This document shows positions 1 through 64,000 of a DNA stretch of 64,000 nucleotides, one piece after another. The notes under the pieces were generated by a model. That model ran no database searches, was not told where the DNA came from, and was given only the letters and a program-made list of their open reading frames with translations. The position numbers and the translations under genes are program-made. The DNA comes from Rhodocyclales bacterium (GTDB lineage Bacteria; Pseudomonadota; Gammaproteobacteria; Burkholderiales; Rhodocyclaceae), in the NCBI GenBank assembly GCA_016215645.1, contig JACRIX010000093.1:1-64000 (forward strand), written 5' to 3'. The first letter of the stretch is position 1. Every line of letters starts with the position of its first letter.

Positions 1-141
1 CACATTGCTACAGATTCTTTCGGTCACTCTTTTCGAGAAGATGCCCTTGCAGCAAGCATTCACGACAAATGCATCCATCAAGAATCAGGTCAATCTATCC
101 AATCAGATGATTCTGTTCGACTTTTAACCGGACACTACTGA
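1..141 (+). CDS. 3' end of an unidentified low-GC reading frame
   Basis: An open frame runs from the window edge for 46 codons to a TGA at 139-141. The peptide ends in DDSVRLLTGHY. Base composition is visibly less GC-rich than everything that follows, which could mean transferred or non-conserved DNA. I do not recognise the family. It is not the C-terminus of ImuB, the usual neighbour of dnaE2. The frame could also be spurious, since only its tail is visible. Confidence 0.3.
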   Translation, partial: HIATDSFGHSFREDALAASIHDKCIHQESGQSIQSDDSVRLLTGHY

Positions 142-184
142 TCAACCGTATGGGTTCTTGGTTGCGCGAGCGGTATCTGATAAG

Positions 185-200
185 CTGTATATATAATCAG
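185..200 (+). promoter_or_regulatory. LexA (SOS) box overlapping the dnaE2 -10 element
   Basis: The sequence CTGTATATATAATCAG matches the CTGT-N8-ACAG SOS consensus with one mismatch. Its core contains a perfect TATAAT at 192-197. A transcript started there would have a leader of only about 11 bases before the dnaE2 ATG at 215. Overlap of box and -10 hexamer is the classical arrangement for LexA repression, so DNA-damage induction of dnaE2 is a well-supported inference. Confidence 0.75.
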
Positions 201-214
201 TTATTGCTGCAGCC

Positions 215-3200
215 ATGTCCTCCCTGCCGGCCTATGCCGAACTTCACTGCCTGTCCAGCTTCAGCTTCCTGCGCGGCGCATCGCAGGCGGAGGATCTGGT
301 GGCCCGGGCCCTGCGGCTGGGCTACGCGGCGCTGGCGATCACCGACGAGTGCAGCTTCGCCGGCAGCGTGCGCGCCCACCTTGCCGCGCGTGACAGCGGC
401 TTGGAGCTTATCCATGGCACTGAACTGGTGCTTGCCTGCGGCATGAAGCTGGTGCTGCTGGCCTGCAATCGCGCCGGCTACGGCAACCTCGCGGCACTGG
501 TTTCACTGGGCCGGCGTCGTGCGGGAAAAGGTTGCTATCACCTGACGCGTAACGACCTTGCCGGCTGGGATGGCGGCGGCGTGCCGGATTGCCTGGCGCT
601 GTGGATTCCTTCAAGAGTTATGCCTCCGGCAGAGCCAGGGGCGGTATCCCTTGCGGACGGCGCTGGCGATACGGCGATTTGCGCCGCCGATGCGCGCTGG
701 CTCGCCGAACATTTCCCCGGCCGCGCCTGGATCGTCCATGAGCGCCACTTGCGGCCCGATGATCACGAGCGTCTTGCTGCGCTGCGTGAACTTGCCGCTT
801 CCGTATCGCTGCCGCTCCTCGCCGCCGGCGACGTGCACATGCATGCGCGTTCGCGCCGGCCCTTGCAGGATGCATTGACCGCGTTGCGCCTCAACACCAC
901 GGTGGCGCAGGCAGGTGCTGCGCTGTTTCCCAACGGCGAGCGCCACCTGCGTTCGCGCCTGGCGCTGGCGCGCCTGTATCCACCGGAACTGCTGGCCGAG
1001 ACCGTGAAGGTCGCGGCGCTGTGCCACTTCTCGCTGGCCGAGTTGCGTTACGAATATCCCGAGGAAGTGGTGCCGGCGGGCGAGACGCCGGATTCCTGGC
1101 TGTGGCGGCTGACCATGGAAGGTTTGGCGCAGCGCTACCCGGCCGGCGTGCCGGACAAGGTGGTGGCCCAGGTCGAACACGAACTGGCGCTGATCGCCGG
1201 GATGAGCTACGCGCCCTATTTCCTCACCGTGCATGACATCGTCGCCTGGGCGCGCGGGCAGGGCATCCTGTGCCAGGGGCGCGGCTCGGCGGCGAACTCG
1301 GCGGTTTGCTATGCGCTCAACATCACCGAGGTCGATCCGGCGCGAGCCCGCATGCTGTTCGAGCGCTTCGTCTCGAAGGAACGCAACGAGCCGCCCGACA
1401 TCGACGTCGATTTCGAACACCAGCGGCGCGAGGAAGTGATCCAGTACATCTATGCCAGGTATGGTCGCGAACGCGCGGCGCTGGCGGCCGCGGTGATCTG
1501 CTACCGCACCCGCGGCGCGCTGCGCGATGCCGGCCGCGCGCTGGGTTTCCCGCTGGCCGCGATCGAGCGCCTGGCCGGCAACCTGGCCTGGTGGGAAAAG
1601 CGCGAGGAACTGGCGCAGCGTTTCGCCGAGGTCGGCCTCGATCCGGAGCAGGCCGACGTGCAGCGCTGGCTGGGCATCGCGAAAATGCTGATCGGCCTGC
1701 CGCGCCACCTGACGCAGCATGTCGGCGGCTTCGTCATCAGTCGCGGCCGGCTCGACCGCCTGGTGCCGGTGGAAAACGCCGCCATGCCGGAACGCACCGT
1801 GATCCAGTGGGACAAGGACGACATCGATGCGCTGGGGCTGATGAAGGTCGATGTGCTGGCGCTGGGCATGCTCAGCGCGATACGCCGCATGCTGGCGGCC
1901 GTGGCGCAGCGGCACGGCAAGGCCTTCGGGCTGGCCGACGTGCCGGCCGAGGACGCCGCCACCTACGAAATGGTTTCGCGCGCCGACACCGTCGGCGTGT
2001 TCCAGATCGAGTCGCGGGCGCAGATGGCCATGCTGCCGCGCCTGCGCCCGGCCTGCTTCTACGATCTTGTCATCGAGGTGGCGCTGGTGCGCCCCGGCCC
2101 GATCCAGGGCAACATGGTCCATCCCTATCTGCGGCGGCGGCAGGGGTTGGAGCCGGTGGATTACCCGAGCGAGGCGGTGCGCGACGTGCTCTCGCGCACC
2201 CTGGGCGTGCCGATCTTCCAGGAACAGGCGATGCAGCTGGCCATCGTCGCTGCCGGATTCACGCCGGGCGAGGCCGACCAGTTGCGCCGCGCCATGGCGG
2301 CATGGAAGCGCAAGGGCGGGCTGGAGCCTTTCCGCGAACGCCTGCTTTCCGGGATGCGCGATCGCGGCTATGCCGATGAGTTCGCCGAGGCGCGGTACCG
2401 CCAGATCCAGGGCTTCGGCGAGTACGGCTTTCCCGAGTCGCATGCCGCCAGCTTTGCGCTGCTGGTGTATGTCTCGGCCTGGCTCAAGCGCCACGAGCCG
2501 GCGGCTTTCCTGCTCGGTCTGCTCAATTCGCAACCCATGGGCTTCTACTCGCCCTCGCAACTGGTGCAGGATGCGCGCCGCCACGGGGTCAAGGTGCGGC
2601 CGGTGGATGTCACGGCCAGCGACCGCGAGTGCACGCAGGAAGGCGAGAACGGGGTCGGCAAACTCGACGCCGTGCGCCTCGGCCTGCAGCAGGTGCGCGG
2701 CTTATCCGCAGCCTCCGCGCAGCGCATCGTCGCCGCGCGTGATGCCGGGCCTTTTGTCGATCTCGCCGACCTGGCTCGCCGTGCCGGGCTTGGCCAGGGC
2801 GACCTCGACCTGCTGGCCGCCGCGGGAGCATTGCGCCCGCTTGCCGGCCATCGCCGCCAGGCGGCCTGGGCCGCTGCCGCCGTGCCCTTGCAGCGCGACC
2901 TTTTCGCCGGCATCGCGCCGCGCGAGGCGGAAGTGATGTTTTCCGCGCCGCGCGAGGGCGAGGAGATCGTCGCCGACTACGGCAGCCTCGGGCTCACGCT
3001 GGGCCGCCATCCGCTGGCGCTGTTGCGTGCGCGACTGGCGGCGAAACGCTACCTATCGGCGATGGAATTGCGCGACCGCGGCGACCGTGCCGTGGTGCGC
3101 TGCGCCGGCATCGTCACCTGCCGCCAGCGGCCGGGCACCGCCAGCGGCGTGATCTTCGTCACCCTGGAGGACGAAACCGGCTGCGCCAATATCGTGGTGT

Positions 3201-3382
3201 TCAATGAACTGGCGTGTCGCCAGCGCCGACTCTTGCTCGGCAGCCGGTTGTTGGGCGTGGCCGGCCAGTTGCAGGTGGAAGGCCAGGGCGAGCACGCCGT
3301 GGTGCACCTCGTCGCCAAGCGCCTGTTCGACCACAGCGAATGGCTCGGCACGCTGCTGACCGACAGCCGGGATTTTCACTAG
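215..3382 (+). CDS. dnaE2: Error-prone DNA polymerase DnaE2 (ImuC)
   Basis: A 1055-residue C-family polymerase alpha subunit of the DnaE2/ImuC type, the mutagenic translesion polymerase of the SOS response. An N-terminal PHP domain begins [17 protein letters not shown]. The palm carries [13 protein letters not shown] near residue 395 with the catalytic aspartates. Helix-hairpin-helix and OB-fold segments follow (about residues 830-1050). DnaE2 normally acts with ImuA and ImuB; neither lies beside it here, and the gene has its own LexA box. The start is fixed by the promoter 15 bases upstream. Residues about 148-156 (DGAGDTAI) are encoded by a copy of the dispersed repeat, in a stretch that looks longer than usual for the family. 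Confidence 0.95.
656..680 (-). repeat. Dispersed VGAG repeat, copy 1 (inside dnaE2)
   Basis: Read on the + strand: GACGGCGCTGGCG followed by ATACGGCGATTT. In the dnaE2 frame it encodes DGAGDTAI, nearly the peptide VGAGDTAI that copy 3 encodes in an unrelated protein. Confidence 0.6.
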
Positions 3383-3391
3383 ACTGGGCAT

Positions 3392-4267
3392 ATGCAACGC
3401 ATCGATTTCACCGCCACCGACGGCCATACGCTTGCCGCCCATCGCTTCGATCCGCACGGCCCGGTGCGTGGCCATGTGGTCATCGCTGCGGCGATGGCCG
3501 TGCCGCAGGCGTTTTATGCGCCCTTCGCCCGCTACCTGGCGAAGCGCGGCTACACCAGCTGGACCTTCGACTACCGTGGCATCGGCGAGTCGTTCACGGG
3601 CCCGCGCCGTCGCCTCAAGGCCGATCTCGGCGACTGGCTGTACAAGGACTACGACGCCCTGCTGCAAATGATTTCGGCGGCATCGCCGCGTGACCCGTTG
3701 TTCGTCGTCGGCCACAGTTTCGGTGGCCAGGTGGCGCCTTTGCTGCCTTCGCGCGAGCGGCTCGCCGGCGTGGTGAATATTGCTGTCGGCAGCGGCTCGT
3801 CGCGCCACCTGCGACCGCGCGTCAGGCGCACGGCGCCGCTGATGTGGCATGTGCTGGCGCCGACCCTGTGTCCGCTGTTCGGCTATTTCCCCGGCTCGCG
3901 CATCGGCGTCGTCGGCGACCTGCCCACGGGCGCGATGTTCCAGTGGCGGCGCTGGTGCCTGACGCCGGAGTATCTGCTGAGCGGCGAGCCCGGTGCGCGC
4001 GAGGCCTATGCCACGGCGGCTTACCCGGTGCTGGCGCTGACCTTCGCCGATGACGAATTGCTCGACGAGTCCGGCTCGCGCCTGCTGCACGAGGCCTATC
4101 GCCAGCGCCGGGTCGACTACCGCCTGGTCGAGCCCGCACACCACGGGCTCGGTCGCATCGGCCACTTCGGCTTCTTCAAGCCGCAATGCGAAATGAATCT
4201 CTGGCCCAGCGTCGCCGAATGGCTGGACCGTGCCGGCGCGTGGCGGCGGCGCAACGAAGCGGGCTGA
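3392..4267 (+). CDS. Alpha/beta hydrolase (COG4757-like)
   Basis: A 291-residue soluble alpha/beta hydrolase with no signal peptide. The nucleophile elbow is GHSFGG near residue 107. A plausible acid is in FADDELLDESG near residue 220, and a C-terminal histidine is in GHFGFF near residue 252, giving a complete Ser-Asp-His triad. The family is usually annotated as predicted alpha/beta hydrolase or serine aminopeptidase-like; the substrate is unknown. It starts 9 bases after dnaE2 on the same strand, so co-transcription is possible, although no functional link is known. Its stop codon lies inside a dispersed repeat shared with the convergent kinase gene. Confidence 0.8.
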   Translation: MQRIDFTATDGHTLAAHRFDPHGPVRGHVVIAAAMAVPQAFYAPFARYLAKRGYTSWTFDYRGIGESFTGPRRRLKADLGDWLYKDYDALLQMISAASPRDPLFVVGHSFGGQVAPLLPSRERLAGVVNIAVGSGSSRHLRPRVRRTAPLMWHVLAPTLCPLFGYFPGSRIGVVGDLPTGAMFQWRRWCLTPEYLLSGEPGAREAYATAAYPVLALTFADDELLDESGSRLLHEAYRQRRVDYRLVEPAHHGLGRIGHFGFFKPQCEMNLWPSVAEWLDRAGAWRRRNEAG

Positions 4268-4282
4268 AAGTCGGCGCTGGCG

Positions 4283-4292
<10 letters not shown>
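4264..4292 (-). repeat. Dispersed VGAG repeat, copy 2 (between convergent genes)
   Basis: Begins CTGAAAGTCGGCGCTGG and continues CGCTACGGCGAT. It contains the TGA of the hydrolase on the + strand and the TAG of the hybrid kinase on the - strand, so both C-termini end inside the element. Confidence 0.75.
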
Positions 4293-6823
<2,531 letters not shown>

Positions 6824-6832
6824 CGACGACGT

Positions 6833-9820
6833 CTAGTGCAGGTTCTTGCCGGCGGAATACACCGCGCCGTCATCGACCACCAGGCGATTGGCCTGGATAT
6901 CGGCCAGCGCGGCGCGTATCGTGCCGTCGGCGACCCAGTGGGCGGCATTCGGCCCCAGCAGGATTTCGCGCGGCGCCATCGGCCGGGCGATGGCGAAGCC
7001 CTGGATGTAGTCGATGCCGACGTCGGCCATCGCGCGCAGGGTGGCGGCATCTTCCACCCATTCGGCGATCGAGCGCATGCCCAGGTTGCGCGAGAGATCG
7101 GCAATGGCCTGCACGATCGACAGCCGCGACGGGTGGCGCGCCGCGGATTCGACGATGGCGCCGTCGATCTTGATGACGTCGGCCTGGAGGTCGGAGAGGT
7201 ACATGAAGGAGGTATAGCCGGCGCCGAAATCGTCCAGCGCCAGCTTGACGTCGAATTCGCGCAGGCGCTCCAGCACGCGCCGCGTCTGGTCGAAATCGCG
7301 CAGTGCGACGCCTTCCGTGATTTCGGCGCAGAGCCGCGCCGCGGCGTGCGGATGGGCGCGCAGCATGGCATAGGCATCGGCCATGAACTGCTCGTCGTTG
7401 ATCGACGCGCCCGAAAAATTGACCGTGACGAAACGCGTCCCGGCGAGCTGGGCCTGGTGCGTGTCCAGCCATTCCAGCACCGTGGCCAGCACCCAGCGGT
7501 CGATCACGCCGACGCGGCCATGGGCCTCGGCCACCGAAATCACCCGTCCGGCAGGCATCACGCTGCCGTCCGGCGCACGTGCGCGCAGCAGCACTTCGAA
7601 GTCCAGGCTGCCCTGCGGATCGTGCAGCGACATGATCGGCTGCATGGCGATGGCGAGGAACTCCGGCGCGCGTTCCGGCGTCAGGCGCGCCACCAGCACG
7701 CGTTCCTCTTCGTGCTCCTGGAAGGCCGGCGCATCCGCGCCATAGGCCACGACGTGACCGGATCTGGCCTGGCGCTTGGCGTCGCGGCAGGCGCGGTCGG
7801 CGGCGGAGATCAGGTCGGCGACGTCGATGCCCGGCGTCACCTCGACGGCGCCGAAGGAGACGCCGATGCGGAAGGCCAGTTCCTGGACACGGAAAGCACT
7901 GGCGTCGATCAGATCCACGAGTTCGCGGCACTTTGCCGTGGCCTCGGCCAGCGACATGCCGCGCAGCAGGATGAGGAATTCGTCGCCGCCAATGCGTCCC
8001 AGCAGGTGCTCGGTGCCCAGCGACGCGGCTATGCGGTTGCACAACTGGCGCAGCACCTCGTCGCCGGCAGTATGGCCGAAGAGGTCATTCACGGTCTTGA
8101 AGCGGTCGAGGTCCATGTAGGCCAGCGTGACCGGAGCGTGTTCCCCGGCCGAGCGGATTGCGCCGCGCAGCGCCTGCTCGATGGCGCGCCGGGAGAGCGT
8201 GCCGGTGAGCTGGTCGTGGTCGGCGAGGTACATCAGCTTCCGGTTCGCCGTCACCGCTTCGGTGATGTCCTCGATCGAACCCTCGATCAGGCTCTCACCG
8301 ATCGAGGCGCGGGCCTCATACCAGGCGCCGTGGTCGGCCGACTGGAAACGCAGCTGGGCACGCGGGCCATCCGCCAGCAGGCTGCACAGCGACTCCCAGG
8401 TGCCGGGCTCGAAGTAATCCTGCCAGCGGCTGCCGCCGCCCAGCACGCGCAGGCCAAGCAGGCGGCCCAGCGCCGGATTGCCGCGCAGCAGGCGCCCGGT
8501 CGCGTCGGCGGTGAAGAAGGCCACCGGCACCTGGTCGTAGGTCTTCTGCAGCGCTTTCTCGGCACCTTCGCGGCCGGAGCGCTCGATGCGCATCTGCTCG
8601 GCCAGCGCCATCGCCACCAGCAGGCCGGAGCTCAGCGCCGCGGTGACGCTGTTGACATAGGGCAGGGGGCCGGGCAGGCCGGACATGGCCTTGATCACCT
8701 CGGCGAAACCAGCCACGGCGGTGACCACCAGCGAGGCGGCAAACCACATGGCGATGCGCGAACGCGATACCAGCAGGATGCTGCCCAGGTAATAGACAAT
8801 GATGCCGTAGCCGATGAAGGAGCCCAGCCAGAGCATGGGAATGAAATAGCGGTAGGGCACCAGCAATGCCGCGGCGAACATCGGCAGGTAGAGCAGTTCC
8901 AGCACGCGCACCGGCGCGCCCCCGCCCACTCTTTTCAAGTCGTCATGGAACAGGCGGGTGAACAGGAAGGCGGTAAGCGCGAAATTGCTGGCCAGGACGA
9001 ACTTGCGCATGCCGTCGAGCCAGGGCACCGGCACCTGGTGGCCAAGCCAGAGCATGTCCCAGCCGGCGGAGATGGCGCCGACCCGGGTGCTGACGATGAG
9101 CCAGCCGGCGAAGGCAACATACACCGGTTCGCGATTGACCAGGGCGGCCAGCAGCATGAAGATGGCCAGCACCGTCAGGCCACCTTCGAGCAGCCCCATG
9201 TCGTTGGCGAAGGCGCGGGTGGAAAGGTCGAAGTCGGATGCCTTCCAGGCCGTCACGGAGAGCCGCGCGGGACCGACGAAGGTGGCGCGGCACAGCAGCG
9301 GCACGCCCGAGAGATCCACACCGTGGGTCGCGAATCCGGCGTTGATGATGGCCAGCGCGCCGCTGGCGCCGGCGCGCGAGGCGTTGCCCAGGGGTTTTAG
9401 CGTGGGGCCGCGCCAGCAACTCAGGGTTCGCGCGTGGCGCGAAGGAAAATACACCAGCGGCGGGCCTGCCGTGTCGCTGTCGATCTTCGGCGGCGTGAAG
9501 GCGAACCATACCGGCGCTTCCGAGAGCTGGGTGTCGAACGAGGTCACCGGCCTTGCGCCACGCAGCGCGTCGCGTGCCGCCGAGGGTTCGATCTGCCCGT
9601 CATCGGGGACGAAGGACAGCGCGGTGAATTGCAGGTCGGGCGGCTGCCTGACGGCGGTATCCGATTCCCAGGCCAGCAGCGCCAGCAACATGAGGCCGCC
9701 GAGCACCAGGGGAATGGCGATGAATGACAACTGCGCCAGCCAGCGCGAATTGCGTCGCAGGAAGCCGCGCACCAGTTCGCGCGAAGCCAGCAGCAGGAGA
9801 CGCCGCGTGCGGGAAGTCAT
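6833..9820 (-). CDS. Membrane GGDEF/EAL protein with PAS domain
   Basis: A 995-residue cyclic-di-GMP enzyme. An N-terminal TM helix and extracytoplasmic domain lead into a cluster of about seven TM helices (residues about 200-400), resembling 7TMR-DISM receptors. A PAS-like segment follows (AFFTADATGRLLRGNPALG). The diguanylate cyclase motif GGDEF near residue 611 is intact. In the phosphodiesterase domain the signature reads EVL near 742 instead of EAL, but LALDDFGAGYTS and AEITEG keep the usual acidic residues, so activity is possible. It sits directly upstream of the hybrid kinase (9-base gap). The two probably share a transcript and may link redox input to cyclic-di-GMP. Confidence 0.92.
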   Translation of the reverse strand: MTSRTRRLLLLASRELVRGFLRRNSRWLAQLSFIAIPLVLGGLMLLALLAWESDTAVRQPPDLQFTALSFVPDDGQIEPSAARDALRGARPVTSFDTQLSEAPVWFAFTPPKIDSDTAGPPLVYFPSRHARTLSCWRGPTLKPLGNASRAGASGALAIINAGFATHGVDLSGVPLLCRATFVGPARLSVTAWKASDFDLSTRAFANDMGLLEGGLTVLAIFMLLAALVNREPVYVAFAGWLIVSTRVGAISAGWDMLWLGHQVPVPWLDGMRKFVLASNFALTAFLFTRLFHDDLKRVGGGAPVRVLELLYLPMFAAALLVPYRYFIPMLWLGSFIGYGIIVYYLGSILLVSRSRIAMWFAASLVVTAVAGFAEVIKAMSGLPGPLPYVNSVTAALSSGLLVAMALAEQMRIERSGREGAEKALQKTYDQVPVAFFTADATGRLLRGNPALGRLLGLRVLGGGSRWQDYFEPGTWESLCSLLADGPRAQLRFQSADHGAWYEARASIGESLIEGSIEDITEAVTANRKLMYLADHDQLTGTLSRRAIEQALRGAIRSAGEHAPVTLAYMDLDRFKTVNDLFGHTAGDEVLRQLCNRIAASLGTEHLLGRIGGDEFLILLRGMSLAEATAKCRELVDLIDASAFRVQELAFRIGVSFGAVEVTPGIDVADLISAADRACRDAKRQARSGHVVAYGADAPAFQEHEEERVLVARLTPERAPEFLAIAMQPIMSLHDPQGSLDFEVLLRARAPDGSVMPAGRVISVAEAHGRVGVIDRWVLATVLEWLDTHQAQLAGTRFVTVNFSGASINDEQFMADAYAMLRAHPHAAARLCAEITEGVALRDFDQTRRVLERLREFDVKLALDDFGAGYTSFMYLSDLQADVIKIDGAIVESAARHPSRLSIVQAIADLSRNLGMRSIAEWVEDAATLRAMADVGIDYIQGFAIARPMAPREILLGPNAAHWVADGTIRAALADIQANRLVVDDGAVYSAGKNLH

Positions 9821-9871
9821 GGGGCCGCGTCCGAGGGGGGCGGGCGGCGGGTATGGATCATGCGCTGAATC

Positions 9872-10606
9872 TTAGCGCAGGTCTCGGTGTCCGATCCTTG
9901 CGGAAACACGTGACCCTGCAGATTCCGCATCGTCGCGCGTCGGCGCGACCGGGAACGGGGTCAATTCGATGTCGGGATGGCGGGTTTCGAAGAACAGCGA
10001 ATACCAGGGATGGTCGACCGCCTGCCAGCGCCGCTTGGTGGCGACGACGTCACAGCACATGACGCGGTGGGGAATCATCCCGGCATGCGCCATGGGGATG
10101 AAATCGCCGCCGGGGAAGACATCCTCGAAGTACAGCCACTGATAAAAGCGATCCATCGGATGCCGCGCGGCGGCGACGATGCAATCGATGCCGCCGGCTT
10201 CGCATTGCAGGAACATCGCCTTCATCAGCATGGCCTTGACCACGCGCCCGACGGCGGCCTGGCTTACCGCCAGGCGGGTGGCCTCGGTCAGCACCCGGTT
10301 GCGCAAGGCGGCAGGCAGGCTTACCGACTGTTCAAGATCCAGCGGCTGGTACTGGTTGGTGCGGTAGCGCATGCTGCCCAGCGGCATGCCGTCCAGCTTC
10401 GCCAGGGCCACCAGAACACGGCTGCTGCCATCGAGATCGCTGGGCTCCGGCGTAGTGAAACGGGCCGCCAGTTCAGGCACATGGCGGCCATAGGCGCTGC
10501 GGCGGATGGCCACGGCCTTGGCGAGTTCCGCCTCGTCGCGCACGCAACGTATTACGAAAGGCAGCGATTCGGTGATGCGGTCGAAATTCGATGAAATCGG
10601 GTTCAT
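9872..10606 (-). CDS. FeeM-like N-acyl amino acid synthase (GNAT fold)
   Basis: About 244 residues resembling the N-acyl amino acid synthase FeeM and autoinducer-synthase branch of acyltransferases. Visible segments are VIRCVRDEAELAKAVAIRRSAYG at the start, TEATRLAVS in the middle and HPMDRFYQWLYFEDV towards the end. Members transfer an acyl chain from acyl-ACP to an amino-acid or similar acceptor; the product here is not predictable. I chose the ATG at 10606. An in-frame TTG at 10642 would add 12 residues that look non-conserved, and neither start has a strong ribosome-binding site. It follows the glycosyltransferase gene by about 107 bases on the same strand. Confidence 0.7.
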   Translation of the reverse strand: MNPISSNFDRITESLPFVIRCVRDEAELAKAVAIRRSAYGRHVPELAARFTTPEPSDLDGSSRVLVALAKLDGMPLGSMRYRTNQYQPLDLEQSVSLPAALRNRVLTEATRLAVSQAAVGRVVKAMLMKAMFLQCEAGGIDCIVAAARHPMDRFYQWLYFEDVFPGGDFIPMAHAGMIPHRVMCCDVVATKRRWQAVDHPWYSLFFETRHPDIELTPFPVAPTRDDAESAGSRVSARIGHRDLR

Positions 10607-10713
10607 GTCGCCGACTATGCCGTGTTCCGCGTTTTCTGACAAGGGCTTGCAATGGATTGTTGCGATGCAAGGTGAAAATTTGCCACACCTGCGGCTTGAG
10701 CCGGATCAAGGCA

Positions 10714-11409
10714 TCAATCGGCCTTGCGGTAGCCATACTGCCGCGCCAGGCGCGCCGGATCGGCGCCGCAGAAAAAGGCGGCGCGCAGCCACCACATCAG
10801 CAGGATGGTATGCAGCACGCCGTGTTTCTGCCAGCGTCGGGCCGAGGTGGCCACCGTCTCGGCCAGGCATGCGGGAGCCGCCTGCCGCTTGAGCAGGGCG
10901 CTGAAGCGGATATCCTCCATCAGTGGCAGGTCGGGATAGCCGCCGACACGCTCGAACAAATCGCGACGGACGAAGATGGCCTGGTCGCCGGTGGCGATGC
11001 CTGTCAGGCGTGAGCGCCAGTTCATCATCCGTTCGACGACGCGCAGCAGGGGATCGCGGGCATCGATGCGCACGTCGAAGCGTCCCCAGTGGGCACCGCC
11101 ATCGATTGCTGCCCGCACGGCGGCGAAGGCGTGCGGCGGCAACACCGTGTCCGCATGGAGGAAGAGCAGAACCTGACCGCCGCTGGCCGTGGCACCGGCA
11201 TTCATTTGCCGCGCCCGGCCGCGCGGCGCGATCAGGATCCGGTCGGCGAGGGCCGCCGCCGCCTGGGCGCTACCGTCGGTGCTGCCGCCATCCACCACGA
11301 TCACCTCGACATTGTGTCGGCGCAGCGCCTGCAACGGCTGCAATTGGGCCACGATCCGCGGCGCCTCGTTCAACACCGGGACGACGATGGACAGCTCAGG
11401 CACCGGCAT
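10714..11409 (-). CDS. TIGR04283 family glycosyltransferase (arsenosugar-type)
   Basis: A 231-residue family-2 glycosyltransferase. It opens with LSIVVPVLNEAPRI, has VIVVDGGSTDGS for nucleotide-sugar binding and LLFLHADTVLP as the DxD-type site, and closes with a hydrophobic segment. The match is to TIGR04283, named from its frequent pairing with ArsS in arsenosugar clusters. An ArsS homologue lies 5.7 kb away at 17078-18076. The gene begins 15 bases after msrA on the same strand, so it may be expressed with the methionine sulfoxide reductases. The true sugar and acceptor are unknown. Confidence 0.82.
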   Translation of the reverse strand: MPVPELSIVVPVLNEAPRIVAQLQPLQALRRHNVEVIVVDGGSTDGSAQAAAALADRILIAPRGRARQMNAGATASGGQVLLFLHADTVLPPHAFAAVRAAIDGGAHWGRFDVRIDARDPLLRVVERMMNWRSRLTGIATGDQAIFVRRDLFERVGGYPDLPLMEDIRFSALLKRQAAPACLAETVATSARRWQKHGVLHTILLMWWLRAAFFCGADPARLARQYGYRKAD

Positions 11410-11424
11410 CTGCTGCGTGTTGCT

Positions 11425-12048
11425 TCATTTCTCGCCCCAGACCTCGCGCAGTCGCGCGTCCCGACCGCAGCCGCCACGGTAGTACTGGTAACGAATCGGA
11501 TTCTTCTTGTAGTAGTCCTGGTGGTACTCCTCGGCCGGCCAGAATGGCGCGGCGGCGATGATTTCCGTGTGTATGGTCGTGAAGCGTCCGCCCTTCAGCA
11601 ATGCGTCGCGGCTGGCTTCGGCAATCTTGCGTTCGGACTCGCTTTGCCAGTAGATGCCGCTGCGGTATTGGCTGCCGACGTCGCAGAACTGCCGGTCCTT
11701 GACCGTCGGATCGATGGTGCGCCAGAAATAGTCCACCAGCCTGGCGTAGCTGACGAGCTTGGGGTCATAGGTGACGCGCACTGCCTCGGTGTGTCCGGTA
11801 GTGCCGGCACTGACGTCCTTGTAGCCGGGATTGACGGTTTTTCCCGCCGTATAGCCGGACTCGGCCGCGATCACGCCGGGCAGCTTTTCGAAGTCGGACT
11901 CGGTGCACCAGAAGCAGCCGCCGGCGAAGATTGCCGTGGCGCTACCGGGGGGCGTGGCGGCCGACGCTGCGACGGCGTCCGGCGTGCGGGTCACGCCGAC
12001 CCAGGCCAGGACCAGGCAGGCGCCGGCGATCAGGATGGACGGGCGCAT
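11425..12048 (-). CDS. msrA: Peptide methionine-S-sulfoxide reductase MsrA, exported
   Basis: A 207-residue MsrA that reduces the S-epimer of methionine sulfoxide in oxidised proteins. The active-site motif GGCFWCTE is intact, followed by Y-T-A-G-K and H-T-E-A-V-R-V-T-Y-D segments typical of the family. A hydrophobic N-terminus (ILIAGACLVLAWVGV) indicates export to the periplasm or membrane anchoring. The ATG lies 2 bases after the msrB stop, so the pair is translationally coupled. Upstream is a divergent ECF sigma factor operon, suggesting oxidative control. Confidence 0.95.
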   Translation of the reverse strand: MRPSILIAGACLVLAWVGVTRTPDAVAASAATPPGSATAIFAGGCFWCTESDFEKLPGVIAAESGYTAGKTVNPGYKDVSAGTTGHTEAVRVTYDPKLVSYARLVDYFWRTIDPTVKDRQFCDVGSQYRSGIYWQSESERKIAEASRDALLKGGRFTTIHTEIIAAAPFWPAEEYHQDYYKKNPIRYQYYRGGCGRDARLREVWGEK

Positions 12049-12050
12049 GC

Positions 12051-12551
12051 TCAGGTCCTCAGGGCGGGCAGCGCCTCGCCACGGGCGACGAAGCGCAGCG
12101 CGACACCGTTATTGCAGTAGCGCTTGCCGCTCGGTGGCGGACCGTCGTTGAATACGTGGCCCTGGTGTCCGCCGCAACGCGAGCAGTGGTACTCGGTGCG
12201 CGGATAGATCAGCTTGAAGTCGGTCGAGGTGCCCAGCGCGCCGGGCAGCGGTTGCCAGAAGCTGGGCCAACCGGTGCCGCTCTCGTATTTGTGGGCCGAG
12301 TCGAACAGCGGCAGGTTGCAGGCGGCGCAGGCGTAGGTGCCGGCGCGCTTTTCGTTGTTCAGCACGCTGCTGCCGGAACGCTCCGTGCCCTCCTCGAACA
12401 GCACCTGGTAGGCGTCGGCGGCGAGCAGCTTCTTCCATTCCTGTTTCGCCTTGTTCAGCGGAAAGGTTTCGGCAGCGCCTGCCTGACGTTGCGCCAGCAA
12501 CGGGGCGGCGATCAGGCCGGTGAGTCCAAAAAGCCAGTGGCGGCGGTTCAT
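12051..12551 (-). CDS. msrB: Peptide methionine-R-sulfoxide reductase MsrB, exported
   Basis: 166 residues from the ATG at 12551, chosen because AGGAGA lies 6 bases upstream; the open frame extends further but lacks a site. The N-terminus MNRRHWLFGLTGLIAAP carries twin arginines before a hydrophobic stretch, so it may be a Tat substrate. The MsrB domain shows two zinc pairs (CAAC and CSRC), GGHQGHVFNDG, and the catalytic cysteine in RYCNNGVALRF. With MsrA it repairs both methionine sulfoxide epimers outside the cytoplasm. A candidate ECF-type promoter lies 64-89 bases upstream. Confidence 0.95.
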   Translation of the reverse strand: MNRRHWLFGLTGLIAAPLLAQRQAGAAETFPLNKAKQEWKKLLAADAYQVLFEEGTERSGSSVLNNEKRAGTYACAACNLPLFDSAHKYESGTGWPSFWQPLPGALGTSTDFKLIYPRTEYHCSRCGGHQGHVFNDGPPPSGKRYCNNGVALRFVARGEALPALRT

Positions 12552-12614
12552 TGTTGTCTCCTGTGATGGGTGGGAACACCGCCCTCGGGGGTGGCGCTTG
12601 TTCCGCAGCGATTT

Positions 12615-12640
12615 GTCGGGGTGGGGCGGCAATCCTTACA
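12615..12640 (-). promoter_or_regulatory. Candidate ECF-sigma promoter for msrBA
   Basis: On the minus strand TGTAAGG (12640-12634) is followed after 15 bases by CGAC (12618-12615), a layout common for extracytoplasmic-function sigma promoters. It would give an msrB leader of roughly 55-60 bases. The adjacent divergent ECF sigma gene is the obvious candidate activator. This is pattern-based and unproven. Confidence 0.35.
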
Positions 12641-12714
12641 GGGAATCGGCGCAGTTTGCCCATCTTAGTCATCTTGGTTCAAAATGCGTTCCCTTCCCGT
12701 TGGCAACAGTATCG

Positions 12715-13293
12715 ATGAATCCGGATCGCCAAGCCGAGCTTGATGCCCTGCGTCCCGACCTGCTGCGCTTTGCGCGCTTGCAGCTGCGGGACGCCGGTGC
12801 GGCGGAGGATGCGGTGCAGGAAACCCTGCTTGCGGCGTTGACCGGCAGCAAGAATTTCGAGAGCCGTTCCTCTTACAAGACCTGGTTGATCTCCATCTTG
12901 CGCAACAAGATTGTCGACATCATTCGCATGCAGGGCCGCGAAGTGCCGGCCAGTTCCCTGGCGAAGGATGAGGAGGGCGACGATGCACTGGCCGATACCC
13001 TGTTCGAACCCGACGGACATTGGCGCCCGGAAGTACGCCCGGTCCGCTGGGCCGACCCCGAGGCTTCCTTCGAACAGCAGCAGTTCTGGCAGGTGTTCGA
13101 AGCCTGCCTCGACCACCTGCCGGCGAAAACGGCGCGCGTATTCATGATGCGCGAAATCCTCGGCCTCGACACCGGCGAAATCTGTAAGGAAACCGGCATC
13201 AGCACGTCCAACTGCTGGGTCGTCCTGCATCGCGCTCGCCTGGCCCTGCGCGCCTGCCTCGAACAGCGCTGGTTCGCCGGCGCATCGGCTTAG
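12715..13293 (+). CDS. ECF-type RNA polymerase sigma factor
   Basis: 192 residues from the ATG at 12715. Region 2 is RPDLLRFARLQLRDAGAAEDAVQETLLAAL with the SYKTWLISILRNKIVDIIR segment. Region 4 (ARVFMMREILGLDTGEICKETGISTSNCWVVLHRARLALR) is the -35 binding helix-turn-helix. A charged linker of about 50 residues joins them. It is followed 11 bases later by a zinc-type anti-sigma gene, as in classical ECF/ZAS pairs. The divergent msrBA operon suggests a role in oxidative damage, by analogy with other ECF systems. A longer open frame upstream exists but would cover the promoter region. Confidence 0.92.
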   Translation: MNPDRQAELDALRPDLLRFARLQLRDAGAAEDAVQETLLAALTGSKNFESRSSYKTWLISILRNKIVDIIRMQGREVPASSLAKDEEGDDALADTLFEPDGHWRPEVRPVRWADPEASFEQQQFWQVFEACLDHLPAKTARVFMMREILGLDTGEICKETGISTSNCWVVLHRARLALRACLEQRWFAGASA

Positions 13294-13304
13294 GAAAACA
13301 AACC

Positions 13305-13487
13305 GTGCTCAGCTGCAAGCAAGCCTCAGAGCTCATGTCTCAGGAACAGGACCGGCGCCTGAGCCTGACGGAGCGTCTTGGCCTGCGCCTGCATGTGCTG
13401 ATCTGCGACGCCTGCTCCAACTACCGGCGCCAGATGGGCATCCTGCGCCAGGCCTGCCGGCGCTTCGGCAGCGGCGGCACACCGTGA
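13305..13487 (+). CDS. Zinc-finger (HC2/ZAS) anti-sigma factor
   Basis: A 60-residue protein with a GTG start, 11 bases after the sigma gene. It has the HxxxCxxC anti-sigma signature (HVLICDAC) and an upstream cysteine in LSCKQASELMS, giving the zinc-binding set of the zf-HC2/ZAS family. Zinc loss on oxidation typically releases the sigma factor. There is no membrane segment, so it acts as a soluble cytoplasmic sensor. Its stop overlaps the start of the next gene. Confidence 0.85.
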   Translation: MLSCKQASELMSQEQDRRLSLTERLGLRLHVLICDACSNYRRQMGILRQACRRFGSGGTP

Positions 13488-13693
13488 GCGCGGCTGCCAA
13501 CAGCACCTGCCCGCGCTGTGCGGCGGCCTTTCGCTGCGGCATGGTCGGCGGCGATACGCCGTGCTGGTGCGCCAGCCTGCCGCCGGTGACGCCGTTGCCG
13601 GTGCCGCCGGCCGGAACCGGGACCTCCTGTTTTTGTCCCGCCTGCCTTGCCGCCATCAAGGCGGAGCGCGCCGGCAAGACCCCGCCACGATGA
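13484..13693 (+). CDS. Cysteine-rich CWC family protein
   Basis: 69 residues from a GTG that overlaps the anti-sigma stop (GTGA). The protein has the arrangement of the cysteine-rich CWC family: CPRC near the start, FRCGM, CWC near residue 27, then a proline-rich linker and CFCPACL. It is probably a small zinc or metal protein of unknown function. Its TGA overlaps the ATG of the downstream diguanylate cyclase (ATGA), so sigma, anti-sigma, CWC and cyclase appear to be one translationally coupled unit. Confidence 0.75.
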   Translation: MSAAANSTCPRCAAAFRCGMVGGDTPCWCASLPPVTPLPVPPAGTGTSCFCPACLAAIKAERAGKTPPR

Positions 13694-15546
13694 GACTGCT
13701 CGACAAGATCCTGCTGGTCTCGGCAATCATCCTTGCTGCACTGGTCACGGTGCTTACCGTGCTCTCAGCCCTCGCCCTGCGCCAGTTCTCACTCTATACC
13801 GCCGAGCGCCACGCACGTTCCGTGGCCGAAACCGTCAAGGTCGGTCTTACCGAAAGCATGATCAATGGCACGATCAAGAAGCGCCAGCAGTTCCTGGTAC
13901 GCATGTCCGGCATTCCCGGCGTCAATGAGGTGCGGGTGGCGCGCGGCCCGGCCGTGATCAGCCAGTTCGGGCCCGGCCTGGCCAGCGAGGACGCGGTGCA
14001 TCACGATGTCAGGGAGGTTTTGGCCACCGGGCATGAGGTCTTCGAGGTGGTCGAGACCAATGGCGAATTGATCTTTCATGCGGTGATTCCCTACATCGCC
14101 TCCGATCAGGGGGTGCCGAATTGCCTGCAATGTCATCTGGTCAAGGCGGGCACGGTGCTGGGCACGGTGACCGTGGATATTCCCTTCACCGAAGTCCGGA
14201 ACCAGGGCATCGTGGCGGTCGCCCTGGTCAGCCTTGCCGTGCTGGTGGCCGCGCTGGTTGCCCTGGCGCTGCTGCGACGAATGATGCGGCCCTTGTCGGA
14301 AACGGCCCAGGCAGTACAGGAAGTCACCTCGCAGGCCGTCGAAGGAAACTTCGCCGGGCGCGTGCTGCGGCGCAGTTCGGACGAGGTCGGCGACATCGCC
14401 GTCAATATCAACCACCTCATGGAATTCCTCCAGCGCGAGGTGAGCACCATCCGCAATCGCGTCGGCGAACTGATGGGCTTCCAGATCAAGGAAAACGGCA
14501 ACCAGCTGGTCAATACGACGGAACTGGTCGAAAGCCTGGTCGAAGCCTCCCAGTTCAAGCAGGCCATCGAGGAAGACCAGACCAAGGCCGAGATCTACCG
14601 GCGCCTGGCCGACATGCTGCAAAAAAAATATGCCGTCACGCGCTTCTCGATCTATGAAGTGGCGTCGAGCAAGAACCGCATGACGGCGATGTCGATCGAC
14701 GGCGATGCCAACGCCACCTGCCGCTACTGCGATCCGCAGGTGATGGTGGACGCCAATTTTTGTCGCGCCCGCCGCACCGGACACGAGGTCAATGCGTTTA
14801 CCTTTCCCGGCCTGTGCACCATGTTCCGGCCCGGGGCCGAGGGAGATACGCATGTTTGCCTGCCGATCAACCAGTCGGGTTCGGCCGGCGCCATCGTCCA
14901 GATCCTGGCGGCTCGCGAGGATGGCGACCTTGCCAGCCTGCTGGTGCCTTTCGTCAGCGTTTATCTGCGCGAGGCCGGTCCGGTGCTGGAGGCCAAGCGC
15001 CTCATGGAACACCTGCGCGAGAACTCCCTGCGTGATCCGATGACCGGGCTCTACAACCGCCGCTTCCTCGAGGACTACGTCGGTGCCCTGGTCAGCAGCA
15101 GCCAGCGGCGCAAGTCCGCCTTTGCGGTGCTGATGCTCGACCTGGATTTCTTCAAGCAGGTCAACGACACGCACGGCCATGAAGCCGGCGACAAGGTGAT
15201 CAAGACGCTCGCCGACATCCTGATGCGCAGCGTGCGCAGTTCCGACATCGCTGTGCGCTACGGCGGCGAGGAGTTTCTGTTGGTGCTCACCGACACCGGC
15301 ATCGAACCGGCGCTGAAAGTGGCGGAGAAAATTCGCGCCGAGGTCGAGGCGACCAAGGTTCCCTTGCCCAGCGGCATCCTGCAGAAGACGATCTCCATCG
15401 GCGTCGCCGAATTCCCCACCGATGCCGATACTTTCTGGCAGGTGGTCAAGTACGCCGACGTCGCGCTGTACAAGGCCAAGGCGGGCGGGCGCAACCGCGT
15501 GGCGCGCTTCCTGCCCGAAATGTGGGATGCTTCAGGAAGCTACTGA
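13690..15546 (+). CDS. Diguanylate cyclase with periplasmic c-type haem sensor
   Basis: 618 residues from the ATG at 13690 (ATGA overlap). TM helix about 8-30; a periplasmic domain with a haem c motif CLQCH at 145-149, close to DUF3365-type sensors; second TM helix about 177-200; HAMP; coiled coil; a GAF-like middle region holding a cysteine cluster (TCRYCDPQ, FCRARRTG, LCTMF); then a GGDEF domain with active-site variant GGEEF near residue 524. GGEEF is catalytically competent. There is no EAL domain. The protein probably makes cyclic-di-GMP in response to redox or a haem ligand. Linkage to an ECF/anti-sigma pair is unusual. Confidence 0.92.
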   Translation: MRLLDKILLVSAIILAALVTVLTVLSALALRQFSLYTAERHARSVAETVKVGLTESMINGTIKKRQQFLVRMSGIPGVNEVRVARGPAVISQFGPGLASEDAVHHDVREVLATGHEVFEVVETNGELIFHAVIPYIASDQGVPNCLQCHLVKAGTVLGTVTVDIPFTEVRNQGIVAVALVSLAVLVAALVALALLRRMMRPLSETAQAVQEVTSQAVEGNFAGRVLRRSSDEVGDIAVNINHLMEFLQREVSTIRNRVGELMGFQIKENGNQLVNTTELVESLVEASQFKQAIEEDQTKAEIYRRLADMLQKKYAVTRFSIYEVASSKNRMTAMSIDGDANATCRYCDPQVMVDANFCRARRTGHEVNAFTFPGLCTMFRPGAEGDTHVCLPINQSGSAGAIVQILAAREDGDLASLLVPFVSVYLREAGPVLEAKRLMEHLRENSLRDPMTGLYNRRFLEDYVGALVSSSQRRKSAFAVLMLDLDFFKQVNDTHGHEAGDKVIKTLADILMRSVRSSDIAVRYGGEEFLLVLTDTGIEPALKVAEKIRAEVEATKVPLPSGILQKTISIGVAEFPTDADTFWQVVKYADVALYKAKAGGRNRVARFLPEMWDASGSY

Positions 15547-15625
15547 GCAGTCGGCCGGCGTTGCCAGGCCGGTTCATTCCGGGATACATTGAGCGGCATC
15601 CGGCAGCACCGTCAGGAGGCGAACC

Positions 15626-16384
15626 ATGAGTGCCAGCAACCCCAGCAACCACCGCGACGATGACGCCCTGCTAAACCTGCGCGTCGAACTGCGCCGCCAG
15701 CTTGCCCTGCAGCAGAAAAGCTCGCTCTACACGGTACTCGGCCTGGCGGCCGATTGCACCGATGCGGCAATCGGCGAGGCGGTCGCGCGGATCACCGCCG
15801 GCGGCGTAGCAGCGGACGCCGAGATGCGCTATGCCCTTGAAATCCTCGGACGTCCCGAATCGCGCGAGGCCTTCGATCGCCAGTTGATGGACCAGTTGCG
15901 CAAGCCGAAGCCGGTGCCGATCGTGATCCAGCCGGCGATGGCGCAGGATGGTCGCTCGCCGTGGCTGGTGCCGGTCACGCTGGGTATTTTCGGCGTGTTG
16001 CTGCTGGGGATGGGCTGGCTTGGCCTGAACTATATGAAGGAAAACGCCGATCGGGAGATGAAGCTGCTCGAAGCCCAGGCGCGCGCCGAAGAGTCCCGGC
16101 GCCGCGCCGAGGCGATTCCGAAGACATCGGAGCTGATGCGACAGGCAGTCGAAGCGTCTGCTGCCACCCAGCAGCGCGAACTCGATGCGCAGGACAAGGC
16201 CGGAGAGGAAGCGAGGTTGCGCGAAGAACGCTTCCGCGATGAACGCGAAAAGGTCTACCAGCAGCAGTTGGCGCGCGAAGAGAAATTGCGCCAGGAAGCC
16301 GAGAAGTCCGCCACCAACCAGGCGACGCGCGACGTGCTCAATTCCATGAGCAACCAGGCCGCGCGCAGCGCCCGCGAGCGCTGA
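15626..16384 (+). CDS. Membrane protein with degenerate J-like domain and coiled-coil tail
   Basis: 252 residues with ATG preceded by CAGGAGG. Residues about 33-90 (SLYTVLGLAADCTDAAIGEAV ... ALEILGRPESREAFDRQL) look like a J domain in layout, including the closing helix, but the HPD motif needed to stimulate Hsp70 is absent. One TM helix follows (about 112-134). The last 110 residues are highly charged and predicted coiled coil rich in E, A and R. The function is unknown; a scaffold or adaptor role is only a guess. It abuts the convergent haloacid dehalogenase gene. Confidence 0.7.
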   Translation: MSASNPSNHRDDDALLNLRVELRRQLALQQKSSLYTVLGLAADCTDAAIGEAVARITAGGVAADAEMRYALEILGRPESREAFDRQLMDQLRKPKPVPIVIQPAMAQDGRSPWLVPVTLGIFGVLLLGMGWLGLNYMKENADREMKLLEAQARAEESRRRAEAIPKTSELMRQAVEASAATQQRELDAQDKAGEEARLREERFRDEREKVYQQQLAREEKLRQEAEKSATNQATRDVLNSMSNQAARSARER

Positions 16385-17068
16385 TCAGCCGGCGAGCAAT
16401 CCCGGCAGCGCGGCGAGGTCGCTGATCTCGCCATCCGGCGTCGACGGAATCCGCTCCGGCGGCTGGCCGTAACGGTTGCACCAGAACACGCGAAAGCCGA
16501 AGGCCTTGGCGGAGCAGGCATCCCAGCCGTTCGACGACAGAAAGCAGATGCCTTGCGGCACCAGACCCAGGCGCTGTGCGGCGAGGCCGTAGACCGCAGG
16601 ATGAGGCTTGAAGACGCCAACCTCCTCGACCGAAAGCACGGCATCGAAAACGCCTTCAAGCCCCGCGTTGCTTACCACCGCGGAAAGCATTGCCGGACTG
16701 CCGTTGGACAGGATCGCCAGCTTGATGCCGCGCTGTTTCAGCACGTTCAGCATCGCCGGTACTTCGGGGAAGCAGCCAAGCCGCAGGTAAAGCTGCATCA
16801 GCCGTTCGCGCAGGCCCGGGCGTTCAATCCCGAGTTGCGCCAGGGCGAAGTCCAGCGCATCGCCGGTGACTTGCCAGAATTCGGCATGATGCCCGGCCAG
16901 GCCGCGCAGCCAGGTGTATTGCAACTGCTTCAGGCGCCACAGGTCGGAGAGCCTCTGCCAGTCGTCACCAAGCTCGTCGCGCGCGCCGGCCGCCGCCGTA
17001 TTGAAGTCGAACAGGGTGCCATAGGCGTCGAAGACGCAGGCCTCGATATCGCGCAGGGGCTCTGTCAT
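16385..17068 (-). CDS. Haloacid dehalogenase, type II (HAD family)
   Basis: 227 residues. The HAD nucleophile motif is CVFDAYGTLFD (first Asp near residue 13). Motif II is LAILSNGSPAML, the lysine region is VFKPHPAVYGLAAQRLG, and motif IV is CFLSSNGWDACSAKAFGF. This pattern is specific to L-2-haloacid dehalogenases, which hydrolyse 2-haloalkanoates to hydroxy acids, although many such genes act on other substrates. It begins 9 bases after arsS on the same strand. Confidence 0.88.
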   Translation of the reverse strand: MTEPLRDIEACVFDAYGTLFDFNTAAAGARDELGDDWQRLSDLWRLKQLQYTWLRGLAGHHAEFWQVTGDALDFALAQLGIERPGLRERLMQLYLRLGCFPEVPAMLNVLKQRGIKLAILSNGSPAMLSAVVSNAGLEGVFDAVLSVEEVGVFKPHPAVYGLAAQRLGLVPQGICFLSSNGWDACSAKAFGFRVFWCNRYGQPPERIPSTPDGEISDLAALPGLLAG

Positions 17069-17077
17069 GGGGTTTCC

Positions 17078-18076
17078 TCAGTTGCCGCAGCTCGGGGCCG
17101 CGGCGGTATCGTGGCCCAGCGCGCCACCGCAGCTCGAACCCTGGCCGGCGGTGCAGCCGTAGCAATGCTCGGCGACCTGGATCAGGGTCTCGTCGATGGC
17201 CATCGCCGTGGCCCGGGTGATGTGCAGGCGGCCACCGGCGCCGTCGCCCATCGCCAGCCCGAGCTGCTGGTTGAAATCGCAATCGTAGAGATAGCCCTGC
17301 CAGTCGATGCTGACCAGGCTGCGGCACATCACGCCGTCGAGATTGCTGTCGCGGTGGGCCTGACGCAGGGTGGTCAGGTAGGCGTTGAACTGGCCCTTGG
17401 AGATCAGCATGCTGCCAAAGCGCTGGATCGGCATGTTGGCCAGGGTGAAGAGTTCATTGAAGGCCACGCCATAGCGCTCGCCGAGGTGGCGTTTGTAGTC
17501 TTCCTGCAGCTTCGCCTGCGGTGGCGGCAGGCTGGGGCCCTGCGGGTTGTACACCAGGTTCAGCAGCAGGCCGCTATCCTCGCGGCCATAGCCAAGCGCG
17601 TTCAGCCTTTGCAGGGCGCGCAGGCTGGCCTCGAACACGCCGGCACCGCGCTGGCGGTCGACGTTCTCTTCGAGGTAGCAGGGTAGCGAGGCGACGATGT
17701 CGACGCGATGCGCCGCAAGGAAGTCGGCCAGGTCCTCGTGTCCGGGTTCTTCGAGGATGGTGAGGTTGCAGCGGTCGATCACGCGCAGGCCGCGCGCGCG
17801 CGCCGCAATCACCAGGCGGCGGAACTGCGGATTCAGCTCCGGCGCGCCGCCGGTCAGGTCGATGCTGCGCACGCCCGGATTGGCGGCGAGGAATTCGATC
17901 ACCGCATCGACCGTTTCGGCGGTCATCTCCTCGGTGCGCTTGGGCCCGGCATTGACGTGGCAGTGCAGGCAGCTCTGGTTGCAGCGGTAGCCGAGGTTGA
18001 GTTGCAGGGTGTCGAGCGTGCGCCGCTTCAGCACGGGGAAATCGGTCCGACTCAGCAGGGGCAGGGTGGCGTGCAT
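17078..18076 (-). CDS. arsS: Arsenosugar biosynthesis radical SAM protein ArsS-like
   Basis: 332 residues. The radical SAM cluster motif CNQSCLHC lies near residue 33, followed by LTGGAPELN. The C-terminal half carries the ArsS-specific features: FGSMLISKGQFNAYLTTL, CDFNQQLGL, and a closing cysteine-rich tail (CYGCTAGQGSSCGG, then SCGN). ArsS is proposed to form the deoxyadenosyl-arsenic bond in arsenosugar precursors. Some homologues are selenoproteins; here the tail uses cysteines. A TIGR04283 glycosyltransferase sits 5.7 kb away, but no arsM methyltransferase is in the window. Confidence 0.87.
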   Translation of the reverse strand: MHATLPLLSRTDFPVLKRRTLDTLQLNLGYRCNQSCLHCHVNAGPKRTEEMTAETVDAVIEFLAANPGVRSIDLTGGAPELNPQFRRLVIAARARGLRVIDRCNLTILEEPGHEDLADFLAAHRVDIVASLPCYLEENVDRQRGAGVFEASLRALQRLNALGYGREDSGLLLNLVYNPQGPSLPPPQAKLQEDYKRHLGERYGVAFNELFTLANMPIQRFGSMLISKGQFNAYLTTLRQAHRDSNLDGVMCRSLVSIDWQGYLYDCDFNQQLGLAMGDGAGGRLHITRATAMAIDETLIQVAEHCYGCTAGQGSSCGGALGHDTAAAPSCGN

Positions 18077-18246
18077 GGGGTTCTCCGGTGGGCATTATGG
18101 CGTAGTCGCTCTGGCCTGCGAATACTTACGGCGGGGGCGAAATTGTTTTGCCGGACGTCTGTCGTGGATGCCCGCAATTGCCGTTTCGGCGGCGGCGCCC
18201 TAGGATGCTCCTTGCGATTCCCGGCGGTCGGGACGAGGAGAGACGC

Positions 18247-19026
18247 TTGAACTACATCGAAATGACGCAGGATGGACATATCGGCACCATCACGCTGGAC
18301 AACCCGAAGAAACTCAACGCCCTGAGCCACGACCTGGTCAACCAACTGATCGCCGCCTTGCAGGCGCTGGAACAGGCGGCGGCGCGGGTGGTGATCCTGC
18401 GCGCGCGGCCCGGGGTCAAGGTCTGGTCGGCCGGCCACGACGTCGGCGAGCTGCCCGAAGGCGGCCGCGATCCACTGGGTTGGGACGATCCCTTGCGCCA
18501 CCTGGTGCGCACCATCGAGACCTGTCGCATGCCGGTGATTGCCATGATCGAAGGCGGGGTCTGGGGCGGCGCCGTGGAAGCCGTGCTCGCCTGCGACATT
18601 GTCATCGCCGCCCCGGGTGCCACCTTCGCCGTGACGCCGGCGCGCCTCGGCGTGCCCTACAACGTCAGCGGCATGATGACCTTCATGAGCGCCGCCAGCC
18701 TGCGTGTGGTGAAGGAACTGGCCTTTACCGCGACGCCGATCTCCGCCGCGCGCGCCGAACGCATCGGCATGATCAACCACGTCGTCGCCGACGCCGAACT
18801 GGAAGCCTTCAGCCGCGAGATGGCGACCACCATCGCCAACAACGCGCCGCTGTCGATTGCCGTGATGAAGGAACAACTGCGCGTATTGGCCGGCGCCAAG
18901 CCGGTGAGCCCGCGCGGCTTCGAGAAGGTGCAGGGCCTGCGCCGCATCGTCTACGACAGCCACGATTACCACGAGGGCATCCGCGCCTTCAAGGAAAAGC
19001 GCAAGCCGGTGTATCTCGGACGCTAA
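18247..19026 (+). CDS. scpB: Methylmalonyl-CoA decarboxylase (crotonase family)
   Basis: 259 residues from a TTG preceded by AGGAGA at 6 bases; an earlier in-frame ATG lacks a site and adds non-conserved residues. The crotonase fold is closely similar throughout to E. coli ScpB/YgfG: KKLNALSHDL, WSAGHDVGELPEGGRDPL, GGVWGGAVEAVLACD, GVPYNVSG and a C-terminal FKEKRKPVYLG. That enzyme decarboxylates methylmalonyl-CoA to propionyl-CoA. The assignment is from remembered family sequence. It is divergent from arsS and stands alone. Confidence 0.85.
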   Translation: MNYIEMTQDGHIGTITLDNPKKLNALSHDLVNQLIAALQALEQAAARVVILRARPGVKVWSAGHDVGELPEGGRDPLGWDDPLRHLVRTIETCRMPVIAMIEGGVWGGAVEAVLACDIVIAAPGATFAVTPARLGVPYNVSGMMTFMSAASLRVVKELAFTATPISAARAERIGMINHVVADAELEAFSREMATTIANNAPLSIAVMKEQLRVLAGAKPVSPRGFEKVQGLRRIVYDSHDYHEGIRAFKEKRKPVYLGR

Positions 19027-19121
19027 TTGCGGCACGGCGCCCCGGGAGAATCGCTTGAAGTGCCGGCGCCCCGCGCTATATAGTGGTACCGTGAAGCCGA
19101 TGCCGAATTGACGGAGCGCCG

Positions 19122-19751
19122 ATGGACCTGACGCACATGCCGCTGGACCTTGCCGGACTGCTGGCGCTTGCCGCCGGCCTGGGCTGGGCCGCCGGATTGC
19201 GCCTGTATACCGTCGTCTTCGTCGTCGGGTTGGTCGGCTACCTGGGCATTGCGGAATTGCCGCCCGGCCTGCGCATCCTGCAGCACCCGCTGGTCTTCGG
19301 CGCCGCCGGCCTGATGCTGTTCGTCGAATTCTTCGCCGACAAGATCCCCTTGCTCGACAGCGCCTGGGACACCGTGCATACCTTCATTCGCATTCCGGCC
19401 GGCGCGGCGCTGGCGGCCATGGTGTTCGGCGGCCAGGGTCTCGAATGGCAGACGGCAATGGCCGTGCTCGGTGGCACGCTGGCGGCGGGCACGCACTTCA
19501 CCAAGGCCAGCACGCGCGCCATGATCAACACCTCGCCCGAGCCCTTCAGCAACATCGCCGCCTCCACCGGCGAGGACGTGGTGGTGCTGACCGGCCTGTG
19601 GCTGATGTTTGCCCATCCCTGGATCATGCTCGGCCTGCTGGTGCTGCTGGTGGCGCTGATGCTCTGGCTGTTGCCCAGGCTCTGGCGCGGCATCGCGGCA
19701 CTGATCAGCAGCTTCTCGCTGCCGCGACCTACCGCGGGCGGGCATTCCTGA
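19122..19751 (+). CDS. DUF4126 family membrane protein
   Basis: 209 residues with four or five hydrophobic helices. It matches the DUF4126 family, including GWAAGLRLYTVVFVVGLVGYLG, the FFADKIPLLDSAWDTVHTFIR segment and SPEPFSNIAASTGEDVVV. The function is unknown; it is an inner-membrane protein. ATG preceded by GACGGAGCG. It is followed by a hairpin at 19841-19859, before the convergent cytochrome operon end. Confidence 0.85.
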   Translation: MDLTHMPLDLAGLLALAAGLGWAAGLRLYTVVFVVGLVGYLGIAELPPGLRILQHPLVFGAAGLMLFVEFFADKIPLLDSAWDTVHTFIRIPAGAALAAMVFGGQGLEWQTAMAVLGGTLAAGTHFTKASTRAMINTSPEPFSNIAASTGEDVVVLTGLWLMFAHPWIMLGLLVLLVALMLWLLPRLWRGIAALISSFSLPRPTAGGHS

Positions 19752-19840
19752 GCCTGCGCGCTTGCAGAATCGCCGTTACCTGCCCGCGAAGCGGCGTTCC
19801 AGGTACGCAAGGCGACCAGGGCCGTCCGCAAGGGATACCC

Positions 19841-19859
19841 TCTCCGGCTTTGCCGGAGA
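19841..19859. terminator. Hairpin between convergent genes
   Basis: TCTCCGGC, loop TTT, GCCGGAGA: a perfect 8-bp stem between the DUF4126 gene and the end of the cytochrome operon. There is no clear T run, so it may be a Rho-assisted or bidirectional stop, or simply an mRNA-stabilising hairpin. Confidence 0.5.
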
Positions 19860-19867
19860 CATAACTC

Positions 19868-20467
19868 TCATTTCCCTGTCGTCGCCGCCACGGCCCGGTT
19901 GCGCCGCGCCTCGCCTAGCGTGCCCTTGATGCGCAACAGGCTGCCGTCGAGCGCCGCCTGTCCCAGCCACCACTGATAGTCGGGCGACTGGTGGGCGAGT
20001 CCCAAACGCAATTCGCGCAGGTTCTTGTCCCGCAGCGTCGCAAACAGCGACTCGATGCGCGCTAGTTCCTCGCCCGCGGTTTCCCGGCGCGCGGTCGCCA
20101 CCAGCGCCTCGGCTTCGCGCTGCTTCATTTCGCCGATCGCCAGTCCGCGCTGCGCGGCGGCGTTCTGTTCCGTGGTGTAGCGCGGCGAATGGCAGGCGCG
20201 GCAACTCTCGGTCGCCGCCTCGCGCGCCTGCGCGCGGCTGCGTTTGCCGGCGTAGTGCGTCGCCGTCGGCGCCTGCGCCTCGACGCTATGGCAGCCGGTG
20301 CAGTCCGGTGCGCGCCGGCGTTCGCGCCCGGCCTCGATCCGGGCAATGACGCCGTGCTTGGACAGCGCCCAACTGCGCTCGGCGGCGCCGGCGTGGCATT
20401 CCACGCAGGTCTTGCCGGCGGCCGGGAGCGCAACCAACCACAACAGGAACAGGCACACGACGCGCAT
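19868..20467 (-). CDS. Periplasmic trihaem cytochrome c
   Basis: 199 residues. The ATG overlaps the stop of the octahaem gene (TGATG). A short signal peptide (VVCLFLLWLVALPAAG) is followed by three haem c motifs: CVECH near residue 20, CTGCH near 55 and CRACH near 92. The C-terminal half is helical and ends near HQSPDYQWWLGQAAL, which resembles C-terminal parts of multihaem nitrogen-cycle cytochromes. As the last gene of the operon it probably accepts electrons from, or docks onto, the octahaem protein. The exact family is not recognised. Confidence 0.82.
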   Translation of the reverse strand: MRVVCLFLLWLVALPAAGKTCVECHAGAAERSWALSKHGVIARIEAGRERRRAPDCTGCHSVEAQAPTATHYAGKRSRAQAREAATESCRACHSPRYTTEQNAAAQRGLAIGEMKQREAEALVATARRETAGEELARIESLFATLRDKNLRELRLGLAHQSPDYQWWLGQAALDGSLLRIKGTLGEARRNRAVAATTGK

Positions 20468-21804
20468 CAGTTGTGCTTCCGGTTGTGCATCGTGTACTCG
20501 CCTTCCATCCACAAGGGGCGCAGGTCGGGGCGCGGGCCGCGCGCCTTGTTGCGCAGTGCCCCGGCCTGGGCGGAGATGGATTTCTCGGCGTGCGCCAGGG
20601 CCTCGTGCCCTTCCTTCACCAGCTGCGGCGCGCCGTGGGCGGCGGCCTTGTAGCTGCCGAGGTTGGCGAAGTACCACATCTCGAAGTAATCGCGTTCGAT
20701 GGGCGAGACGTTGTAGAAGCTCGAGGCCTGGCCCTCGAAGAAGCCGATGCGCTCCTTCGGAAACCAGGCCTCCATCCAGTCGGTCGGGTAGGGCGGACGT
20801 TCGCCGGCGGCGGGGTAGAAGGCCTTTTCGCTGCGCAGCTCGCGCAGCAGGCGTTCCGTGCGGTTCAGGACCTGCCAGGCTTGCGCCCGCTCGCGGTCCA
20901 TCTCGGTCAGATTCCGGCGCGAGAAGCCGGCGTCATGGCAGTCGGTGCACACCTCGACCCAGCGTTCGCGCTTGACCTTGTTCTCGGCGGTGTTCGGATT
21001 CACCTGGCGCAGGCCGAATTGCCAGATCGACTTGTCGGCCACCACATGCTGGCCGTTTCTCATGTGGCAATAGGCGCAGGTCGGCACCGCGTAGTTGCCC
21101 TTCCGCAGCGGCTTGCTCCAGTCGGTTTGCTGCGCCTCGGCGAGGTAACGCTTGCCGTGCGCCGAGCCGAAATAGGTCTCGTCGTCCGGATGCGGCGGGC
21201 CGCTGTGGCAGGTGGTGCAGGCCTCGGGCCGGCGCGCTTCGGCGGCGTCGAAGCGGTGGCGCGTATGGCAGGAGTCGCACTTGGTCGCCACCGAATGGCA
21301 TTGCACGCAGGCCGTGGTTTCCGCCTTGGGTTTGTCGACGAAATGCTTGCTGTCGGTGGCGCGTTCCATGGCCAGCACGTGGCTGGGGAAGCCGTACTGC
21401 TTTTCCGACTGGAAGGCCTCGTGCTGCACGGCGTGGCATTCGGCGCAGACCTTGGGCGTGGGCATGCGCAGCTTGCGGTGGTCGGCGCCATGGCAGTCGG
21501 GGCAGGCCACCGGCGCGCGATTGGCCGGCTTGCTGTGGCGGCTGTCGCGCCAGTCGGCGACGATGCCCGGCGTCAGCGCCTCGTGGCAGGCGATGCACTC
21601 GGCGGCGGGAAACACGCCTTCGACGCTGGCGACCGGCTGGTAGAAGCGGTCCGGGTCCCAGTAGCCTTGCACCGGGTCCGGCTGCCATTCGCGCGAATAC
21701 AGGCCGCTGCCGGCGCCGCCCTTGCTCCAGTCGACCCAGGCCATGCCCGCCGCGATGCCGGCCAGCGAGAGCAGCACCGGGATCAGCAGCCAGCGCCGGG
21801 ACAT
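20467..21804 (-). CDS. Octahaem cytochrome c of the hydroxylamine oxidoreductase (HAO-like) family
   Basis: 445 residues with an N-terminal TM anchor (about 5-24). Eight CXXCH motifs start near residues 70, 101, 120, 166, 176, 196, 243 and 286. The first (ECIACHEALTPGIVADWRDSRHS) and the segment YFEMWYFANLGSYKAAAHG near the end are typical of HAO-like octahaem cytochromes. There is no CXXCK, so it is not the tetrathionate- or nitrite-reductase type. HAO relatives oxidise hydroxylamine or reduce nitrite or other N or S compounds; the direction here is unknown. It overlaps both neighbours, in an operon with a polyferredoxin-flavoprotein fusion. Confidence 0.88.
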   Translation of the reverse strand: MSRRWLLIPVLLSLAGIAAGMAWVDWSKGGAGSGLYSREWQPDPVQGYWDPDRFYQPVASVEGVFPAAECIACHEALTPGIVADWRDSRHSKPANRAPVACPDCHGADHRKLRMPTPKVCAECHAVQHEAFQSEKQYGFPSHVLAMERATDSKHFVDKPKAETTACVQCHSVATKCDSCHTRHRFDAAEARRPEACTTCHSGPPHPDDETYFGSAHGKRYLAEAQQTDWSKPLRKGNYAVPTCAYCHMRNGQHVVADKSIWQFGLRQVNPNTAENKVKRERWVEVCTDCHDAGFSRRNLTEMDRERAQAWQVLNRTERLLRELRSEKAFYPAAGERPPYPTDWMEAWFPKERIGFFEGQASSFYNVSPIERDYFEMWYFANLGSYKAAAHGAPQLVKEGHEALAHAEKSISAQAGALRNKARGPRPDLRPLWMEGEYTMHNRKHN

Positions 21805-21989
21805 CAGCGATCCCGGCGGTGGCGTGCGACGGCGCGTGCGATGCCGATGCCGGCGAGCAGCAGGAAGGGCAGCAGCGTGAGTCCGGGTATCGAGTCGTCG
21901 GTGGTGCAGACGAAATCGAAATTCACGGCATGGACGTGGGCCCAGGCCGGGTTGGCGATGGCGGCGAGAAGTACAGTCAGGCGCTTCAT
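21804..21989 (-). CDS. Small single-span membrane protein in the octahaem operon
   Basis: 61 residues. Its start overlaps the fusion gene stop (ATGA) and its stop overlaps the octahaem start (TGATG), so it is almost certainly translated. A signal peptide (MKRLTVLLAAIANPAWA) gives a mature start at HVHAVNFDFVCTTDDS. A single TM helix near LTLLPFLLLAGIGIA follows, with an arginine-rich cytoplasmic end. No family is recognised. The topology suggests an anchor or assembly subunit for the cytochromes; one cysteine lies outside. Confidence 0.75.
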   Translation of the reverse strand: MKRLTVLLAAIANPAWAHVHAVNFDFVCTTDDSIPGLTLLPFLLLAGIGIARAVARHRRDR

Positions 21990-24367
21990 GTCGCCAGCCT
22001 CGGCGCCCGGGGTGCAACGAGGGCTTGCGGCGCCGCGCGCCAGGCGCGCCAGGTCTTCCAGTCGGCCAGGCGGTGTTCGGCCAGTACCGTGCGCGCGGCG
22101 CGACGGCCGGCGGCGGCGGCGGTGACGATCAGGTCGGCGCCATGCACGGCGTCGCCGCCGGCGAAGATGCGCGGCTGCGAAGTGCGGCCATGGGCATCGA
22201 CCTTGATCGCACCGTATTCGGTGGCGACGCCGCCGGCCTCCAGCCAGTAAGGGGCAGCCGGCTGCTGGCCGAAGGCGAGGATCACCGCGTCGCAGGCGAT
22301 GCTCTGCAAAATCGCCGTATCGCCAGCGCCGACTTTTGCTTTTACCGCATGCACCGCGGCCTCGCCTTCGATGGCGAGCGGCGTGTGCTCGAAGAGGAAG
22401 CGCACACCTTCTTCGATCGCGGCGACGCGTTCGTGCGGATTGGCGCGCAGCTTTTCCGCCGTGCCGCGATAAGCGATTGCCACGCTGGTCGCGCCGTCGC
22501 GCAGCGCCACCCGCGCGCAGTCCATCGCCGTGTCGCCGCCGCCGAGCACCAGTACGCGTTTTCCCGCGAGGCTGCCGCCGGCCGCGCCGTCCTTGCCCCG
22601 GTTGATGCGGCCGAGGTAGGTCAGCGCATCATCGACGCCGAACAACTCGCGCCCGGGCAGCGAAACGTCGCGCGCCTGGCGCGCGCCCAAGCCGAGGAAG
22701 AGCGCCTCGTTGTCGTCGCGCAATTGCAGGAAACGCTCGGCATCGACCTCGACACCCAGCTCGAAACGCACGCCGGCCTGCTCCATGAGGATGCGGCGCC
22801 GGTCGAGCGCGCGCTTGTCGAAGCGGAAGGGCGGCAGGCCGCTCGACAGCATGCCGCCGATTTCTGTGTCGCGGTCATACACCGTGACGTTCCAGCCGGC
22901 GCGGTTCATCGCCTCGGCGAAGGCCAGCCCGGCCGGGCCGGCGCCGATCACCGCGGCATGCTTGTCGAGCCGCCTGGCCGGCGCCAGCGTCGGGCGCCAG
23001 CCGCGGGCCAGCGCCTCTTCGGTCACGGCATGCTCGATGGCGCCGATGGCGACCGCCGCCTCGCCCTGCCGCACGCGGGCGCAGGAGCCTTCGCAGAGCC
23101 GGTCCTGCGGGCACAGCGCGCCACACAGTTCCGGCATCGGGGAGGTCGAGGCCATGATTTCGGCGGCGGCCTCGATGCGGCCCTTGGCGGCCTGCATCAG
23201 CCATTCCGGAATCCGGTTGTGCAGCGGGCAGGCCGTGCGGCAGGTGGGTTCGCCGCAGTCGAGGCAGCGCGATGCCTGGGCCTGGATCTCGGCCAGCGGC
23301 AGGCGCTCGGCGCAGGCGTCGATGCGCGGCAGTTCGGGGGCGGCGACGCGGCGCAAGAGGTGCGTCGCGTCCTGGCGCAGGGCCGGGCGCAGGAAGTTGC
23401 GCAGGTCGCGGATTTCCAGCGCATCGGTGGGGCAGGAGACCACGCAGCGGGCGCAGCCCATGCAGTCTTCGAGGCCGGTGACGCGGCCGCTGGCCTTGCC
23501 CTGCTTCCATACCGGGATGCCCATGTCGCAGGCTTGCTCGCAGCGGCCGCAGTCGATGCAGCGCTTCTCGTCCATCTTCACGTCATAGAAGCCGGCGTGG
23601 TTGAGCAGGCCGAAGGTGGCGCCGAAGGGGCAGAGGAAGCGGCAGTAGGCGCGGTTGCCGACCAGCGGCGCGATGAAGAAGGTGCCGAAGTAGGTGGCGG
23701 CGACCAGCAGGTAGAAGCCGCTGACGAAGGACAGCGTCCAGGAGTTCGGCGGGTACTGCGTCACCACCAGCACGCCGACGTAATAGACGAAGAAGAACCA
23801 TTTGGCATGGCGCAGCGTCCACGCCAGTTGCGAGCGCGGCGAGTTTTCGCGGAAGGCGAAACCCACCGTCTCGCGGATGCCGACGCAGGGGCAGCCGAAA
23901 CCGCAGATCACGCGCCGGCCGAAGAGGAAGACCAGCGCCAGCACCAGGAAGAATGTCAGCGTGCCCGGCGTGTGCAGCGAGGGGAATACCGGCTGCGACC
24001 AGAGGTAGCCGATGTAAGGTTCGAAGAAGGGATTGAGCCAGGGCACCAGCCACCACAGGCCGGTGACCACGCCGACCAGGATGATCAGGCGGCGCCGCGT
24101 GTAGGCGTTCTTTTCGGCGACGATGCGCCAGGTGCCGAAGGCCAGGATGATGGCGTATTCGGTGTAGCGGTTGAGCCAGATCGGGCTCTCGAAGAGGAAT
24201 AGCCAGGTCTCGTTGAGCCAGCCGACGAAGGCCAGGGTGAAGGCAAGCAGCGAGAGCAGCTTGACCGGCCAGCCGTAGCGCGAGGGCAGGGTGTCCTGCT
24301 CGCCCGCCGTGACGCAATGCGGCGCGCGCGGAAAGCCGCCGACGGCCTCAAGCGTGATGGTGGCCAA
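21986..24367 (-). CDS. Membrane polyferredoxin fused to GltD-like FAD/NAD(P) oxidoreductase
   Basis: 793 residues from a TTG preceded by GGAG. The N-terminal half is NapH/RdxA/CcoG-like: about five TM helices, CGFGCPC near 185, CRFLCPFG near 275, then two 4Fe-4S clusters (CIDCGRCEQACD, CMGCARCVVSCP). The C-terminal half resembles glutamate synthase small subunit: cysteine-rich entry (CLDCGEPTC, CPLHNRIPEW, CGALCPQDRLCEGSC), FAD site GAGPAGLAF, NAD(P) site GGGDTAMDCAR and FAGGD. This could pass electrons between NAD(P)H and membrane or periplasmic carriers. The 20-base overlap with the upstream gene supports coupling. Copy 3 of the dispersed repeat encodes VGAGDTAI inside it. Confidence 0.9.
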   Translation of the reverse strand: MATITLEAVGGFPRAPHCVTAGEQDTLPSRYGWPVKLLSLLAFTLAFVGWLNETWLFLFESPIWLNRYTEYAIILAFGTWRIVAEKNAYTRRRLIILVGVVTGLWWLVPWLNPFFEPYIGYLWSQPVFPSLHTPGTLTFFLVLALVFLFGRRVICGFGCPCVGIRETVGFAFRENSPRSQLAWTLRHAKWFFFVYYVGVLVVTQYPPNSWTLSFVSGFYLLVAATYFGTFFIAPLVGNRAYCRFLCPFGATFGLLNHAGFYDVKMDEKRCIDCGRCEQACDMGIPVWKQGKASGRVTGLEDCMGCARCVVSCPTDALEIRDLRNFLRPALRQDATHLLRRVAAPELPRIDACAERLPLAEIQAQASRCLDCGEPTCRTACPLHNRIPEWLMQAAKGRIEAAAEIMASTSPMPELCGALCPQDRLCEGSCARVRQGEAAVAIGAIEHAVTEEALARGWRPTLAPARRLDKHAAVIGAGPAGLAFAEAMNRAGWNVTVYDRDTEIGGMLSSGLPPFRFDKRALDRRRILMEQAGVRFELGVEVDAERFLQLRDDNEALFLGLGARQARDVSLPGRELFGVDDALTYLGRINRGKDGAAGGSLAGKRVLVLGGGDTAMDCARVALRDGATSVAIAYRGTAEKLRANPHERVAAIEEGVRFLFEHTPLAIEGEAAVHAVKAKVGAGDTAILQSIACDAVILAFGQQPAAPYWLEAGGVATEYGAIKVDAHGRTSQPRIFAGGDAVHGADLIVTAAAAGRRAARTVLAEHRLADWKTWRAWRAAPQALVAPRAPRLAT
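22310..22339 (+). repeat. Dispersed VGAG repeat, copy 3 (inside fusion gene)
   Basis: AATCGCCGTATCGCCAGC followed by GCCGACTTTTGC. On the minus strand, in frame, it gives KVGAGDTAI. It is among the best-conserved copies. Confidence 0.75.
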
Positions 24368-25367
24368 AGGCGTTCTCCGCGATGGGCGTGGCAGGAGCGG
24401 TGCTGCCTTCGGTGGGATAGCCCAGCTCGCGCCAGGCAAGTATCCCGCCGCGCACCACGCGCAGGCCGGAGAAGCCCTGCTTCGCCAGCAGGCGCGCGGC
24501 CTGTCCCGAGCGCACCTGGGTGCGGCAGATCAGCACCACGCCGTCTTTGCGCCAGGTTTCCAGTTCGGCAATGCGTGCCGGCAGTTCGCCAAACGGCAGG
24601 TTCAGCGAACCGGGCACATGGCCGGTGTCGCCGTCGAAATCCTTGGCCTCGCGCACGTCGATCACGGCGACGCCGCCCTCGGCTTGCAAGGCGCGCAGCA
24701 TCTCGGGCGTGATCATCAATCCGGCCTTGAACTGGCGCACCAGGCGTGGCAGGAACATCAGTGCCGCGGCCACGGCCAGCGCCAGCAGGCCGTTGCGGAT
24801 CGCGTTGGCGTCGCCGGCCAGCGCCGCGCGCCCGGCATGGCCCAGCCAGGCATAGGCCAAGGCGCCGGGCAGCATGCACACGGCAGAGGCCAACGCATAG
24901 GCGCCGAGCGGAATGCGCGTCAGGCCGAGCGCATAGTTCACGACGTTGAAGGGAAACAGCGGCACCAGGCGGACGAAGGCGACGAAATGCCAGCCCTCGG
25001 CCTCGACGCCCTCGATCAGCTGCTTGAGCCGGCCGCCGGTTTTCTGCGCCACCCACTCGCCAGCCAGATGGCGCGCGACGAGGAAGGCCAGCACCGCGCC
25101 CAGCGTGGCGCCGGTCAGGCTGTAGAGCGCGCCGGGCAGGATGCCGAACAGCGCACCGGCGGCCAGGGTCAGCACTGAGCCGGGCAGGAACAGCACGGTG
25201 CCGGCGGCATAGACGGCGATGAACAGGAGCGGCGCCCACCAGCCGGCCGACGCCAGCCAGGCCTGCAAGGCCTCCTGGGAAAACGCGGCGCGATTGGCCA
25301 AGGCCAGCGCCAGGCCCGCGGCCAGCGCGACGATCAGCGCGGCGCGCGCCAGGCTAGCGGGCTTCAT
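24348..25367 (-). CDS. VTT/DedA-like membrane protein fused to rhodanese
   Basis: 339 residues from an ATG preceded by GAGGCGAG. The N-terminal part is a TVP38/VTT membrane domain (LFLPGSVLTLAAGALFG; VRLVPLFPFNVVNYALG) with about six TM helices. The last 110 residues form a rhodanese domain with the active-site loop CRTQVRS (Cys near 281). Rhodaneses carry sulfane sulfur as a cysteine persulfide. The combination suggests sulfur handling at the membrane. It overlaps the sterol-desaturase gene by 14 bases and the fusion gene by 20. Confidence 0.9.
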   Translation of the reverse strand: MKPASLARAALIVALAAGLALALANRAAFSQEALQAWLASAGWWAPLLFIAVYAAGTVLFLPGSVLTLAAGALFGILPGALYSLTGATLGAVLAFLVARHLAGEWVAQKTGGRLKQLIEGVEAEGWHFVAFVRLVPLFPFNVVNYALGLTRIPLGAYALASAVCMLPGALAYAWLGHAGRAALAGDANAIRNGLLALAVAAALMFLPRLVRQFKAGLMITPEMLRALQAEGGVAVIDVREAKDFDGDTGHVPGSLNLPFGELPARIAELETWRKDGVVLICRTQVRSGQAARLLAKQGFSGLRVVRGGILAWRELGYPTEGSTAPATPIAENAFGHHHA

Positions 25368-26217
25368 GGCTCGCCTCGGGGCCGTGGCCGATCGCATAGC
25401 CCGCGCCGGGATTGACGAAGGGAATCACCAGCATGCCGCCAAGGCTGACGCAGCGCGGATCGCCGGTCAGGCCGGCGACGCCGATGTCCATCGTCTCCTG
25501 CGCCAGGCGCGCGGCGGAGCGGTAGGTGCCGAACAATCGGTCCCAGAGCGAGAGGTTGAAGCCGAAATTGCTGTTGGCCTCGGCATTGTCCGTCGAGTGG
25601 TGCACCCGATGCATGTCCGGCGTCACCAGCAGCAGGCGCAAGCCGGTATCGATACCCGCGGGCAGTTTGACGTTGCCGTGGTTGAACATCGCCGTGGCAT
25701 TGAGCAGGACCTCGAACACCAGCACGGCGGCGGCCGGCGCGCCGAGCACGGCGATTACCGCGAACTTGATCAGCATCGAGAGGATGATCTCGATCGGGTG
25801 GAAGCGCGCGCCGGTGGTGAGGTCGTAATCCGGATCGGCGTGGTGTACCTGGTGCAGGCGCCACAGTACCGGTACGGCGTGCACCATCACGTGCTGCAGC
25901 CAGATGGCGAAATCCATGGCGACCACGGCCAGCAGCAGCGCCAGCGGTTCGGGCAAGCCCGCATTGTTGAGCAGACCCCAGCCGCGTTGCGTGGACAGGG
26001 TGGCGAAAGCCACGGCGGCGAAGGGGAAGACGAGGCGCACCAGCACGGTGTTGAACACCACCAGGCCCAGGTTGGCGGTCCAGCGCCGCAGGCGTGTATG
26101 GAGCCGGGCGCGCCGCGGCGCCGCGACTTCCCAGACGGCCATCAGGGCGAAAATGCCGAAGAAGGCGGCCAGCCGGATCGTCGGCTCGTGGGTCAGGGCG
26201 TACTCGTTGAATGTCAT
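25354..26217 (-). CDS. Sterol desaturase / fatty acid hydroxylase family di-iron enzyme
   Basis: 287 residues from the ATG at 26217, with GGAG upstream. A polytopic membrane protein carrying the histidine boxes of the fatty acid hydroxylase superfamily: HVMVH, HQVHH, NHGN and HRVHH. All metal-binding histidines appear present, so it should bind a di-iron centre and use oxygen or a related oxidant on a lipid or small molecule. It is the first gene of the six-gene operon. Why a lipid-type oxygenase belongs with multihaem cytochromes is unclear. Confidence 0.88.
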   Translation of the reverse strand: MTFNEYALTHEPTIRLAAFFGIFALMAVWEVAAPRRARLHTRLRRWTANLGLVVFNTVLVRLVFPFAAVAFATLSTQRGWGLLNNAGLPEPLALLLAVVAMDFAIWLQHVMVHAVPVLWRLHQVHHADPDYDLTTGARFHPIEIILSMLIKFAVIAVLGAPAAAVLVFEVLLNATAMFNHGNVKLPAGIDTGLRLLLVTPDMHRVHHSTDNAEANSNFGFNLSLWDRLFGTYRSAARLAQETMDIGVAGLTGDPRCVSLGGMLVIPFVNPGAGYAIGHGPEASHEAR

Positions 26218-26240
26218 GCGTTCTCCTCCTACACTGCCGC

Positions 26241-26268
26241 TTGCACCCCGCATCGGAGGGGCTATAAT
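26241..26268 (+). promoter_or_regulatory. Sigma-70 promoter of the arsR-rhodanese gene
   Basis: TTGCAC at 26241-26246, a 16-base spacer and a perfect TATAAT at 26263-26268. Transcription would start near 26275, inside the following palindromic operator, which is the standard layout for autorepression by an ArsR-type protein. Confidence 0.7.
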
Positions 26269-26280
26269 TCAACCAGTCAA

Positions 26281-26304
26281 CTATTCAACTGAATGGTTGA
26301 ATAG
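26281..26304. promoter_or_regulatory. ArsR-type palindromic operator
   Basis: CTATTCAAC, six bases, GTTGAATAG: a perfect inverted repeat with 9-base arms. Partial copies (ATTCAAC at 26267, GTCAAC at 26276) lie just upstream. It lies between two divergent transcription units, immediately before the regulator start and just past its -10 box. It is the best candidate site for the ArsR-rhodanese protein and could control both directions. Confidence 0.7.
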
Positions 26305-26322
26305 TAAGGGGCGGATGCGGCA

Positions 26323-26994
26323 ATGTCAACGGGAAACTTCAAACAGGACGTCTATCTGCAACTGGCGCGCGTGGCCAAGGCGGTCGGTCACGCCAACCGG
26401 CTGGAACTGCTGGAGTTCGTCGCCCAGGGGCCGCGCGGCGTCGATGAACTGGCGGGCATGACCAGGCTCTCGGTGGCCAACGCCTCCAAGCACCTGCAGG
26501 AGCTGCGCCAGGCCGGGCTGGTGAAGGCGCGCAAGGAAGGCGTGCGGGTGTACTACGAAGTCGCCGGGCCCGATGTGGTCGACCTGCTGGGCGCACTGAG
26601 GGTGGTTGCGGAGTCGCGCGTCGCGGAGGTTTCGCAACTGCTGCGCACCTACATCACGTCGCGCGACGACCTGGAGCCGGTGCCGGCCAGGGAACTGATG
26701 CAGCGGGCGAAGCAGGGCCTGGTCACGGTGCTCGACGTGCGCCCGGCCGAGGAATACGCCGCCGGCCATGTGCCCGGTGCGATCAATGTCACGCTCGACG
26801 CCCTGTCCAGCCACCTCAGGCGCCTGCCCAAGGGGCGCGAGGTCATCGCCTATTGTCGCGGCCCGTATTGCCTGCTCTCGGTGGACGCGGTCGCCATGTT
26901 GCGCGACAAGGGTTACCAGGCCCGCCGCATGGAGGACGGCTTTCCCGAGTGGAAGGCCGCCGGCATGCCGGTGGAAGAAACATCGCTCGACTAG
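26323..26994 (+). CDS. ArsR-family regulator fused to rhodanese
   Basis: 223 residues. The winged helix-turn-helix (about 10-95) has VGHANRLELLEFVAQGPRGVDELAGMTRLSVANASKHLQ with the recognition helix VANASKHLQEL. A rhodanese domain (about 120-215) contains CRGPYC, Cys178 and Cys183, on the active loop. Such fusions are thought to sense persulfides or other sulfane sulfur through the catalytic cysteine, as related ArsR-type sensors do. The gene faces the octahaem operon across the palindromic operator and starts the short arsR-dsrE unit. The ATG is at 26323. Confidence 0.93.
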   Translation: MSTGNFKQDVYLQLARVAKAVGHANRLELLEFVAQGPRGVDELAGMTRLSVANASKHLQELRQAGLVKARKEGVRVYYEVAGPDVVDLLGALRVVAESRVAEVSQLLRTYITSRDDLEPVPARELMQRAKQGLVTVLDVRPAEEYAAGHVPGAINVTLDALSSHLRRLPKGREVIAYCRGPYCLLSVDAVAMLRDKGYQARRMEDGFPEWKAAGMPVEETSLD

Positions 26995-27008
26995 CGGAGG
27001 CACGTCAA

Positions 27009-27362
27009 ATGGCAAAGAACCTGTTCATCCTCAACGATCCGCCCTACGGTACCGAGCGCAGCTACAACGCCCTGCGCCTGGCGCTGTCCCTGGCCAAGAC
27101 CGAGGGCGAGAACGTCCGCGTTTTCCTCATGGGCGACGCCGCCGCCTGCGCCAAGGCCGGTCAGAAAGTGCCGCAGGGCTACTACAACCTCGGCGACATG
27201 CTCGGCATGGTGGCGCGGCGCAATGCCGAGATCGGCGTCTGCGCTACGTGCATGGATGCGCGCGGCATGGCCGAGAGCGACCTGGTCGAAGGCGCTCGGC
27301 GCGGCACCCTGGCGCAGCTCACCGAATGGACCTCCTGGGCCGACAAGCTGCTGGTGTTCTGA
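27009..27362 (+). CDS. DsrE/DsrF-like sulfur-relay protein
   Basis: 117 residues from the ATG at 27009 with GGAGG upstream, 14 bases after the regulator stop. The fold and motifs match the DsrE/YchN family: LFILNDPPYGTERSYNALRLALSL, VFLMGDAA and a cysteine pair in GVCATCMDARG. DsrE-type cysteines accept persulfide sulfur from rhodanese or TusA donors. Pairing with an ArsR-rhodanese supports a sulfane-sulfur theme for the locus. Confidence 0.9.
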   Translation: MAKNLFILNDPPYGTERSYNALRLALSLAKTEGENVRVFLMGDAAACAKAGQKVPQGYYNLGDMLGMVARRNAEIGVCATCMDARGMAESDLVEGARRGTLAQLTEWTSWADKLLVF

Positions 27363-27457
27363 GTTCAACCGCCCCCGGATTGAAGTTGGTGCGTGATCGA
27401 GAGGGTGGGGCATTCCGCGCTGTCCCGGTTTGACCTTCCCGAGGCAAGAGCGTATCT

Positions 27458-27561
27458 CGCCAAGGGTGATGGGTACCCGACGCGGCGAGGTAAAGGAGGA
27501 GAGCCTGGCACAGCCAGGCTCGGGGGACACGAGCGGCGGCGGGTGCCCATCACCCTTGGCG
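27458..27561. repeat. Nested palindromic element
   Basis: Two 22-base arms (27458-27479 and 27540-27561, beginning CGCCAAGGGTGATGGG) are inverted copies with one mismatch. Between them is a second perfect hairpin, GAGCCTGG / CCAGGCTC (27501-27508 and 27514-27521). It follows dsrE and precedes the haem A synthase gene. It could be a terminator, a REP- or MITE-like mobile palindrome, or an RNA element. No coding potential is evident. Confidence 0.6.
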
Positions 27562-27653
27562 CGCACCACCCTAAGCCAAACACCATGGCGCCCGGAGGCG
27601 ACGTAAAGTAGCGCCTTCGCCTACTGCGCGGGCCGGCAGGCCCCACCAGCACC

Positions 27654-28589
27654 ATGGAAGAACCCGGCCGGCGCCTGCGCCGCATCCGCTACCTTGCGCT
27701 GGCGCTAACCGCGCTGTCGCTGCTGGTCATTCTGGTCAGCGCCTATATCCGCCTCAACGGTGCCGGCCTGGGATGCTCGCCCTGGCCCGAGTGCTATGGC
27801 CAGATCCTCAGCGGCGGGCCGCATCCGCACAGCGGCGGGGTGCGCATCCTGCATCGGGTCGTCGCCTCGCTGGCGCTGGTGCTGGGCTTTGTCCTGGTCT
27901 GGCAATGCCTGCGCCCGACGCTTCTTGAGGCGCCGAAGTGTCCGGCCACGGCGCTGCTGGGGCTGATGATCCTGCTCACCTTCGTCGGCATCTTCAGCGC
28001 CGATCCGCACCGCGTCTGGGCCGGATTCATCAACATCCTCGGCGGTGCCCTGTTGTTGCTGCTGTCCTGGCGCAGCGTGCTGGCTACGCTTGGGCCGGCG
28101 CCGCTGCCCGACCCGCGCCGTCACGCCCCCGTGCTGCATGCGGGCCTCGGCATGCTGGCCCTGACCCTGATCTTCGGTGCCCTGATCGGGGCGCGCTATG
28201 CTGCGCCGGCCTGTCCCAGCCTGCCCGGCTGCGGCGATGTCCTGTGGCCCGGGTCCGGCTGGAGCGCGCTGAATCCACTGGCCACGATTGCGGTGCCGAC
28301 CATGCTTGGCGATGCCGGCGGCGCGGCCCTGCACCTGCTGCACCGCTGGAGCGCCGTGGCCACCCTGTTGCTGCTCGGCCTGGGCGCGCTGCGGGCGCTC
28401 GCCCTCCCGTTCGCGCGGCTCGCCGCCGGCGTCGTACTGGTGGCGCTGCTGCTACAGATCTCGCTTGGCGTGCTGACGGTGCTCGGCGGATTCGGCCTCG
28501 GCATGGCTGTGGCGCACAGTGTCTGCGCCGCCGTGCTCTTTGCGGCGGGAATGCACCTGCTGCGACGCGTGAAGGTCGGCGCGGCCTGA
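27654..28589 (+). CDS. ctaA: Haem A synthase family protein (CtaA/COX15)
   Basis: 311 residues with eight hydrophobic helices. It has the COX15/CtaA hallmarks SAYIRLNGAGLGCSPWPECYGQ, a first haem-ligand histidine in RILHRVVASL and a later LLHRWSAVATL. Haem A synthase oxidises the haem O methyl group for aa3-type cytochrome oxidases. Neither ctaB nor oxidase subunits are adjacent. It follows the nested palindrome and is convergent with the next gene, with a hairpin over both stops. Confidence 0.87.
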   Translation: MEEPGRRLRRIRYLALALTALSLLVILVSAYIRLNGAGLGCSPWPECYGQILSGGPHPHSGGVRILHRVVASLALVLGFVLVWQCLRPTLLEAPKCPATALLGLMILLTFVGIFSADPHRVWAGFINILGGALLLLLSWRSVLATLGPAPLPDPRRHAPVLHAGLGMLALTLIFGALIGARYAAPACPSLPGCGDVLWPGSGWSALNPLATIAVPTMLGDAGGAALHLLHRWSAVATLLLLGLGALRALALPFARLAAGVVLVALLLQISLGVLTVLGGFGLGMAVAHSVCAAVLFAAGMHLLRRVKVGAA

Positions 28590-28605
28590 GCTTGTCCGCT
28601 CAGGC
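28584..28605. terminator. Hairpin spanning two convergent stop codons
   Basis: GCCTGAGC, loop TTGTCC, GCTCAGGC: a perfect 8-bp stem that contains the stop codons of both the haem A synthase gene and the GGDEF/EAL gene. No T run. It is a likely shared transcription-end structure. Confidence 0.45.
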
Positions 28606-31398
28606 GGCCCGAGCGCCGGTGTGGGCGCGGGTCAGCGCCACGTAATGGGAAAATTCGATCGCCGGCAGCGGCCGTGAGAAATAGTAGCCCTGGGCTTCCT
28701 GGCAATGCTGGCGGCGCAGGAAGTCGACCAGACCGGCGTCCTCGACGCCTTCGGCGATGGTGGTCAGGTTCAGGCTCAACGCCATCTGGATGATGGCGCG
28801 CACCATCGAGGCGTTGCCTGGCTGGTTCTCCAGGTCATGCACGAAGGAACGGTCGATTTTCAGCTTATCCACCTTGAATCGCGTCAAGTAGGACAGGCTC
28901 GAATACCCGGTGCCAAAATCATCGATCGACAGCATCACGCCCAATGATTTCAGTCGTTGCACGGTGGCCAGCACCGAGTCGGTGTCGTGGATCAGCACCG
29001 ATTCCGTCAGTTCCAGTTCCAGGCATTCGGGCGGCAGACCAGATTCGTCCAGTGCCTGGCGCACGCAGGCCTCGATGTCGCCGCGCTTGAACTGGATCGC
29101 CGAGACATTCACCGCGATCACCAAGGGAGGAAGCCCGGTCTTGCGCCAGGCCGAGGCCTGGCGGCAGGCTTCACGCAGGACCCAGGCACCGATGGGCACG
29201 ATCAGCCCGCTTTCCTCGGCGATGCTGATGAAGTGCTCGGGCGTCAGCAGGCCGCGTTCAGGGTGGTGCCAGCGGATCAGCGCTTCGGCGCCGATCACCT
29301 TGCCGCTGCCAAGATCGATCTGCGGCTGGTAGTGCAGGCGGAATTCGCCGCGCTCCATGGCGTGCAGCAGGCCGACGCGGATTTGCTGGTGCTCCACCGC
29401 GTCGAGGTTCATTTGTTCGGTGAAGAAGCTGTAGGCGTTGCGGCCGGCTTCCTTGGCGTGGTACATCGCCGTGTCGGCGCGTTTGAGCAGGGTGTCGATG
29501 TCGCGCCCGTCGTCGGGGAAAACGGCAATCCCGATCGAACTGGAGGTGGAAAGTTCCTTGCCTTCGATGTTGAAGGTCGGTGCCAGGGCTTCGAGAATCT
29601 TTTCGGTGACCGTGGTGATGGCATCGGCGTCGGCCACGTTGCCCAGCACGATGAGGAATTCGTCGCCGCCCTGGCGGCAGATCGTGTCACTGTCGCGAAT
29701 GCACAGCATCAGGCGCGAAGCCACGGCCTGCAGCAGCAGGTCACCGACGGCATGACCAAAGGAATCGTTGATGGTCTTGAAATTGTCGAGGTCGAGGAAC
29801 ACCAGCGCGGTGCGGGTCTTCGAACGGTCGGCAAGTGCGATGGCGAGTTCCAGCCGTTCCATGGCCAGGCGCCGATTGGGAAGGCCGGTCAGCGGATCAT
29901 GGAAGGCCATGTACTCGATGCGTTCCTCGGCCTGCTTGCGGTCGCTGATGTCGAGGAAGCCGAAGATGTAGTGCGCGGGCCGGCCCTCGGCGTCGCGGAT
30001 CACCGAGACATGCAGCCAGGCCGGATAGGATTCGCCGTTCTTGCGCCGATGCATCACTTCGCCCTGCCAGTGCTCGGCGCGGTGCAGTTGCTGGCCGATC
30101 ATGGCGGCAAACTGGTCATCGCCCTGGTCGACGCCGAGCATGTGCAGCGAGCGGCCGGCGACCTCGTCGGCGGCATGGCCGGTCATTTCGGCAAACGCGC
30201 GATTGACCGAAACGATGCGCATCGCGGCATCGGCGATGACGATGCTCTCGCAACTGCTTTCGAATACGCGGGCCGACAGGCGCAGCTTTTCCGCGCTGTC
30301 ATTGAGCGAGTTCTTCTGTTCGGTGATGTGCGATTGCAGCAGGTTGAAGCTGTGCAGCAGGCGCCGGATTTCCTTGCTGCCATCGGCCAGCAGCGGTTGC
30401 AGCGGCATCCGTCCCTGCGTCATCTCATCCAGCGTCTTCGCCGCGCGCGACAGCGGCGTGAGTTGGCCGTGCAGGTAAAGCCAGAGCAGGATCGGGATGA
30501 TCAGCGAGGAAAGCGTGGCGCCAAAATAGATCTTGTCGCGGATGGAATTGATCGACTCGAAGGCGATGCTGGTCGGCATCGTCGCCATCACCATCCAGCC
30601 CGAGGTACGCATGCGCCGCGCCGAGCTGAGTTCTTCGACGCCGTTCCGGTCCCGGCCGACACCCGAGCCTTCGTTGCCCTCGCGGTAGCGATCCATTCCG
30701 CTGCCGGCACTCTTTGCCGGCAGCGGGCGCAGCACCTGGCCCGGATCGGTCGAGGCGACGAATACCTCGTCCTTCAGCGAGATGACGTGCAGGCCTTCCT
30801 CGGCGCGCAGGCGGCCCGAGATGATTTCCGCAAACAGGTCATCGACGAGTATCCGCACCGTGCCCACCAGCGCCGCGACGACGCGACCGTCGGCATCGCG
30901 GATCGGCGCGCCCATCATCAGCAAGGGCTGGCGATCGACGTTGTCGCGCAGCGGCGAGCCGATCGCCGGGATACCGCGGTGGATGATCTTGCGGAAGAAT
31001 TCCTGCGTCGCAAAATCCATTTCTTCGGTGGCGCCGAACTGCGGGCTGAGCGCCAGCGTCTTGCCATCGACCGCGACCACACGCAGGCCGCCGCTGAAGC
31101 TGCGCAGATGGAGATTGCCCTCGGCAAGGAACTGGCTCAGGCGCGTCGGTGTGGCGATCCACTGGGGCTTGATCTGGCGGGCTGACTCGGCCAGGGTAGC
31201 GAGTCGGTCGCGGGCGCTGATGTCGAGGTTGTCGGCGATGCGCTGCACGCGCAGGAACTGCTGTGCCGTCAGCGCCGTCTCGAACTCGCTGCGGACCTCC
31301 CGTTCCAGCTTGAACGCCAGTACCATCACCGTGCTGACGAACAGCAGTGCGGTGAATAAACTGAGCTTTGACTTGAGGCTGAGCGAATAGCGGGACAT
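28600..31398 (-). CDS. Cache-PAS-GGDEF-EAL receptor for cyclic-di-GMP
   Basis: 932 residues from the ATG at 31398. TM helix about 10-30, a periplasmic double-cache domain (about 35-270), second TM helix about 290-308 with a HAMP-like stretch, PAS/PAC (SIVIADAAMRIVSVNRAFAEMTGH), GGDEF near 579 (RQGGDEFLIVL) and EAL near 705 (GAEALIRWHHPERG) with DDFGTGYSSLSYL. Both catalytic signatures are intact, so it may make and degrade cyclic-di-GMP depending on a periplasmic ligand. No partner gene is adjacent. It is one of four cyclic-di-GMP or phosphorelay sensors in this window. Confidence 0.94.
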   Translation of the reverse strand: MSRYSLSLKSKLSLFTALLFVSTVMVLAFKLEREVRSEFETALTAQQFLRVQRIADNLDISARDRLATLAESARQIKPQWIATPTRLSQFLAEGNLHLRSFSGGLRVVAVDGKTLALSPQFGATEEMDFATQEFFRKIIHRGIPAIGSPLRDNVDRQPLLMMGAPIRDADGRVVAALVGTVRILVDDLFAEIISGRLRAEEGLHVISLKDEVFVASTDPGQVLRPLPAKSAGSGMDRYREGNEGSGVGRDRNGVEELSSARRMRTSGWMVMATMPTSIAFESINSIRDKIYFGATLSSLIIPILLWLYLHGQLTPLSRAAKTLDEMTQGRMPLQPLLADGSKEIRRLLHSFNLLQSHITEQKNSLNDSAEKLRLSARVFESSCESIVIADAAMRIVSVNRAFAEMTGHAADEVAGRSLHMLGVDQGDDQFAAMIGQQLHRAEHWQGEVMHRRKNGESYPAWLHVSVIRDAEGRPAHYIFGFLDISDRKQAEERIEYMAFHDPLTGLPNRRLAMERLELAIALADRSKTRTALVFLDLDNFKTINDSFGHAVGDLLLQAVASRLMLCIRDSDTICRQGGDEFLIVLGNVADADAITTVTEKILEALAPTFNIEGKELSTSSSIGIAVFPDDGRDIDTLLKRADTAMYHAKEAGRNAYSFFTEQMNLDAVEHQQIRVGLLHAMERGEFRLHYQPQIDLGSGKVIGAEALIRWHHPERGLLTPEHFISIAEESGLIVPIGAWVLREACRQASAWRKTGLPPLVIAVNVSAIQFKRGDIEACVRQALDESGLPPECLELELTESVLIHDTDSVLATVQRLKSLGVMLSIDDFGTGYSSLSYLTRFKVDKLKIDRSFVHDLENQPGNASMVRAIIQMALSLNLTTIAEGVEDAGLVDFLRRQHCQEAQGYYFSRPLPAIEFSHYVALTRAHTGARAA

Positions 31399-31534
31399 GG
31401 GGTAAGGCCGGAATACCTGCCTTTTGGGGCACTTGTCGCCGAGACTACGTCCCGAATTGAGCTCGCCACAGGTCATAAGTCACGAAAATGCGTTGAAACA
31501 TCAGGTGCTTGATCAAAAGTGTGAAAGGTTTGGC

Positions 31535-31717
31535 ATGAAAAGCGTGGAACAGATGGATGCGGTCATCGACAAGCTCAACGCCGAGGTCGGCGATCTCGGC
31601 CAGTGGTCGCCGCCGGCGGTATTGAAGTTGCACGAATGGATACGCGAGGTCGACAATCTGATTCGCAAGGAATTCGTGCGCCGCGCCGCGGGCCACCACA
31701 TGAACCCGCGGCGCTGA
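31535..31717 (+). CDS. Small hypothetical protein
   Basis: 60 residues from an ATG with GAAAGG upstream. Sequence features: MKSVEQMDAVIDKLNAEVGDLGQWSPPAVLKLHEW, then a basic tail. It is predicted helical and soluble, and no family is recognised. It lies between the divergent GGDEF/EAL gene and the 5'-nucleotidase. Codon use looks like its neighbours, so it is probably real. Confidence 0.5.
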   Translation: MKSVEQMDAVIDKLNAEVGDLGQWSPPAVLKLHEWIREVDNLIRKEFVRRAAGHHMNPRR

Positions 31718-31809
31718 AATCAGCGCCGACTTCTGGCCTGAGGCTCGGCGGTCTTGCGTCGGACAGCATCGAATCCTTCGTCCATCTCGCCGCGAAGGAA
31801 GATCAGGGT

Positions 31810-31840
31810 CTGAAAGCCGGCGCTGGGGACACGGCGATTG
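31810..31840 (-). repeat. Dispersed VGAG repeat, copy 4
   Basis: CTGAAAGCCGGCGCTGG then GGACACGGCGATTG, between the small gene and the 5'-nucleotidase. An oppositely oriented half copy, CAGCGCCGACTTC, lies 75 bases upstream at 31721-31733, so the two can pair as an inverted repeat. Confidence 0.65.
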
Positions 31841-31882
31841 CGCCGCAAAGCCGGGCCTGTGCTCACGTAGAATCGACCGGCC

Positions 31883-33406
31883 ATGAGCCTCGCCGTCTAC
31901 CTTCGCCGCTGCGCGCTCGCGCTGTTCCTGTCCGGCCTCGCCGCCCTTGGCCTGGCGCAGGGTCGTGCCGCGGTGGTCGAGATCGGCATCGTCCATGTGA
32001 ATGACATCTACCAGATCGCCCCGGTCGACGCCAAGGCCCCGCGCGGCGGTCTGGCGCGCCTGGCCGGCCTGGTCGAGACCCTGCGCCGCGCGCATCCGGC
32101 GACGCTCTTCGTCTTCGGCGGTGACACGCTCTCGCCCGGCATCGAGTCGGGCATCTTCAAGGGGGCGCAGATGATGCGCGCCTGGAACGCGATGCGGCTG
32201 GACTTCGCCGTTCCCGGCAACCACGAGTTCGACTTCGGGCCCGAGGTGGCGCGTGAGCGCTTTGCCGAATCGCGCTTCCCCTGGTTGGCGGCCAACCTCG
32301 TCGCCGAGCCGCCGCTGCCCATGGTCAGGGCGAGTGAACTGCGCACCGTTGGCGGCGTACGCCTCGGTTTCGTCGGCCTGATCACGCCGCAGACCGTCAC
32401 GCTCTCCAAACCCGGCCCGCGCATCCGTTTCGATGCCCTGGTCGACGTCGCGCGCCGCGAAGCCGCCGCACTGCGCGCGCAGGGTGCGGAGGCCGTCGTC
32501 GCGCTGACCCACAACGACCTTGCCGAGGACCGCGAGATCGCCGCCAGCGGTGCGGTCGACCTGATCCTCGGCGGCCACGAGCACCACCTGATCACCGAGA
32601 TGGGCGGTCGCACGCCCATCTTCAAGGCCGGTTCGGATGCGCGCGACGCGCTGCATGTGCGCCTGCGCTTTGCCCGCGAAGGCGCCGGCCATCGTCTGCT
32701 CGGCCTGCGCTGGGACATCCTGCCGGTGGATGGCCGCTGGCCGGAAGATGCCGGCGTCAAGGCGGTGGCGGAAGACGTCGAACGCCAGGTCGGCGCGCGC
32801 CTCGGCGAGCGCATCGGCGAAACCGCGGTGGCGCTCGATGCACGCGGCGAGACGCTGCGCCGCGGCGAATCGAACATCGCCAATTTCGCCGTCGACGCCG
32901 TGCGCGCCGCGCTCGGTGCCGACATCGCGCTGCTCAACGCCGGAGGCTTCCGCAGCGACAACATCCTCGGCCCCGGCCCGATCACGCGCCGCGACGTGCT
33001 GGCGCTGCTGCCCTTCCAGAACCCGCTGCTGCTGCTGTCCATCACCGGCGCGCAACTGCGTGATGCGCTGGAGCACGGGCTCGACCGTCGCATCGTCAAT
33101 GGCCAGAGTGGCGCATTGCCGCATGTCTCGGGCCTGCGCATCGTCTATGACCCGACACGGACCAGGGGGCAGCGCATCATCGAATTGACTGCCAACGGCC
33201 AGCCTCTGCCCGACGATGCCCGTTACCGCCTCGCCACCTCGAACTACCTCGCCGGCGGCGGCGACGGCTACGCCATGCTCAAGGGCCTGCCGGTGCTGCG
33301 CGCGGCCGAGGGTTCGCCGCTGGAAACGGAGGTCCTGCTCCAGGCCATGGAGCGCGCCGGCACGATCGCACCGCAACTCGACGGCCGGCTCCGGACGTTG
33401 CCCTGA
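31883..33406 (+). CDS. Periplasmic 5'-nucleotidase / UDP-sugar hydrolase family
   Basis: 507 residues with a signal peptide (LALFLSGLAALGLAQG). The metallophosphatase half has IVHVNDIYQI, FGGDTLSPG, VPGNHEFDFG and GGHEHH as metal ligands. The C-terminal 5'-nucleotidase domain has NAGGFRSDN and the terminal NYLAGGGDGYAML substrate loop. It hydrolyses extracellular nucleotides to nucleosides. Its TGA overlaps the ATG of a concentrative nucleoside transporter frame (TGATG), so the pair looks like a nucleotide salvage unit. Confidence 0.92.
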   Translation: MSLAVYLRRCALALFLSGLAALGLAQGRAAVVEIGIVHVNDIYQIAPVDAKAPRGGLARLAGLVETLRRAHPATLFVFGGDTLSPGIESGIFKGAQMMRAWNAMRLDFAVPGNHEFDFGPEVARERFAESRFPWLAANLVAEPPLPMVRASELRTVGGVRLGFVGLITPQTVTLSKPGPRIRFDALVDVARREAAALRAQGAEAVVALTHNDLAEDREIAASGAVDLILGGHEHHLITEMGGRTPIFKAGSDARDALHVRLRFAREGAGHRLLGLRWDILPVDGRWPEDAGVKAVAEDVERQVGARLGERIGETAVALDARGETLRRGESNIANFAVDAVRAALGADIALLNAGGFRSDNILGPGPITRRDVLALLPFQNPLLLLSITGAQLRDALEHGLDRRIVNGQSGALPHVSGLRIVYDPTRTRGQRIIELTANGQPLPDDARYRLATSNYLAGGGDGYAMLKGLPVLRAAEGSPLETEVLLQAMERAGTIAPQLDGRLRTLP

Positions 33407-34647
33407 TGGAGGCTTTGCAAGGCGTTTTCGGCTATGCCGTGTTCCTTGTCCTGGCCTGGGCGATCTCCGAGAACCGCCGCGCCGTGCCCTGACGCACCGT
33501 GTCCGGCGGCGTGCTGCTACAGGGGGTGCTGGCCGTCGTCATCCTCAAGTTGCCCGGCGCGCAAGCCGTTTTTGCCGCCATGAATGACGCATTGCTGGCT
33601 TTGGAGAAGGCCACGCGCGCCGGCACCGGCATGGTTTTCGGCTACCTTGGTGGCGGGCCGCTGCCTTTCACCGAGCCCTTTCCCGGCGCCGCCTTCGTGC
33701 TCGCCTTCCAGGCCCTGCCCATCGTGCTGGTGATGAGCGCGCTGTCGGCGCTGCTGTTCCACTGGCGCATCCTGCCGCTGCTGGTGCGCGGCATGTCCTG
33801 GCTGCTGGAACGCACGCTGGGCGTGGGTGGCGCGGTGGGCATCTCGACCGCGGCGAATGTCTTCGTTGGCATGGTCGAGGCGCCACTGCTGGTCAAGCCC
33901 TACCTGGCGCGGGTCAATCGCGGCGAGCTGTTCATCATCCTCGCCGCCGGCATGGCCGGTGTTGCCGGCACGGTGATGGCGCTGTATGCCGGCATCGTCG
34001 GACCGCGCGTGCCGGGCGCGCTGGGCCATATCCTCGCGGCGTCTTTCATCAGCGCGCCGGCGGCCATCGTGTTTGCCGTGCTGATGGTGCCGCCGGTCGG
34101 TGAACCCACCGGGCGCAAGGTCGACTTGGCTCGGATCGACGGCAGCAGCATGGACGCCGTCACGCGCGGCACCGCCGAGGGCCTGCAATTGCTGCTCAAC
34201 ATCGTCGCCCTGCTGGTGGTGCTGGTGGCGCTGGTGGCGCTGGCCAACGGCCTGCTCGGCCTGCTGCCGCACGAGGGGGCGGCCTGGTCGCTGCAGCGCG
34301 TCCTCGGTTGGTTCATGGCGCCGCTGGCCTGGCTGGCCGGCGTCAGCTGGGCCGAATCCGCCACCGCCGGTGCGCTGCTCGGTACCAAGACGGTGTTGAA
34401 CGAACTCGTCGCCTTTCTCGAGCTTGCGGCACTGCCGGTGGACGCCTTGTCCGAGCGCAGCCGCGTGATCATGACCTACGCGCTTTGTGGATTCGCCAAC
34501 CTTGGCAGCCTCGGCATCATGATCGGTGGCCTGACCACCATGGTGCCCGAGCGCCGCGCCGAGATCCTCGAACTCGGCCCGCGCACGCTGGTCGCCGGCA
34601 CGCTGGCGACGCTGTCCTGCGGGGCGCTGGTGGGAGTTCTGGTGTAG
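33406..34647 (+). pseudogene. Concentrative nucleoside transporter (CNT/NupC) interrupted by in-frame TGA
   Basis: The frame begins ATG at 33406 and reads MEALQGVFGYAVFLVLAWAISENRRAVP, then TGA at 33490-33492, then continues unbroken for 384 codons. CNT homologues have a tryptophan there (VxWRTV), so TGG appears to have become TGA. The rest is a complete CNT: GYLGGGPLPF, NVFVGMVEAPLLVKPYL and TKTVLNELVAF. Restart at GTG 33499 would give 382 residues lacking the first TM helix. TGA is the ordinary stop of many neighbouring genes, so recoding is unlikely. It is a recent point mutation, a sequencing error or an N-terminally shortened transporter. Confidence 0.8.
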
Positions 34648-34648
34648 C

Positions 34649-34677
34649 AATCGCCGTCGCGCCGGCGCCGACTTCCG
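34649..34677 (+). repeat. Dispersed VGAG repeat, copy 5
   Basis: AATCGCCGTCGCGCC followed by GGCGCCGACTTCCG. It begins one base after the transporter stop codon. Confidence 0.7.
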
Positions 34678-34888
34678 GTTGTCCATCGCGTGCCGACAAA
34701 CCTTCCCTGCGCTACGTAGATTCCGCAGTTTCTCGCGTAATCCACGGATGAACAATTCAGTTTCGCTTTGACATTATTGGAACCTCTGGCGGTCTGGTCG
34801 TGCACCCCAGGTGCCTTCCGGCCAGCGCCTTTCGATCAATGACCGCTGCTTTCGCACGAGCGGCCACCACTCCAGAAAAGGAACTCCA

Positions 34889-35341
34889 ATGACCAAGATC
34901 CTGTTCGCAATTTTCGTCGTTTCGCTGGTTTCTTCGACTGCCGGTGCGGCCGAAAGCTTTGCCACAGCCAAGGAAGCGGAAGCCATGGTGGCCAAGGTGG
35001 TGAAGGCCATCAATGCCGACCGTGCCGGTTCCTACAAGGAAATCACCGCCAAGGACAAGAAATGGGTCGACCGCGATCTGTATCCGGTCGTCTATGACAT
35101 GAAGGGCAAGTGCGTTGCCCACGGCCAGAACGAAAAGCAGGTCGGCAAGGACCTGATCGACATCGCCGATGCCGACGGCAAGGAGTTCGTCAAGGAGCGC
35201 GTTGCCCTGGCCACCAGCAAGGGCAAGTTCTGGCAGGATTACAAGTTCACCGATCCGGTGAGCAAGAAGGTATTGCCGAAGTCGGCTTACTGCGAGAAGT
35301 CCGGCGAAGTCATCGTCTGTGCCGGGATCTACAAACGCTGA
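34889..35341 (+). CDS. Periplasmic single-cache domain protein
   Basis: 150 residues from an ATG preceded by AAAGGA. The signal peptide (ILFAIFVVSLVSSTAGA) is followed by a cache-type sensor fold: KKWVDRDLYPVVYDMKGKCVAHGQNEKQVGKDLIDIADADGKEF is characteristic of soluble cache proteins. Two cysteine-containing segments near the C-terminus (YCEKSGEVIVCAG) may form a disulfide. It lies 66 bases upstream of a chemoreceptor, suggesting it presents a ligand to that receptor. Confidence 0.85.
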   Translation: MTKILFAIFVVSLVSSTAGAAESFATAKEAEAMVAKVVKAINADRAGSYKEITAKDKKWVDRDLYPVVYDMKGKCVAHGQNEKQVGKDLIDIADADGKEFVKERVALATSKGKFWQDYKFTDPVSKKVLPKSAYCEKSGEVIVCAGIYKR

Positions 35342-35407
35342 TAGCCCGGACATTCCGCTGGCGTGAAGCCGAGTTCGCGCCACGGCATTCCCCTGGAAGG
35401 GTTGCTC

Positions 35408-36916
35408 ATGAAGATCAAGACCAAGATCCTGGTGCCATCGCTGGTAGCGGTTGTCCTGATGCTCGCGTTGGGAATCGTCGGTCATCTGGGACTGCGCGCG
35501 ATGCAGCAGGCGCTGGACATGATCGCCGTCAAGGGTATGGAGCACATCGTCATGGTCAATGACAGCCGCGGCAAGCTGCTGCAGGCCAACGTGGCTGCCT
35601 ACCGGCTGTTTGCAACCATCGGCAATCTTGATGAGGCGCGCATAGCGAAAGACACGGCAGCCATTCTCGGACACGCCGACGGGGCGATCCAGACGCTGAA
35701 GAAACTTGGTGAGCGCGGCGACCTCGATACCGGGGAAAGGAAGACCCTGGCCACGCTTGACGAGCCCCTGGCGCGTTACCGCAAGAGCGTGGCCCAGGCC
35801 ATTGACATGGCGCAGTCCGACATCGCCACCGGCACCGGAATGATGCAGGCGGCCGACAAGCGTTTTCGGGAGATCGATGCGGCCCTGGAACAATTTCTCG
35901 ACGAGCAGAAGAAGGAAGCGGGCGGAATGATTGCGGCCGCAATCGCGGACGCCGCAAGCTCGATGAACACCGCGATTGCGATCTTCGTGCTGGCCCTGGT
36001 CACCGCGATATCCATTTCACTGGTGCTGGCAGGTCGTATCGTCGCCCCGTTGTTTGTCGCCATCCGTGCGGCAGAGTCCATTGCCGGTGGCGATCTGAGC
36101 AAGCAGATCCAGAGCGGGAACATGGATGAAACCGGCGACCTGTTGCGCGCGCTGGCGGGCATGCAGGAAAAGCTGACCCATATCATCGGCGAGGTGCGCA
36201 CGACCGCTCACAGCCTGGGGGACGCGGCAGGCCAGGTTTCGGCGACCGCCAATTCGCTGTCGCTTGCGTCGAGCGAACAGGCGGCATCGGTCGAAAAGAC
36301 CACGGTGTCGATGGAGCAGATGACGGCCTCCATTGCGCAGAACACCGAAAATGCAAAGATGACCGACGGCATGGCGGCCAAGGCTGCCGCGGAGGCCACC
36401 GAGGGTGCCTCCGCGGTTACCCGAACCGTGGACGACATGAACAGCATTGCCAGCAAGATCGGCATTGTCGACGACATCGCCTACCAAACCAACCTGCTCG
36501 CCCTGAATGCCGCAATAGAGGCCGCGCGGGCCGGCGAGCATGGCAAGGGCTTTGCCGTTGTCGCCGCGGAGGTACGCAAACTGGCCGAGCGCTCGCAGGT
36601 GGCGGCACAGGAAATCGGCAACCTGGCGAACTCTTCGGTGAAGCAGGCGGATCACGCCGGCAAGCTGCTGACCGAAATGGTGCCGACCATACGTCGGACC
36701 TCAGATCTGGTGCAGGAGATCGCCGCCGCTTCTGCGGAGCAATCCAGCGGTGTGGCGCAGATCCATGGGGCGATGGGACAACTGAGCAAGGCTACGCAGC
36801 AAAACGCCTCGGCTTCCGAAGAACTCGCGGCCACGGCCGAGGAGATGGGCGGTCAGGCGGCCCAACTACAGGAGCTGATGGCTTACTTCCGGTTCGACAC
36901 TACGCACCAGGGATAG
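35408..36916 (+). CDS. Methyl-accepting chemotaxis protein
   Basis: 502 residues from the ATG at 35408 with GGAAGGG upstream. TM helix about 8-28, a four-helix-bundle periplasmic domain (about 30-185), second TM about 190-210, HAMP ([17 protein letters not shown]), and the conserved signalling hairpin with [34 protein letters not shown]. It ends in the adaptation-type helix without a C-terminal pentapeptide tether. It feeds a CheA/CheW array, probably together with the preceding cache protein. Confidence 0.94.
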
Positions 36917-37008
36917 CCGCAGCCGCTGGGGCGCACTGCGGAACCCGCCATGACCTTCGCTGTGCGCAGCTGCACGGTCGGCTTCTGGCGCGGAAATCTA
37001 GAGGAATT

Positions 37009-37052
37009 CCCCTAGGGGTTTAGGGTGCCCGCTCTAGGCGGGCCCGCTAGAG
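37009..37052. promoter_or_regulatory. Twin palindromes upstream of the phasin-like gene
   Basis: A perfect 10-base palindrome CCCCTAGGGG (37009-37018) and a second inverted repeat, CTCTAGGCGGG with CCCGCTAGAG (37032-37052, one bulged base), lie 58-101 bases before the ATG. They look like operator sites for an unidentified regulator; no promoter hexamers stand out. Confidence 0.4.
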
Positions 37053-37109
37053 TGTGTCCGCTGGAAGACCGGCCTGTTGGTCGGCCCGAGTTCACTGAAA
37101 GGAAACATC

Positions 37110-37589
37110 ATGCTGAAAACCAAAAAGCTGCTCCCGAAAAAACTGGCTGCCAATCAGGTCGTGGTGGCGATGCAGGAAGCCGCCGTCAATGTGCTTTCGG
37201 CCAACATGAACGTGCTCTACGTCGCCCGCGACCAGGGCAAGAAAGTATGGGTCGCTCTGGGTGCAACAGCCGGCGATCTGGCCGCGCAGAACCTGCGGCG
37301 GCTGAAGGATTCGGTGGCTGCCGCCAACGACAAGTCGGTCGCCGCATGGGATGCCGTCGAGCAGGCGCTTGATGCGCGCGTCATGCCGGTACTGGACAAG
37401 GTGGGGCTCGCCGCTCCGGCGCAATACGGCGTCGACCTGCTCGGCAAGGGCCTGCACCGCGTTTCGGCGCAGGTTGTCGAATTGACCCGCGAACGCCGAC
37501 TGGCCGCCAAGCGCGTGGTGCGCAAGCCGGCCGCGAAGAAGGTCGTGGCCAGGCGCCGCGCACGTCCCGCGGTCAAGCTCGCCGCCTGA
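37110..37589 (+). CDS. Phasin-like protein with basic alanine/lysine tail
   Basis: 159 residues from an ATG preceded by AAAGGAAA. The first 110 residues are amphipathic helix (QEAAVNVLSANMNVLYVARDQGKKVWVALGATAGDLAAQN), resembling polyhydroxyalkanoate granule-associated phasins. The last 30 residues are KPAAKKVVARRRARPA-type, like histone H1 or PhaM tails that bind DNA. It may link storage granules to the nucleoid. Twin palindromes lie upstream. The identification is by pattern, not by motif. Confidence 0.6.
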   Translation: MLKTKKLLPKKLAANQVVVAMQEAAVNVLSANMNVLYVARDQGKKVWVALGATAGDLAAQNLRRLKDSVAAANDKSVAAWDAVEQALDARVMPVLDKVGLAAPAQYGVDLLGKGLHRVSAQVVELTRERRLAAKRVVRKPAAKKVVARRRARPAVKLAA

Positions 37590-37619
37590 CCTGGTAACGC
37601 ACATCCGGTGGCGCGGCGT

Positions 37620-39035
37620 TCAGCCCGCCGCCATCCGGCCCAGGCGTTTTACGCCATCCTCCAGCCGCTCGCTCCAGGGCTGGCCGCAGGCCAGGCGCAG
37701 GCAGTTCCGGTAGTGCCCGCTCGCCGAAAACATTTCGCCCGGCACGAAGGCAATGCCTTCGCGTGCCGCACGCCGGTGCAGCGCGGTGCAATCCACCCCG
37801 GGCGGCAGTTCCAGCCAGAGCACGAAGCCGCCCTGTGGGTCGGTGACGCGGGTTTCCGCCGGGAAGTGGCGTGCCACCGCATCGCGCGTGCGCGCGATCT
37901 GCTCGGCGAAGCGCCGCCGCAGCGTGCGCAGGTGCACGTCGAAGCCGCGTGACTCCATCAGCCCGGCGATCACGTGCTGGGTCAGCGGGTTTGTCTTGCC
38001 GCTGGTCAAGGTCTTCTGCAGCACCACGTCTGCCGCACGCCGGCCGGCGGCGACGAAACCTGCGCGCAAGGACGGGCTGACCGTTTTCGAGAACGAAGTG
38101 CACAGCATGGTGTTGCCGCTCTTGTCGAAGGCGTGGATGGGCCGGGGCCGCGATCCGGTAAAACAGATGTCGCCGTAGATGTCGTCCTCGATCAGCGCCA
38201 CCTTGCGCGCCGCCAGCAGCTCGGCGAGTCGTGCCTTCGATGCATCGGGTATTACGGCGCCGAGCGGGTTGCCACCGTTGGGAATCAGCAGGCAGGCGGC
38301 AATCCCGCCCTCGGCCAGGGGCTTTCTCGTCGCCAGCTCCAGCGCCTCGATCGAGATGCCGGTCACCGGGTGGGTGGGGATCTCCAGTGCTCGCAGGCCC
38401 ATGGACTCCAGCAGTTGCAGCATCACGTAATACGTTGGCGATTCCACGGCCACCGTGTCGCCTGGCCTTGTGACTGCGCGCAGGCAGAGCATCATCGCCT
38501 CGGTACAGGAGTTGGTCGCCACCAGTTCGTCGGCTGCGATCGGGCAGCCCCATTCCAGCGCGCGCCGCGCAATAGCGTGCAGCAGCGGTGCCTCGGTGAG
38601 GTCGGAATGGCTGCTGCCGGCGAGCAGCCTGGGCTGACGGCGGGCGATGCTGGCATACAGCCGGTTCAGGCGCGGCGCCAGCAGCAGTTCGGCGGCCGGC
38701 AGGGCCGAGCCCAGCGGCACCATCTCCGGCGCCTCGTTGGCGTGCAGCACCTGAACCAGGTGGCGGCTGACGCCGACTTCCACCGGTTCCGGCGCGGCGG
38801 TCGGCGGCGGCGTATCGATCATGCGCGCTGCGCGTCGGCGTACGTAGTAGCCCGACTGCGGCCGTGCCTCGACCATGCCACGGCTTTCCAGGGTACGCAG
38901 TGCCTGCACCACGGTGGAGATCGACAGGGCACGCTGTCGCGCCAGGTGGCGCACCGACGGCAGGCGATCGCCTGGCCGCAGTTGGCCGTCGATGATCAGC
39001 GTGGCGAATTCATTGGCGAGATTTTCGTAAAGCAT
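37620..39035 (-). CDS. MocR-type regulator (GntR winged helix plus aminotransferase domain)
   Basis: 471 residues. The N-terminal GntR helix-turn-helix (IIDGQLRPGDRLPSVRHLARQRALSISTVVQAL) is joined by a linker to a fold-type I aminotransferase domain with the PLP lysine in CTSFSKTVSPSLRAGFVAAG. MocR proteins use PLP or amino-acid ligands to control a divergent gene. Here the divergent gene is the DUF2917 protein, with direct-repeat sites between them. Confidence 0.92.
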   Translation of the reverse strand: MLYENLANEFATLIIDGQLRPGDRLPSVRHLARQRALSISTVVQALRTLESRGMVEARPQSGYYVRRRAARMIDTPPPTAAPEPVEVGVSRHLVQVLHANEAPEMVPLGSALPAAELLLAPRLNRLYASIARRQPRLLAGSSHSDLTEAPLLHAIARRALEWGCPIAADELVATNSCTEAMMLCLRAVTRPGDTVAVESPTYYVMLQLLESMGLRALEIPTHPVTGISIEALELATRKPLAEGGIAACLLIPNGGNPLGAVIPDASKARLAELLAARKVALIEDDIYGDICFTGSRPRPIHAFDKSGNTMLCTSFSKTVSPSLRAGFVAAGRRAADVVLQKTLTSGKTNPLTQHVIAGLMESRGFDVHLRTLRRRFAEQIARTRDAVARHFPAETRVTDPQGGFVLWLELPPGVDCTALHRRAAREGIAFVPGEMFSASGHYRNCLRLACGQPWSERLEDGVKRLGRMAAG

Positions 39036-39121
39036 GGTGGCTGGATTGTGGCGCCGGCAGCGGCGGGGCGACCCGCACAGTCGCGCGCATTATCGATCGG
39101 CACAGTTGCAAATGGGTGAAA

Positions 39122-39161
39122 CTGTCTCGGTCACAATTTCTGTGTCGTGGCTCTGTACCGG
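39122..39161. promoter_or_regulatory. Candidate direct-repeat operator for the MocR regulator
   Basis: CTGTCTCGG (39122-39130) and CTGTACCGG (39153-39161) are direct repeats 31 bases apart, about three helical turns. MocR proteins commonly bind spaced direct repeats. They sit in the divergent region between the regulator and the DUF2917 gene. Confidence 0.35.
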
Positions 39162-39208
39162 CAGCGCTGCACTGCCTAGCATGGCGATATCGATACAGGA
39201 GGCCCGAA

Positions 39209-39526
39209 ATGTCCATCAGCCGGACGCTGCTGTTGCACCCGGACCTGCCGTTGCGCCTTGACGCCGCGCGTGATGCGGAACTGCACGTCGAATCCGGCAT
39301 CGTGTGGATCACCGGTGGCGAAGTGGTGGGCGACCTGTTCCTTGCCGCCGGCGACAGTTATTGCACGCCATGCGCGGGCCGGGTGCTGGTGGAGGCCTTG
39401 CGGGGGCCGGCCGCGGTGCGTCTGGAGCGGGCGCAGCGGCGCGTGCTCCCGCTGCGGTTCAAAATGTCCGAGTGCTTCCGGCGCGCCCTTCAGGCGCGCT
39501 TGTCCAGCGAGTGGATGGCGCCGTGA
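39209..39526 (+). CDS. DUF2917 domain protein
   Basis: 105 residues from an ATG preceded by AGGAGG. The core (LRLDAARDAELHVESGIVWITGGEVVGDLFLAAGDSY) is the small beta-rich DUF2917 domain common in betaproteobacteria next to transcription regulators. The function is unknown. Its 3' end overlaps the convergent DUF1631 gene by 37 bases. Confidence 0.78.
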   Translation: MSISRTLLLHPDLPLRLDAARDAELHVESGIVWITGGEVVGDLFLAAGDSYCTPCAGRVLVEALRGPAAVRLERAQRRVLPLRFKMSECFRRALQARLSSEWMAP

Positions 39527-41601
39527 ATGGCGCGCTCGAACATCGGGCGGTCTGCCATCACGATGCTGGCCGTCTTGTTCCTCAAGCGCACCGCCAGGGC
39601 TTCCGGGGTGATGGAAATGGCGCAGGCCGAGGCGCTGTTGCTGAAGAGGAACAGCGTGCGGCTATTGTTGATCCAGGTCAGGCGTTCGCGGCGGTTTTGT
39701 CCCGCCGTGATGAAATCGATCCAGTCGCCGCGCACCAACTGGCGCACCCGGCGCAGGTCGGCGCGTTCCGGCGTGTTTTCCTCGCCCAGGTTGCCGGCGT
39801 CCGGCAGCGAGATGTCCTGAACGCGGATGCCGCTCCCGGTGGCATGGCTGACCTGCAAAGTCGGTCCGGCATCGGGTTTTCGCGGCTTTGCCGCCGGTGC
39901 CGCTTCCGCCGCGGTTGCAGCGCGCTTTTCGGCACGCAGCGCGGCATGCTGCAGATCGACCAGCGTGTCCATGAAGGATTTGCGCTCGGCGGGCGAGGTG
40001 CCGATCTCGTCGAAACCGGCGTTCAGCTTTTTCAGCAGCCCGGGCAGTGCCGCGGCATGCCGCTTGCGTTCCGACGGATCATGCTTCGGCATTACCGCCA
40101 ATATCAGCGCACCGGCGGTCTGTAGTGCCTCGACCGTGGGCGCACCGTCCTCCCCCGACCGCGAAATCCTTCCCTGCACCACATCGCGCCAGTAGCTGCG
40201 CAGGAACTCTTCGACCTCGTTCGGCACCATCGGCCCCAGCAGCCGCTCGATGCACTGGTTTGCCGCCCGCTGCGCGCGCATCTGGGCTGCGCGGGTGAGA
40301 CGGATTTCCTCCTCGCGGGCGCGCACCGCATCGGCCAGTTCGCGGTCCTGCTGCTCTTCGAGCTTCTCGCGTTCGGCAAGGAAGGCATCCAGCTCCGCGT
40401 TCGCGGCGTCGAACACGCCCATGTCGCCGTCGTAGGTGGCCTGGACCTTGTTCACCAGTTCCGACAGCTTGAGATAGAAGGGGTCGTCGGCATTGACCAC
40501 CTTGCCCCAGCGGATCGCGACGGTCGAAATGCTGTCCAGGAAACGTCGCGCCGGATGGCCGCGATCGGCGAAGAAGCGCTGGTTGATCATGGCCACCTTC
40601 AGCACTGTCGACTGCAGGCGGGACACCAGTTGCTTGATGCCTTCGGCGACGCTCGGATCGCCGAAAAGCAGGTCGAACAGCTCGGCGACGATGTCCAGCG
40701 TGACGGCTTCCTGCGGGCGCACGTCGCGCGCGGCGCCGCTGTCGCGTGCCATGCGCACGATGTTGGCATGGCTGCCGATGGGCGCCTTGGGCGGCGCAAT
40801 CTGCATCGTCTTCAGCGAGTCGAACAGCTCGCGATTGTCGGTGGCGGGCCGGGCCGGAGCCGCCGAGCCTTCATCCTTGGTACGCGCCTTGATCAGTCGG
40901 TCCAGGGTGCTCGCCACCTTGGCCGATTCGGCGGCCACTTCGTGGGCATCGACCGGCGCGGTATCGCGGTAGCTGCGCTTGAGGCGCGGCAGGATGTCGG
41001 CTTCGATCAGGGCCTCGTTGACCACCCGGTAGAGCTGCGTCAGTTCGGCGCCCAGGCGCTCGCCCATCATCTTCAGCAGCAGGATGCGCGCCCCGGTGTC
41101 GGCCGTGACCTCGCTGCACGCGGCCTGGAGGCAGGGCCACAGCGTGGCGAGCTTGAAGCTGGCGTCGCCCGGTGGCATGGCGCTGCGCAGGACCAGGTAG
41201 GAGATGCGCCGTTCCAGCGCGTTGGTTTCGTCGCGGCAGGCCGTGCCGAGCCGGTCGAGAGCCTCGTTGGCAGCGATTTGCAGCGATTCCTCGGCGTCGC
41301 TCAGCAATTGCAGGTTGGCCATGTCCCCGGAGTCGATGCCCGGCTGGGCGGGCTTGACGCTACGGCCGGCAAGCGCCGCCTTGAGCGCCGGCCCCACTTT
41401 GCCCCAATTCGCGGTGAGGGCAAGCTTGAGCGTGGCGGCGGCGATGCGCCGTTCCGGCTCGCGGGCGGGATAGGTGCGCGCCGCGACGTCCCGGATCAAG
41501 GCCGGACCGAGGTCATCGACCAGTTCCACCAGTTCGCCATCCAACTGTTCGCGGCAGGTGGCGACCAGCCTGCTGAGTGTTGCGGCATCCTTTTCCGTCA
41601 T
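39490..41601 (-). CDS. DUF1631 family protein
   Basis: 703 residues, predominantly helical and soluble, matching DUF1631. Segments such as LFDLLFGDPSVAEGIKQLVSRLQSTVLKVAMINQRFFADRGHPARRFLDSIS and the C-terminal WIDFITAGQNRRERLTWINN identify the family. Some members are mislabelled thymidine phosphorylase; no such motif is present. The C-terminal part resembles a PilZ-type fold in layout, so a link to cyclic-di-GMP is conceivable but unproven. Confidence 0.85.
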   Translation of the reverse strand: MTEKDAATLSRLVATCREQLDGELVELVDDLGPALIRDVAARTYPAREPERRIAAATLKLALTANWGKVGPALKAALAGRSVKPAQPGIDSGDMANLQLLSDAEESLQIAANEALDRLGTACRDETNALERRISYLVLRSAMPPGDASFKLATLWPCLQAACSEVTADTGARILLLKMMGERLGAELTQLYRVVNEALIEADILPRLKRSYRDTAPVDAHEVAAESAKVASTLDRLIKARTKDEGSAAPARPATDNRELFDSLKTMQIAPPKAPIGSHANIVRMARDSGAARDVRPQEAVTLDIVAELFDLLFGDPSVAEGIKQLVSRLQSTVLKVAMINQRFFADRGHPARRFLDSISTVAIRWGKVVNADDPFYLKLSELVNKVQATYDGDMGVFDAANAELDAFLAEREKLEEQQDRELADAVRAREEEIRLTRAAQMRAQRAANQCIERLLGPMVPNEVEEFLRSYWRDVVQGRISRSGEDGAPTVEALQTAGALILAVMPKHDPSERKRHAAALPGLLKKLNAGFDEIGTSPAERKSFMDTLVDLQHAALRAEKRAATAAEAAPAAKPRKPDAGPTLQVSHATGSGIRVQDISLPDAGNLGEENTPERADLRRVRQLVRGDWIDFITAGQNRRERLTWINNSRTLFLFSNSASACAISITPEALAVRLRNKTASIVMADRPMFERAIHGAIHSLDKRA

Positions 41602-41727
41602 TTCAGGCCCGGCCCCCGGTTTCGATCGGCCGGATTATGACATCGGCTGCGCCGGCATTCACTACCTGAAATACCGATATTCGATTCCGCGCCAACTATT
41701 GCCATTCGCGGCTCGCGGTCCATGTTT

Positions 41728-41757
41728 TCTCGCCGTCGTACCAGCGCCGACTTTCGT
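41728..41757 (+). repeat. Dispersed VGAG repeat, copy 6
   Basis: TCTCGCCGTCGTACC followed by AGCGCCGACTTTCGT. It ends just before the EamA stop codon on the minus strand. Confidence 0.65.
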
Positions 41758-42651
41758 TCAGTCGCGTCCGGCCAGCGCCGCGCGCAACCGCGGCCACAGC
41801 AGGTTGAGCGCCAGGCCGGCCATCACCAGCGTGGCGGCGGCCAGTTTCCAGCGCGGCAGCGATTCGTCCAGCCACAACGTCGCCGCGCCCATGCCGAACA
41901 CCGGCACCAGCAAGGCCAGCGGCGTGATCGTGGCCGCCGGGTGGCGCGCCAGCAGCCAGCCCCAGGCCGCGTAGCCGAACAGCGAATTGCCCCAGGCCTG
42001 CCAGGCCACGGCCGCCCAGGCGGCGCCATCGGCCGTGGCCAGCGCCGCCGAGATCGCCTCCCAGCCCTCCAGCGCAAGCGATAGCGCAAGCAGCGGCGGG
42101 ACGGCGAAGGCACTGGACCAGATCACATAGGCGAGCATGTTGGCCGGCGCCCCCTGCTTCGCGGCGATGTTGCCGCCGGCCCAGCCCAGCGCCGCCAGCA
42201 GCACGAGGAACAGGCCGAGCGGCGTGGTGCTGCCGTCGGTGTGCAGGACGATGATGGCGATGCCACCTCCGGCGAGCAGCAGGGCGAACCACTGGAACAG
42301 GCGCACCCGCTCGCCGGCCAGGTGCATCGCCAGGCCGATGGTGAAGAACACCTGGACCTGGATCACCAGCGAGGCCAGGCCGGGCGAGATATGGCCATTC
42401 ATCGCCACATAGAGCAAGCCGAACTGGCAGCCCCCGATGAGGAAGCCGTAAAGCGCCAGGTTGCCCAGCCGCACCGCCGGGCGCGCGACGAAGAACAGGC
42501 CGGGCAACAGCACCAGGCCAAAGCGTAGGGCCGCCATCAGCAGCGGCGGCAATTGCCCGAGGGCAAACTTGATGACGACGAAATTGATGCCCCAGACGGC
42601 CACCACGGCAAGTGCAAGCAGGAAGTGGCGCAGGGGCAGGGGGGAGGGCAT
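41758..42651 (-). CDS. eamA: EamA-type DMT exporter (cysteine/O-acetylserine-like)
   Basis: 297 residues from the ATG at 42651; the open frame extends 17 residues further without conservation. Ten TM helices in two EamA repeats. It is close throughout to E. coli EamA, the O-acetylserine/cysteine exporter: VVVWGINFVVIKFALGQLPPLLMAALRF, ASLVIQVQVFFTIGLAMHLAGERV and PLALLVPVFGMGAATLWLDE. Substrate specificity cannot be read from sequence. It is divergent from adk. Confidence 0.82.
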   Translation of the reverse strand: MPSPLPLRHFLLALAVVAVWGINFVVIKFALGQLPPLLMAALRFGLVLLPGLFFVARPAVRLGNLALYGFLIGGCQFGLLYVAMNGHISPGLASLVIQVQVFFTIGLAMHLAGERVRLFQWFALLLAGGGIAIIVLHTDGSTTPLGLFLVLLAALGWAGGNIAAKQGAPANMLAYVIWSSAFAVPPLLALSLALEGWEAISAALATADGAAWAAVAWQAWGNSLFGYAAWGWLLARHPAATITPLALLVPVFGMGAATLWLDESLPRWKLAAATLVMAGLALNLLWPRLRAALAGRD

Positions 42652-42766
42652 GCGGCGATTGTCCCATGCCGGGCCGGTGCCGCGTCCCGGCGGGAGTGGC
42701 ACATATGTCTTTTGCTTATCAATGCGGTAAGAAATCGTGATTTTACTTACTGTTCGAAGTGGCTAG

Positions 42767-43516
<750 letters not shown>

Positions 43517-43539
43517 AGCCTGTCGCCGGAAAGGCGAAC

Positions 43540-44706
43540 ATGACGCAGATCGGCCCGCGCGAGATTCTCACGCCCTATCGCCCGATTCCCCTGGACGTGC
43601 CGGAGGGAATGAAGCCCAACGAGTTCTTCAACAGCGCCGAGAACCTCGCCGACCTGGTGCACAACAACGGCCTGCTGCAGAATCCGGAGGGCCTGCTGCT
43701 CTACCGCAAGGCGCTCGGCCACAGCAACGAATTCGACGCGTCGATCATCTACAACACCTCGCAGCGCATCCTCGACCCGCTGGGGCGCCCGGTGCGGCGT
43801 ACGCAGTTGCCGGAGGCCGTGCGCCAGGTCTGGAACCGGATGAACGGGATCCTTTTCGGCTTCATGCTGGAGCTCTACCCGGACCCGGAACGGCATCTGC
43901 TGCTGGCCGGCGAAGCCAGCCTTGACGCCACCTGGCCGCTCACCTCGCCGGGCGTACCCAGCATCCGCATGCTGCACAACCATTTCATCGCCTTCGACCT
44001 GGCCGCGCTGCGGGCCGCGCCGCCGGCCGACCCGGACAACCCGAACCTGACCGATGGCGGCCAGCATTCGCTGTTCCAGTCGCACATGGGCGAGGTGTAT
44101 CGCCACTTCTTCGCCGGCCTAGACTTCAGGATGCTCACGCCCTGCCCTGATGCCGGCTGCAGGCTGGCCCTGACCGGCTATCCGCAGGGCCTGCCGGGCT
44201 GGAAGGTCGACGGCGGCGCCGCGGCCCTGAAGGACGTCCGCTTCTGGCGCGAATACGACATGCTGCTCAAGGGCTTCATCGATTTCTACCGCTGCTTCTT
44301 CTCGCAGGTGTCGACCCGCAATGCCCCCTTGCCGGGCGCAATTTCCTTCCCCGCGCTGGTCGAGGAAAGGCTGCAATTCAACAACGATTTCCTCAAGACC
44401 GCGAAAATGGTGCGCGACCGGTGCATCACCGATGCCCGCTACGCGAATGCCATACGCTGGCAACCGGCGTTCAAGCAGCTGCTTTACCGTAACGACGCCG
44501 GCGAGCTGATCGTCACCATCAGCCAGAATTCGATCGGCAACGCCATCACCGAACTGCTCGGCGTCGTCGTCAAGCGGGTGCCCGATGCCGACGCCTACGC
44601 GCGGGCCGAGCCGGCGCTGCTCGAAAAGCTGCTCGCGGTCCGCCGCCGCCTGGTCGAGGCCGACCTCGGCGACGGCATCGGCACCGCCCAGTGGGGCAGC
44701 ACCTGA
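43540..44706 (+). CDS. Hypothetical protein downstream of adk
   Basis: 388 residues from an ATG preceded by GGAAAGG. Soluble, with no signal peptide or TM segment. Notable stretches are ILTPYRPIPLDVPEGMKPNEFFNS near the start, RMLHNHFIAFDLAAL and SLFQSHMGEVYRHFF in the middle (histidine-rich, loosely HIT-like), CPDAGCRLALTGYP and a C-terminal TAQWGS. It is well ordered and codon-typical, so clearly real, but I do not recognise the family. It is probably co-transcribed with adk. Confidence 0.7.
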   Translation: MTQIGPREILTPYRPIPLDVPEGMKPNEFFNSAENLADLVHNNGLLQNPEGLLLYRKALGHSNEFDASIIYNTSQRILDPLGRPVRRTQLPEAVRQVWNRMNGILFGFMLELYPDPERHLLLAGEASLDATWPLTSPGVPSIRMLHNHFIAFDLAALRAAPPADPDNPNLTDGGQHSLFQSHMGEVYRHFFAGLDFRMLTPCPDAGCRLALTGYPQGLPGWKVDGGAAALKDVRFWREYDMLLKGFIDFYRCFFSQVSTRNAPLPGAISFPALVEERLQFNNDFLKTAKMVRDRCITDARYANAIRWQPAFKQLLYRNDAGELIVTISQNSIGNAITELLGVVVKRVPDADAYARAEPALLEKLLAVRRRLVEADLGDGIGTAQWGST

Positions 44707-44807
44707 ACGTTCCGCCGCTGCGCGCGCCTGCCTGATCCTCGGCTTGCTTGCAGAGCGGATCTGGGTGCCGGCGACGAAGCGCGAACGTTCTGGCGGCTGA
44801 CGGCCTC

Positions 44808-44836
44808 GTCGCCGTGTCGTCGGCGCCGACTTTCAG
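44808..44836 (+). repeat. Dispersed VGAG repeat, copy 7
   Basis: GTCGCCGTGTCGTCGGC then GCCGACTTTCAG. It lies in the 206-base region between the unknown gene and the antitoxin remnant. Confidence 0.65.
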
Positions 44837-44912
44837 ACGCCGCCCGCAAATCGCCGCAGACGATGTGCACTCCGGCTGGGTCCGCCCATATTCGTCATCG
44901 GAGAAATGCGCC

Positions 44913-45039
44913 ATGAATACCTGGCCCGTGCAAGGCGCCAACGTCCGTTGCAGTGAACTGCTGGACGCCGGTGTCAATGAAGGTCCGCAGGTCGTCATGC
45001 GGCGTTGAAACGGCCGTGCTACCGCTGCGCCTCGAATGA
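44913..45039 (+). pseudogene. Frameshifted Phd/YefM-type antitoxin remnant
   Basis: The ATG at 44913 opens MNTWPVQGANVRCSELLDAGVNEG, a clear prevent-host-death antitoxin N-terminus. That frame stops at TGA 45006-45008. The other frame from 45001 continues with GVETAVLPLRLE and stops at 45037-45039, matching the expected RGAETAVLVP continuation. A frameshift has therefore broken the gene, and the C-terminal half is missing. No toxin gene is adjacent. It is probably a decayed type II toxin-antitoxin locus. Confidence 0.75.
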
Positions 45040-45053
45040 CACTTCCGTGCCGC

Positions 45054-45956
45054 TTATCGAAAGTTCGCCACCCCGCTGACCACATGCCCCGTCGGCACCA
45101 GCCTTGACGCCGGCTCGCAGTGCCTTGTCTGGTCGTCGAAGAAAAAGTCGGGTTCGAACTCGCAGAGGAAGCGTGACTTCTCCAGGCCGCCGAGGAACAT
45201 GGCTTCATCGACTTCGACTTTCCATTCCATCAGGGTGCGGATCGCGCGTTCGTGGGCGGGGGCGCTGCGCGCGGTGACCAGCGCGGTGCGGATTTTCATC
45301 GGGCAGCCATCGCTGTCGGCGCGCAGGCGGTGCAGGGCTTCGAGCAACGGCATGAAGGGGCCGGGCGGCAGCGGTTGCAGGGCGCGGCGTTCCTCGTGGT
45401 CCTGGAAGGCGACGAGGCCCTGTTCCTGGAAGACGCGCTCGGCTTCGTCGGAAAACAGCACGGCGTCGCCGTCGAAGGCGATGCGCACTTCCTGCGGGTG
45501 CTGCTCGGCTTCGCTCAGTGTCGTCGAATACACGCGCGCGGCGGGGAAGCCGCCTTCGAGTGCGGCGCGCACGTCGGCCTCGTTGGCCGAGAGGAAGAGG
45601 TTGGCGCCCAGCGGCTTGAGGTAGCTGAAGGGCGGGCGGCCACGGGTGAAGACGCCACGCTCCAGCGGCATGCCAGCGGCACTGGCGGAGCGGAAGATGC
45701 GCAGGCCGGAGACCGGGTCGTTGCGCGAGAGGATCACCACGGCGACGCGCTGCCGCTCGGGGGTGTTGAAGGCCAGCAGCTTCTGCACCAGCGGGAAGGC
45801 GACGCCGGGCCGCGCCGGCTGGTCCATGCGTTCCAGTTGCAGGCGCATGTAGGCGGAATCGTCCTGGTCTTCGAAGACGCGGTTCTCCTCTTCGAAATCG
45901 AACAGCGCGCGCGAGGAAAGCGCGACGACCAGCTGGCCTTCGAGGCTGGCGGGCAT
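45054..45956 (-). CDS. Cytosolic-type 5'-nucleotidase (PF06189-like)
   Basis: 300 residues from the ATG at 45956. It matches the cytosolic 5'-nucleotidase family with LVVALSSRALFDFEEENRVFEDQD, RVAVVILSRNDPVSGLRIF, FTRGRPPFSYLKPLGANLFLSA, RIAFDGDAVLFSDEAERVF and VDEAMFLGGLEKSRFL. It dephosphorylates nucleoside monophosphates. The exact start is uncertain because the family often begins a few residues earlier. It is divergent from a solute-binding protein gene. Confidence 0.82.
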   Translation of the reverse strand: MPASLEGQLVVALSSRALFDFEEENRVFEDQDDSAYMRLQLERMDQPARPGVAFPLVQKLLAFNTPERQRVAVVILSRNDPVSGLRIFRSASAAGMPLERGVFTRGRPPFSYLKPLGANLFLSANEADVRAALEGGFPAARVYSTTLSEAEQHPQEVRIAFDGDAVLFSDEAERVFQEQGLVAFQDHEERRALQPLPPGPFMPLLEALHRLRADSDGCPMKIRTALVTARSAPAHERAIRTLMEWKVEVDEAMFLGGLEKSRFLCEFEPDFFFDDQTRHCEPASRLVPTGHVVSGVANFR

Positions 45957-46043
45957 CAGCGACGCGCCGTGGCGCAGTTGTTTGGTTTGGCAGGCATGGC
46001 GGGCGAGTGTACAGTGATTCCCTTCGATTCGATTGGGGCAGCC

Positions 46044-46865
46044 ATGAGGCGCGTGACGGGTTGGGGGACGGGCGTGCGGATACTGGCGGCAGGGCTCATG
46101 GCGGCCTGCGCCGCCGTACCGCCAGCGCCGACTCTTGCCGTGGCGCAACTGGCGCCGAACGGCACGCTGCGCGCGGCAATCAATTACGGCAATCCGCTGC
46201 TGGCGACGCGCGATGCCGAGGGCGGTCCGCGCGGCGTTTCGGTGGATCTGGCGCGCGAGCTGGCGCGGCGTCTTGGCGTGCCGCTGGAACCGGTGATCTA
46301 CACCGCGGCAGGCAAGGTGGTCGAAGGCATCAAGGCCGGCGAGTGGGACGTGGGCTTTTTCGCCATCGACCCGGTGCGGGCGGCGGATACCGAATTCACT
46401 GCGCCTTACCTGATCATCGAGGGCGCCTATCTGGTGCCGCAGGGCTCGCCGATCCGCCGTAACGACGAGGTGGATCGCGCGGGCGTGCGCGTGGCGGCGG
46501 CGAAAGGCAGCGCCTATGACTTGTATCTAACGCGGGCCTTGAAGCAGGCAACGCTGGTGCATGCACCGACGTCGCAGGCCGTGGCCGATGCCATGGTGGC
46601 GCAGAAGCTTGAGGTCGCCGCCGGCGTGAAGCAACAGATGCAGGCCGATGCCGCACGCCTGCCCGGCCTGCGCCTGCTCGACGGGCGCTTCATGGAAATC
46701 CGCCAGGCCATGGCGCTGCCCAGGGGGCGCGCGGATGGAGCGGCGTATCTGCGGAACTTCGTCGAGGAGATGAAGGCCTCGGGCTTCATTGCCGAGTCAC
46801 TGCGCCGGCACGGCATCGAGGGGGTGGAATTGGCAAACCCGGTAGCCAACCCAGCCCGCCAATAA
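46044..46865 (+). CDS. Periplasmic amino-acid-type solute-binding protein
   Basis: 273 residues, family 3 extracellular solute-binding protein. A signal peptide (ILAAGLMAACAAVPPAP) gives a possible lipoprotein cysteine; the following proline-rich residues are encoded by a dispersed repeat. The binding fold shows LRAAINYGNPLLATRDAEGGPRGVSVDLARELARRLG, EWDVGFFAIDPVRA and VRVAAAKGSAYDLYL. No permease or ATPase genes are adjacent, so it is an orphan receptor. Confidence 0.85.
   Translation: MRRVTGWGTGVRILAAGLMAACAAVPPAPTLAVAQLAPNGTLRAAINYGNPLLATRDAEGGPRGVSVDLARELARRLGVPLEPVIYTAAGKVVEGIKAGEWDVGFFAIDPVRAADTEFTAPYLIIEGAYLVPQGSPIRRNDEVDRAGVRVAAAKGSAYDLYLTRALKQATLVHAPTSQAVADAMVAQKLEVAAGVKQQMQADAARLPGLRLLDGRFMEIRQAMALPRGRADGAAYLRNFVEEMKASGFIAESLRRHGIEGVELANPVANPARQ
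46112..46137 (+). repeat. Dispersed VGAG repeat, copy 8 (inside binding-protein gene)
   Basis: CGCCGTACCGCCAGC then GCCGACTCTTG. It encodes the region just after the signal peptide (AVPPAPTL). Confidence 0.6.
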
Positions 46866-46895
46866 AAAAGGGCGGCGCGGATTCCCGCGCCGCCC
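46863..46895 (-). terminator. Rho-independent terminator of the MBL hydrolase gene
   Basis: On the minus strand an 11-bp perfect GC stem (GGGCGGCGCGG / CCGCGCCGCCC, loop of four) is followed by TTTTTTATT. This is a canonical intrinsic terminator, 20 bases after the hydrolase stop. The + strand binding-protein gene ends just before it, so the hairpin may serve both. Confidence 0.88.
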
Positions 46896-46914
46896 CGTCA
46901 ATGCCCTGGGCCGC

Positions 46915-47883
46915 TCAGCAACCGCCGACGCACTTGCCGTCGGCATTGAACTCCATGGTCTTGCCCGACAGCGGCACATGCACGGGCACCTTGCTGGCCT
47001 TGATGAAAGTCTCGGTGCGCGAACCCGCGCGCACCTTGCCGCCGACGGTGCCGACTTCATTGGCATGCGAGGCGATCACCGCATTCGGCTTGACCAGGTC
47101 GTTGATCACATAGGCCGCCTCGGTCGGGCCGGTGGTGAAGGTGTCGCCGATGTTCATCACCGCCAGCTTGGCGTTGTAGTGGCCGCGCACCACCTTGTCC
47201 TGGTCGCCGGTGATACCGGTGTCGCCGGAAAGGTAGGCCACCAGGCCGTTGCTGAACTTCAGCACGTAGCCCGTGGCCTCGCCGACATAGGCGCCGATGC
47301 CGGCGTCCTTGAGGTATTGGCCGAGCACGCCGCCGATCAGGTCGGGATCGAGGGCATTGCTGTGAATCGCGGTGACGGTGGAAATGGCCACACCGCCGAC
47401 CTTCTGCGTCGCGCCGAAGCGGGCGAGGATGGAGTTCTTCGGGTCGCCGCCGGCAGCCTTCAGCTTGTTGCCGAAGAAACCTGCCATTTCCGAGCCGGTG
47501 ACCATCTTGGCGCCCTTGGCGACGGCGATGTTCACCGCGCTGGAATTGGGCATGGCCGAGACCGAGGTGTCGGGCTTGTCGCAGGCGCCGGAGTTGGGCG
47601 CTTTGTTGTGGGCGTTGCCGACGTGGTCGCCGTGCATGTGGCTGACCAGGACGACGTCGATCTTGCCCAGGCGCGGGTCGTCGGCGCCGGCCACGGTGCG
47701 GCCCGGGTCGTAGAGCACGCGTGTGCCGCTCGGGTCCTCGAAGATCATGGCGCGATCGAGCGGGCAGAACTCGCCATCGATGCCGCCGAGCGGGGTGACC
47801 TTGACGTTCTGGGCGAGGGTGGGCTGGGCAAGTGCGGCGGCGCCGAGCAGCGCGGCCGTGCGAAACAGTGTGTCGGTGTTCAT
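46915..47883 (-). CDS. Exported metallo-beta-lactamase fold hydrolase
   Basis: 322 residues from an ATG preceded by AGGAG. The signal peptide (LFRTAALLGAAALAQPTLA) is followed by an MBL fold with the metal motif SHMHGDHVGN, a further loop LSGDTGITGD and a late IASHANEVG. The second half resembles UlaG or zinc-dependent hydrolases. A cysteine-rich end is CVGGC. The substrate is unknown; it is periplasmic. Confidence 0.88.
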   Translation of the reverse strand: MNTDTLFRTAALLGAAALAQPTLAQNVKVTPLGGIDGEFCPLDRAMIFEDPSGTRVLYDPGRTVAGADDPRLGKIDVVLVSHMHGDHVGNAHNKAPNSGACDKPDTSVSAMPNSSAVNIAVAKGAKMVTGSEMAGFFGNKLKAAGGDPKNSILARFGATQKVGGVAISTVTAIHSNALDPDLIGGVLGQYLKDAGIGAYVGEATGYVLKFSNGLVAYLSGDTGITGDQDKVVRGHYNAKLAVMNIGDTFTTGPTEAAYVINDLVKPNAVIASHANEVGTVGGKVRAGSRTETFIKASKVPVHVPLSGKTMEFNADGKCVGGC

Positions 47884-47946
47884 GGTTTTCTCCTGTGGGG
47901 CTGCCTGTCTTGTTGTCTGGAACCGCGGCGCCACGCTACCACGATT

Positions 47947-48945
47947 TCATTTCGATGTATCTGGCACTGCGGCATACAGCGCGGTCAGCCGTGCCGCTTC
48001 CTCGGCCACGCGGCGCCGCAGGTCGGGCGGTGCCAGCACTTCGACGTCGGCGCCGAACCTGAGGATGTCCATGATCAGCTCGCGGTGATCGGCGTAGGGG
48101 AATTCCAGCCGCCAGGAACCGTCGGCATCGAAGCTGCCCTTCTGCTTCGGATGCCAGGTTTCCTGTGCCACCCAGCGCGCGCGCTTGGGCGTGAAGCGCA
48201 GCTTCGCGTGCTGCAGCTTGCGCCCGGAGAAGATGCCATAGCCGGCACCGAGCACTTCGTCCAGGCTGCGATGTGAGACTTCGCGGGCTTTCTTCTCGAT
48301 GACGTTGCATTCGCGGATCGAATCGAGGGCAAAGTTGCGGATGTCGTTGCGCAGGTGGCACCAGGCATCGAGGTACCAGTTCTCGCGGTAATACACCAGG
48401 CGCTGCGGCGAGACTTCGCGCTCGGTGGTCTCGCCGCTGCCGCGGGCGAAATAGGTGATGGCCAGACGCTTGCGACGCAGCAGGGCGGCGCCGACCTTTT
48501 CGAAATGCGCGAGCTTGAGGTCGCGGCGGCCCAAGCCGACGATCATCACCCGGCGGCGGATTTCCTCGGCGGTGTTTTCGGCGCTGCCGAGCAGGCTGTT
48601 CAGCCGCGCGATCAGCGGCTGGATGTGCGGCGTGAGGATGCCGCCGGGGTCGAGGTCGGTGAGCAGGTGCTGCATGGTCAGGAGCGCATGCACCTCGCCT
48701 GAGTTGAACCACAGGCCGGGCAATTCGTACTGGGCGCCACCATCGGGATGCGGGGTGTCGAAGCGGTAGCCACCGGCATCGCGGTCCCAGACGATGGGCG
48801 CGTTGAGCCGGTTGCGCATGTATTCGAGGTCGCGCTTGAGCGTCGCGCGCGAGACTTCAAGGGCCGCCATCAGATCGACGAAGGGCACGAGCTTGCGGTC
48901 GTGGATCATCTGGTCGATCTTGTAGAAGCGCTCAGTGCGATCCAT
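47947..48945 (-). CDS. WYL-domain transcription regulator
   Basis: 332 residues. The N-terminal HTH_11 domain (FVDLMAALEVSRATLKRDLEYMRN) is followed by a WYL ligand-sensing domain with REVSPQRLVYYRENWYLDAWCHL and the C-terminal extension LEFPYADHRELIMDILRFGADVEVLAPPDLR. WYL regulators bind nucleic acid or nucleotide ligands. Its start overlaps the rsgA stop by 14 bases. Confidence 0.92.
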   Translation of the reverse strand: MDRTERFYKIDQMIHDRKLVPFVDLMAALEVSRATLKRDLEYMRNRLNAPIVWDRDAGGYRFDTPHPDGGAQYELPGLWFNSGEVHALLTMQHLLTDLDPGGILTPHIQPLIARLNSLLGSAENTAEEIRRRVMIVGLGRRDLKLAHFEKVGAALLRRKRLAITYFARGSGETTEREVSPQRLVYYRENWYLDAWCHLRNDIRNFALDSIRECNVIEKKAREVSHRSLDEVLGAGYGIFSGRKLQHAKLRFTPKRARWVAQETWHPKQKGSFDADGSWRLEFPYADHRELIMDILRFGADVEVLAPPDLRRRVAEEAARLTALYAAVPDTSK

Positions 48946-49810
48946 GGCGGGATTCGGATATGAATTGGCGGAAGTGATCCAGTCTGCGAGGATGGATTAT
49001 GCCTTCTGCAAGTGCCTGTTTGATCGCGCAGCCGGGCTCGGCGTCGTGCTGGCAGTCGCGGAAGCGGCACTGGCCGAGGAAAGGGCGAAACTCGGCGAAA
49101 CCGAACTCGATTTCCTGGGCGGTGAGGTGCTTGAGGCCGAATTCCTGCAGGCCGGGGCTGTCGATCAGGGTGCCGCCCGGGCAGGTATCACCGGGAAGCT
49201 TGTAGAGGCGGGCGTAGGTGGTGGTGTGCTTGCCGGAATCCAGCGCGGTGGAGAGTTCGCGCGTCGGCGCCGCGGCACCGGGCACCAGGGCATTGGTCAA
49301 GGTGGATTTGCCCATGCCGGACTGGCCCACCAGCACCGAGCTTTCGCCGGCCAGCAGCGGCAGCAAGGGCGAGGGATCGAACCTTGCCGAGAGTTCGACG
49401 ACACGGCAGCCTAAGGCGATGTAGGGCGCCAGCAGCTTCCTGGCCGCGGGCAGCGCGGCGACCAGGTCGCACTTGTTGAGCACGATGGTGGTGGCGAGGC
49501 CCTGGTGCTCGGCGGCGACCAGGGCGCGGGAAAGCAGCATGTCGGAGAACGACGGGTCGGTGGCGACCACCAGCAGCAGTTGCGTGGCATTGGCGGCGAT
49601 CAGTTTCTGCCGGTAGGCGTCGCTGCGGTAGAGCAGGCTGCGGCGAGCGCCATGGCCCATGATCTGGCCGTCGGGGCTCAGCTGGACTTCGTCGCCGACG
49701 GCCAGCAGGCTTTTCTTGCCTTTCGGGTAGCCGGTGGCGATGCGGCCGTCGGCAAGTTCGATCTCATAGTGCCGCCCGAAGGCGGCGACAATGGTGCCGG
49801 CGGCGTTCAA
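48932..49810 (-). CDS. rsgA: Ribosome small-subunit GTPase RsgA
   Basis: 292 residues. An OB fold is followed by a circularly permuted GTPase domain: G4 LNKCD, G1 GQSGMGKST, G2 (TTTYARLY), G3 DSPG. The C-terminal zinc site is CRFRDCQHDAEPGC. RsgA assists 30S maturation. It is close to phhB (6-base gap) and the M48 protease, all on one minus-strand unit. Confidence 0.97.
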   Translation of the reverse strand: MNAAGTIVAAFGRHYEIELADGRIATGYPKGKKSLLAVGDEVQLSPDGQIMGHGARRSLLYRSDAYRQKLIAANATQLLLVVATDPSFSDMLLSRALVAAEHQGLATTIVLNKCDLVAALPAARKLLAPYIALGCRVVELSARFDPSPLLPLLAGESSVLVGQSGMGKSTLTNALVPGAAAPTRELSTALDSGKHTTTYARLYKLPGDTCPGGTLIDSPGLQEFGLKHLTAQEIEFGFAEFRPFLGQCRFRDCQHDAEPGCAIKQALAEGIIHPRRLDHFRQFISESRHGSH

Positions 49811-49816
49811 CGAGGG

Positions 49817-50155
49817 TTACAGCGCGAACAGGGCATCGATCTTGGCCGCGCAGATGAAGTCGTTTTCCGACAGGCCGCCGATGGCATGGGTGGTATAGCT
49901 CACCGTGCACTGGCCCCAGCCGACGGCAAGGTCGGGGTGGTGGTCTTCGCGGTGCGAGATCCAGGCCGTGGCATTGACGAAGGCCATGGTCTCGTAATAG
50001 TTCTTGAATTTGTAGGTTTTGTTGATGATGTTGCCGCTGCGCTGCCAACTGTCGAGGGTGGCCAGAAGCTTCGCGGCTTCGGCGTCGGCGAGCGGCGGCA
50101 CGCCGCCTTCGCAGGGCTTGCATTTTCCTTTGGCGAGATCGCAGACCGTGTTCAT
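49817..50155 (-). CDS. phhB: Pterin-4a-carbinolamine dehydratase
   Basis: 112 residues. Dehydrates 4a-hydroxytetrahydrobiopterin. The hallmark HREDHHPDL and VSYTTHAIGGLSENDF are present. A short cysteine-containing N-terminal extension (CDLAKGKCKPCEGG) is common in proteobacterial members. It lies 9 bases after the M48 protease. Confidence 0.94.
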   Translation of the reverse strand: MNTVCDLAKGKCKPCEGGVPPLADAEAAKLLATLDSWQRSGNIINKTYKFKNYYETMAFVNATAWISHREDHHPDLAVGWGQCTVSYTTHAIGGLSENDFICAAKIDALFAL

Positions 50156-50164
50156 ATTTCTTCC

Positions 50165-51409
50165 TTACGCGTGGTGCAGCCGCGCGATGCGCTGGCTGGC
50201 GGGTGGGTGCGAATCGTGGAACAGCGAATGCAGCGGGTCGGGTGTCAGTGTTGCGGCATTGTCGCGGTAGAGCTTGACCAGCGCCGCGATCAGGTCGGCG
50301 GCGGCGGTCTGCTGCGCGGCATAGGCGTCGGCTTCGTATTCGTGCTGGCGCGACAGGGCAGAGGTGAGTGGCGCCAGCGGGAACATGAAAATCGGCAGCA
50401 CCATCGAGAACAGCATCAGCCCCATCGCCGTGCTGCCAGCGCCGACTCCCAGGCCTGCGTAGAACCAGGGCTGGTCGATCAACTGGCCGAGCAGCCAGAG
50501 GAAGGCGAGGCTCATCACGCCCATCAGCGCGATGCGCTTGACCACGTGCTTGTGGCGGAAGTGGCCGAGCTCGTGCGCCAGCACCGCCTCGATTTCCTGC
50601 GGCGCCAGCTTTTCCAGCAGGGTGTCGAAGAAGACGATGCGCTTGGCCCGGCCGAAGCCGGTGAAATAGGCATTGCCGTGGGCCGAGCGCTTCGAGCCGT
50701 CCATGACGAAGAGGCCGGAACTGGCGAATCCGCAGCGCGTCAGCAGGGCCTCGATGCGCTCCTTGAGCGAGGCATCTTCCAGCGGGGTGAACTTGTTGAA
50801 CAGCGGCGCAATGACGGTAGGGTAGAGGAACAGGATCAGCAGGTTGGTCGCCAGCCACAGCAGCCAGACATAGAGCCACCAGTTGCGGCCCATGGCGTCC
50901 ATCAGCCAGAGCACGGCATAGAGCAGCGGGCCGCCGATGGCGACGGTGAGTATCGCGCCTTTGGCGAGATCGGCGAGCCAGAGCGGCCAGGTCAGCTTGT
51001 TGAAGCCGAAGCGTTCCTCAAGCACGAAGCTGCGGTACAGGCTGGCCGGCAGACCGATGATGAAGCCGATCAGGCCGGCGGCGGCGAACAGTGCCAGGCC
51101 CTGCATATGGCCGGCACCGAGCCAGCTGCGCAAGGCGCCGTCGATCAGCGCCAGTGCGCCGCCGAGCGTAAACACGAGCAGCAGCACGCTGTCGATGAGC
51201 ATCTCGACGAAGCCCAGGCGAAGCTTGGCGGCGGTGTAGTCGGCGGCCTTGCGGTGGTCGACGAGTTCGATGCGGCCAAAGAAGTCGGCCGGAACAGTAT
51301 CGCGGTGGGCGGTGACGTGGCGCAGGTGGCGCAAGTCCAGCCAGAGCCGCAAGCCGGTGGACAGCAGCAGCGCGGTGACGAAGATCAGGGTGAAGGTTTG
51401 CGGGGTCAT
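50165..51409 (-). CDS. M48 family membrane zinc protease (Ste24/CAAX type)
   Basis: 414 residues with several TM helices. Zinc site [10 protein letters not shown] near 280 plus a downstream glutamate in [13 protein letters not shown]-terminal features ([17 protein letters not shown]) match the Ste24-like M48 group rather than HtpX. It is probably involved in membrane protein quality control. A dispersed repeat inside the gene encodes VGAGSTAM in a loop. It is divergent from orn, 55 bases away. Confidence 0.92.
50424..50452 (+). repeat. Dispersed VGAG repeat, copy 9 (inside protease gene)
   Basis: ATCGCCGTGCTGCCAGC then GCCGACTCCCAG. On the minus strand in frame it encodes VGAGSTAM, the same peptide pattern as copies 1 and 3. 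Confidence 0.7.
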
Positions 51410-51464
51410 ATGGGCGGAACGCTGTGCGAGAATGCCGCGATCACGGCATGGTCTGCGGAAAATT

Positions 51465-52010
51465 ATGGCACAGGATCAAAACGCGCTCGTCTGGCTGGAC
51501 ATGGAAATGACTGGCCTCTTTCCGGAAACGGATCGCATCATCGAGCTTGCGCTGGTGGTGACCAACGCCAATCTCGACATCATTGCCGAGGCGCCGACCT
51601 GGGTGGTGCATCAATCCGACGAGGTGCTGAACGGCATGGACGAGTGGAACCGCAATACCCATGGCAAGTCCGGGCTGATCCAGCGCGTCAAGGACTCGAT
51701 TCTGACCGAGGCGCAGGTGGAAGAGCAGGCCCTGGAGTTCATGCGCCGCCACGTGCCCAAGATGACAACACCGATGTGCGGCAACTCGATCTGCCAGGAC
51801 CGCCGCTTCATGGCGCGCTACATGCCGAAGCTGGAGGACTGGTTCCACTATCGCAACCTTGACGTGTCGACGCTGAAGGAGCTTTGCAAGCGCTGGAAGC
51901 CCGAGGTGGCGAAGGGGCTCAAGAAGCAGGGCAAGCACGAGGCGCTGGCGGATATCCTCGAATCGATCGAGGAAATGAAGTACTACCGCGAGCACTTCAT
52001 CAAGTTGTAA
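51465..52010 (+). CDS. orn: Oligoribonuclease
   Basis: 181 residues from the ATG at 51465. A DEDDh 3'-5' exonuclease that degrades short RNAs and pGpG, the product of cyclic-di-GMP hydrolysis. Motifs [20 protein letters not shown] and [15 protein letters not shown] are intact. Given the many EAL domains in this window, its role in finishing cyclic-di-GMP breakdown is relevant. It abuts the next convergent gene. Confidence 0.97.
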
Positions 52011-53612
52011 TCATTCGGCGCGGCGGTACAGCCGCAACCGCTCGCCCTTGTCGCCATGGCGAGAGGTTTCCTTGAGCAGGGTCCAGCCGGGAACATCCCT
52101 TTCGGCGCCCGGTGAGGTCTGCACGATCATGTGGCGGCAACCGGCGGCACGGTTGGCGCCGACCGTGCGGATGCCATTGAAATAGTCGAGCGAGGCGCGT
52201 TGCGCCAGGCCCAGGCCGCGCCGGGCGACGCAGCCGGGGTTGGCGCCGAGCACCTTGCGCAAGTCGGCGCTGGCGTCACGGTACGTCTTGCCGTAGTCGA
52301 TCCAGGGCAGCCACAGCAGCATCAGCAACACCCAGATGGTCGTGAGGCCGACGCTCCAGCGCGCGGCAGCGCGCCAGGGCGAACGCGGCGTGCGCAGCAT
52401 GACGGTGATCCAGGCCACCGTGGCGGCTATCGCCAGCAGGATGGCCGCGGGGTGGGCTTCGGCGACGAAGCCTGGGGCGGGTTTGCTGAAGTTCTTGGCC
52501 ACGCGCGCCGGTTCACCGGTGAGCATGGCGATGCCGCCCAGCCAGATCAGGCCGGCGACCAGGCTGAAAGTCATCATGCCGAACCAGTCGAAGGCATTCG
52601 CCGCGCCGCGTCGCAGACGGGCCGCAGCGGCGGCGGCGAGCAGGGTCAGCGGCACCAGGGCCGGCAGCAGTGTGGCCGGCTTCGGCGAATCGGCGAGGAA
52701 CAGCAGCAGGGCCCAGACGGCGGCGGTCAGCATCAGGACGTTCTGCGCCAGCAGCGGATTGTGTCGTTCCAGCCAGAGCGCCCACAGTGCCAGCGGCAGC
52801 ACCGGCCAGGCCGCCCAGGCGAGCATTTCGAGGTGATTGACGCCAAGGCCGCCGCGGAAGCCGAGACTGGCCTGTTCCGCGGACCACCACAAGTCGAGCA
52901 GCGATGGCGCCTGTTGCCACAACAGCAGCGGCCACGGCAGGGCCAGCGCCAGGCCAATGCCAAGGGCAATGAGCCAGGCCTTGAGGCTGTCGCGCCGGCG
53001 CCAGCCGGAATGCAGCATCAGCGTCAGCGCGGTGGCCAGTTCGATGGCCGCGATGTCACTGCCGGCGGCAAGAAAGCTGATGCCCAGGCCAGTGCCGAAA
53101 ATCGCGCCGCCGCGCGTGGCATGCTGTTGCCAGATGGCGAGGCCGCGCAGCGTAATGGCAAAACCGGCGATGGCGGCGACGGCCGGCTGGGCATCGTGCA
53201 GCGGCACAAGCATACCCAGGGTGCCGATCGCCAGCAGCGGTGCGGCGAGCGCGGCGCTGCCGCCGTTGAGCCGGTAGGCGGTGCGCGAAATTACTATCAG
53301 GTAGAGTCCGCCGAACATTGCCGAGGCCAGGCGCGCGGCGTCGTGCCAGGGCAGCACGATGCCAAAGATCTTGCCGCAGAGCGCCGCGACCCAGTGGTAA
53401 AGCGGCGGGGTGACCAGCCAGGGATCGCCGGCAATGCGCGGCACCAGCCAGCTGCCATCGGCCATGCCCCAGGCGACGCCGAGATGCAAGGCGTCGTCGA
53501 CCTTCCAGGGATCGTGGCCAACCACGCCGGCCACCAGCCAGATGGCGCACAGAATCCATGCGACGCGACGCGCCAGCAAGGGGGCCGGGGCGCGTTCAAT
53601 CAGGGTTTGCAT
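52011..53612 (-). CDS. Family-39 glycosyltransferase (PMT/ArnT-like)
   Basis: 533 residues with many TM helices. The PMT/ArnT signature near the start is DPWKVDDALHLGVAWGMADG, with the acidic residues in the first loop. Such enzymes transfer sugars from polyprenyl-phosphate donors to lipid A or proteins. A dispersed repeat copy lies near its 3' end. The gene starts downstream of the rpmE terminator. Confidence 0.85.
   Translation of the reverse strand: MQTLIERAPAPLLARRVAWILCAIWLVAGVVGHDPWKVDDALHLGVAWGMADGSWLVPRIAGDPWLVTPPLYHWVAALCGKIFGIVLPWHDAARLASAMFGGLYLIVISRTAYRLNGGSAALAAPLLAIGTLGMLVPLHDAQPAVAAIAGFAITLRGLAIWQQHATRGGAIFGTGLGISFLAAGSDIAAIELATALTLMLHSGWRRRDSLKAWLIALGIGLALALPWPLLLWQQAPSLLDLWWSAEQASLGFRGGLGVNHLEMLAWAAWPVLPLALWALWLERHNPLLAQNVLMLTAAVWALLLFLADSPKPATLLPALVPLTLLAAAAAARLRRGAANAFDWFGMMTFSLVAGLIWLGGIAMLTGEPARVAKNFSKPAPGFVAEAHPAAILLAIAATVAWITVMLRTPRSPWRAAARWSVGLTTIWVLLMLLWLPWIDYGKTYRDASADLRKVLGANPGCVARRGLGLAQRASLDYFNGIRTVGANRAAGCRHMIVQTSPGAERDVPGWTLLKETSRHGDKGERLRLYRRAE
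52260..52281 (-). repeat. Dispersed VGAG repeat, copy 11 (partial)
   Basis: AAGTCGGCGCTGG then CGTCACGG, inside the glycosyltransferase gene. It matches the core but lacks the GCGAT end. Confidence 0.45.
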
Positions 53613-53625
53613 CGATCAACGAATG

Positions 53626-53653
53626 GAAAAAGGCAGCCCGAGAGCTGCCTTTT
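53626..53653. terminator. Bidirectional intrinsic terminator after rpmE
   Basis: AAAAA, GGCAGC, CCGAGA, GCTGCC, TTTTT: a short GC stem flanked by A and T runs. It lies 28 bases past the rpmE stop on the minus strand and would also terminate transcripts on the + strand. Confidence 0.85.
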
Positions 53654-53680
53654 TCGGCGTCACGCAAGGAAGCTCCGCGT

Positions 53681-53890
53681 TCAGGCGGCCTTCTTGCCGT
53701 ATTTCTGGCGGAAGCGCTCGACGCGGCCGGCGGTGTCGACGATCTTCTGCTTGCCGGTGTAGAACGGGTGGCAGGAAGAGCAGACTTCGATGTGCAGGGG
53801 CTTGACGTTGGTCGAGGCGGTCTTGAAGGTGTTGCCGCAGCTGCAAGTGACCTCGATCTCGGCGTACTTGGGGTGAATGCCGTCTTTCAT
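53681..53890 (-). CDS. rpmE: 50S ribosomal protein bL31, zinc-binding form
   Basis: 69 residues from the ATG at 53890. Matches bL31 type [49 protein letters not shown]. Four cysteines in CSC and CSSC form the zinc site of the C+ form, so a zinc-free paralogue may exist elsewhere. It follows rho in the conserved trxA-rho-rpmE order. Confidence 0.97.
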
Positions 53891-53990
53891 TTCAGTGTCC
53901 TTTGGTTTGCAAGCGCAGCTCGTGGGTTTGGCGAGCCGACAGAGCCAGGCATTATCCGCTAAATCGTCCAGGGATGCAAATTCGAGTGGC

Positions 53991-55250
53991 TTACCGCTGA
54001 CGCATGGCGTCGAAGAACTCACCGTTGTTCTTGGTCGCCTTGACCTTGTCCAGCAGGAACTCCATGGCTTCCATGTCGTCCATGTTGTACAGCAGCTTCC
54101 TCAGGATCCACATTTTCTGCAGCACGGCGGGGACCAGCAGCAGTTCCTCGCGGCGCGTGCCTGAACGGTTGACGTTGATCGCCGGATAGACGCGTTTTTC
54201 CGCCATCTTGCGGTCAAGGTGGATTTCCATGTTGCCGGTGCCCTTGAACTCCTCGTAGATCACGTCGTCCATGCGCGAACCGGTTTCGATCAGGGCGGTG
54301 GCGATGATGGTCAGCGAGCCGCCTTCCTCGACGTTGCGCGCGGCACCGAAGAAGCGCTTGGGCTTCTGCAGGGCGTTGGCGTCGACGCCACCGGTCAACA
54401 CCTTGCCCGAGGCCGGCTGCACGGTGTTGTAGGCGCGGGCGAGGCGGGTGATGGAGTCGAGCAGGATGACCACGTCGCGCTTGTGTTCGACAAGGCGCTT
54501 GGCCTTTTCGATCACCATCTCGGCGACCTGGACGTGGCGCGTGGCGGGTTCGTCGAAGGTCGAGGCGATCACCTCACCCCTGACCGTGCGCAGCATCTCG
54601 GTGACTTCCTCGGGGCGCTCGTCGATCAGCAGCACGATCAGGGTGACGTCGGGATGGTTGGCGGTGATGGCGTGGGCGATGTGCTGCATCATCACCGTCT
54701 TGCCGCTCTTCGGGCTGGCGACCAGCAGGCCGCGCTGACCCTTGCCGATCGGAGCGATCATGTCGATGACACGGCTGGTGATGTTCTCTTCGCTCTTGAT
54801 ATCGCGCTCAAGCAGCATGTGCTCGGTGGGGTGCAGCGGCGTCAGGTTCTCGAACAGGATCTTGTGCTTGGAGGCCTCGGGCGATTCGCCATTGACCTTG
54901 TCTACCTTGACCAGGGCGAAGTAGCGCTCGCCCTCTTTGGGGGAGCGGATCTCGCCTTCGATGGTGTCGCCGGAACGCAGGTTGAAGCGGCGCACCTGGC
55001 TCGGGCTGATGTAGATGTCGTCGGTGCTGGCGAGGTAGGACTCCTCGGGCGCGCGCAGGAAACCGAAGCCGTCAGGAAGGATTTCCAGGACGCCGTCGCC
55101 AAAGATGGTTTCGCCCTTCTTGCCCTGGTTTTTCAGCAGCGCATAGATCAGTTCCTGCTTGCGCAAGCGGTTGGCGCCTTCGATGTTGTTGGCGGCCGCC
55201 ATCTCCAGCAGTTGGCTGACATGATGGGCTTTGAGCTCGGATAGGTGCAT
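53991..55250 (-). CDS. rho: Transcription termination factor Rho
   Basis: 419 residues. RNA-binding cold-shock domain ([33 protein letters not shown]), Walker A PKSGKT, Walker [17 protein letters not shown] and the Q/R loops ([20 protein letters not shown]) are all present. It is hexameric, ATP-dependent and terminates untranslated transcripts. It is separated from trxA by 183 bases with a hairpin. Confidence 0.99.
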
Positions 55251-55395
55251 GGACTTCCTGCGCGGAAATGCCGGCGGTTGGCGCCGGAACAGAGGGGAAT
55301 CTCGGGGTTGAATTCCGGTGGGAATTCGGTCAGAAGGGAGATCGATTCGACGCCACCAAGGCTTGGGCGCCGGATAATTCTTGGTGTTTCCGTGG

Positions 55396-55420
55396 CGGCC
55401 CGGAATCAGACTCCGGGCCG
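55396..55420 (-). terminator. Hairpin in the trxA-rho leader
   Basis: CGGCCCGGA and TCCGGGCCG form a perfect 9-bp stem with a 7-base loop, 13 bases after the trxA stop and about 145 bases before rho. No T run. It could be the trxA terminator or part of rho autoregulation, which is known to act in the leader in other bacteria. Confidence 0.5.
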
Positions 55421-55433
55421 AAATGTAACGGGA

Positions 55434-55760
55434 TCAGAGGTTGCTGTCAATGAAAGCGGTGAGTTGCGACTTCGACAGGGCGCCGACCTTTTGCGCCTCG
55501 ACGGCGCCGCCCTTGAACAGCAGCAGGGTCGGGATGCCGCGGATGCCGTACTCGCCGGGAACCTTGGGGTTGTCGTCGATGTTCAGCTTGGCGACACGAA
55601 GCTTGCCGTTATAGTCCTTGGCAACCTCGTCCAGGATGGGGGCAATCATCTTGCAGGGGCCGCACCACTCGGCCCAGAAGTCGACCAGGGTCGGGACGGT
55701 CGAGTCGAGTACCTCGGCCTTGAACGTGCTGTCGGAAACGTGGTGAATATGTTCGCTCAT
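55434..55760 (-). CDS. trxA: Thioredoxin
   Basis: 108 residues. Active site [19 protein letters not shown], followed by the cis-proline region [14 protein letters not shown] general cytoplasmic disulfide reductase that also serves the methionine sulfoxide reductases. It precedes rho as in most betaproteobacteria. Confidence 0.99.
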
Positions 55761-55940
55761 GAAATCCTCGGAGGGGTGTATCAGGGATGCGCATCGTCAG
55801 CCGGGCGGCGCGATGGAAGGAGGCAACTGCTGTCGCCTGCATGCGGAATGCTAGCAAAAAAAACCCGCCATGGCGAACGCCGTCCATGTGCCATTTTTGT
55901 GCGGCAATGGTAAATTGTTCCTTGTCCCCGGAGCCCAGCC

Positions 55941-56264
55941 ATGACTTACGTCGTCACCGAAGCCTGCATCAAGTGCAAATACACCGACTGTGTCGATGTC
56001 TGCCCCGTGGATTGTTTCCACGAAGGGCCGAATTTCCTTGTCATCGATCCCGAGGAGTGCATCGATTGCACCTTGTGTGTGGCCGAGTGCCCGGCCGAGG
56101 CGATCTTCGCCGAGGATGACGTGCCCAGGGGACAGGAACATTTCACGACGCTGAATGCGGAACTGGCGAAGCAATGGCCGGTGATCATCGAGCGCAAGGA
56201 ACCCCCGGCCGATGCCGACGAGTGGCTGAAAAAGGAAGGCAAGCTTTCCCTGCTGGAGCGCTGA
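55941..56264 (+). CDS. fdxA: Seven-iron ferredoxin FdxA
   Basis: 107 residues. 3Fe-4S site from [21 protein letters not shown] and 4Fe-4S site [12 protein letters not shown], in the arrangement of Azotobacter-type FdxA. A cytoplasmic electron carrier. Divergent from trxA. Confidence 0.97.
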
Positions 56265-56307
56265 TTTTCCTTGCCCCACCGTTTTTTTTCGTAGTCTGGA
56301 ATATCCC

Positions 56308-57405
56308 ATGGCCGGCAATACCTTTGGTTCGCTGTTCTGCGTCACCTCCTTTGGCGAGTCCCACGGGCCGGCCATCGGCTGCATCGTCGACGGTTGCCCG
56401 CCGGGCATGGAACTCACGGCCGCGGACATCCAGCATGAGCTTGACCGGCGCAAGCCCGGCACTTCGCGCCATGTCACGCAGCGTCGCGAATCCGATACCG
56501 TCGAGATTCTCTCCGGCGTCTTCGAGGGACGCACCACGGGCACGCCGATCGGCCTCCTGATCCGCAACGAGGACCAGCGCAGCAGGGATTACGGCGACAT
56601 CGCCGAGAAGTTCCGCCCGGGTCACGCCGACTACACCTACTGGCAAAAGTATGGCATCCGCGACCATCGCGGCGGCGGCCGCGCCTCGGCACGCGAGACG
56701 GCGGTGCGAGTCGCTGCCGGCGCCGTCGCCCGCAAGTGGCTGAAGGAACGCTATGGCATCACGCTGCGCGGCTGGATGAGCCAGTTGGGTGAGGTAAGGA
56801 TTCCATTTACCGACGAGGCGGCTATTGACGCCAATCCCTTCTTTGCCCCGAATGCGGCCATCGTTCCTGAACTCGAGACTTACATGGATGCCCTGCGCAA
56901 ATCCGGCGATTCGGTGGGCGCCGAAGTCACCGTGGTGGCGCGCGGCGTGCCGGTGGGCTGGGGCGACCCGGTCTATGACCGGCTGGACGCCGACATCGCC
57001 TACGCCATGATGGGCATCAATGCCGTCAAGGGCGTCGAGATCGGCGCCGGTTTCCGCTCGGTGACGCAGAAAGGCAGCGAACACGGCGACGAACTGACAC
57101 CGCAAGGATTTCTCGGCAACAATGCGGGCGGCGTGCTGGGCGGGATATCCACCGGCCAGGACGTCGTGGTGCGCATGGCGGTGAAGCCGACCTCCAGCAT
57201 CCGCATCCCGCGCCGGACCATCAATCTCGCCGGCGGGCCTACCGAGATATCCACCCTTGGCCGCCACGATCCCTGCGTCGGCATTCGCGCCACGCCGATC
57301 GCCGAGGCCATGCTGGCCCTGGTGCTGATCGATGCCGCGCTGCGCCACCGCGCCCAGTGCGCTGACGTCACCTGCCCGACGCCGAAGATCGCGGGCCAGG
57401 GCTGA
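56308..57405 (+). CDS. aroC: Chorismate synthase
   Basis: 365 residues. FMN-dependent elimination of EPSP phosphate to give chorismate, the last step of the shikimate pathway. Motifs [41 protein letters not shown] and the C-terminal [17 protein letters not shown] are intact. Starts 43 bases after fdxA. Confidence 0.98.
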
Positions 57406-57451
57406 TAGAATTTTTTCGACCTACTGCAAACCAATATTCAGGGAAGAAATC

Positions 57452-57715
57452 ATGCGCGTTGATCACCACGATCTCTACACGGAATTCCCCGGCATGCGCG
57501 ACGCCATCGACGCGCTGAAGGCGGAAGGTGGCTACATCGGCAGCCTGTTCGGTCGCTACAACCGCCTCACCGGCAAGGTCGAGGATCTGGAAGAGCACGA
57601 CATGCCCGTGGCCGACTTCACGCTCGAGGACATGAAAAAGGCGCGCGTCAAGCTCAAGGACGAGATCTATCACTTGCTGATGGCATTCCGCATCGGCCAG
57701 AACCACAAAGCTTGA
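57452..57715 (+). CDS. DUF465 / YdcH family protein
   Basis: 87 residues from an ATG with GGGAAGAAA upstream. Short helical protein with RYNRLTGKVEDLEEHDMPVADFTLEDMKKARVKLKDEIYHLL, the YdcH pattern. Function unknown; probably soluble. Its stop overlaps the TTG start of the transporter. Confidence 0.88.
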   Translation: MRVDHHDLYTEFPGMRDAIDALKAEGGYIGSLFGRYNRLTGKVEDLEEHDMPVADFTLEDMKKARVKLKDEIYHLLMAFRIGQNHKA

Positions 57716-58869
57716 CCTTCCAGCCGCACGGCCGTCTGGCCGTCTGGTATTTCTGGTACTTCGCGTTCATCGGCGCCTTCCTGCCGTACTTCGCGCTCTA
57801 CCTGCAATCCCTGGGATTTTCCGCCGGCCGCATCGCGGTTCTGATGTCGCTCGGCCAGTTCATGCGCCTGCTGGCGCCGCTGCTCTGGAGCTGGCTGGCG
57901 GACAGCGGCGGGCATCGCGTGCGCATCGTCGTCATCTCCACGGCGGCGTCGCTGGCGAGTTTTTCGGTGGTGTTTCTGACCGAGGATTTTCTCGGCCTGC
58001 TGGTCGGACTTTCGGTCCTGCACTTTTTCTGGAGCGCCTCGCTGCCCCTGGTGGAAGCCCTGACCTTGGGCCACCTCGCCGGCAAGCCCGAGAACTACGG
58101 GCGCATCCGGCTGTGGGGATCGGTGGGCTTCATCCTCACGGTGATGGGGGTCGGCCTGCTGCTCGACGTGGCGCCGATCACGTCGCAACTGTGGGTGAGC
58201 TGGGCGATTCTGTTCGGCACCCTGGTGAGCGCCCTGACGCTGACCGAGGTCAAGGGCCATGGCAGCCACCCCGCAGGCGCAATCGGCGCGGTGCTGCGCC
58301 AGCGCAAGGTCGTTTACCTGATGGCCTCGGCGATGCTGATGACGGCGGCCCATGGCGCGCTTTACGTCTTTTATTCCATCCACCTGGTGAACCAGGGCTA
58401 CGGCAAGACCCTGGTCGGCTTTCTGTGGACCCTGGGTGTGGTCGCCGAGATCTTCGTCTTCCTCTGGATGCCGCGGATCTCGATCCGCTATTCCCTGCGC
58501 GCCGTGCTTCTGGCCTGTTTTGCCCTGGCCGTGTTTCGCTTCGCGGTGATCGGCTGGGGCGTGGCCTTGATCGGCCTGCTGGTGCTGGCCCAACTGTTGC
58601 ACGCGGCAAGCTTCGGTGCCCACCACGCGGCAACCGTCGCGGCGCTCAACCAATGGTTCGCGCCGGGCCAGCAGGCCAGGGCACAGGCGCTCTACGGCAG
58701 TATTGCCTACGGCGCCGGCGGCCTCGGTGGCGCCCTGCTCGCCGGCTGGATGTGGGAAGGCGTCGGTCCGGCACTGACCTACACGGCCTCGGCGGGACTT
58801 GCGCTGATCGGTCTGGCCCTCGTCTGGCGCGGCGTTCCGGGGGATTCTGGAGGGTCGCCTGTGCGATAA
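57712..58869 (+). CDS. MFS transporter (HcaT/phenylpropionate-like)
   Basis: 385 residues, twelve TM helices. It matches the MFS_1-like group with WYFWYFAFIGAFLPYFALYLQSLGFSAGRIAVLMSLGQFMRLLAPLLW and ENYGRIRLWGSVGFI. Annotated in relatives as 3-phenylpropionate transporter; true substrate uncertain. The TTG at 57712 overlaps the YdcH stop. Confidence 0.85.
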   Translation: MTFQPHGRLAVWYFWYFAFIGAFLPYFALYLQSLGFSAGRIAVLMSLGQFMRLLAPLLWSWLADSGGHRVRIVVISTAASLASFSVVFLTEDFLGLLVGLSVLHFFWSASLPLVEALTLGHLAGKPENYGRIRLWGSVGFILTVMGVGLLLDVAPITSQLWVSWAILFGTLVSALTLTEVKGHGSHPAGAIGAVLRQRKVVYLMASAMLMTAAHGALYVFYSIHLVNQGYGKTLVGFLWTLGVVAEIFVFLWMPRISIRYSLRAVLLACFALAVFRFAVIGWGVALIGLLVLAQLLHAASFGAHHAATVAALNQWFAPGQQARAQALYGSIAYGAGGLGGALLAGWMWEGVGPALTYTASAGLALIGLALVWRGVPGDSGGSPVR

Positions 58870-58899
58870 TTGCCGGTCCTTTTCGCAGCACAGAACATC

Positions 58900-60306
58900 A
58901 TGGCAAGAACGCTTTACGAAAAACTCTGGGACAGCCACGTGGTCCATGTCGAAGACGATGGCACGGCGCTGCTCTACATCGATCGCCACCTGGTGCACGA
59001 AGTCACCAGCCCGCAGGCTTTCGAGGGTCTGAAACTTGCCGGGCGCAAGCCCTGGCGCATAAGTTCCATCGTCGCCACGGCCGACCACAACACGCCGACC
59101 TCGCATTGGGAACAGGGCATCACCGATCCCATCTCGCGGCAGCAAGTCGAGACGCTGAATGCCAACATCCGTGAAACCGGTGCGCTGGCCTACTTCCCGT
59201 TCAAGGACAAGCGCCAGGGCATCGTCCATGTCGTCGGCCCGGAAAACGGCGCCACGCTGCCCGGCATGACCGTGGTTTGCGGCGATTCGCATACCTCGAC
59301 CCACGGCGCCTTCGCCTGCCTGGCGCACGGCATCGGCACCTCGGAAGTCGAGCACGTGATGGCAACGCAGTGCCTGCTGCAGAAGAAGTCCAAGACCATG
59401 CTGGTCCGCTTCGAGGGCAAAGTCGGCGCTGGCGTCACGGCGAAGGATCTGGTGCTGGCCCTGATCGGGCGCATTGGCACCGCCGGCGGCACGGGCTATG
59501 CCATCGAGTTCGGCGGTTCGGCGATGCGCGGCCTGTCCATGGAGGGCCGCATGACGGTGTGCAACATGGCGATCGAAGCGGGTGCCCGCGTCGGCTTCGT
59601 CGCGGTCGATGACACCACCATCGCCTATCTCAAGGGTCGGGGTTTCGCGCCCAGGGGCGATGATTGGGACGAGGCCGTCGCCTCTTGGCGCAGCCTAGTC
59701 TCGGATGCCGGGGCGAAATTCGATGCCGTGATCGACATCGACGTGGCTGCGATCGTGCCGCAAGTGACCTGGGGCACCTCGCCCGAAATGGTCACCGGCA
59801 TCGACGGCAGTGTGCCGGCGCCCGAGGACTTCAAGGACCCGGTGAAGAGCGAGGGTGTGGCCCGCGCGCTGCAATACATGGGCCTGACGCCGCGCATGCG
59901 CATCGACCAGATTCCGATCGACAAGGTATTCATCGGCTCGTGCACCAACTCGCGCATCGAGGATCTGCGTGCCGCCGCCGCCGTGGCCAAGGGCCGCCAC
60001 ATCGCGGCCAACGTCAAGCTGGCGCTGGTGGTGCCGGGTTCGGGCCTGATCAAGGAGCAGGCCGAGGCCGAGGGCCTGGACAAGATTTTCATCGCCGCCG
60101 GTTTCGAGTGGCGCCAGCCGGGCTGTTCGATGTGCCTGGCGATGAACGATGACCGCCTCAATCCGGGCGAGCGCTGCGCCTCGACGTCGAATCGCAATTT
60201 CGAAGGCCGCCAGGGCGCGGGTGGCCGCACCCACCTCGTCAGCCCGGCGATGGCCGCCGCCGCCGCGATCGCGGGGCGTTTCGCCGACGTCCGGCAGCTT
60301 TCCTAG
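58900..60306 (+). CDS. leuC: 3-isopropylmalate dehydratase large subunit
   Basis: 468 residues from the ATG at 58900. Isomerises 2- to 3-isopropylmalate with LeuD. The 4Fe-4S ligands are in [10 protein letters not shown] and [18 protein letters not shown] and [10 protein letters not shown] are conserved. A peptide VGAGVTAK in the middle coincides with a dispersed repeat core and replaces a different sequence in enteric LeuC. Confidence 0.99.
59419..59445 (-). repeat. Dispersed VGAG repeat, copy 10 (inside leuC)
   Basis: AAAGTCGGCGCTGG then CGTCACGGCGAAG. In the leuC frame it encodes KVGAGVTAK. Confidence 0.55.
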
Positions 60307-60314
60307 GACCGACC

Positions 60315-60953
60315 ATGGAAAAGTTCATCAAGCTCGATGGCCTTGTCGCGCCGCTCGATCGCGCCAACGTCGATACCGACGCCATCATTCCCAAGCAGTT
60401 CCTCAAGTCGATCAAGCGTTCGGGTTTCGGTCCCAATGCCTTCGACGAGTGGCGTTACATGGACCAGGGCGAACCGGGCCAGGACAACAGCAGGCGTCCA
60501 AGGAACCCCAACTTCGTGCTCAACCAGGATCGCTACCAGGGCGCGTCCATCCTGCTGGCGCGCAGTAATTTCGGTTGCGGTTCCTCGCGCGAGCACGCGC
60601 CGTGGGCGTTGCAGGACTTCGGCTTCCGCGCCATCCTCGCCGAGTCCTTCGCCGACATCTTCTACAACAACTGTTTCAAGAACGGTCTGTTGCCCATCGT
60701 GGTGCCCAAGGCCGAGATGGACGCGCTGTTCGGCCTGACCGAGCATTCGCCCGGCTATCGCCTGACGGTCGATCTGGCGGCGCAGAAGATCGTGCGTCCC
60801 GATGGTCATCCCATTCCCTTCGATGTCGACCCCTTCCGCAAGGAATGCCTGCTGAACGGCTGGGACGACATCGGCCTGACCCTGCGTCATGCCGAGAAGA
60901 TCCGCGAATTCGAAGCCCGGCGCCGCAGCGAGCAGCCCTGGCTCTTTTCCTAG
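60315..60953 (+). CDS. leuD: 3-isopropylmalate dehydratase small subunit
   Basis: 212 residues. Swivelling domain partner of Leu[21 protein letters not shown] and [14 protein letters not shown] are intact. It follows leuC by 8 bases without the entericidin gene found in some relatives. Confidence 0.99.
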
Positions 60954-60962
60954 AGGTAAGCA

Positions 60963-62027
60963 ATGAAGATCTGTGTATTGCCCGGTGACGGTATCGGGCC
61001 GGAAATCATGGCCGAGGCCGTGCGCGTGCTCAAGGCGCTGGACCTCAAGCTGGAAATGGAAGAGGCACTGCTCGGCGGTTGCGCCATCGATGCGGCCAGG
61101 GATCCCTTCCCCGATGCCACACAGAAGCTGGCCAAGGAGGCTGATGCCGTGTTGCTCGGTGCCGTCGGCGGTCCGCAGTGGGACAACAATCCACGCGAGC
61201 TGCGTCCCGAACGCGGCCTGCTGCGCATCCGCAAGGACCTCGGCCTGTTCGCCAACTTGCGCCCGGCCATCCTCTACCCGGAACTGGCCAATGCATCGAC
61301 GCTGAAGCCCGAAGTCGTGGCCGGGCTCGACATCCTCATCGTGCGCGAACTCACCGGCGACATCTACTTCGGCCAGCCGCGCGGCATCGAAATGCGCGAG
61401 GTCGATGGCTTGAAGCAGCGCTACGGCTTCAACACCATGCACTACACCGAGAGCGAAATCCGCCGCATCGTGCGCGTGGCCTTCGACGCGGCGCGCAAGC
61501 GCAATCGTAAGGTCTGCTCGGTGGACAAGATGAACGTGCTCGAATGCACCCAGCTCTGGCGCGACGTGGCTACCGAGACGGCAAAGGAGTATCCGGATGT
61601 CGAACTCAGCCACATGCTGGTGGACAACGCCGCCATGCAGTTGGTGAAGAATCCCAAGCAGTTCGACGTCATGGTTACCGGCAACATGTTCGGCGACATC
61701 CTTTCCGACGAAGCCTCGATGCTGACCGGCTCGATCGGCATGTTGCCCTCGGCCTCGCTCGATGCAGACAACAAGGGCCTCTACGAGCCCTCGCACGGTT
61801 CTGCGCCGGACATTGCCGGCAAGGGCGTGGCCAATCCATTGGCGACGATCCTTTCCGCAGCCATGATGCTGCGCTACACTTTCGCCAATGAGGCGGCGGC
61901 GCAAGGCATCGAGGTGGCCGTGAAGAAAGTCCTGGCGCAAGGTCTGCGCACGGGCGATATTTACGAACCCGGCACGACGCGGGTGGGAACCAGGGAAATG
62001 GGCGACGCGGTACTCGCGGCACTGTAA
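60963..62027 (+). CDS. leuB: 3-isopropylmalate dehydrogenase
   Basis: 354 residues. NAD-dependent oxidative decarboxylase of leucine synthesis. Motifs [23 protein letters not shown]-type region ([15 protein letters not shown]), [10 protein letters not shown] and [14 protein letters not shown] are intact. Nine bases after leuD. Confidence 0.99.
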
Positions 62028-62048
62028 ATCGGAAAAGAGAAAGCGATC

Positions 62049-63158
62049 ATGAAGCGTGTAGGTCTGGTGGGATGGCGGGGCATGGTGGGATCCGTGCTGA
62101 TGCAGCGCATGCGCGAGGAGAACGACTTCGCGCATATCGAGCCGGTGTTTTTCACCACATCCAATGTCGGTGGCAAGGCCCCCGATTTCGCCGCCGGGGC
62201 GCCCGCGCTCAAGGACGCGAAGGACATAGCCGAACTGAAGTCGCTCGACATCATCATCAGTTGCCAGGGTGGTGACTACACCACCGAGGTTTTCCCGAAG
62301 CTGCGCGAGTCGGGCTGGAAGGGCCATTGGATCGATGCCGCGTCCACGCTGCGCATGAAGGACGATGCGGTCATCATCCTTGATCCGGTGAACATGGATG
62401 TGATCAAGGACGCCCTGGCCCGGGGCGGGCGCAACTGGATCGGCGGCAACTGCACGGTCAGCCTGATGCTGATGGCGCTGGGCGGCCTGTTCAAGGCCGG
62501 CTACATTGAGTGGATGACGTCGATGACCTACCAGGCAGCCTCCGGTGCCGGTGCGCAGAACATGCGCGAGCTGTTGTCGCAGATGGGTGAGGCACACCGT
62601 GTGGTCAAGGGTCTGCTCGACGATCCGGCCTCGGCCATCCTCGACATCGACCGCGAAGTGGCGGGCATCCTGCGCGACGAGAATTTTCCTACGGCCAATT
62701 TCGGTGTGCCGCTGGCCGGATCCCTTATTCCCTGGATCGACAAGGACCTCGGCAACGGCCAGAGCCGCGAAGAGTGGAAGGGCGAAGCCGAAACCAACAA
62801 GATCCTCGGCCGTTCGGCCACGCCGATCCCGGTGGATGGTCTGTGCGTGCGCATCGGCGCCATGCGCTGCCATTCGCAGGCGATCACCATCAAGCTTACC
62901 AAGGACGTGCCGCTGGACGAGATTAACGGCCTGCTCGCGGCGCACAATGACTGGGTCAAGGTGGTTCCGAACCAGCGCGAGGTCACGCTCAAGGAACTGA
63001 CGCCGACGGCGGTGACCGGGACGTTGAGCGTACCGGTTGGCCGCCTGCGCAAGCTTTCCATGGGGTCGCAGTATTTGTCAGCGTTTACGGTTGGCGATCA
63101 GCTTCTTTGGGGCGCCGCCGAACCACTGCGCCGGATGTTGCGAATTCTGTTGCATTGA
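62049..63158 (+). CDS. asd: Aspartate-semialdehyde dehydrogenase
   Basis: 369 residues. NADPH site [15 protein letters not shown] and active-site cysteine in GGNCTVSLM near 136; the type with a C-terminal [15 protein letters not shown]. Reduces aspartyl phosphate for lysine, methionine and threonine. Twenty-one bases after leuB. Confidence 0.98.
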
Positions 63159-63202
63159 TGCTGCGCGTCAGACTCGTCCAAAATGTAATGGGGCAGTTGA
63201 GC

Positions 63203-63231
63203 TTGCATCGCTAACATCATGATGTTATTTT
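63203..63231 (+). promoter_or_regulatory. Promoter with embedded 16-base palindrome before fimV
   Basis: TTGCAT (63203-63208), 17-base spacer, TATTTT (63226-63231). The spacer contains the perfect palindrome TAACATCATGATGTTA (63212-63227), a plausible operator. Confidence 0.5.
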
Positions 63232-63297
63232 AGTTACGGTCGCAGTACCCGCCGCCGCATTGCCCGGCGGCACCGCGAGGTTATTTCGACCTAAAAC

Positions 63298-64000
63298 ATG
63301 AGACACAGCCCGTCGGGAGTCACAGTGCCCAATACTGCCAAGCGAAATCCTTTCAAGGCCACCTTGCTCGCGGCCGCTTTAGCTGTCCTGCCCTTGGCGA
63401 CAAACGCTGCGGGGCTGGGCAAGATCAACGTGCTGTCGGCGCTGGGACAACCGCTCAGGGCCGAGCTTGAGGTGACTGCGAACCGGGACGAGGCATTGTC
63501 CCTGGTGGCCCGCGTGGCCTCGGTAGAGGCATTCCGACAAGCCGGCATTGAATACTCGCCTGCGCTGATAAATCTGCGGTTCTCCAAGGAGATCAAGGAG
63601 CGCGGTGGCCGGCGCTTCATTGAGCTGACGACGGATCGTCCGCTCAATGAGCCCTTCATTGACATGCTCGTGGAACTGAACTGGGCTTCCGGGCGCCTGG
63701 TTCGTGAATACACGTTCCTGCTCGATCCGCCCGACTTGTTGGTAAAGGCGCCTCCCGTTCCTGCACCGGTCGCGCCGCCGGTGGCCGACGTAAAACCCGC
63801 GGCGAAACCTGCGGCTGCAGATACGCTGACCCGCGCGGTGACGGAGAGTCGTCCGCCGCTTGCCACGGAGCGCGCTGTTGTGCCGGCCCCCAAGGCATCG
63901 GTCTCGGCGTCGCGCACGGTTGTTGCCGGCGATACGCTGGGCAAGATTGCGGCTCAGACAGCTCCCGCTGGAGTCAGCCTAGATCAGATGCTGGTATCTT
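63298..64000 (+). CDS. fimV: FimV/HubP-family peptidoglycan-binding protein (5' part, truncated by window)
   Basis: At least 234 residues. Signal peptide (LLAAALAVLPLATNA) then the FimV N-terminal domain GLGKINVLSALGQPLRAELEVTAN, INLRFSKEIKERGGRRFIELTTDRPLNEPFIDMLVELNWASGRLVREYTFLLDPP, a proline/alanine linker, and the start of LysM (VVAGDTLGKIAAQT). Polar organiser linked to type IV pili. A GTG at 63325 with GGGAG upstream is a plausible alternative start. Continues past the window edge. Confidence 0.95.
   Translation, partial: MRHSPSGVTVPNTAKRNPFKATLLAAALAVLPLATNAAGLGKINVLSALGQPLRAELEVTANRDEALSLVARVASVEAFRQAGIEYSPALINLRFSKEIKERGGRRFIELTTDRPLNEPFIDMLVELNWASGRLVREYTFLLDPPDLLVKAPPVPAPVAPPVADVKPAAKPAAADTLTRAVTESRPPLATERAVVPAPKASVSASRTVVAGDTLGKIAAQTAPAGVSLDQMLVS

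Follow-up and report, generated by a model that had tools for sequence, protein, structure and literature searches.

A conserved operon with an octahaem cytochrome of altered active site, sulfane-sulfur proteins and an ArsR-rhodanese regulator

The octahaem cytochrome encoded in the operon described here forms, judging from its sequence, a distinct branch within the hydroxylamine oxidoreductase (HAO) family and is without two catalytic hallmarks. In this branch, hallmark residues of a much-studied catalytic family are replaced, and the branch is kept within a largely fixed gene set. We consider it possible, and hold it tentatively, that the operon is a membrane-to-periplasm electron-transfer and reductase module for a sulfur compound, fed by NAD(P)H or quinol and controlled by sulfane sulfur, in sulfur oxidisers.

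Gene Organisation and Recurrence

The window, i.e., the whole analysed stretch of 64,000 nucleotides from a Rhodocyclales bacterium, contains six genes on the minus strand at positions 19868-26217. Re-derived gene ends gave overlaps of 14, 20, 4, 1 and 1 bases between successive genes, which confirmed the preliminary description of six same-strand genes overlapping by 1-20 bases opposite an arsR-rhodanese/dsrE pair. The first gene (25354-26217) encodes an FA_hydroxylase-type di-iron membrane protein (FA_hydroxylase, PF04116, E 1.6e-29) and the second (24348-25367) a VTT (TVP38/DedA-type) membrane protein fused to a rhodanese (VTT, PF09335; Rhodanese, PF00581). The third gene (21986-24367), with a TTG start picked among several candidates, encodes a NapH-type polyferredoxin fused to a GltD-like NAD(P)H flavoprotein, as assigned by Pfam (Fer4_5, Fer4_9, Fer4_20 and Pyr_redox_2) and NCBIfam, the NapH half being core. 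It is followed by a gene for a 61-residue protein (21804-21989), which by eye has an apparent signal peptide and a C-terminal membrane anchor and gave no match in Pfam or NCBIfam. The last two genes, both core, encode the octahaem cytochrome of HAO fold (20467-21804; Multi-haem_cyto, PF13447, E 5.9e-37) and a trihaem cytochrome (19868-20467), in which PF13447 is below the cut-off. The total of eleven haems given earlier is right, since the CxxCH counts are 8 and 3. On the plus strand, an ArsR-family repressor fused to a rhodanese (26323-26994; HTH_5 and Rhodanese) precedes an accessory DsrE-family sulfur-relay protein (27009-27362; DsrE, PF02635, E 1.4e-24).

A genome search for the conserved gene set, as proposed in the preliminary description, recovered it in proteobacteria and Nitrospinota; of 101 confirmed stretches, the 80 best were kept as the loci compared here. 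The carriers include symbionts of tubeworms and clams as well as groundwater and Magnetococcales genomes; they belong to several unrelated groups and are for the most part apparently sulfur oxidisers. Among loci whose contig reaches far enough, NapH was found in 68/68, a second multihaem protein in 64/65, the ArsR-rhodanese in 42/48, the FA_hydroxylase-type protein in 34/48 and the VTT-rhodanese in 33/48; the coupled genes are thus a real conserved unit, as had been claimed. Chance clustering was rejected because the set recurs. Genes in the homologous loci were called by conservation scoring; longest-frame calling mis-called GC-rich genes and lost the octahaem in L035-L040, L083 and others. 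DsrE was present in 15 of 48 loci, and 11 of the 48 had a DsrE of a second type. Ten betaproteobacterial loci (L032-L040 and L083) carried homologues of the 61-residue protein. A different small family, whose members mostly have one or two CxxCH, occurred in 33 of 83 sources, in 32 of them before the octahaem. Neither DsrE nor the 61-residue protein is core, and in other lineages a small haem protein often stands where the latter would be. The preliminary description knew of no pathway with this gene set, and our literature search, covering CC-licensed PMC papers, found no description of it either.

Operator and the ArsR-Rhodanese Protein

Between the two transcription units a TATAAT is readable by eye at 26263-26268. 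The region also holds a perfect inverted repeat of 10 bases at 26280-26305 (arms 26280-26289 and 26296-26305) containing the motif ATTCAA-N8-TTGAAT, a putative operator placed in the divergent promoter region as in ArsR-regulated transcription units. The window has a single exact copy of this core, and so does the whole 3.4 Mb assembly. Among the 51 regions with a readable arsR start, the motif was present in 31, the window included, against 0.0 expected from mononucleotide shuffles, and absent from 20, or from 19 in a looser form. A promoter and a perfect operator had been proposed earlier; the operator stands as a perfect repeat unique in the assembly, and the promoter was not recovered by a sigma-70 consensus scan of 26218-26322. 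Local control by the ArsR-rhodanese, also suggested before, is likely from the operator in 31/51 regions and its uniqueness in its own genome. The divergent arrangement is not universal, as the Thiobacillus loci L059, L068, L074 and L079 have arsR in the same direction as the operon.

The regulator exceeds the cut-off of the general ArsR/SmtB model NF033788. Its cysteines form conserved columns only at C178 and C183, both in the rhodanese loop (51/51 rows). It falls outside BigR, with 34.5 bits against a cut-off of 155 for NF040642 and no conserved cysteine in the ArsR domain.

The Octahaem Protein

The octahaem profile matched the HAO fold over positions 27-441 of 447, with eight c-type haems by sequence, and the match to anammox HAO (4n4j) had an E of 9.4e-66. 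All eight haem motifs are CxxCH; the CxxCK that binds the catalytic haem in octahaem nitrite and tetrathionate reductases (ONR/OTR) is not among them. There were two alterations at the active site. Firstly, the column of the cross-link Tyr had Tyr in 0 of 83 octahaems, and any Tyr within 8 columns was found in three of the 83. Secondly, the Asp-His pair, which has an active-site role in the HAO family, is Pro-His in 83/83 octahaems (P204 in the window), the His being conserved; Asp-His was kept in all 19 further members of the family that were sampled and in five PDB sequences of HAO, HDH and HAOr. These two residues rule out a true HAO or hydrazine dehydrogenase. The label "HAO-like" given in the preliminary description holds for the fold only, because both catalytic hallmarks are missing. 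Since the usual active site of nitrogen chemistry is altered, the octahaem may act on a substrate other than the known nitrogen compounds. Across the clade, the eight haem sites and many further residues are fully or almost fully conserved. A structure predicted from 33 sequences had a mean pLDDT of 61.7, too poor for use.

A search of PMC10728637 by terms found no active-site residues named. A missing cross-link Tyr, as in all our octahaems, is a published mark of reductive HAO-family enzymes and in HAOr goes with nitrite reduction, according to the available part of PMC12758564. This absence and the HAO fold over the whole length would suit a reductive HAO by which nitrate-respiring sulfur oxidisers get rid of nitrite, NO or hydroxylamine, the sulfur proteins only signalling sulfidic conditions. 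The Beggiatoaceae octahaem BOGUAY_0691 acts as a nitrite reductase, a hydroxylamine oxidase and a hydrazine oxidase (PMC6449678). We nevertheless regard such a nitrogen reductase as unlikely: the Asp that HAO, HDH and HAOr share is Pro throughout the clade, BOGUAY_0691 adjoins napAB and so lies in another neighbourhood (PMC6449678), and no nitrogen-oxide gene was seen among the annotatable neighbour families recurring in at least five sources (families in at least five sources, plus one in four, were considered, five of them having no Pfam match).

Electron Transfer Proteins and dsrA

NapH was fused to GltD in 52 of the 68 loci, stood alone in 12 and was undecided in four. The Fe-S cysteines were invariant in the 52 rows of the long form. 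Fer4_5 and Fer4_9 indicated a membrane protein with paired Cys loops and two 4Fe-4S ferredoxin motifs, as in NapH, while the NCBIfam NapH model TIGR02163 gave 63.7 bits, under its cut-off of 213.05; the GltD-like half had Fer4_20 and Pyr_redox_2 with both nucleotide-binding motifs. The link from periplasmic chemistry to NAD(P)H that had been suggested earlier is not universal, as the 12 loci with NapH alone lack the GltD half. With an NAD(P)H flavoprotein fused to NapH, an outward, reductive flow would be downhill by established redox reasoning.

A dsrA gene over the cut-off was found in 41 of 53 carrier genomes searched, i.e., in 40 of 52 distinct genomes, as L050 and G201 share one genome, and in 44 of 52 when fragments were counted. 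The corresponding number was 60 of 300 genomes in the order of the window (Fisher p 2.5e-15), a background of one order which is not lineage-matched and includes the carriers G000, G167 and G201, the carriers not being phylogenetically independent. In eight of the 52 genomes, mostly MAGs and incomplete, no usefully sized DsrA match was seen. The genome-wide searches for dsrA and ArsS covered 50 and 49 of the 80 loci, respectively, picked for spread beforehand, together with the three G genomes. The model TIGR02064 cannot separate oxidative from reductive DsrA; we infer that the dsrA genes of the carriers are of the oxidative type.

The frequency of dsrA could also speak for a module running the other way, in which a periplasmic sulfur compound is oxidised and the electrons go to quinone and, where energy is supplied, on to NAD(P)+. 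The HAO family contains several oxidases, and DsrL, likewise a flavoprotein of GltD type, transfers electrons in the direction of NAD+ during sulfur oxidation, according to the available part of PMC7596348. We find this direction rather improbable, as the octahaem lacks the tyrosine, the reduction of NAD(P)+ from periplasmic haems is uphill, and the operon shows no coupling subunit.

Arsenosugar-Type Neighbours

An ArsS-type arsenosugar radical SAM protein is encoded next to the operon (17078-18076, minus strand; TIGR04167, 451.4 bits against a cut-off of 300), and the window also holds a TIGR04283 gene. Within 10 kb downstream, ArsS was found in 13 of 44 loci and absent in 31, and any ArsS, ArsM-like, TIGR04282 or TIGR04283 match was found in 18 and none in 26, the ArsM-like count being based on a 60-bit tblastn threshold which may take in other methyltransferases. 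By sequence cluster, the numbers were 4/11 for ArsS and 6/11 for any arsenosugar-type match. In whole genomes, ArsS was over the cut-off in 43 of 52 carriers and in 93 of 300 genomes of the order. The linkage in 18 of 44 loci is not predicted by a pure sulfur model.

From these neighbours, the module might handle arsenic or thioarsenic (or selenium) by reducing or desulfurating periplasmic thioarsenate beside an arsenosugar pathway, and would then tie sulfur oxidation to arsenosugar formation. In the available part of PMC6620896, a rhodanese-glycosyltransferase operon and DsrE/F-like genes of Thioalkalivibrio respond to arsenite. Against such a role, which we hold to be distinctly improbable, stand the 26 loci without any arsenosugar-type gene and the other methyltransferases that the ArsM-like count may include; in addition, classical As(III) sensing is unlikely, because the ArsR domain has no conserved cysteine.

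The Truncated Multihaem Partner

The family profile of the second multihaem protein aligned with the octahaem at E 1.6e-39. The trihaem cytochrome proposed earlier does have its three CxxCH; as an independent cytochrome it was not upheld, the profile alignment placing it in a family of truncated octahaem relatives. In the full-length profile comparison, haems 1, 2, 6, 7 and 8 are kept and haems 3-5 are missing, including the counterpart of the catalytic haem 4. Five haems were present in 52 of 70 rows of the family, and PF13447 was above the cut-off in three pentahaem homologues. The C-terminal segment HQSPDYQWW aligns with the HAO segment bearing the cross-link Tyr and has a Trp where HAO has that Tyr.

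A new class of HAO-fold enzyme is conceivable, though quite improbable, in which this segment of the partner completes the Tyr- and Asp-less octahaem in a hetero-complex, which would reduce periplasmic sulfane sulfur or thioarsenate and feed sulfur inward to rDsr; if true, this would offer one explanation of how sulfur in the periplasm gets activated and imported. It is very improbable that octahaem and partner are catalytically dead electron carriers, with conversion by the FA_hydroxylase or elsewhere, for although both hallmarks and the partner's haems 3-5 are lost, the eight haem sites and many other residues of the octahaem are invariant or almost so.

Proposed Function and Comparison with Known Systems

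In the sulfur reductase module that we tentatively prefer, the GltD half of the membrane polyferredoxin would take electrons from NAD(P)H, quinol serving where GltD is missing, and the Fe-S clusters of the NapH half would carry them across the membrane to the octahaem and its truncated partner. The octahaem would be the periplasmic terminal reductase of a sulfur compound, most likely of sulfane sulfur (polysulfide or a related thio-compound). Three proteins of the operon region are from sulfane-sulfur families, each with invariant cysteines (Cys281 of the VTT-rhodanese in 40 rows); the VTT-rhodanese and DsrE might move sulfur inward towards the Dsr pathway, and the ArsR-rhodanese would repress both transcription units at the one operator until released by modification of C178/C183. 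Against this module, the loss of the Asp could mean that the octahaem is an electron carrier only, and NapH-GltD could run in the opposite direction. The FA_hydroxylase has no role in the model, and dsrE is present in a minority of loci. With a sulfur substrate, the module may supply a missing step from periplasmic sulfur to the cytoplasmic rDsr pathway; with either a sulfur or a thio-arsenic substrate, the named residues, the operator and the small gene set are open to testing.

Among known regulators, the ArsR/SmtB sulfur sensors BigR and SqrR share the ArsR fold and an inverted-repeat operator with the ArsR-rhodanese, whereas here the DNA-binding domain has no conserved Cys and the only Cys pair lies in the fused rhodanese. 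NapGH quinol dehydrogenase has the NapH-type polyferredoxin in common; the eight genes, however, include no NapG, NapA or NapB, and NapH is fused to the GltD-like half. DsrL and related GltD-like flavoproteins share the Fe-S and FAD/NAD(P) architecture and the occurrence in sulfur oxidisers (available part of PMC7596348). DsrL works together with rDsrAB, and the text of that paper does not contain the word "membrane", whereas the GltD-like unit here is fused to the membrane protein NapH beside periplasmic haem proteins. The orange octahaem of Beggiatoaceae, BOGUAY_0691, is likewise an octahaem of sulfur oxidisers and is set apart by length (511 residues) and neighbourhood (beside napAB; PMC6449678). 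HAOr (6h5l), a nitrite-reducing octahaem without the cross-link, shares the absence of Tyr, is Trp-rich there, but keeps Asp-His (GPDHPDA). Anammox HAO (4n4j/6t5e), hydrazine dehydrogenase (6hif) and nitrifier HAO (1fgj) match over most of the length, with eight CxxCH and the active-site His in common; in contrast to these chains of 500-582 residues, the octahaem has 445 residues, no cross-link Tyr and Pro in place of Asp.

Gene set and its conservation

The six-gene operon on the minus strand (19868-26217), the divergent arsR-rhodanese/dsrE pair and the operator between them agreed with the preliminary description after slight correction of gene ends. Adjacent operon genes overlap by 1-20 bases. 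Domains were assigned from Pfam and NCBIfam, and the window's assembly comprises 3.4 Mb at 79.6% completeness. A scan with one genome per species gave 101 stretches encoding a relative of the octahaem protein, and the best 80 (L032-L111), with 55-93% octahaem identity to the window, were used as loci. The closest of these 80 came from a Rhodocyclales groundwater MAG (93%), together with Sulfuritalea and other betaproteobacterial MAGs. By record name, the carriers include Sulfuritalea, Thiobacillus, Thiodiazotropha, tubeworm endosymbionts, Thiogranum, Sulfuricaulis and Thiohalobacter, as well as many other Gammaproteobacteria, Rhodospirillales, Magnetococcales and Nitrospinota.

The gene set recurs across the searched genomes. 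Among the best 80 of the 101 stretches, counting only loci whose contig extends far enough, NapH was present in 68/68, the second multihaem protein (the window's trihaem cytochrome and its homologues) in 64/65, ArsR-rhodanese in 42/48, FA_hydroxylase in 34/48, VTT-rhodanese in 33/48, DsrE in 15/48, a second DsrE type in 11/48 and TauE/SafE in 6/48. NapH was fused to GltD in 52 of the 68, stood alone in 12 and was undecided in four. The loci without the GltD half (L095, L098, L100-L102, L104, L105, L107-L111) are alphaproteobacterial or belong to Magnetococcales and Nitrospinota; either the fusion arose later or the half was lost. Gene order also varies: arsR runs in the direction of the operon in Thiobacillus loci L059, L068, L074 and L079, and VTT follows the octahaem gene in several Magnetococcales loci. 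We therefore regard NapH, the octahaem and the second multihaem protein as the core. ArsR-rhodanese, FA_hydroxylase and VTT-rhodanese are its usual companions, while DsrE, the 61-residue protein and the fused GltD half count as additions. The slot of the 61-residue protein, which has no haem motif, is occupied elsewhere by a small family with mostly one or two CxxCH, found in 33/83 sources and preceding the octahaem gene in 32. Members such as that at 9400-9951 of locus L054 and its relatives are apparently membrane-anchored.

Control region

In the intergenic region, the two 10-base arms of the candidate operator (26280-26305) repeat each other perfectly in inverted orientation. The core of this element, ATTCAA-N8-TTGAAT, has a single copy in the window, and a search of the complete assembly likewise gave one. 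The core was found in 31 of 51 readable regions upstream of arsR, window included, and a looser form in 32, spanning 7/11 clusters (72% octahaem identity), with 0.0 copies expected from mononucleotide shuffles; the motif was not found in 20 of the 51. A promoter had also been proposed here, but a consensus scan found no sigma-70 promoter. An alignment of 51 ArsR-rhodanese proteins has just two cysteine columns, C178 and C183, which lie in the rhodanese loop and never vary; the DNA-binding domain has no cysteine column. From these sequences we infer that the protein may be a repressor sensing through the rhodanese cysteine pair.

Octahaem protein and its partner

The match of the octahaem protein to anammox HAO-type enzymes covers most of the sequence (for 4n4j, E 9.4e-66 from the single sequence and 4.5e-88 from a profile). 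Eight CxxCH motifs were present in 83/83 sequences compared (window included; 81 different). The Asp-His pair of the family has a catalytic role. As references, 19 octahaem proteins outside this clade were drawn from the window's order, comprising nitrifier HAO and two further groups. Aligned with them, 83/83 of the clade have Pro in place of the Asp, versus Asp in 19/19 references, and the His of the pair is present in all. Five PDB sequences (two anammox HAO, the nitrite-reducing HAOr, hydrazine dehydrogenase and nitrifier HAO) have Asp-His, unlike this clade. At the column of the nitrifier cross-link Tyr, 83/83 clade sequences have no Tyr, and three have one within eight columns. PMC12758564 holds that this Tyr marks oxidative members of the HAO family and its absence reductive ones. 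In a quick tree, built without anammox, epsilonproteobacterial and Beggiatoaceae octahaems, a branch with SH-aLRT 97 sets the 81 different sequences apart.

The second multihaem protein has three CxxCH in the window; in its family, some members of which end at contig edges, five were counted in 52 of 70, three in 14, four in 3 and two in 1. Three pentahaem members match Multi-haem_cyto (E 1.5e-12 to 3.3e-16). A profile of 30 of the 41 short pentahaem members and a profile of 40 octahaem sequences could be aligned (E 1.6e-39) over octahaem residues 59 to 420, numbered as in the window. Haems 1, 2, 6, 7 and 8 are retained in the pentahaem proteins, and the stretch with haems 3-5 is absent. When the pentahaem profile was compared with the 19 reference octahaem proteins (E 3.2e-36), the C-terminal HQSPDYQWW of the partner aligned with the segment that carries the cross-link Tyr in nitrifier HAO, a Trp taking the place of that Tyr. 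That segment is absent from the octahaem of this clade in the alignment with the 19 references. As a hypothesis only, the partner might provide this segment to the octahaem.

Carriers and possible function

The 53 carrier genomes searched were those of 50 of the 80 loci plus the window's own genome (G000) and two others of its order (G167, G201); removal of one duplicate left 52. With a model that cannot separate the oxidative type from the reductive one, dsrA exceeded the curated cut-off in 41/53 carriers (40/52 distinct), or 44/52 with strong fragments in G000, G303, G322 and G337 added, against 60/300 genomes of the window's order (Fisher p 2.5e-15, uncorrected for kinship of carriers). Two copies over the cut-off occur in many carriers (G306, G308, G310, G311, G316, G324, G325, G334 and others), which seems commoner than in the order background. 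Any octahaem match was found in 24/300 order genomes and this clade in 3/300 (G000, G167, G201), all three with dsrA, in G000 as fragments; only a minority of dsr organisms therefore carry the module, as an accessory. We read the carriers as sulfur oxidisers from lineage and record names.

Electrons would pass from NAD(P)H through the GltD-type FAD and Fe-S centres to NapH and on to the periplasmic haem pair. A periplasmic reductase fits, since this route is downhill and the cross-link Tyr is missing, and sulfur is favoured as substrate because of the carriers, rhodaneses, DsrE and regulator. Our tentative preference is accordingly a sulfur reductase. Reduction of nitrogen oxides, the activity of HAOr on nitrite, is somewhat unlikely here, as the active-site Asp is lost and the families annotated in the neighbourhoods speak against it. 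An oxidative sulfur role, in organisms read as sulfur oxidisers, is unlikely beside the same downhill route and missing Tyr.

No other finding points as strongly away from a role in sulfur alone as the arsenic neighbours do. The window has an ArsS-type radical SAM gene (TIGR04167; 17078-18076) adjoining a type II haloacid dehalogenase (16385-17068), and a TIGR04283 arsenosugar-type glycosyltransferase (10714-11409) adjoining MsrA and MsrB side by side (11425-12048, 12051-12632). ArsS was over the cut-off in 43/52 carriers versus 93/300 genomes of the order. It lies downstream of the octahaem gene, no more than 10 kb away, in 13/44 loci (4/11 clusters), and any ArsS, ArsM-like, TIGR04282 or TIGR04283 relative does so in 18/44 (6/11 clusters), with arsenosugar-type genes in L041, L052, L053 and L092 among others. 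An ArsM-like methyltransferase of the window's genome (G000:C22:7978-8988) lies away from the operon and is 73% identical to the module-adjacent one in L050. For Thioalkalivibrio under arsenite, PMC6620896 describes changes in DsrE/F-like genes and an increase in an operon that holds glycosyltransferase and rhodanese genes. An arsenic role is doubtful, and one purely in carrying electrons is highly improbable.

Searches of openly licensed PMC papers gave no account of this gene set. The nearest system in them is the orange octahaem of Beggiatoaceae, which adjoins napAB according to PMC6449678. Known families supply the parts; it is as variants that the octahaem clade and the combination of genes are new.
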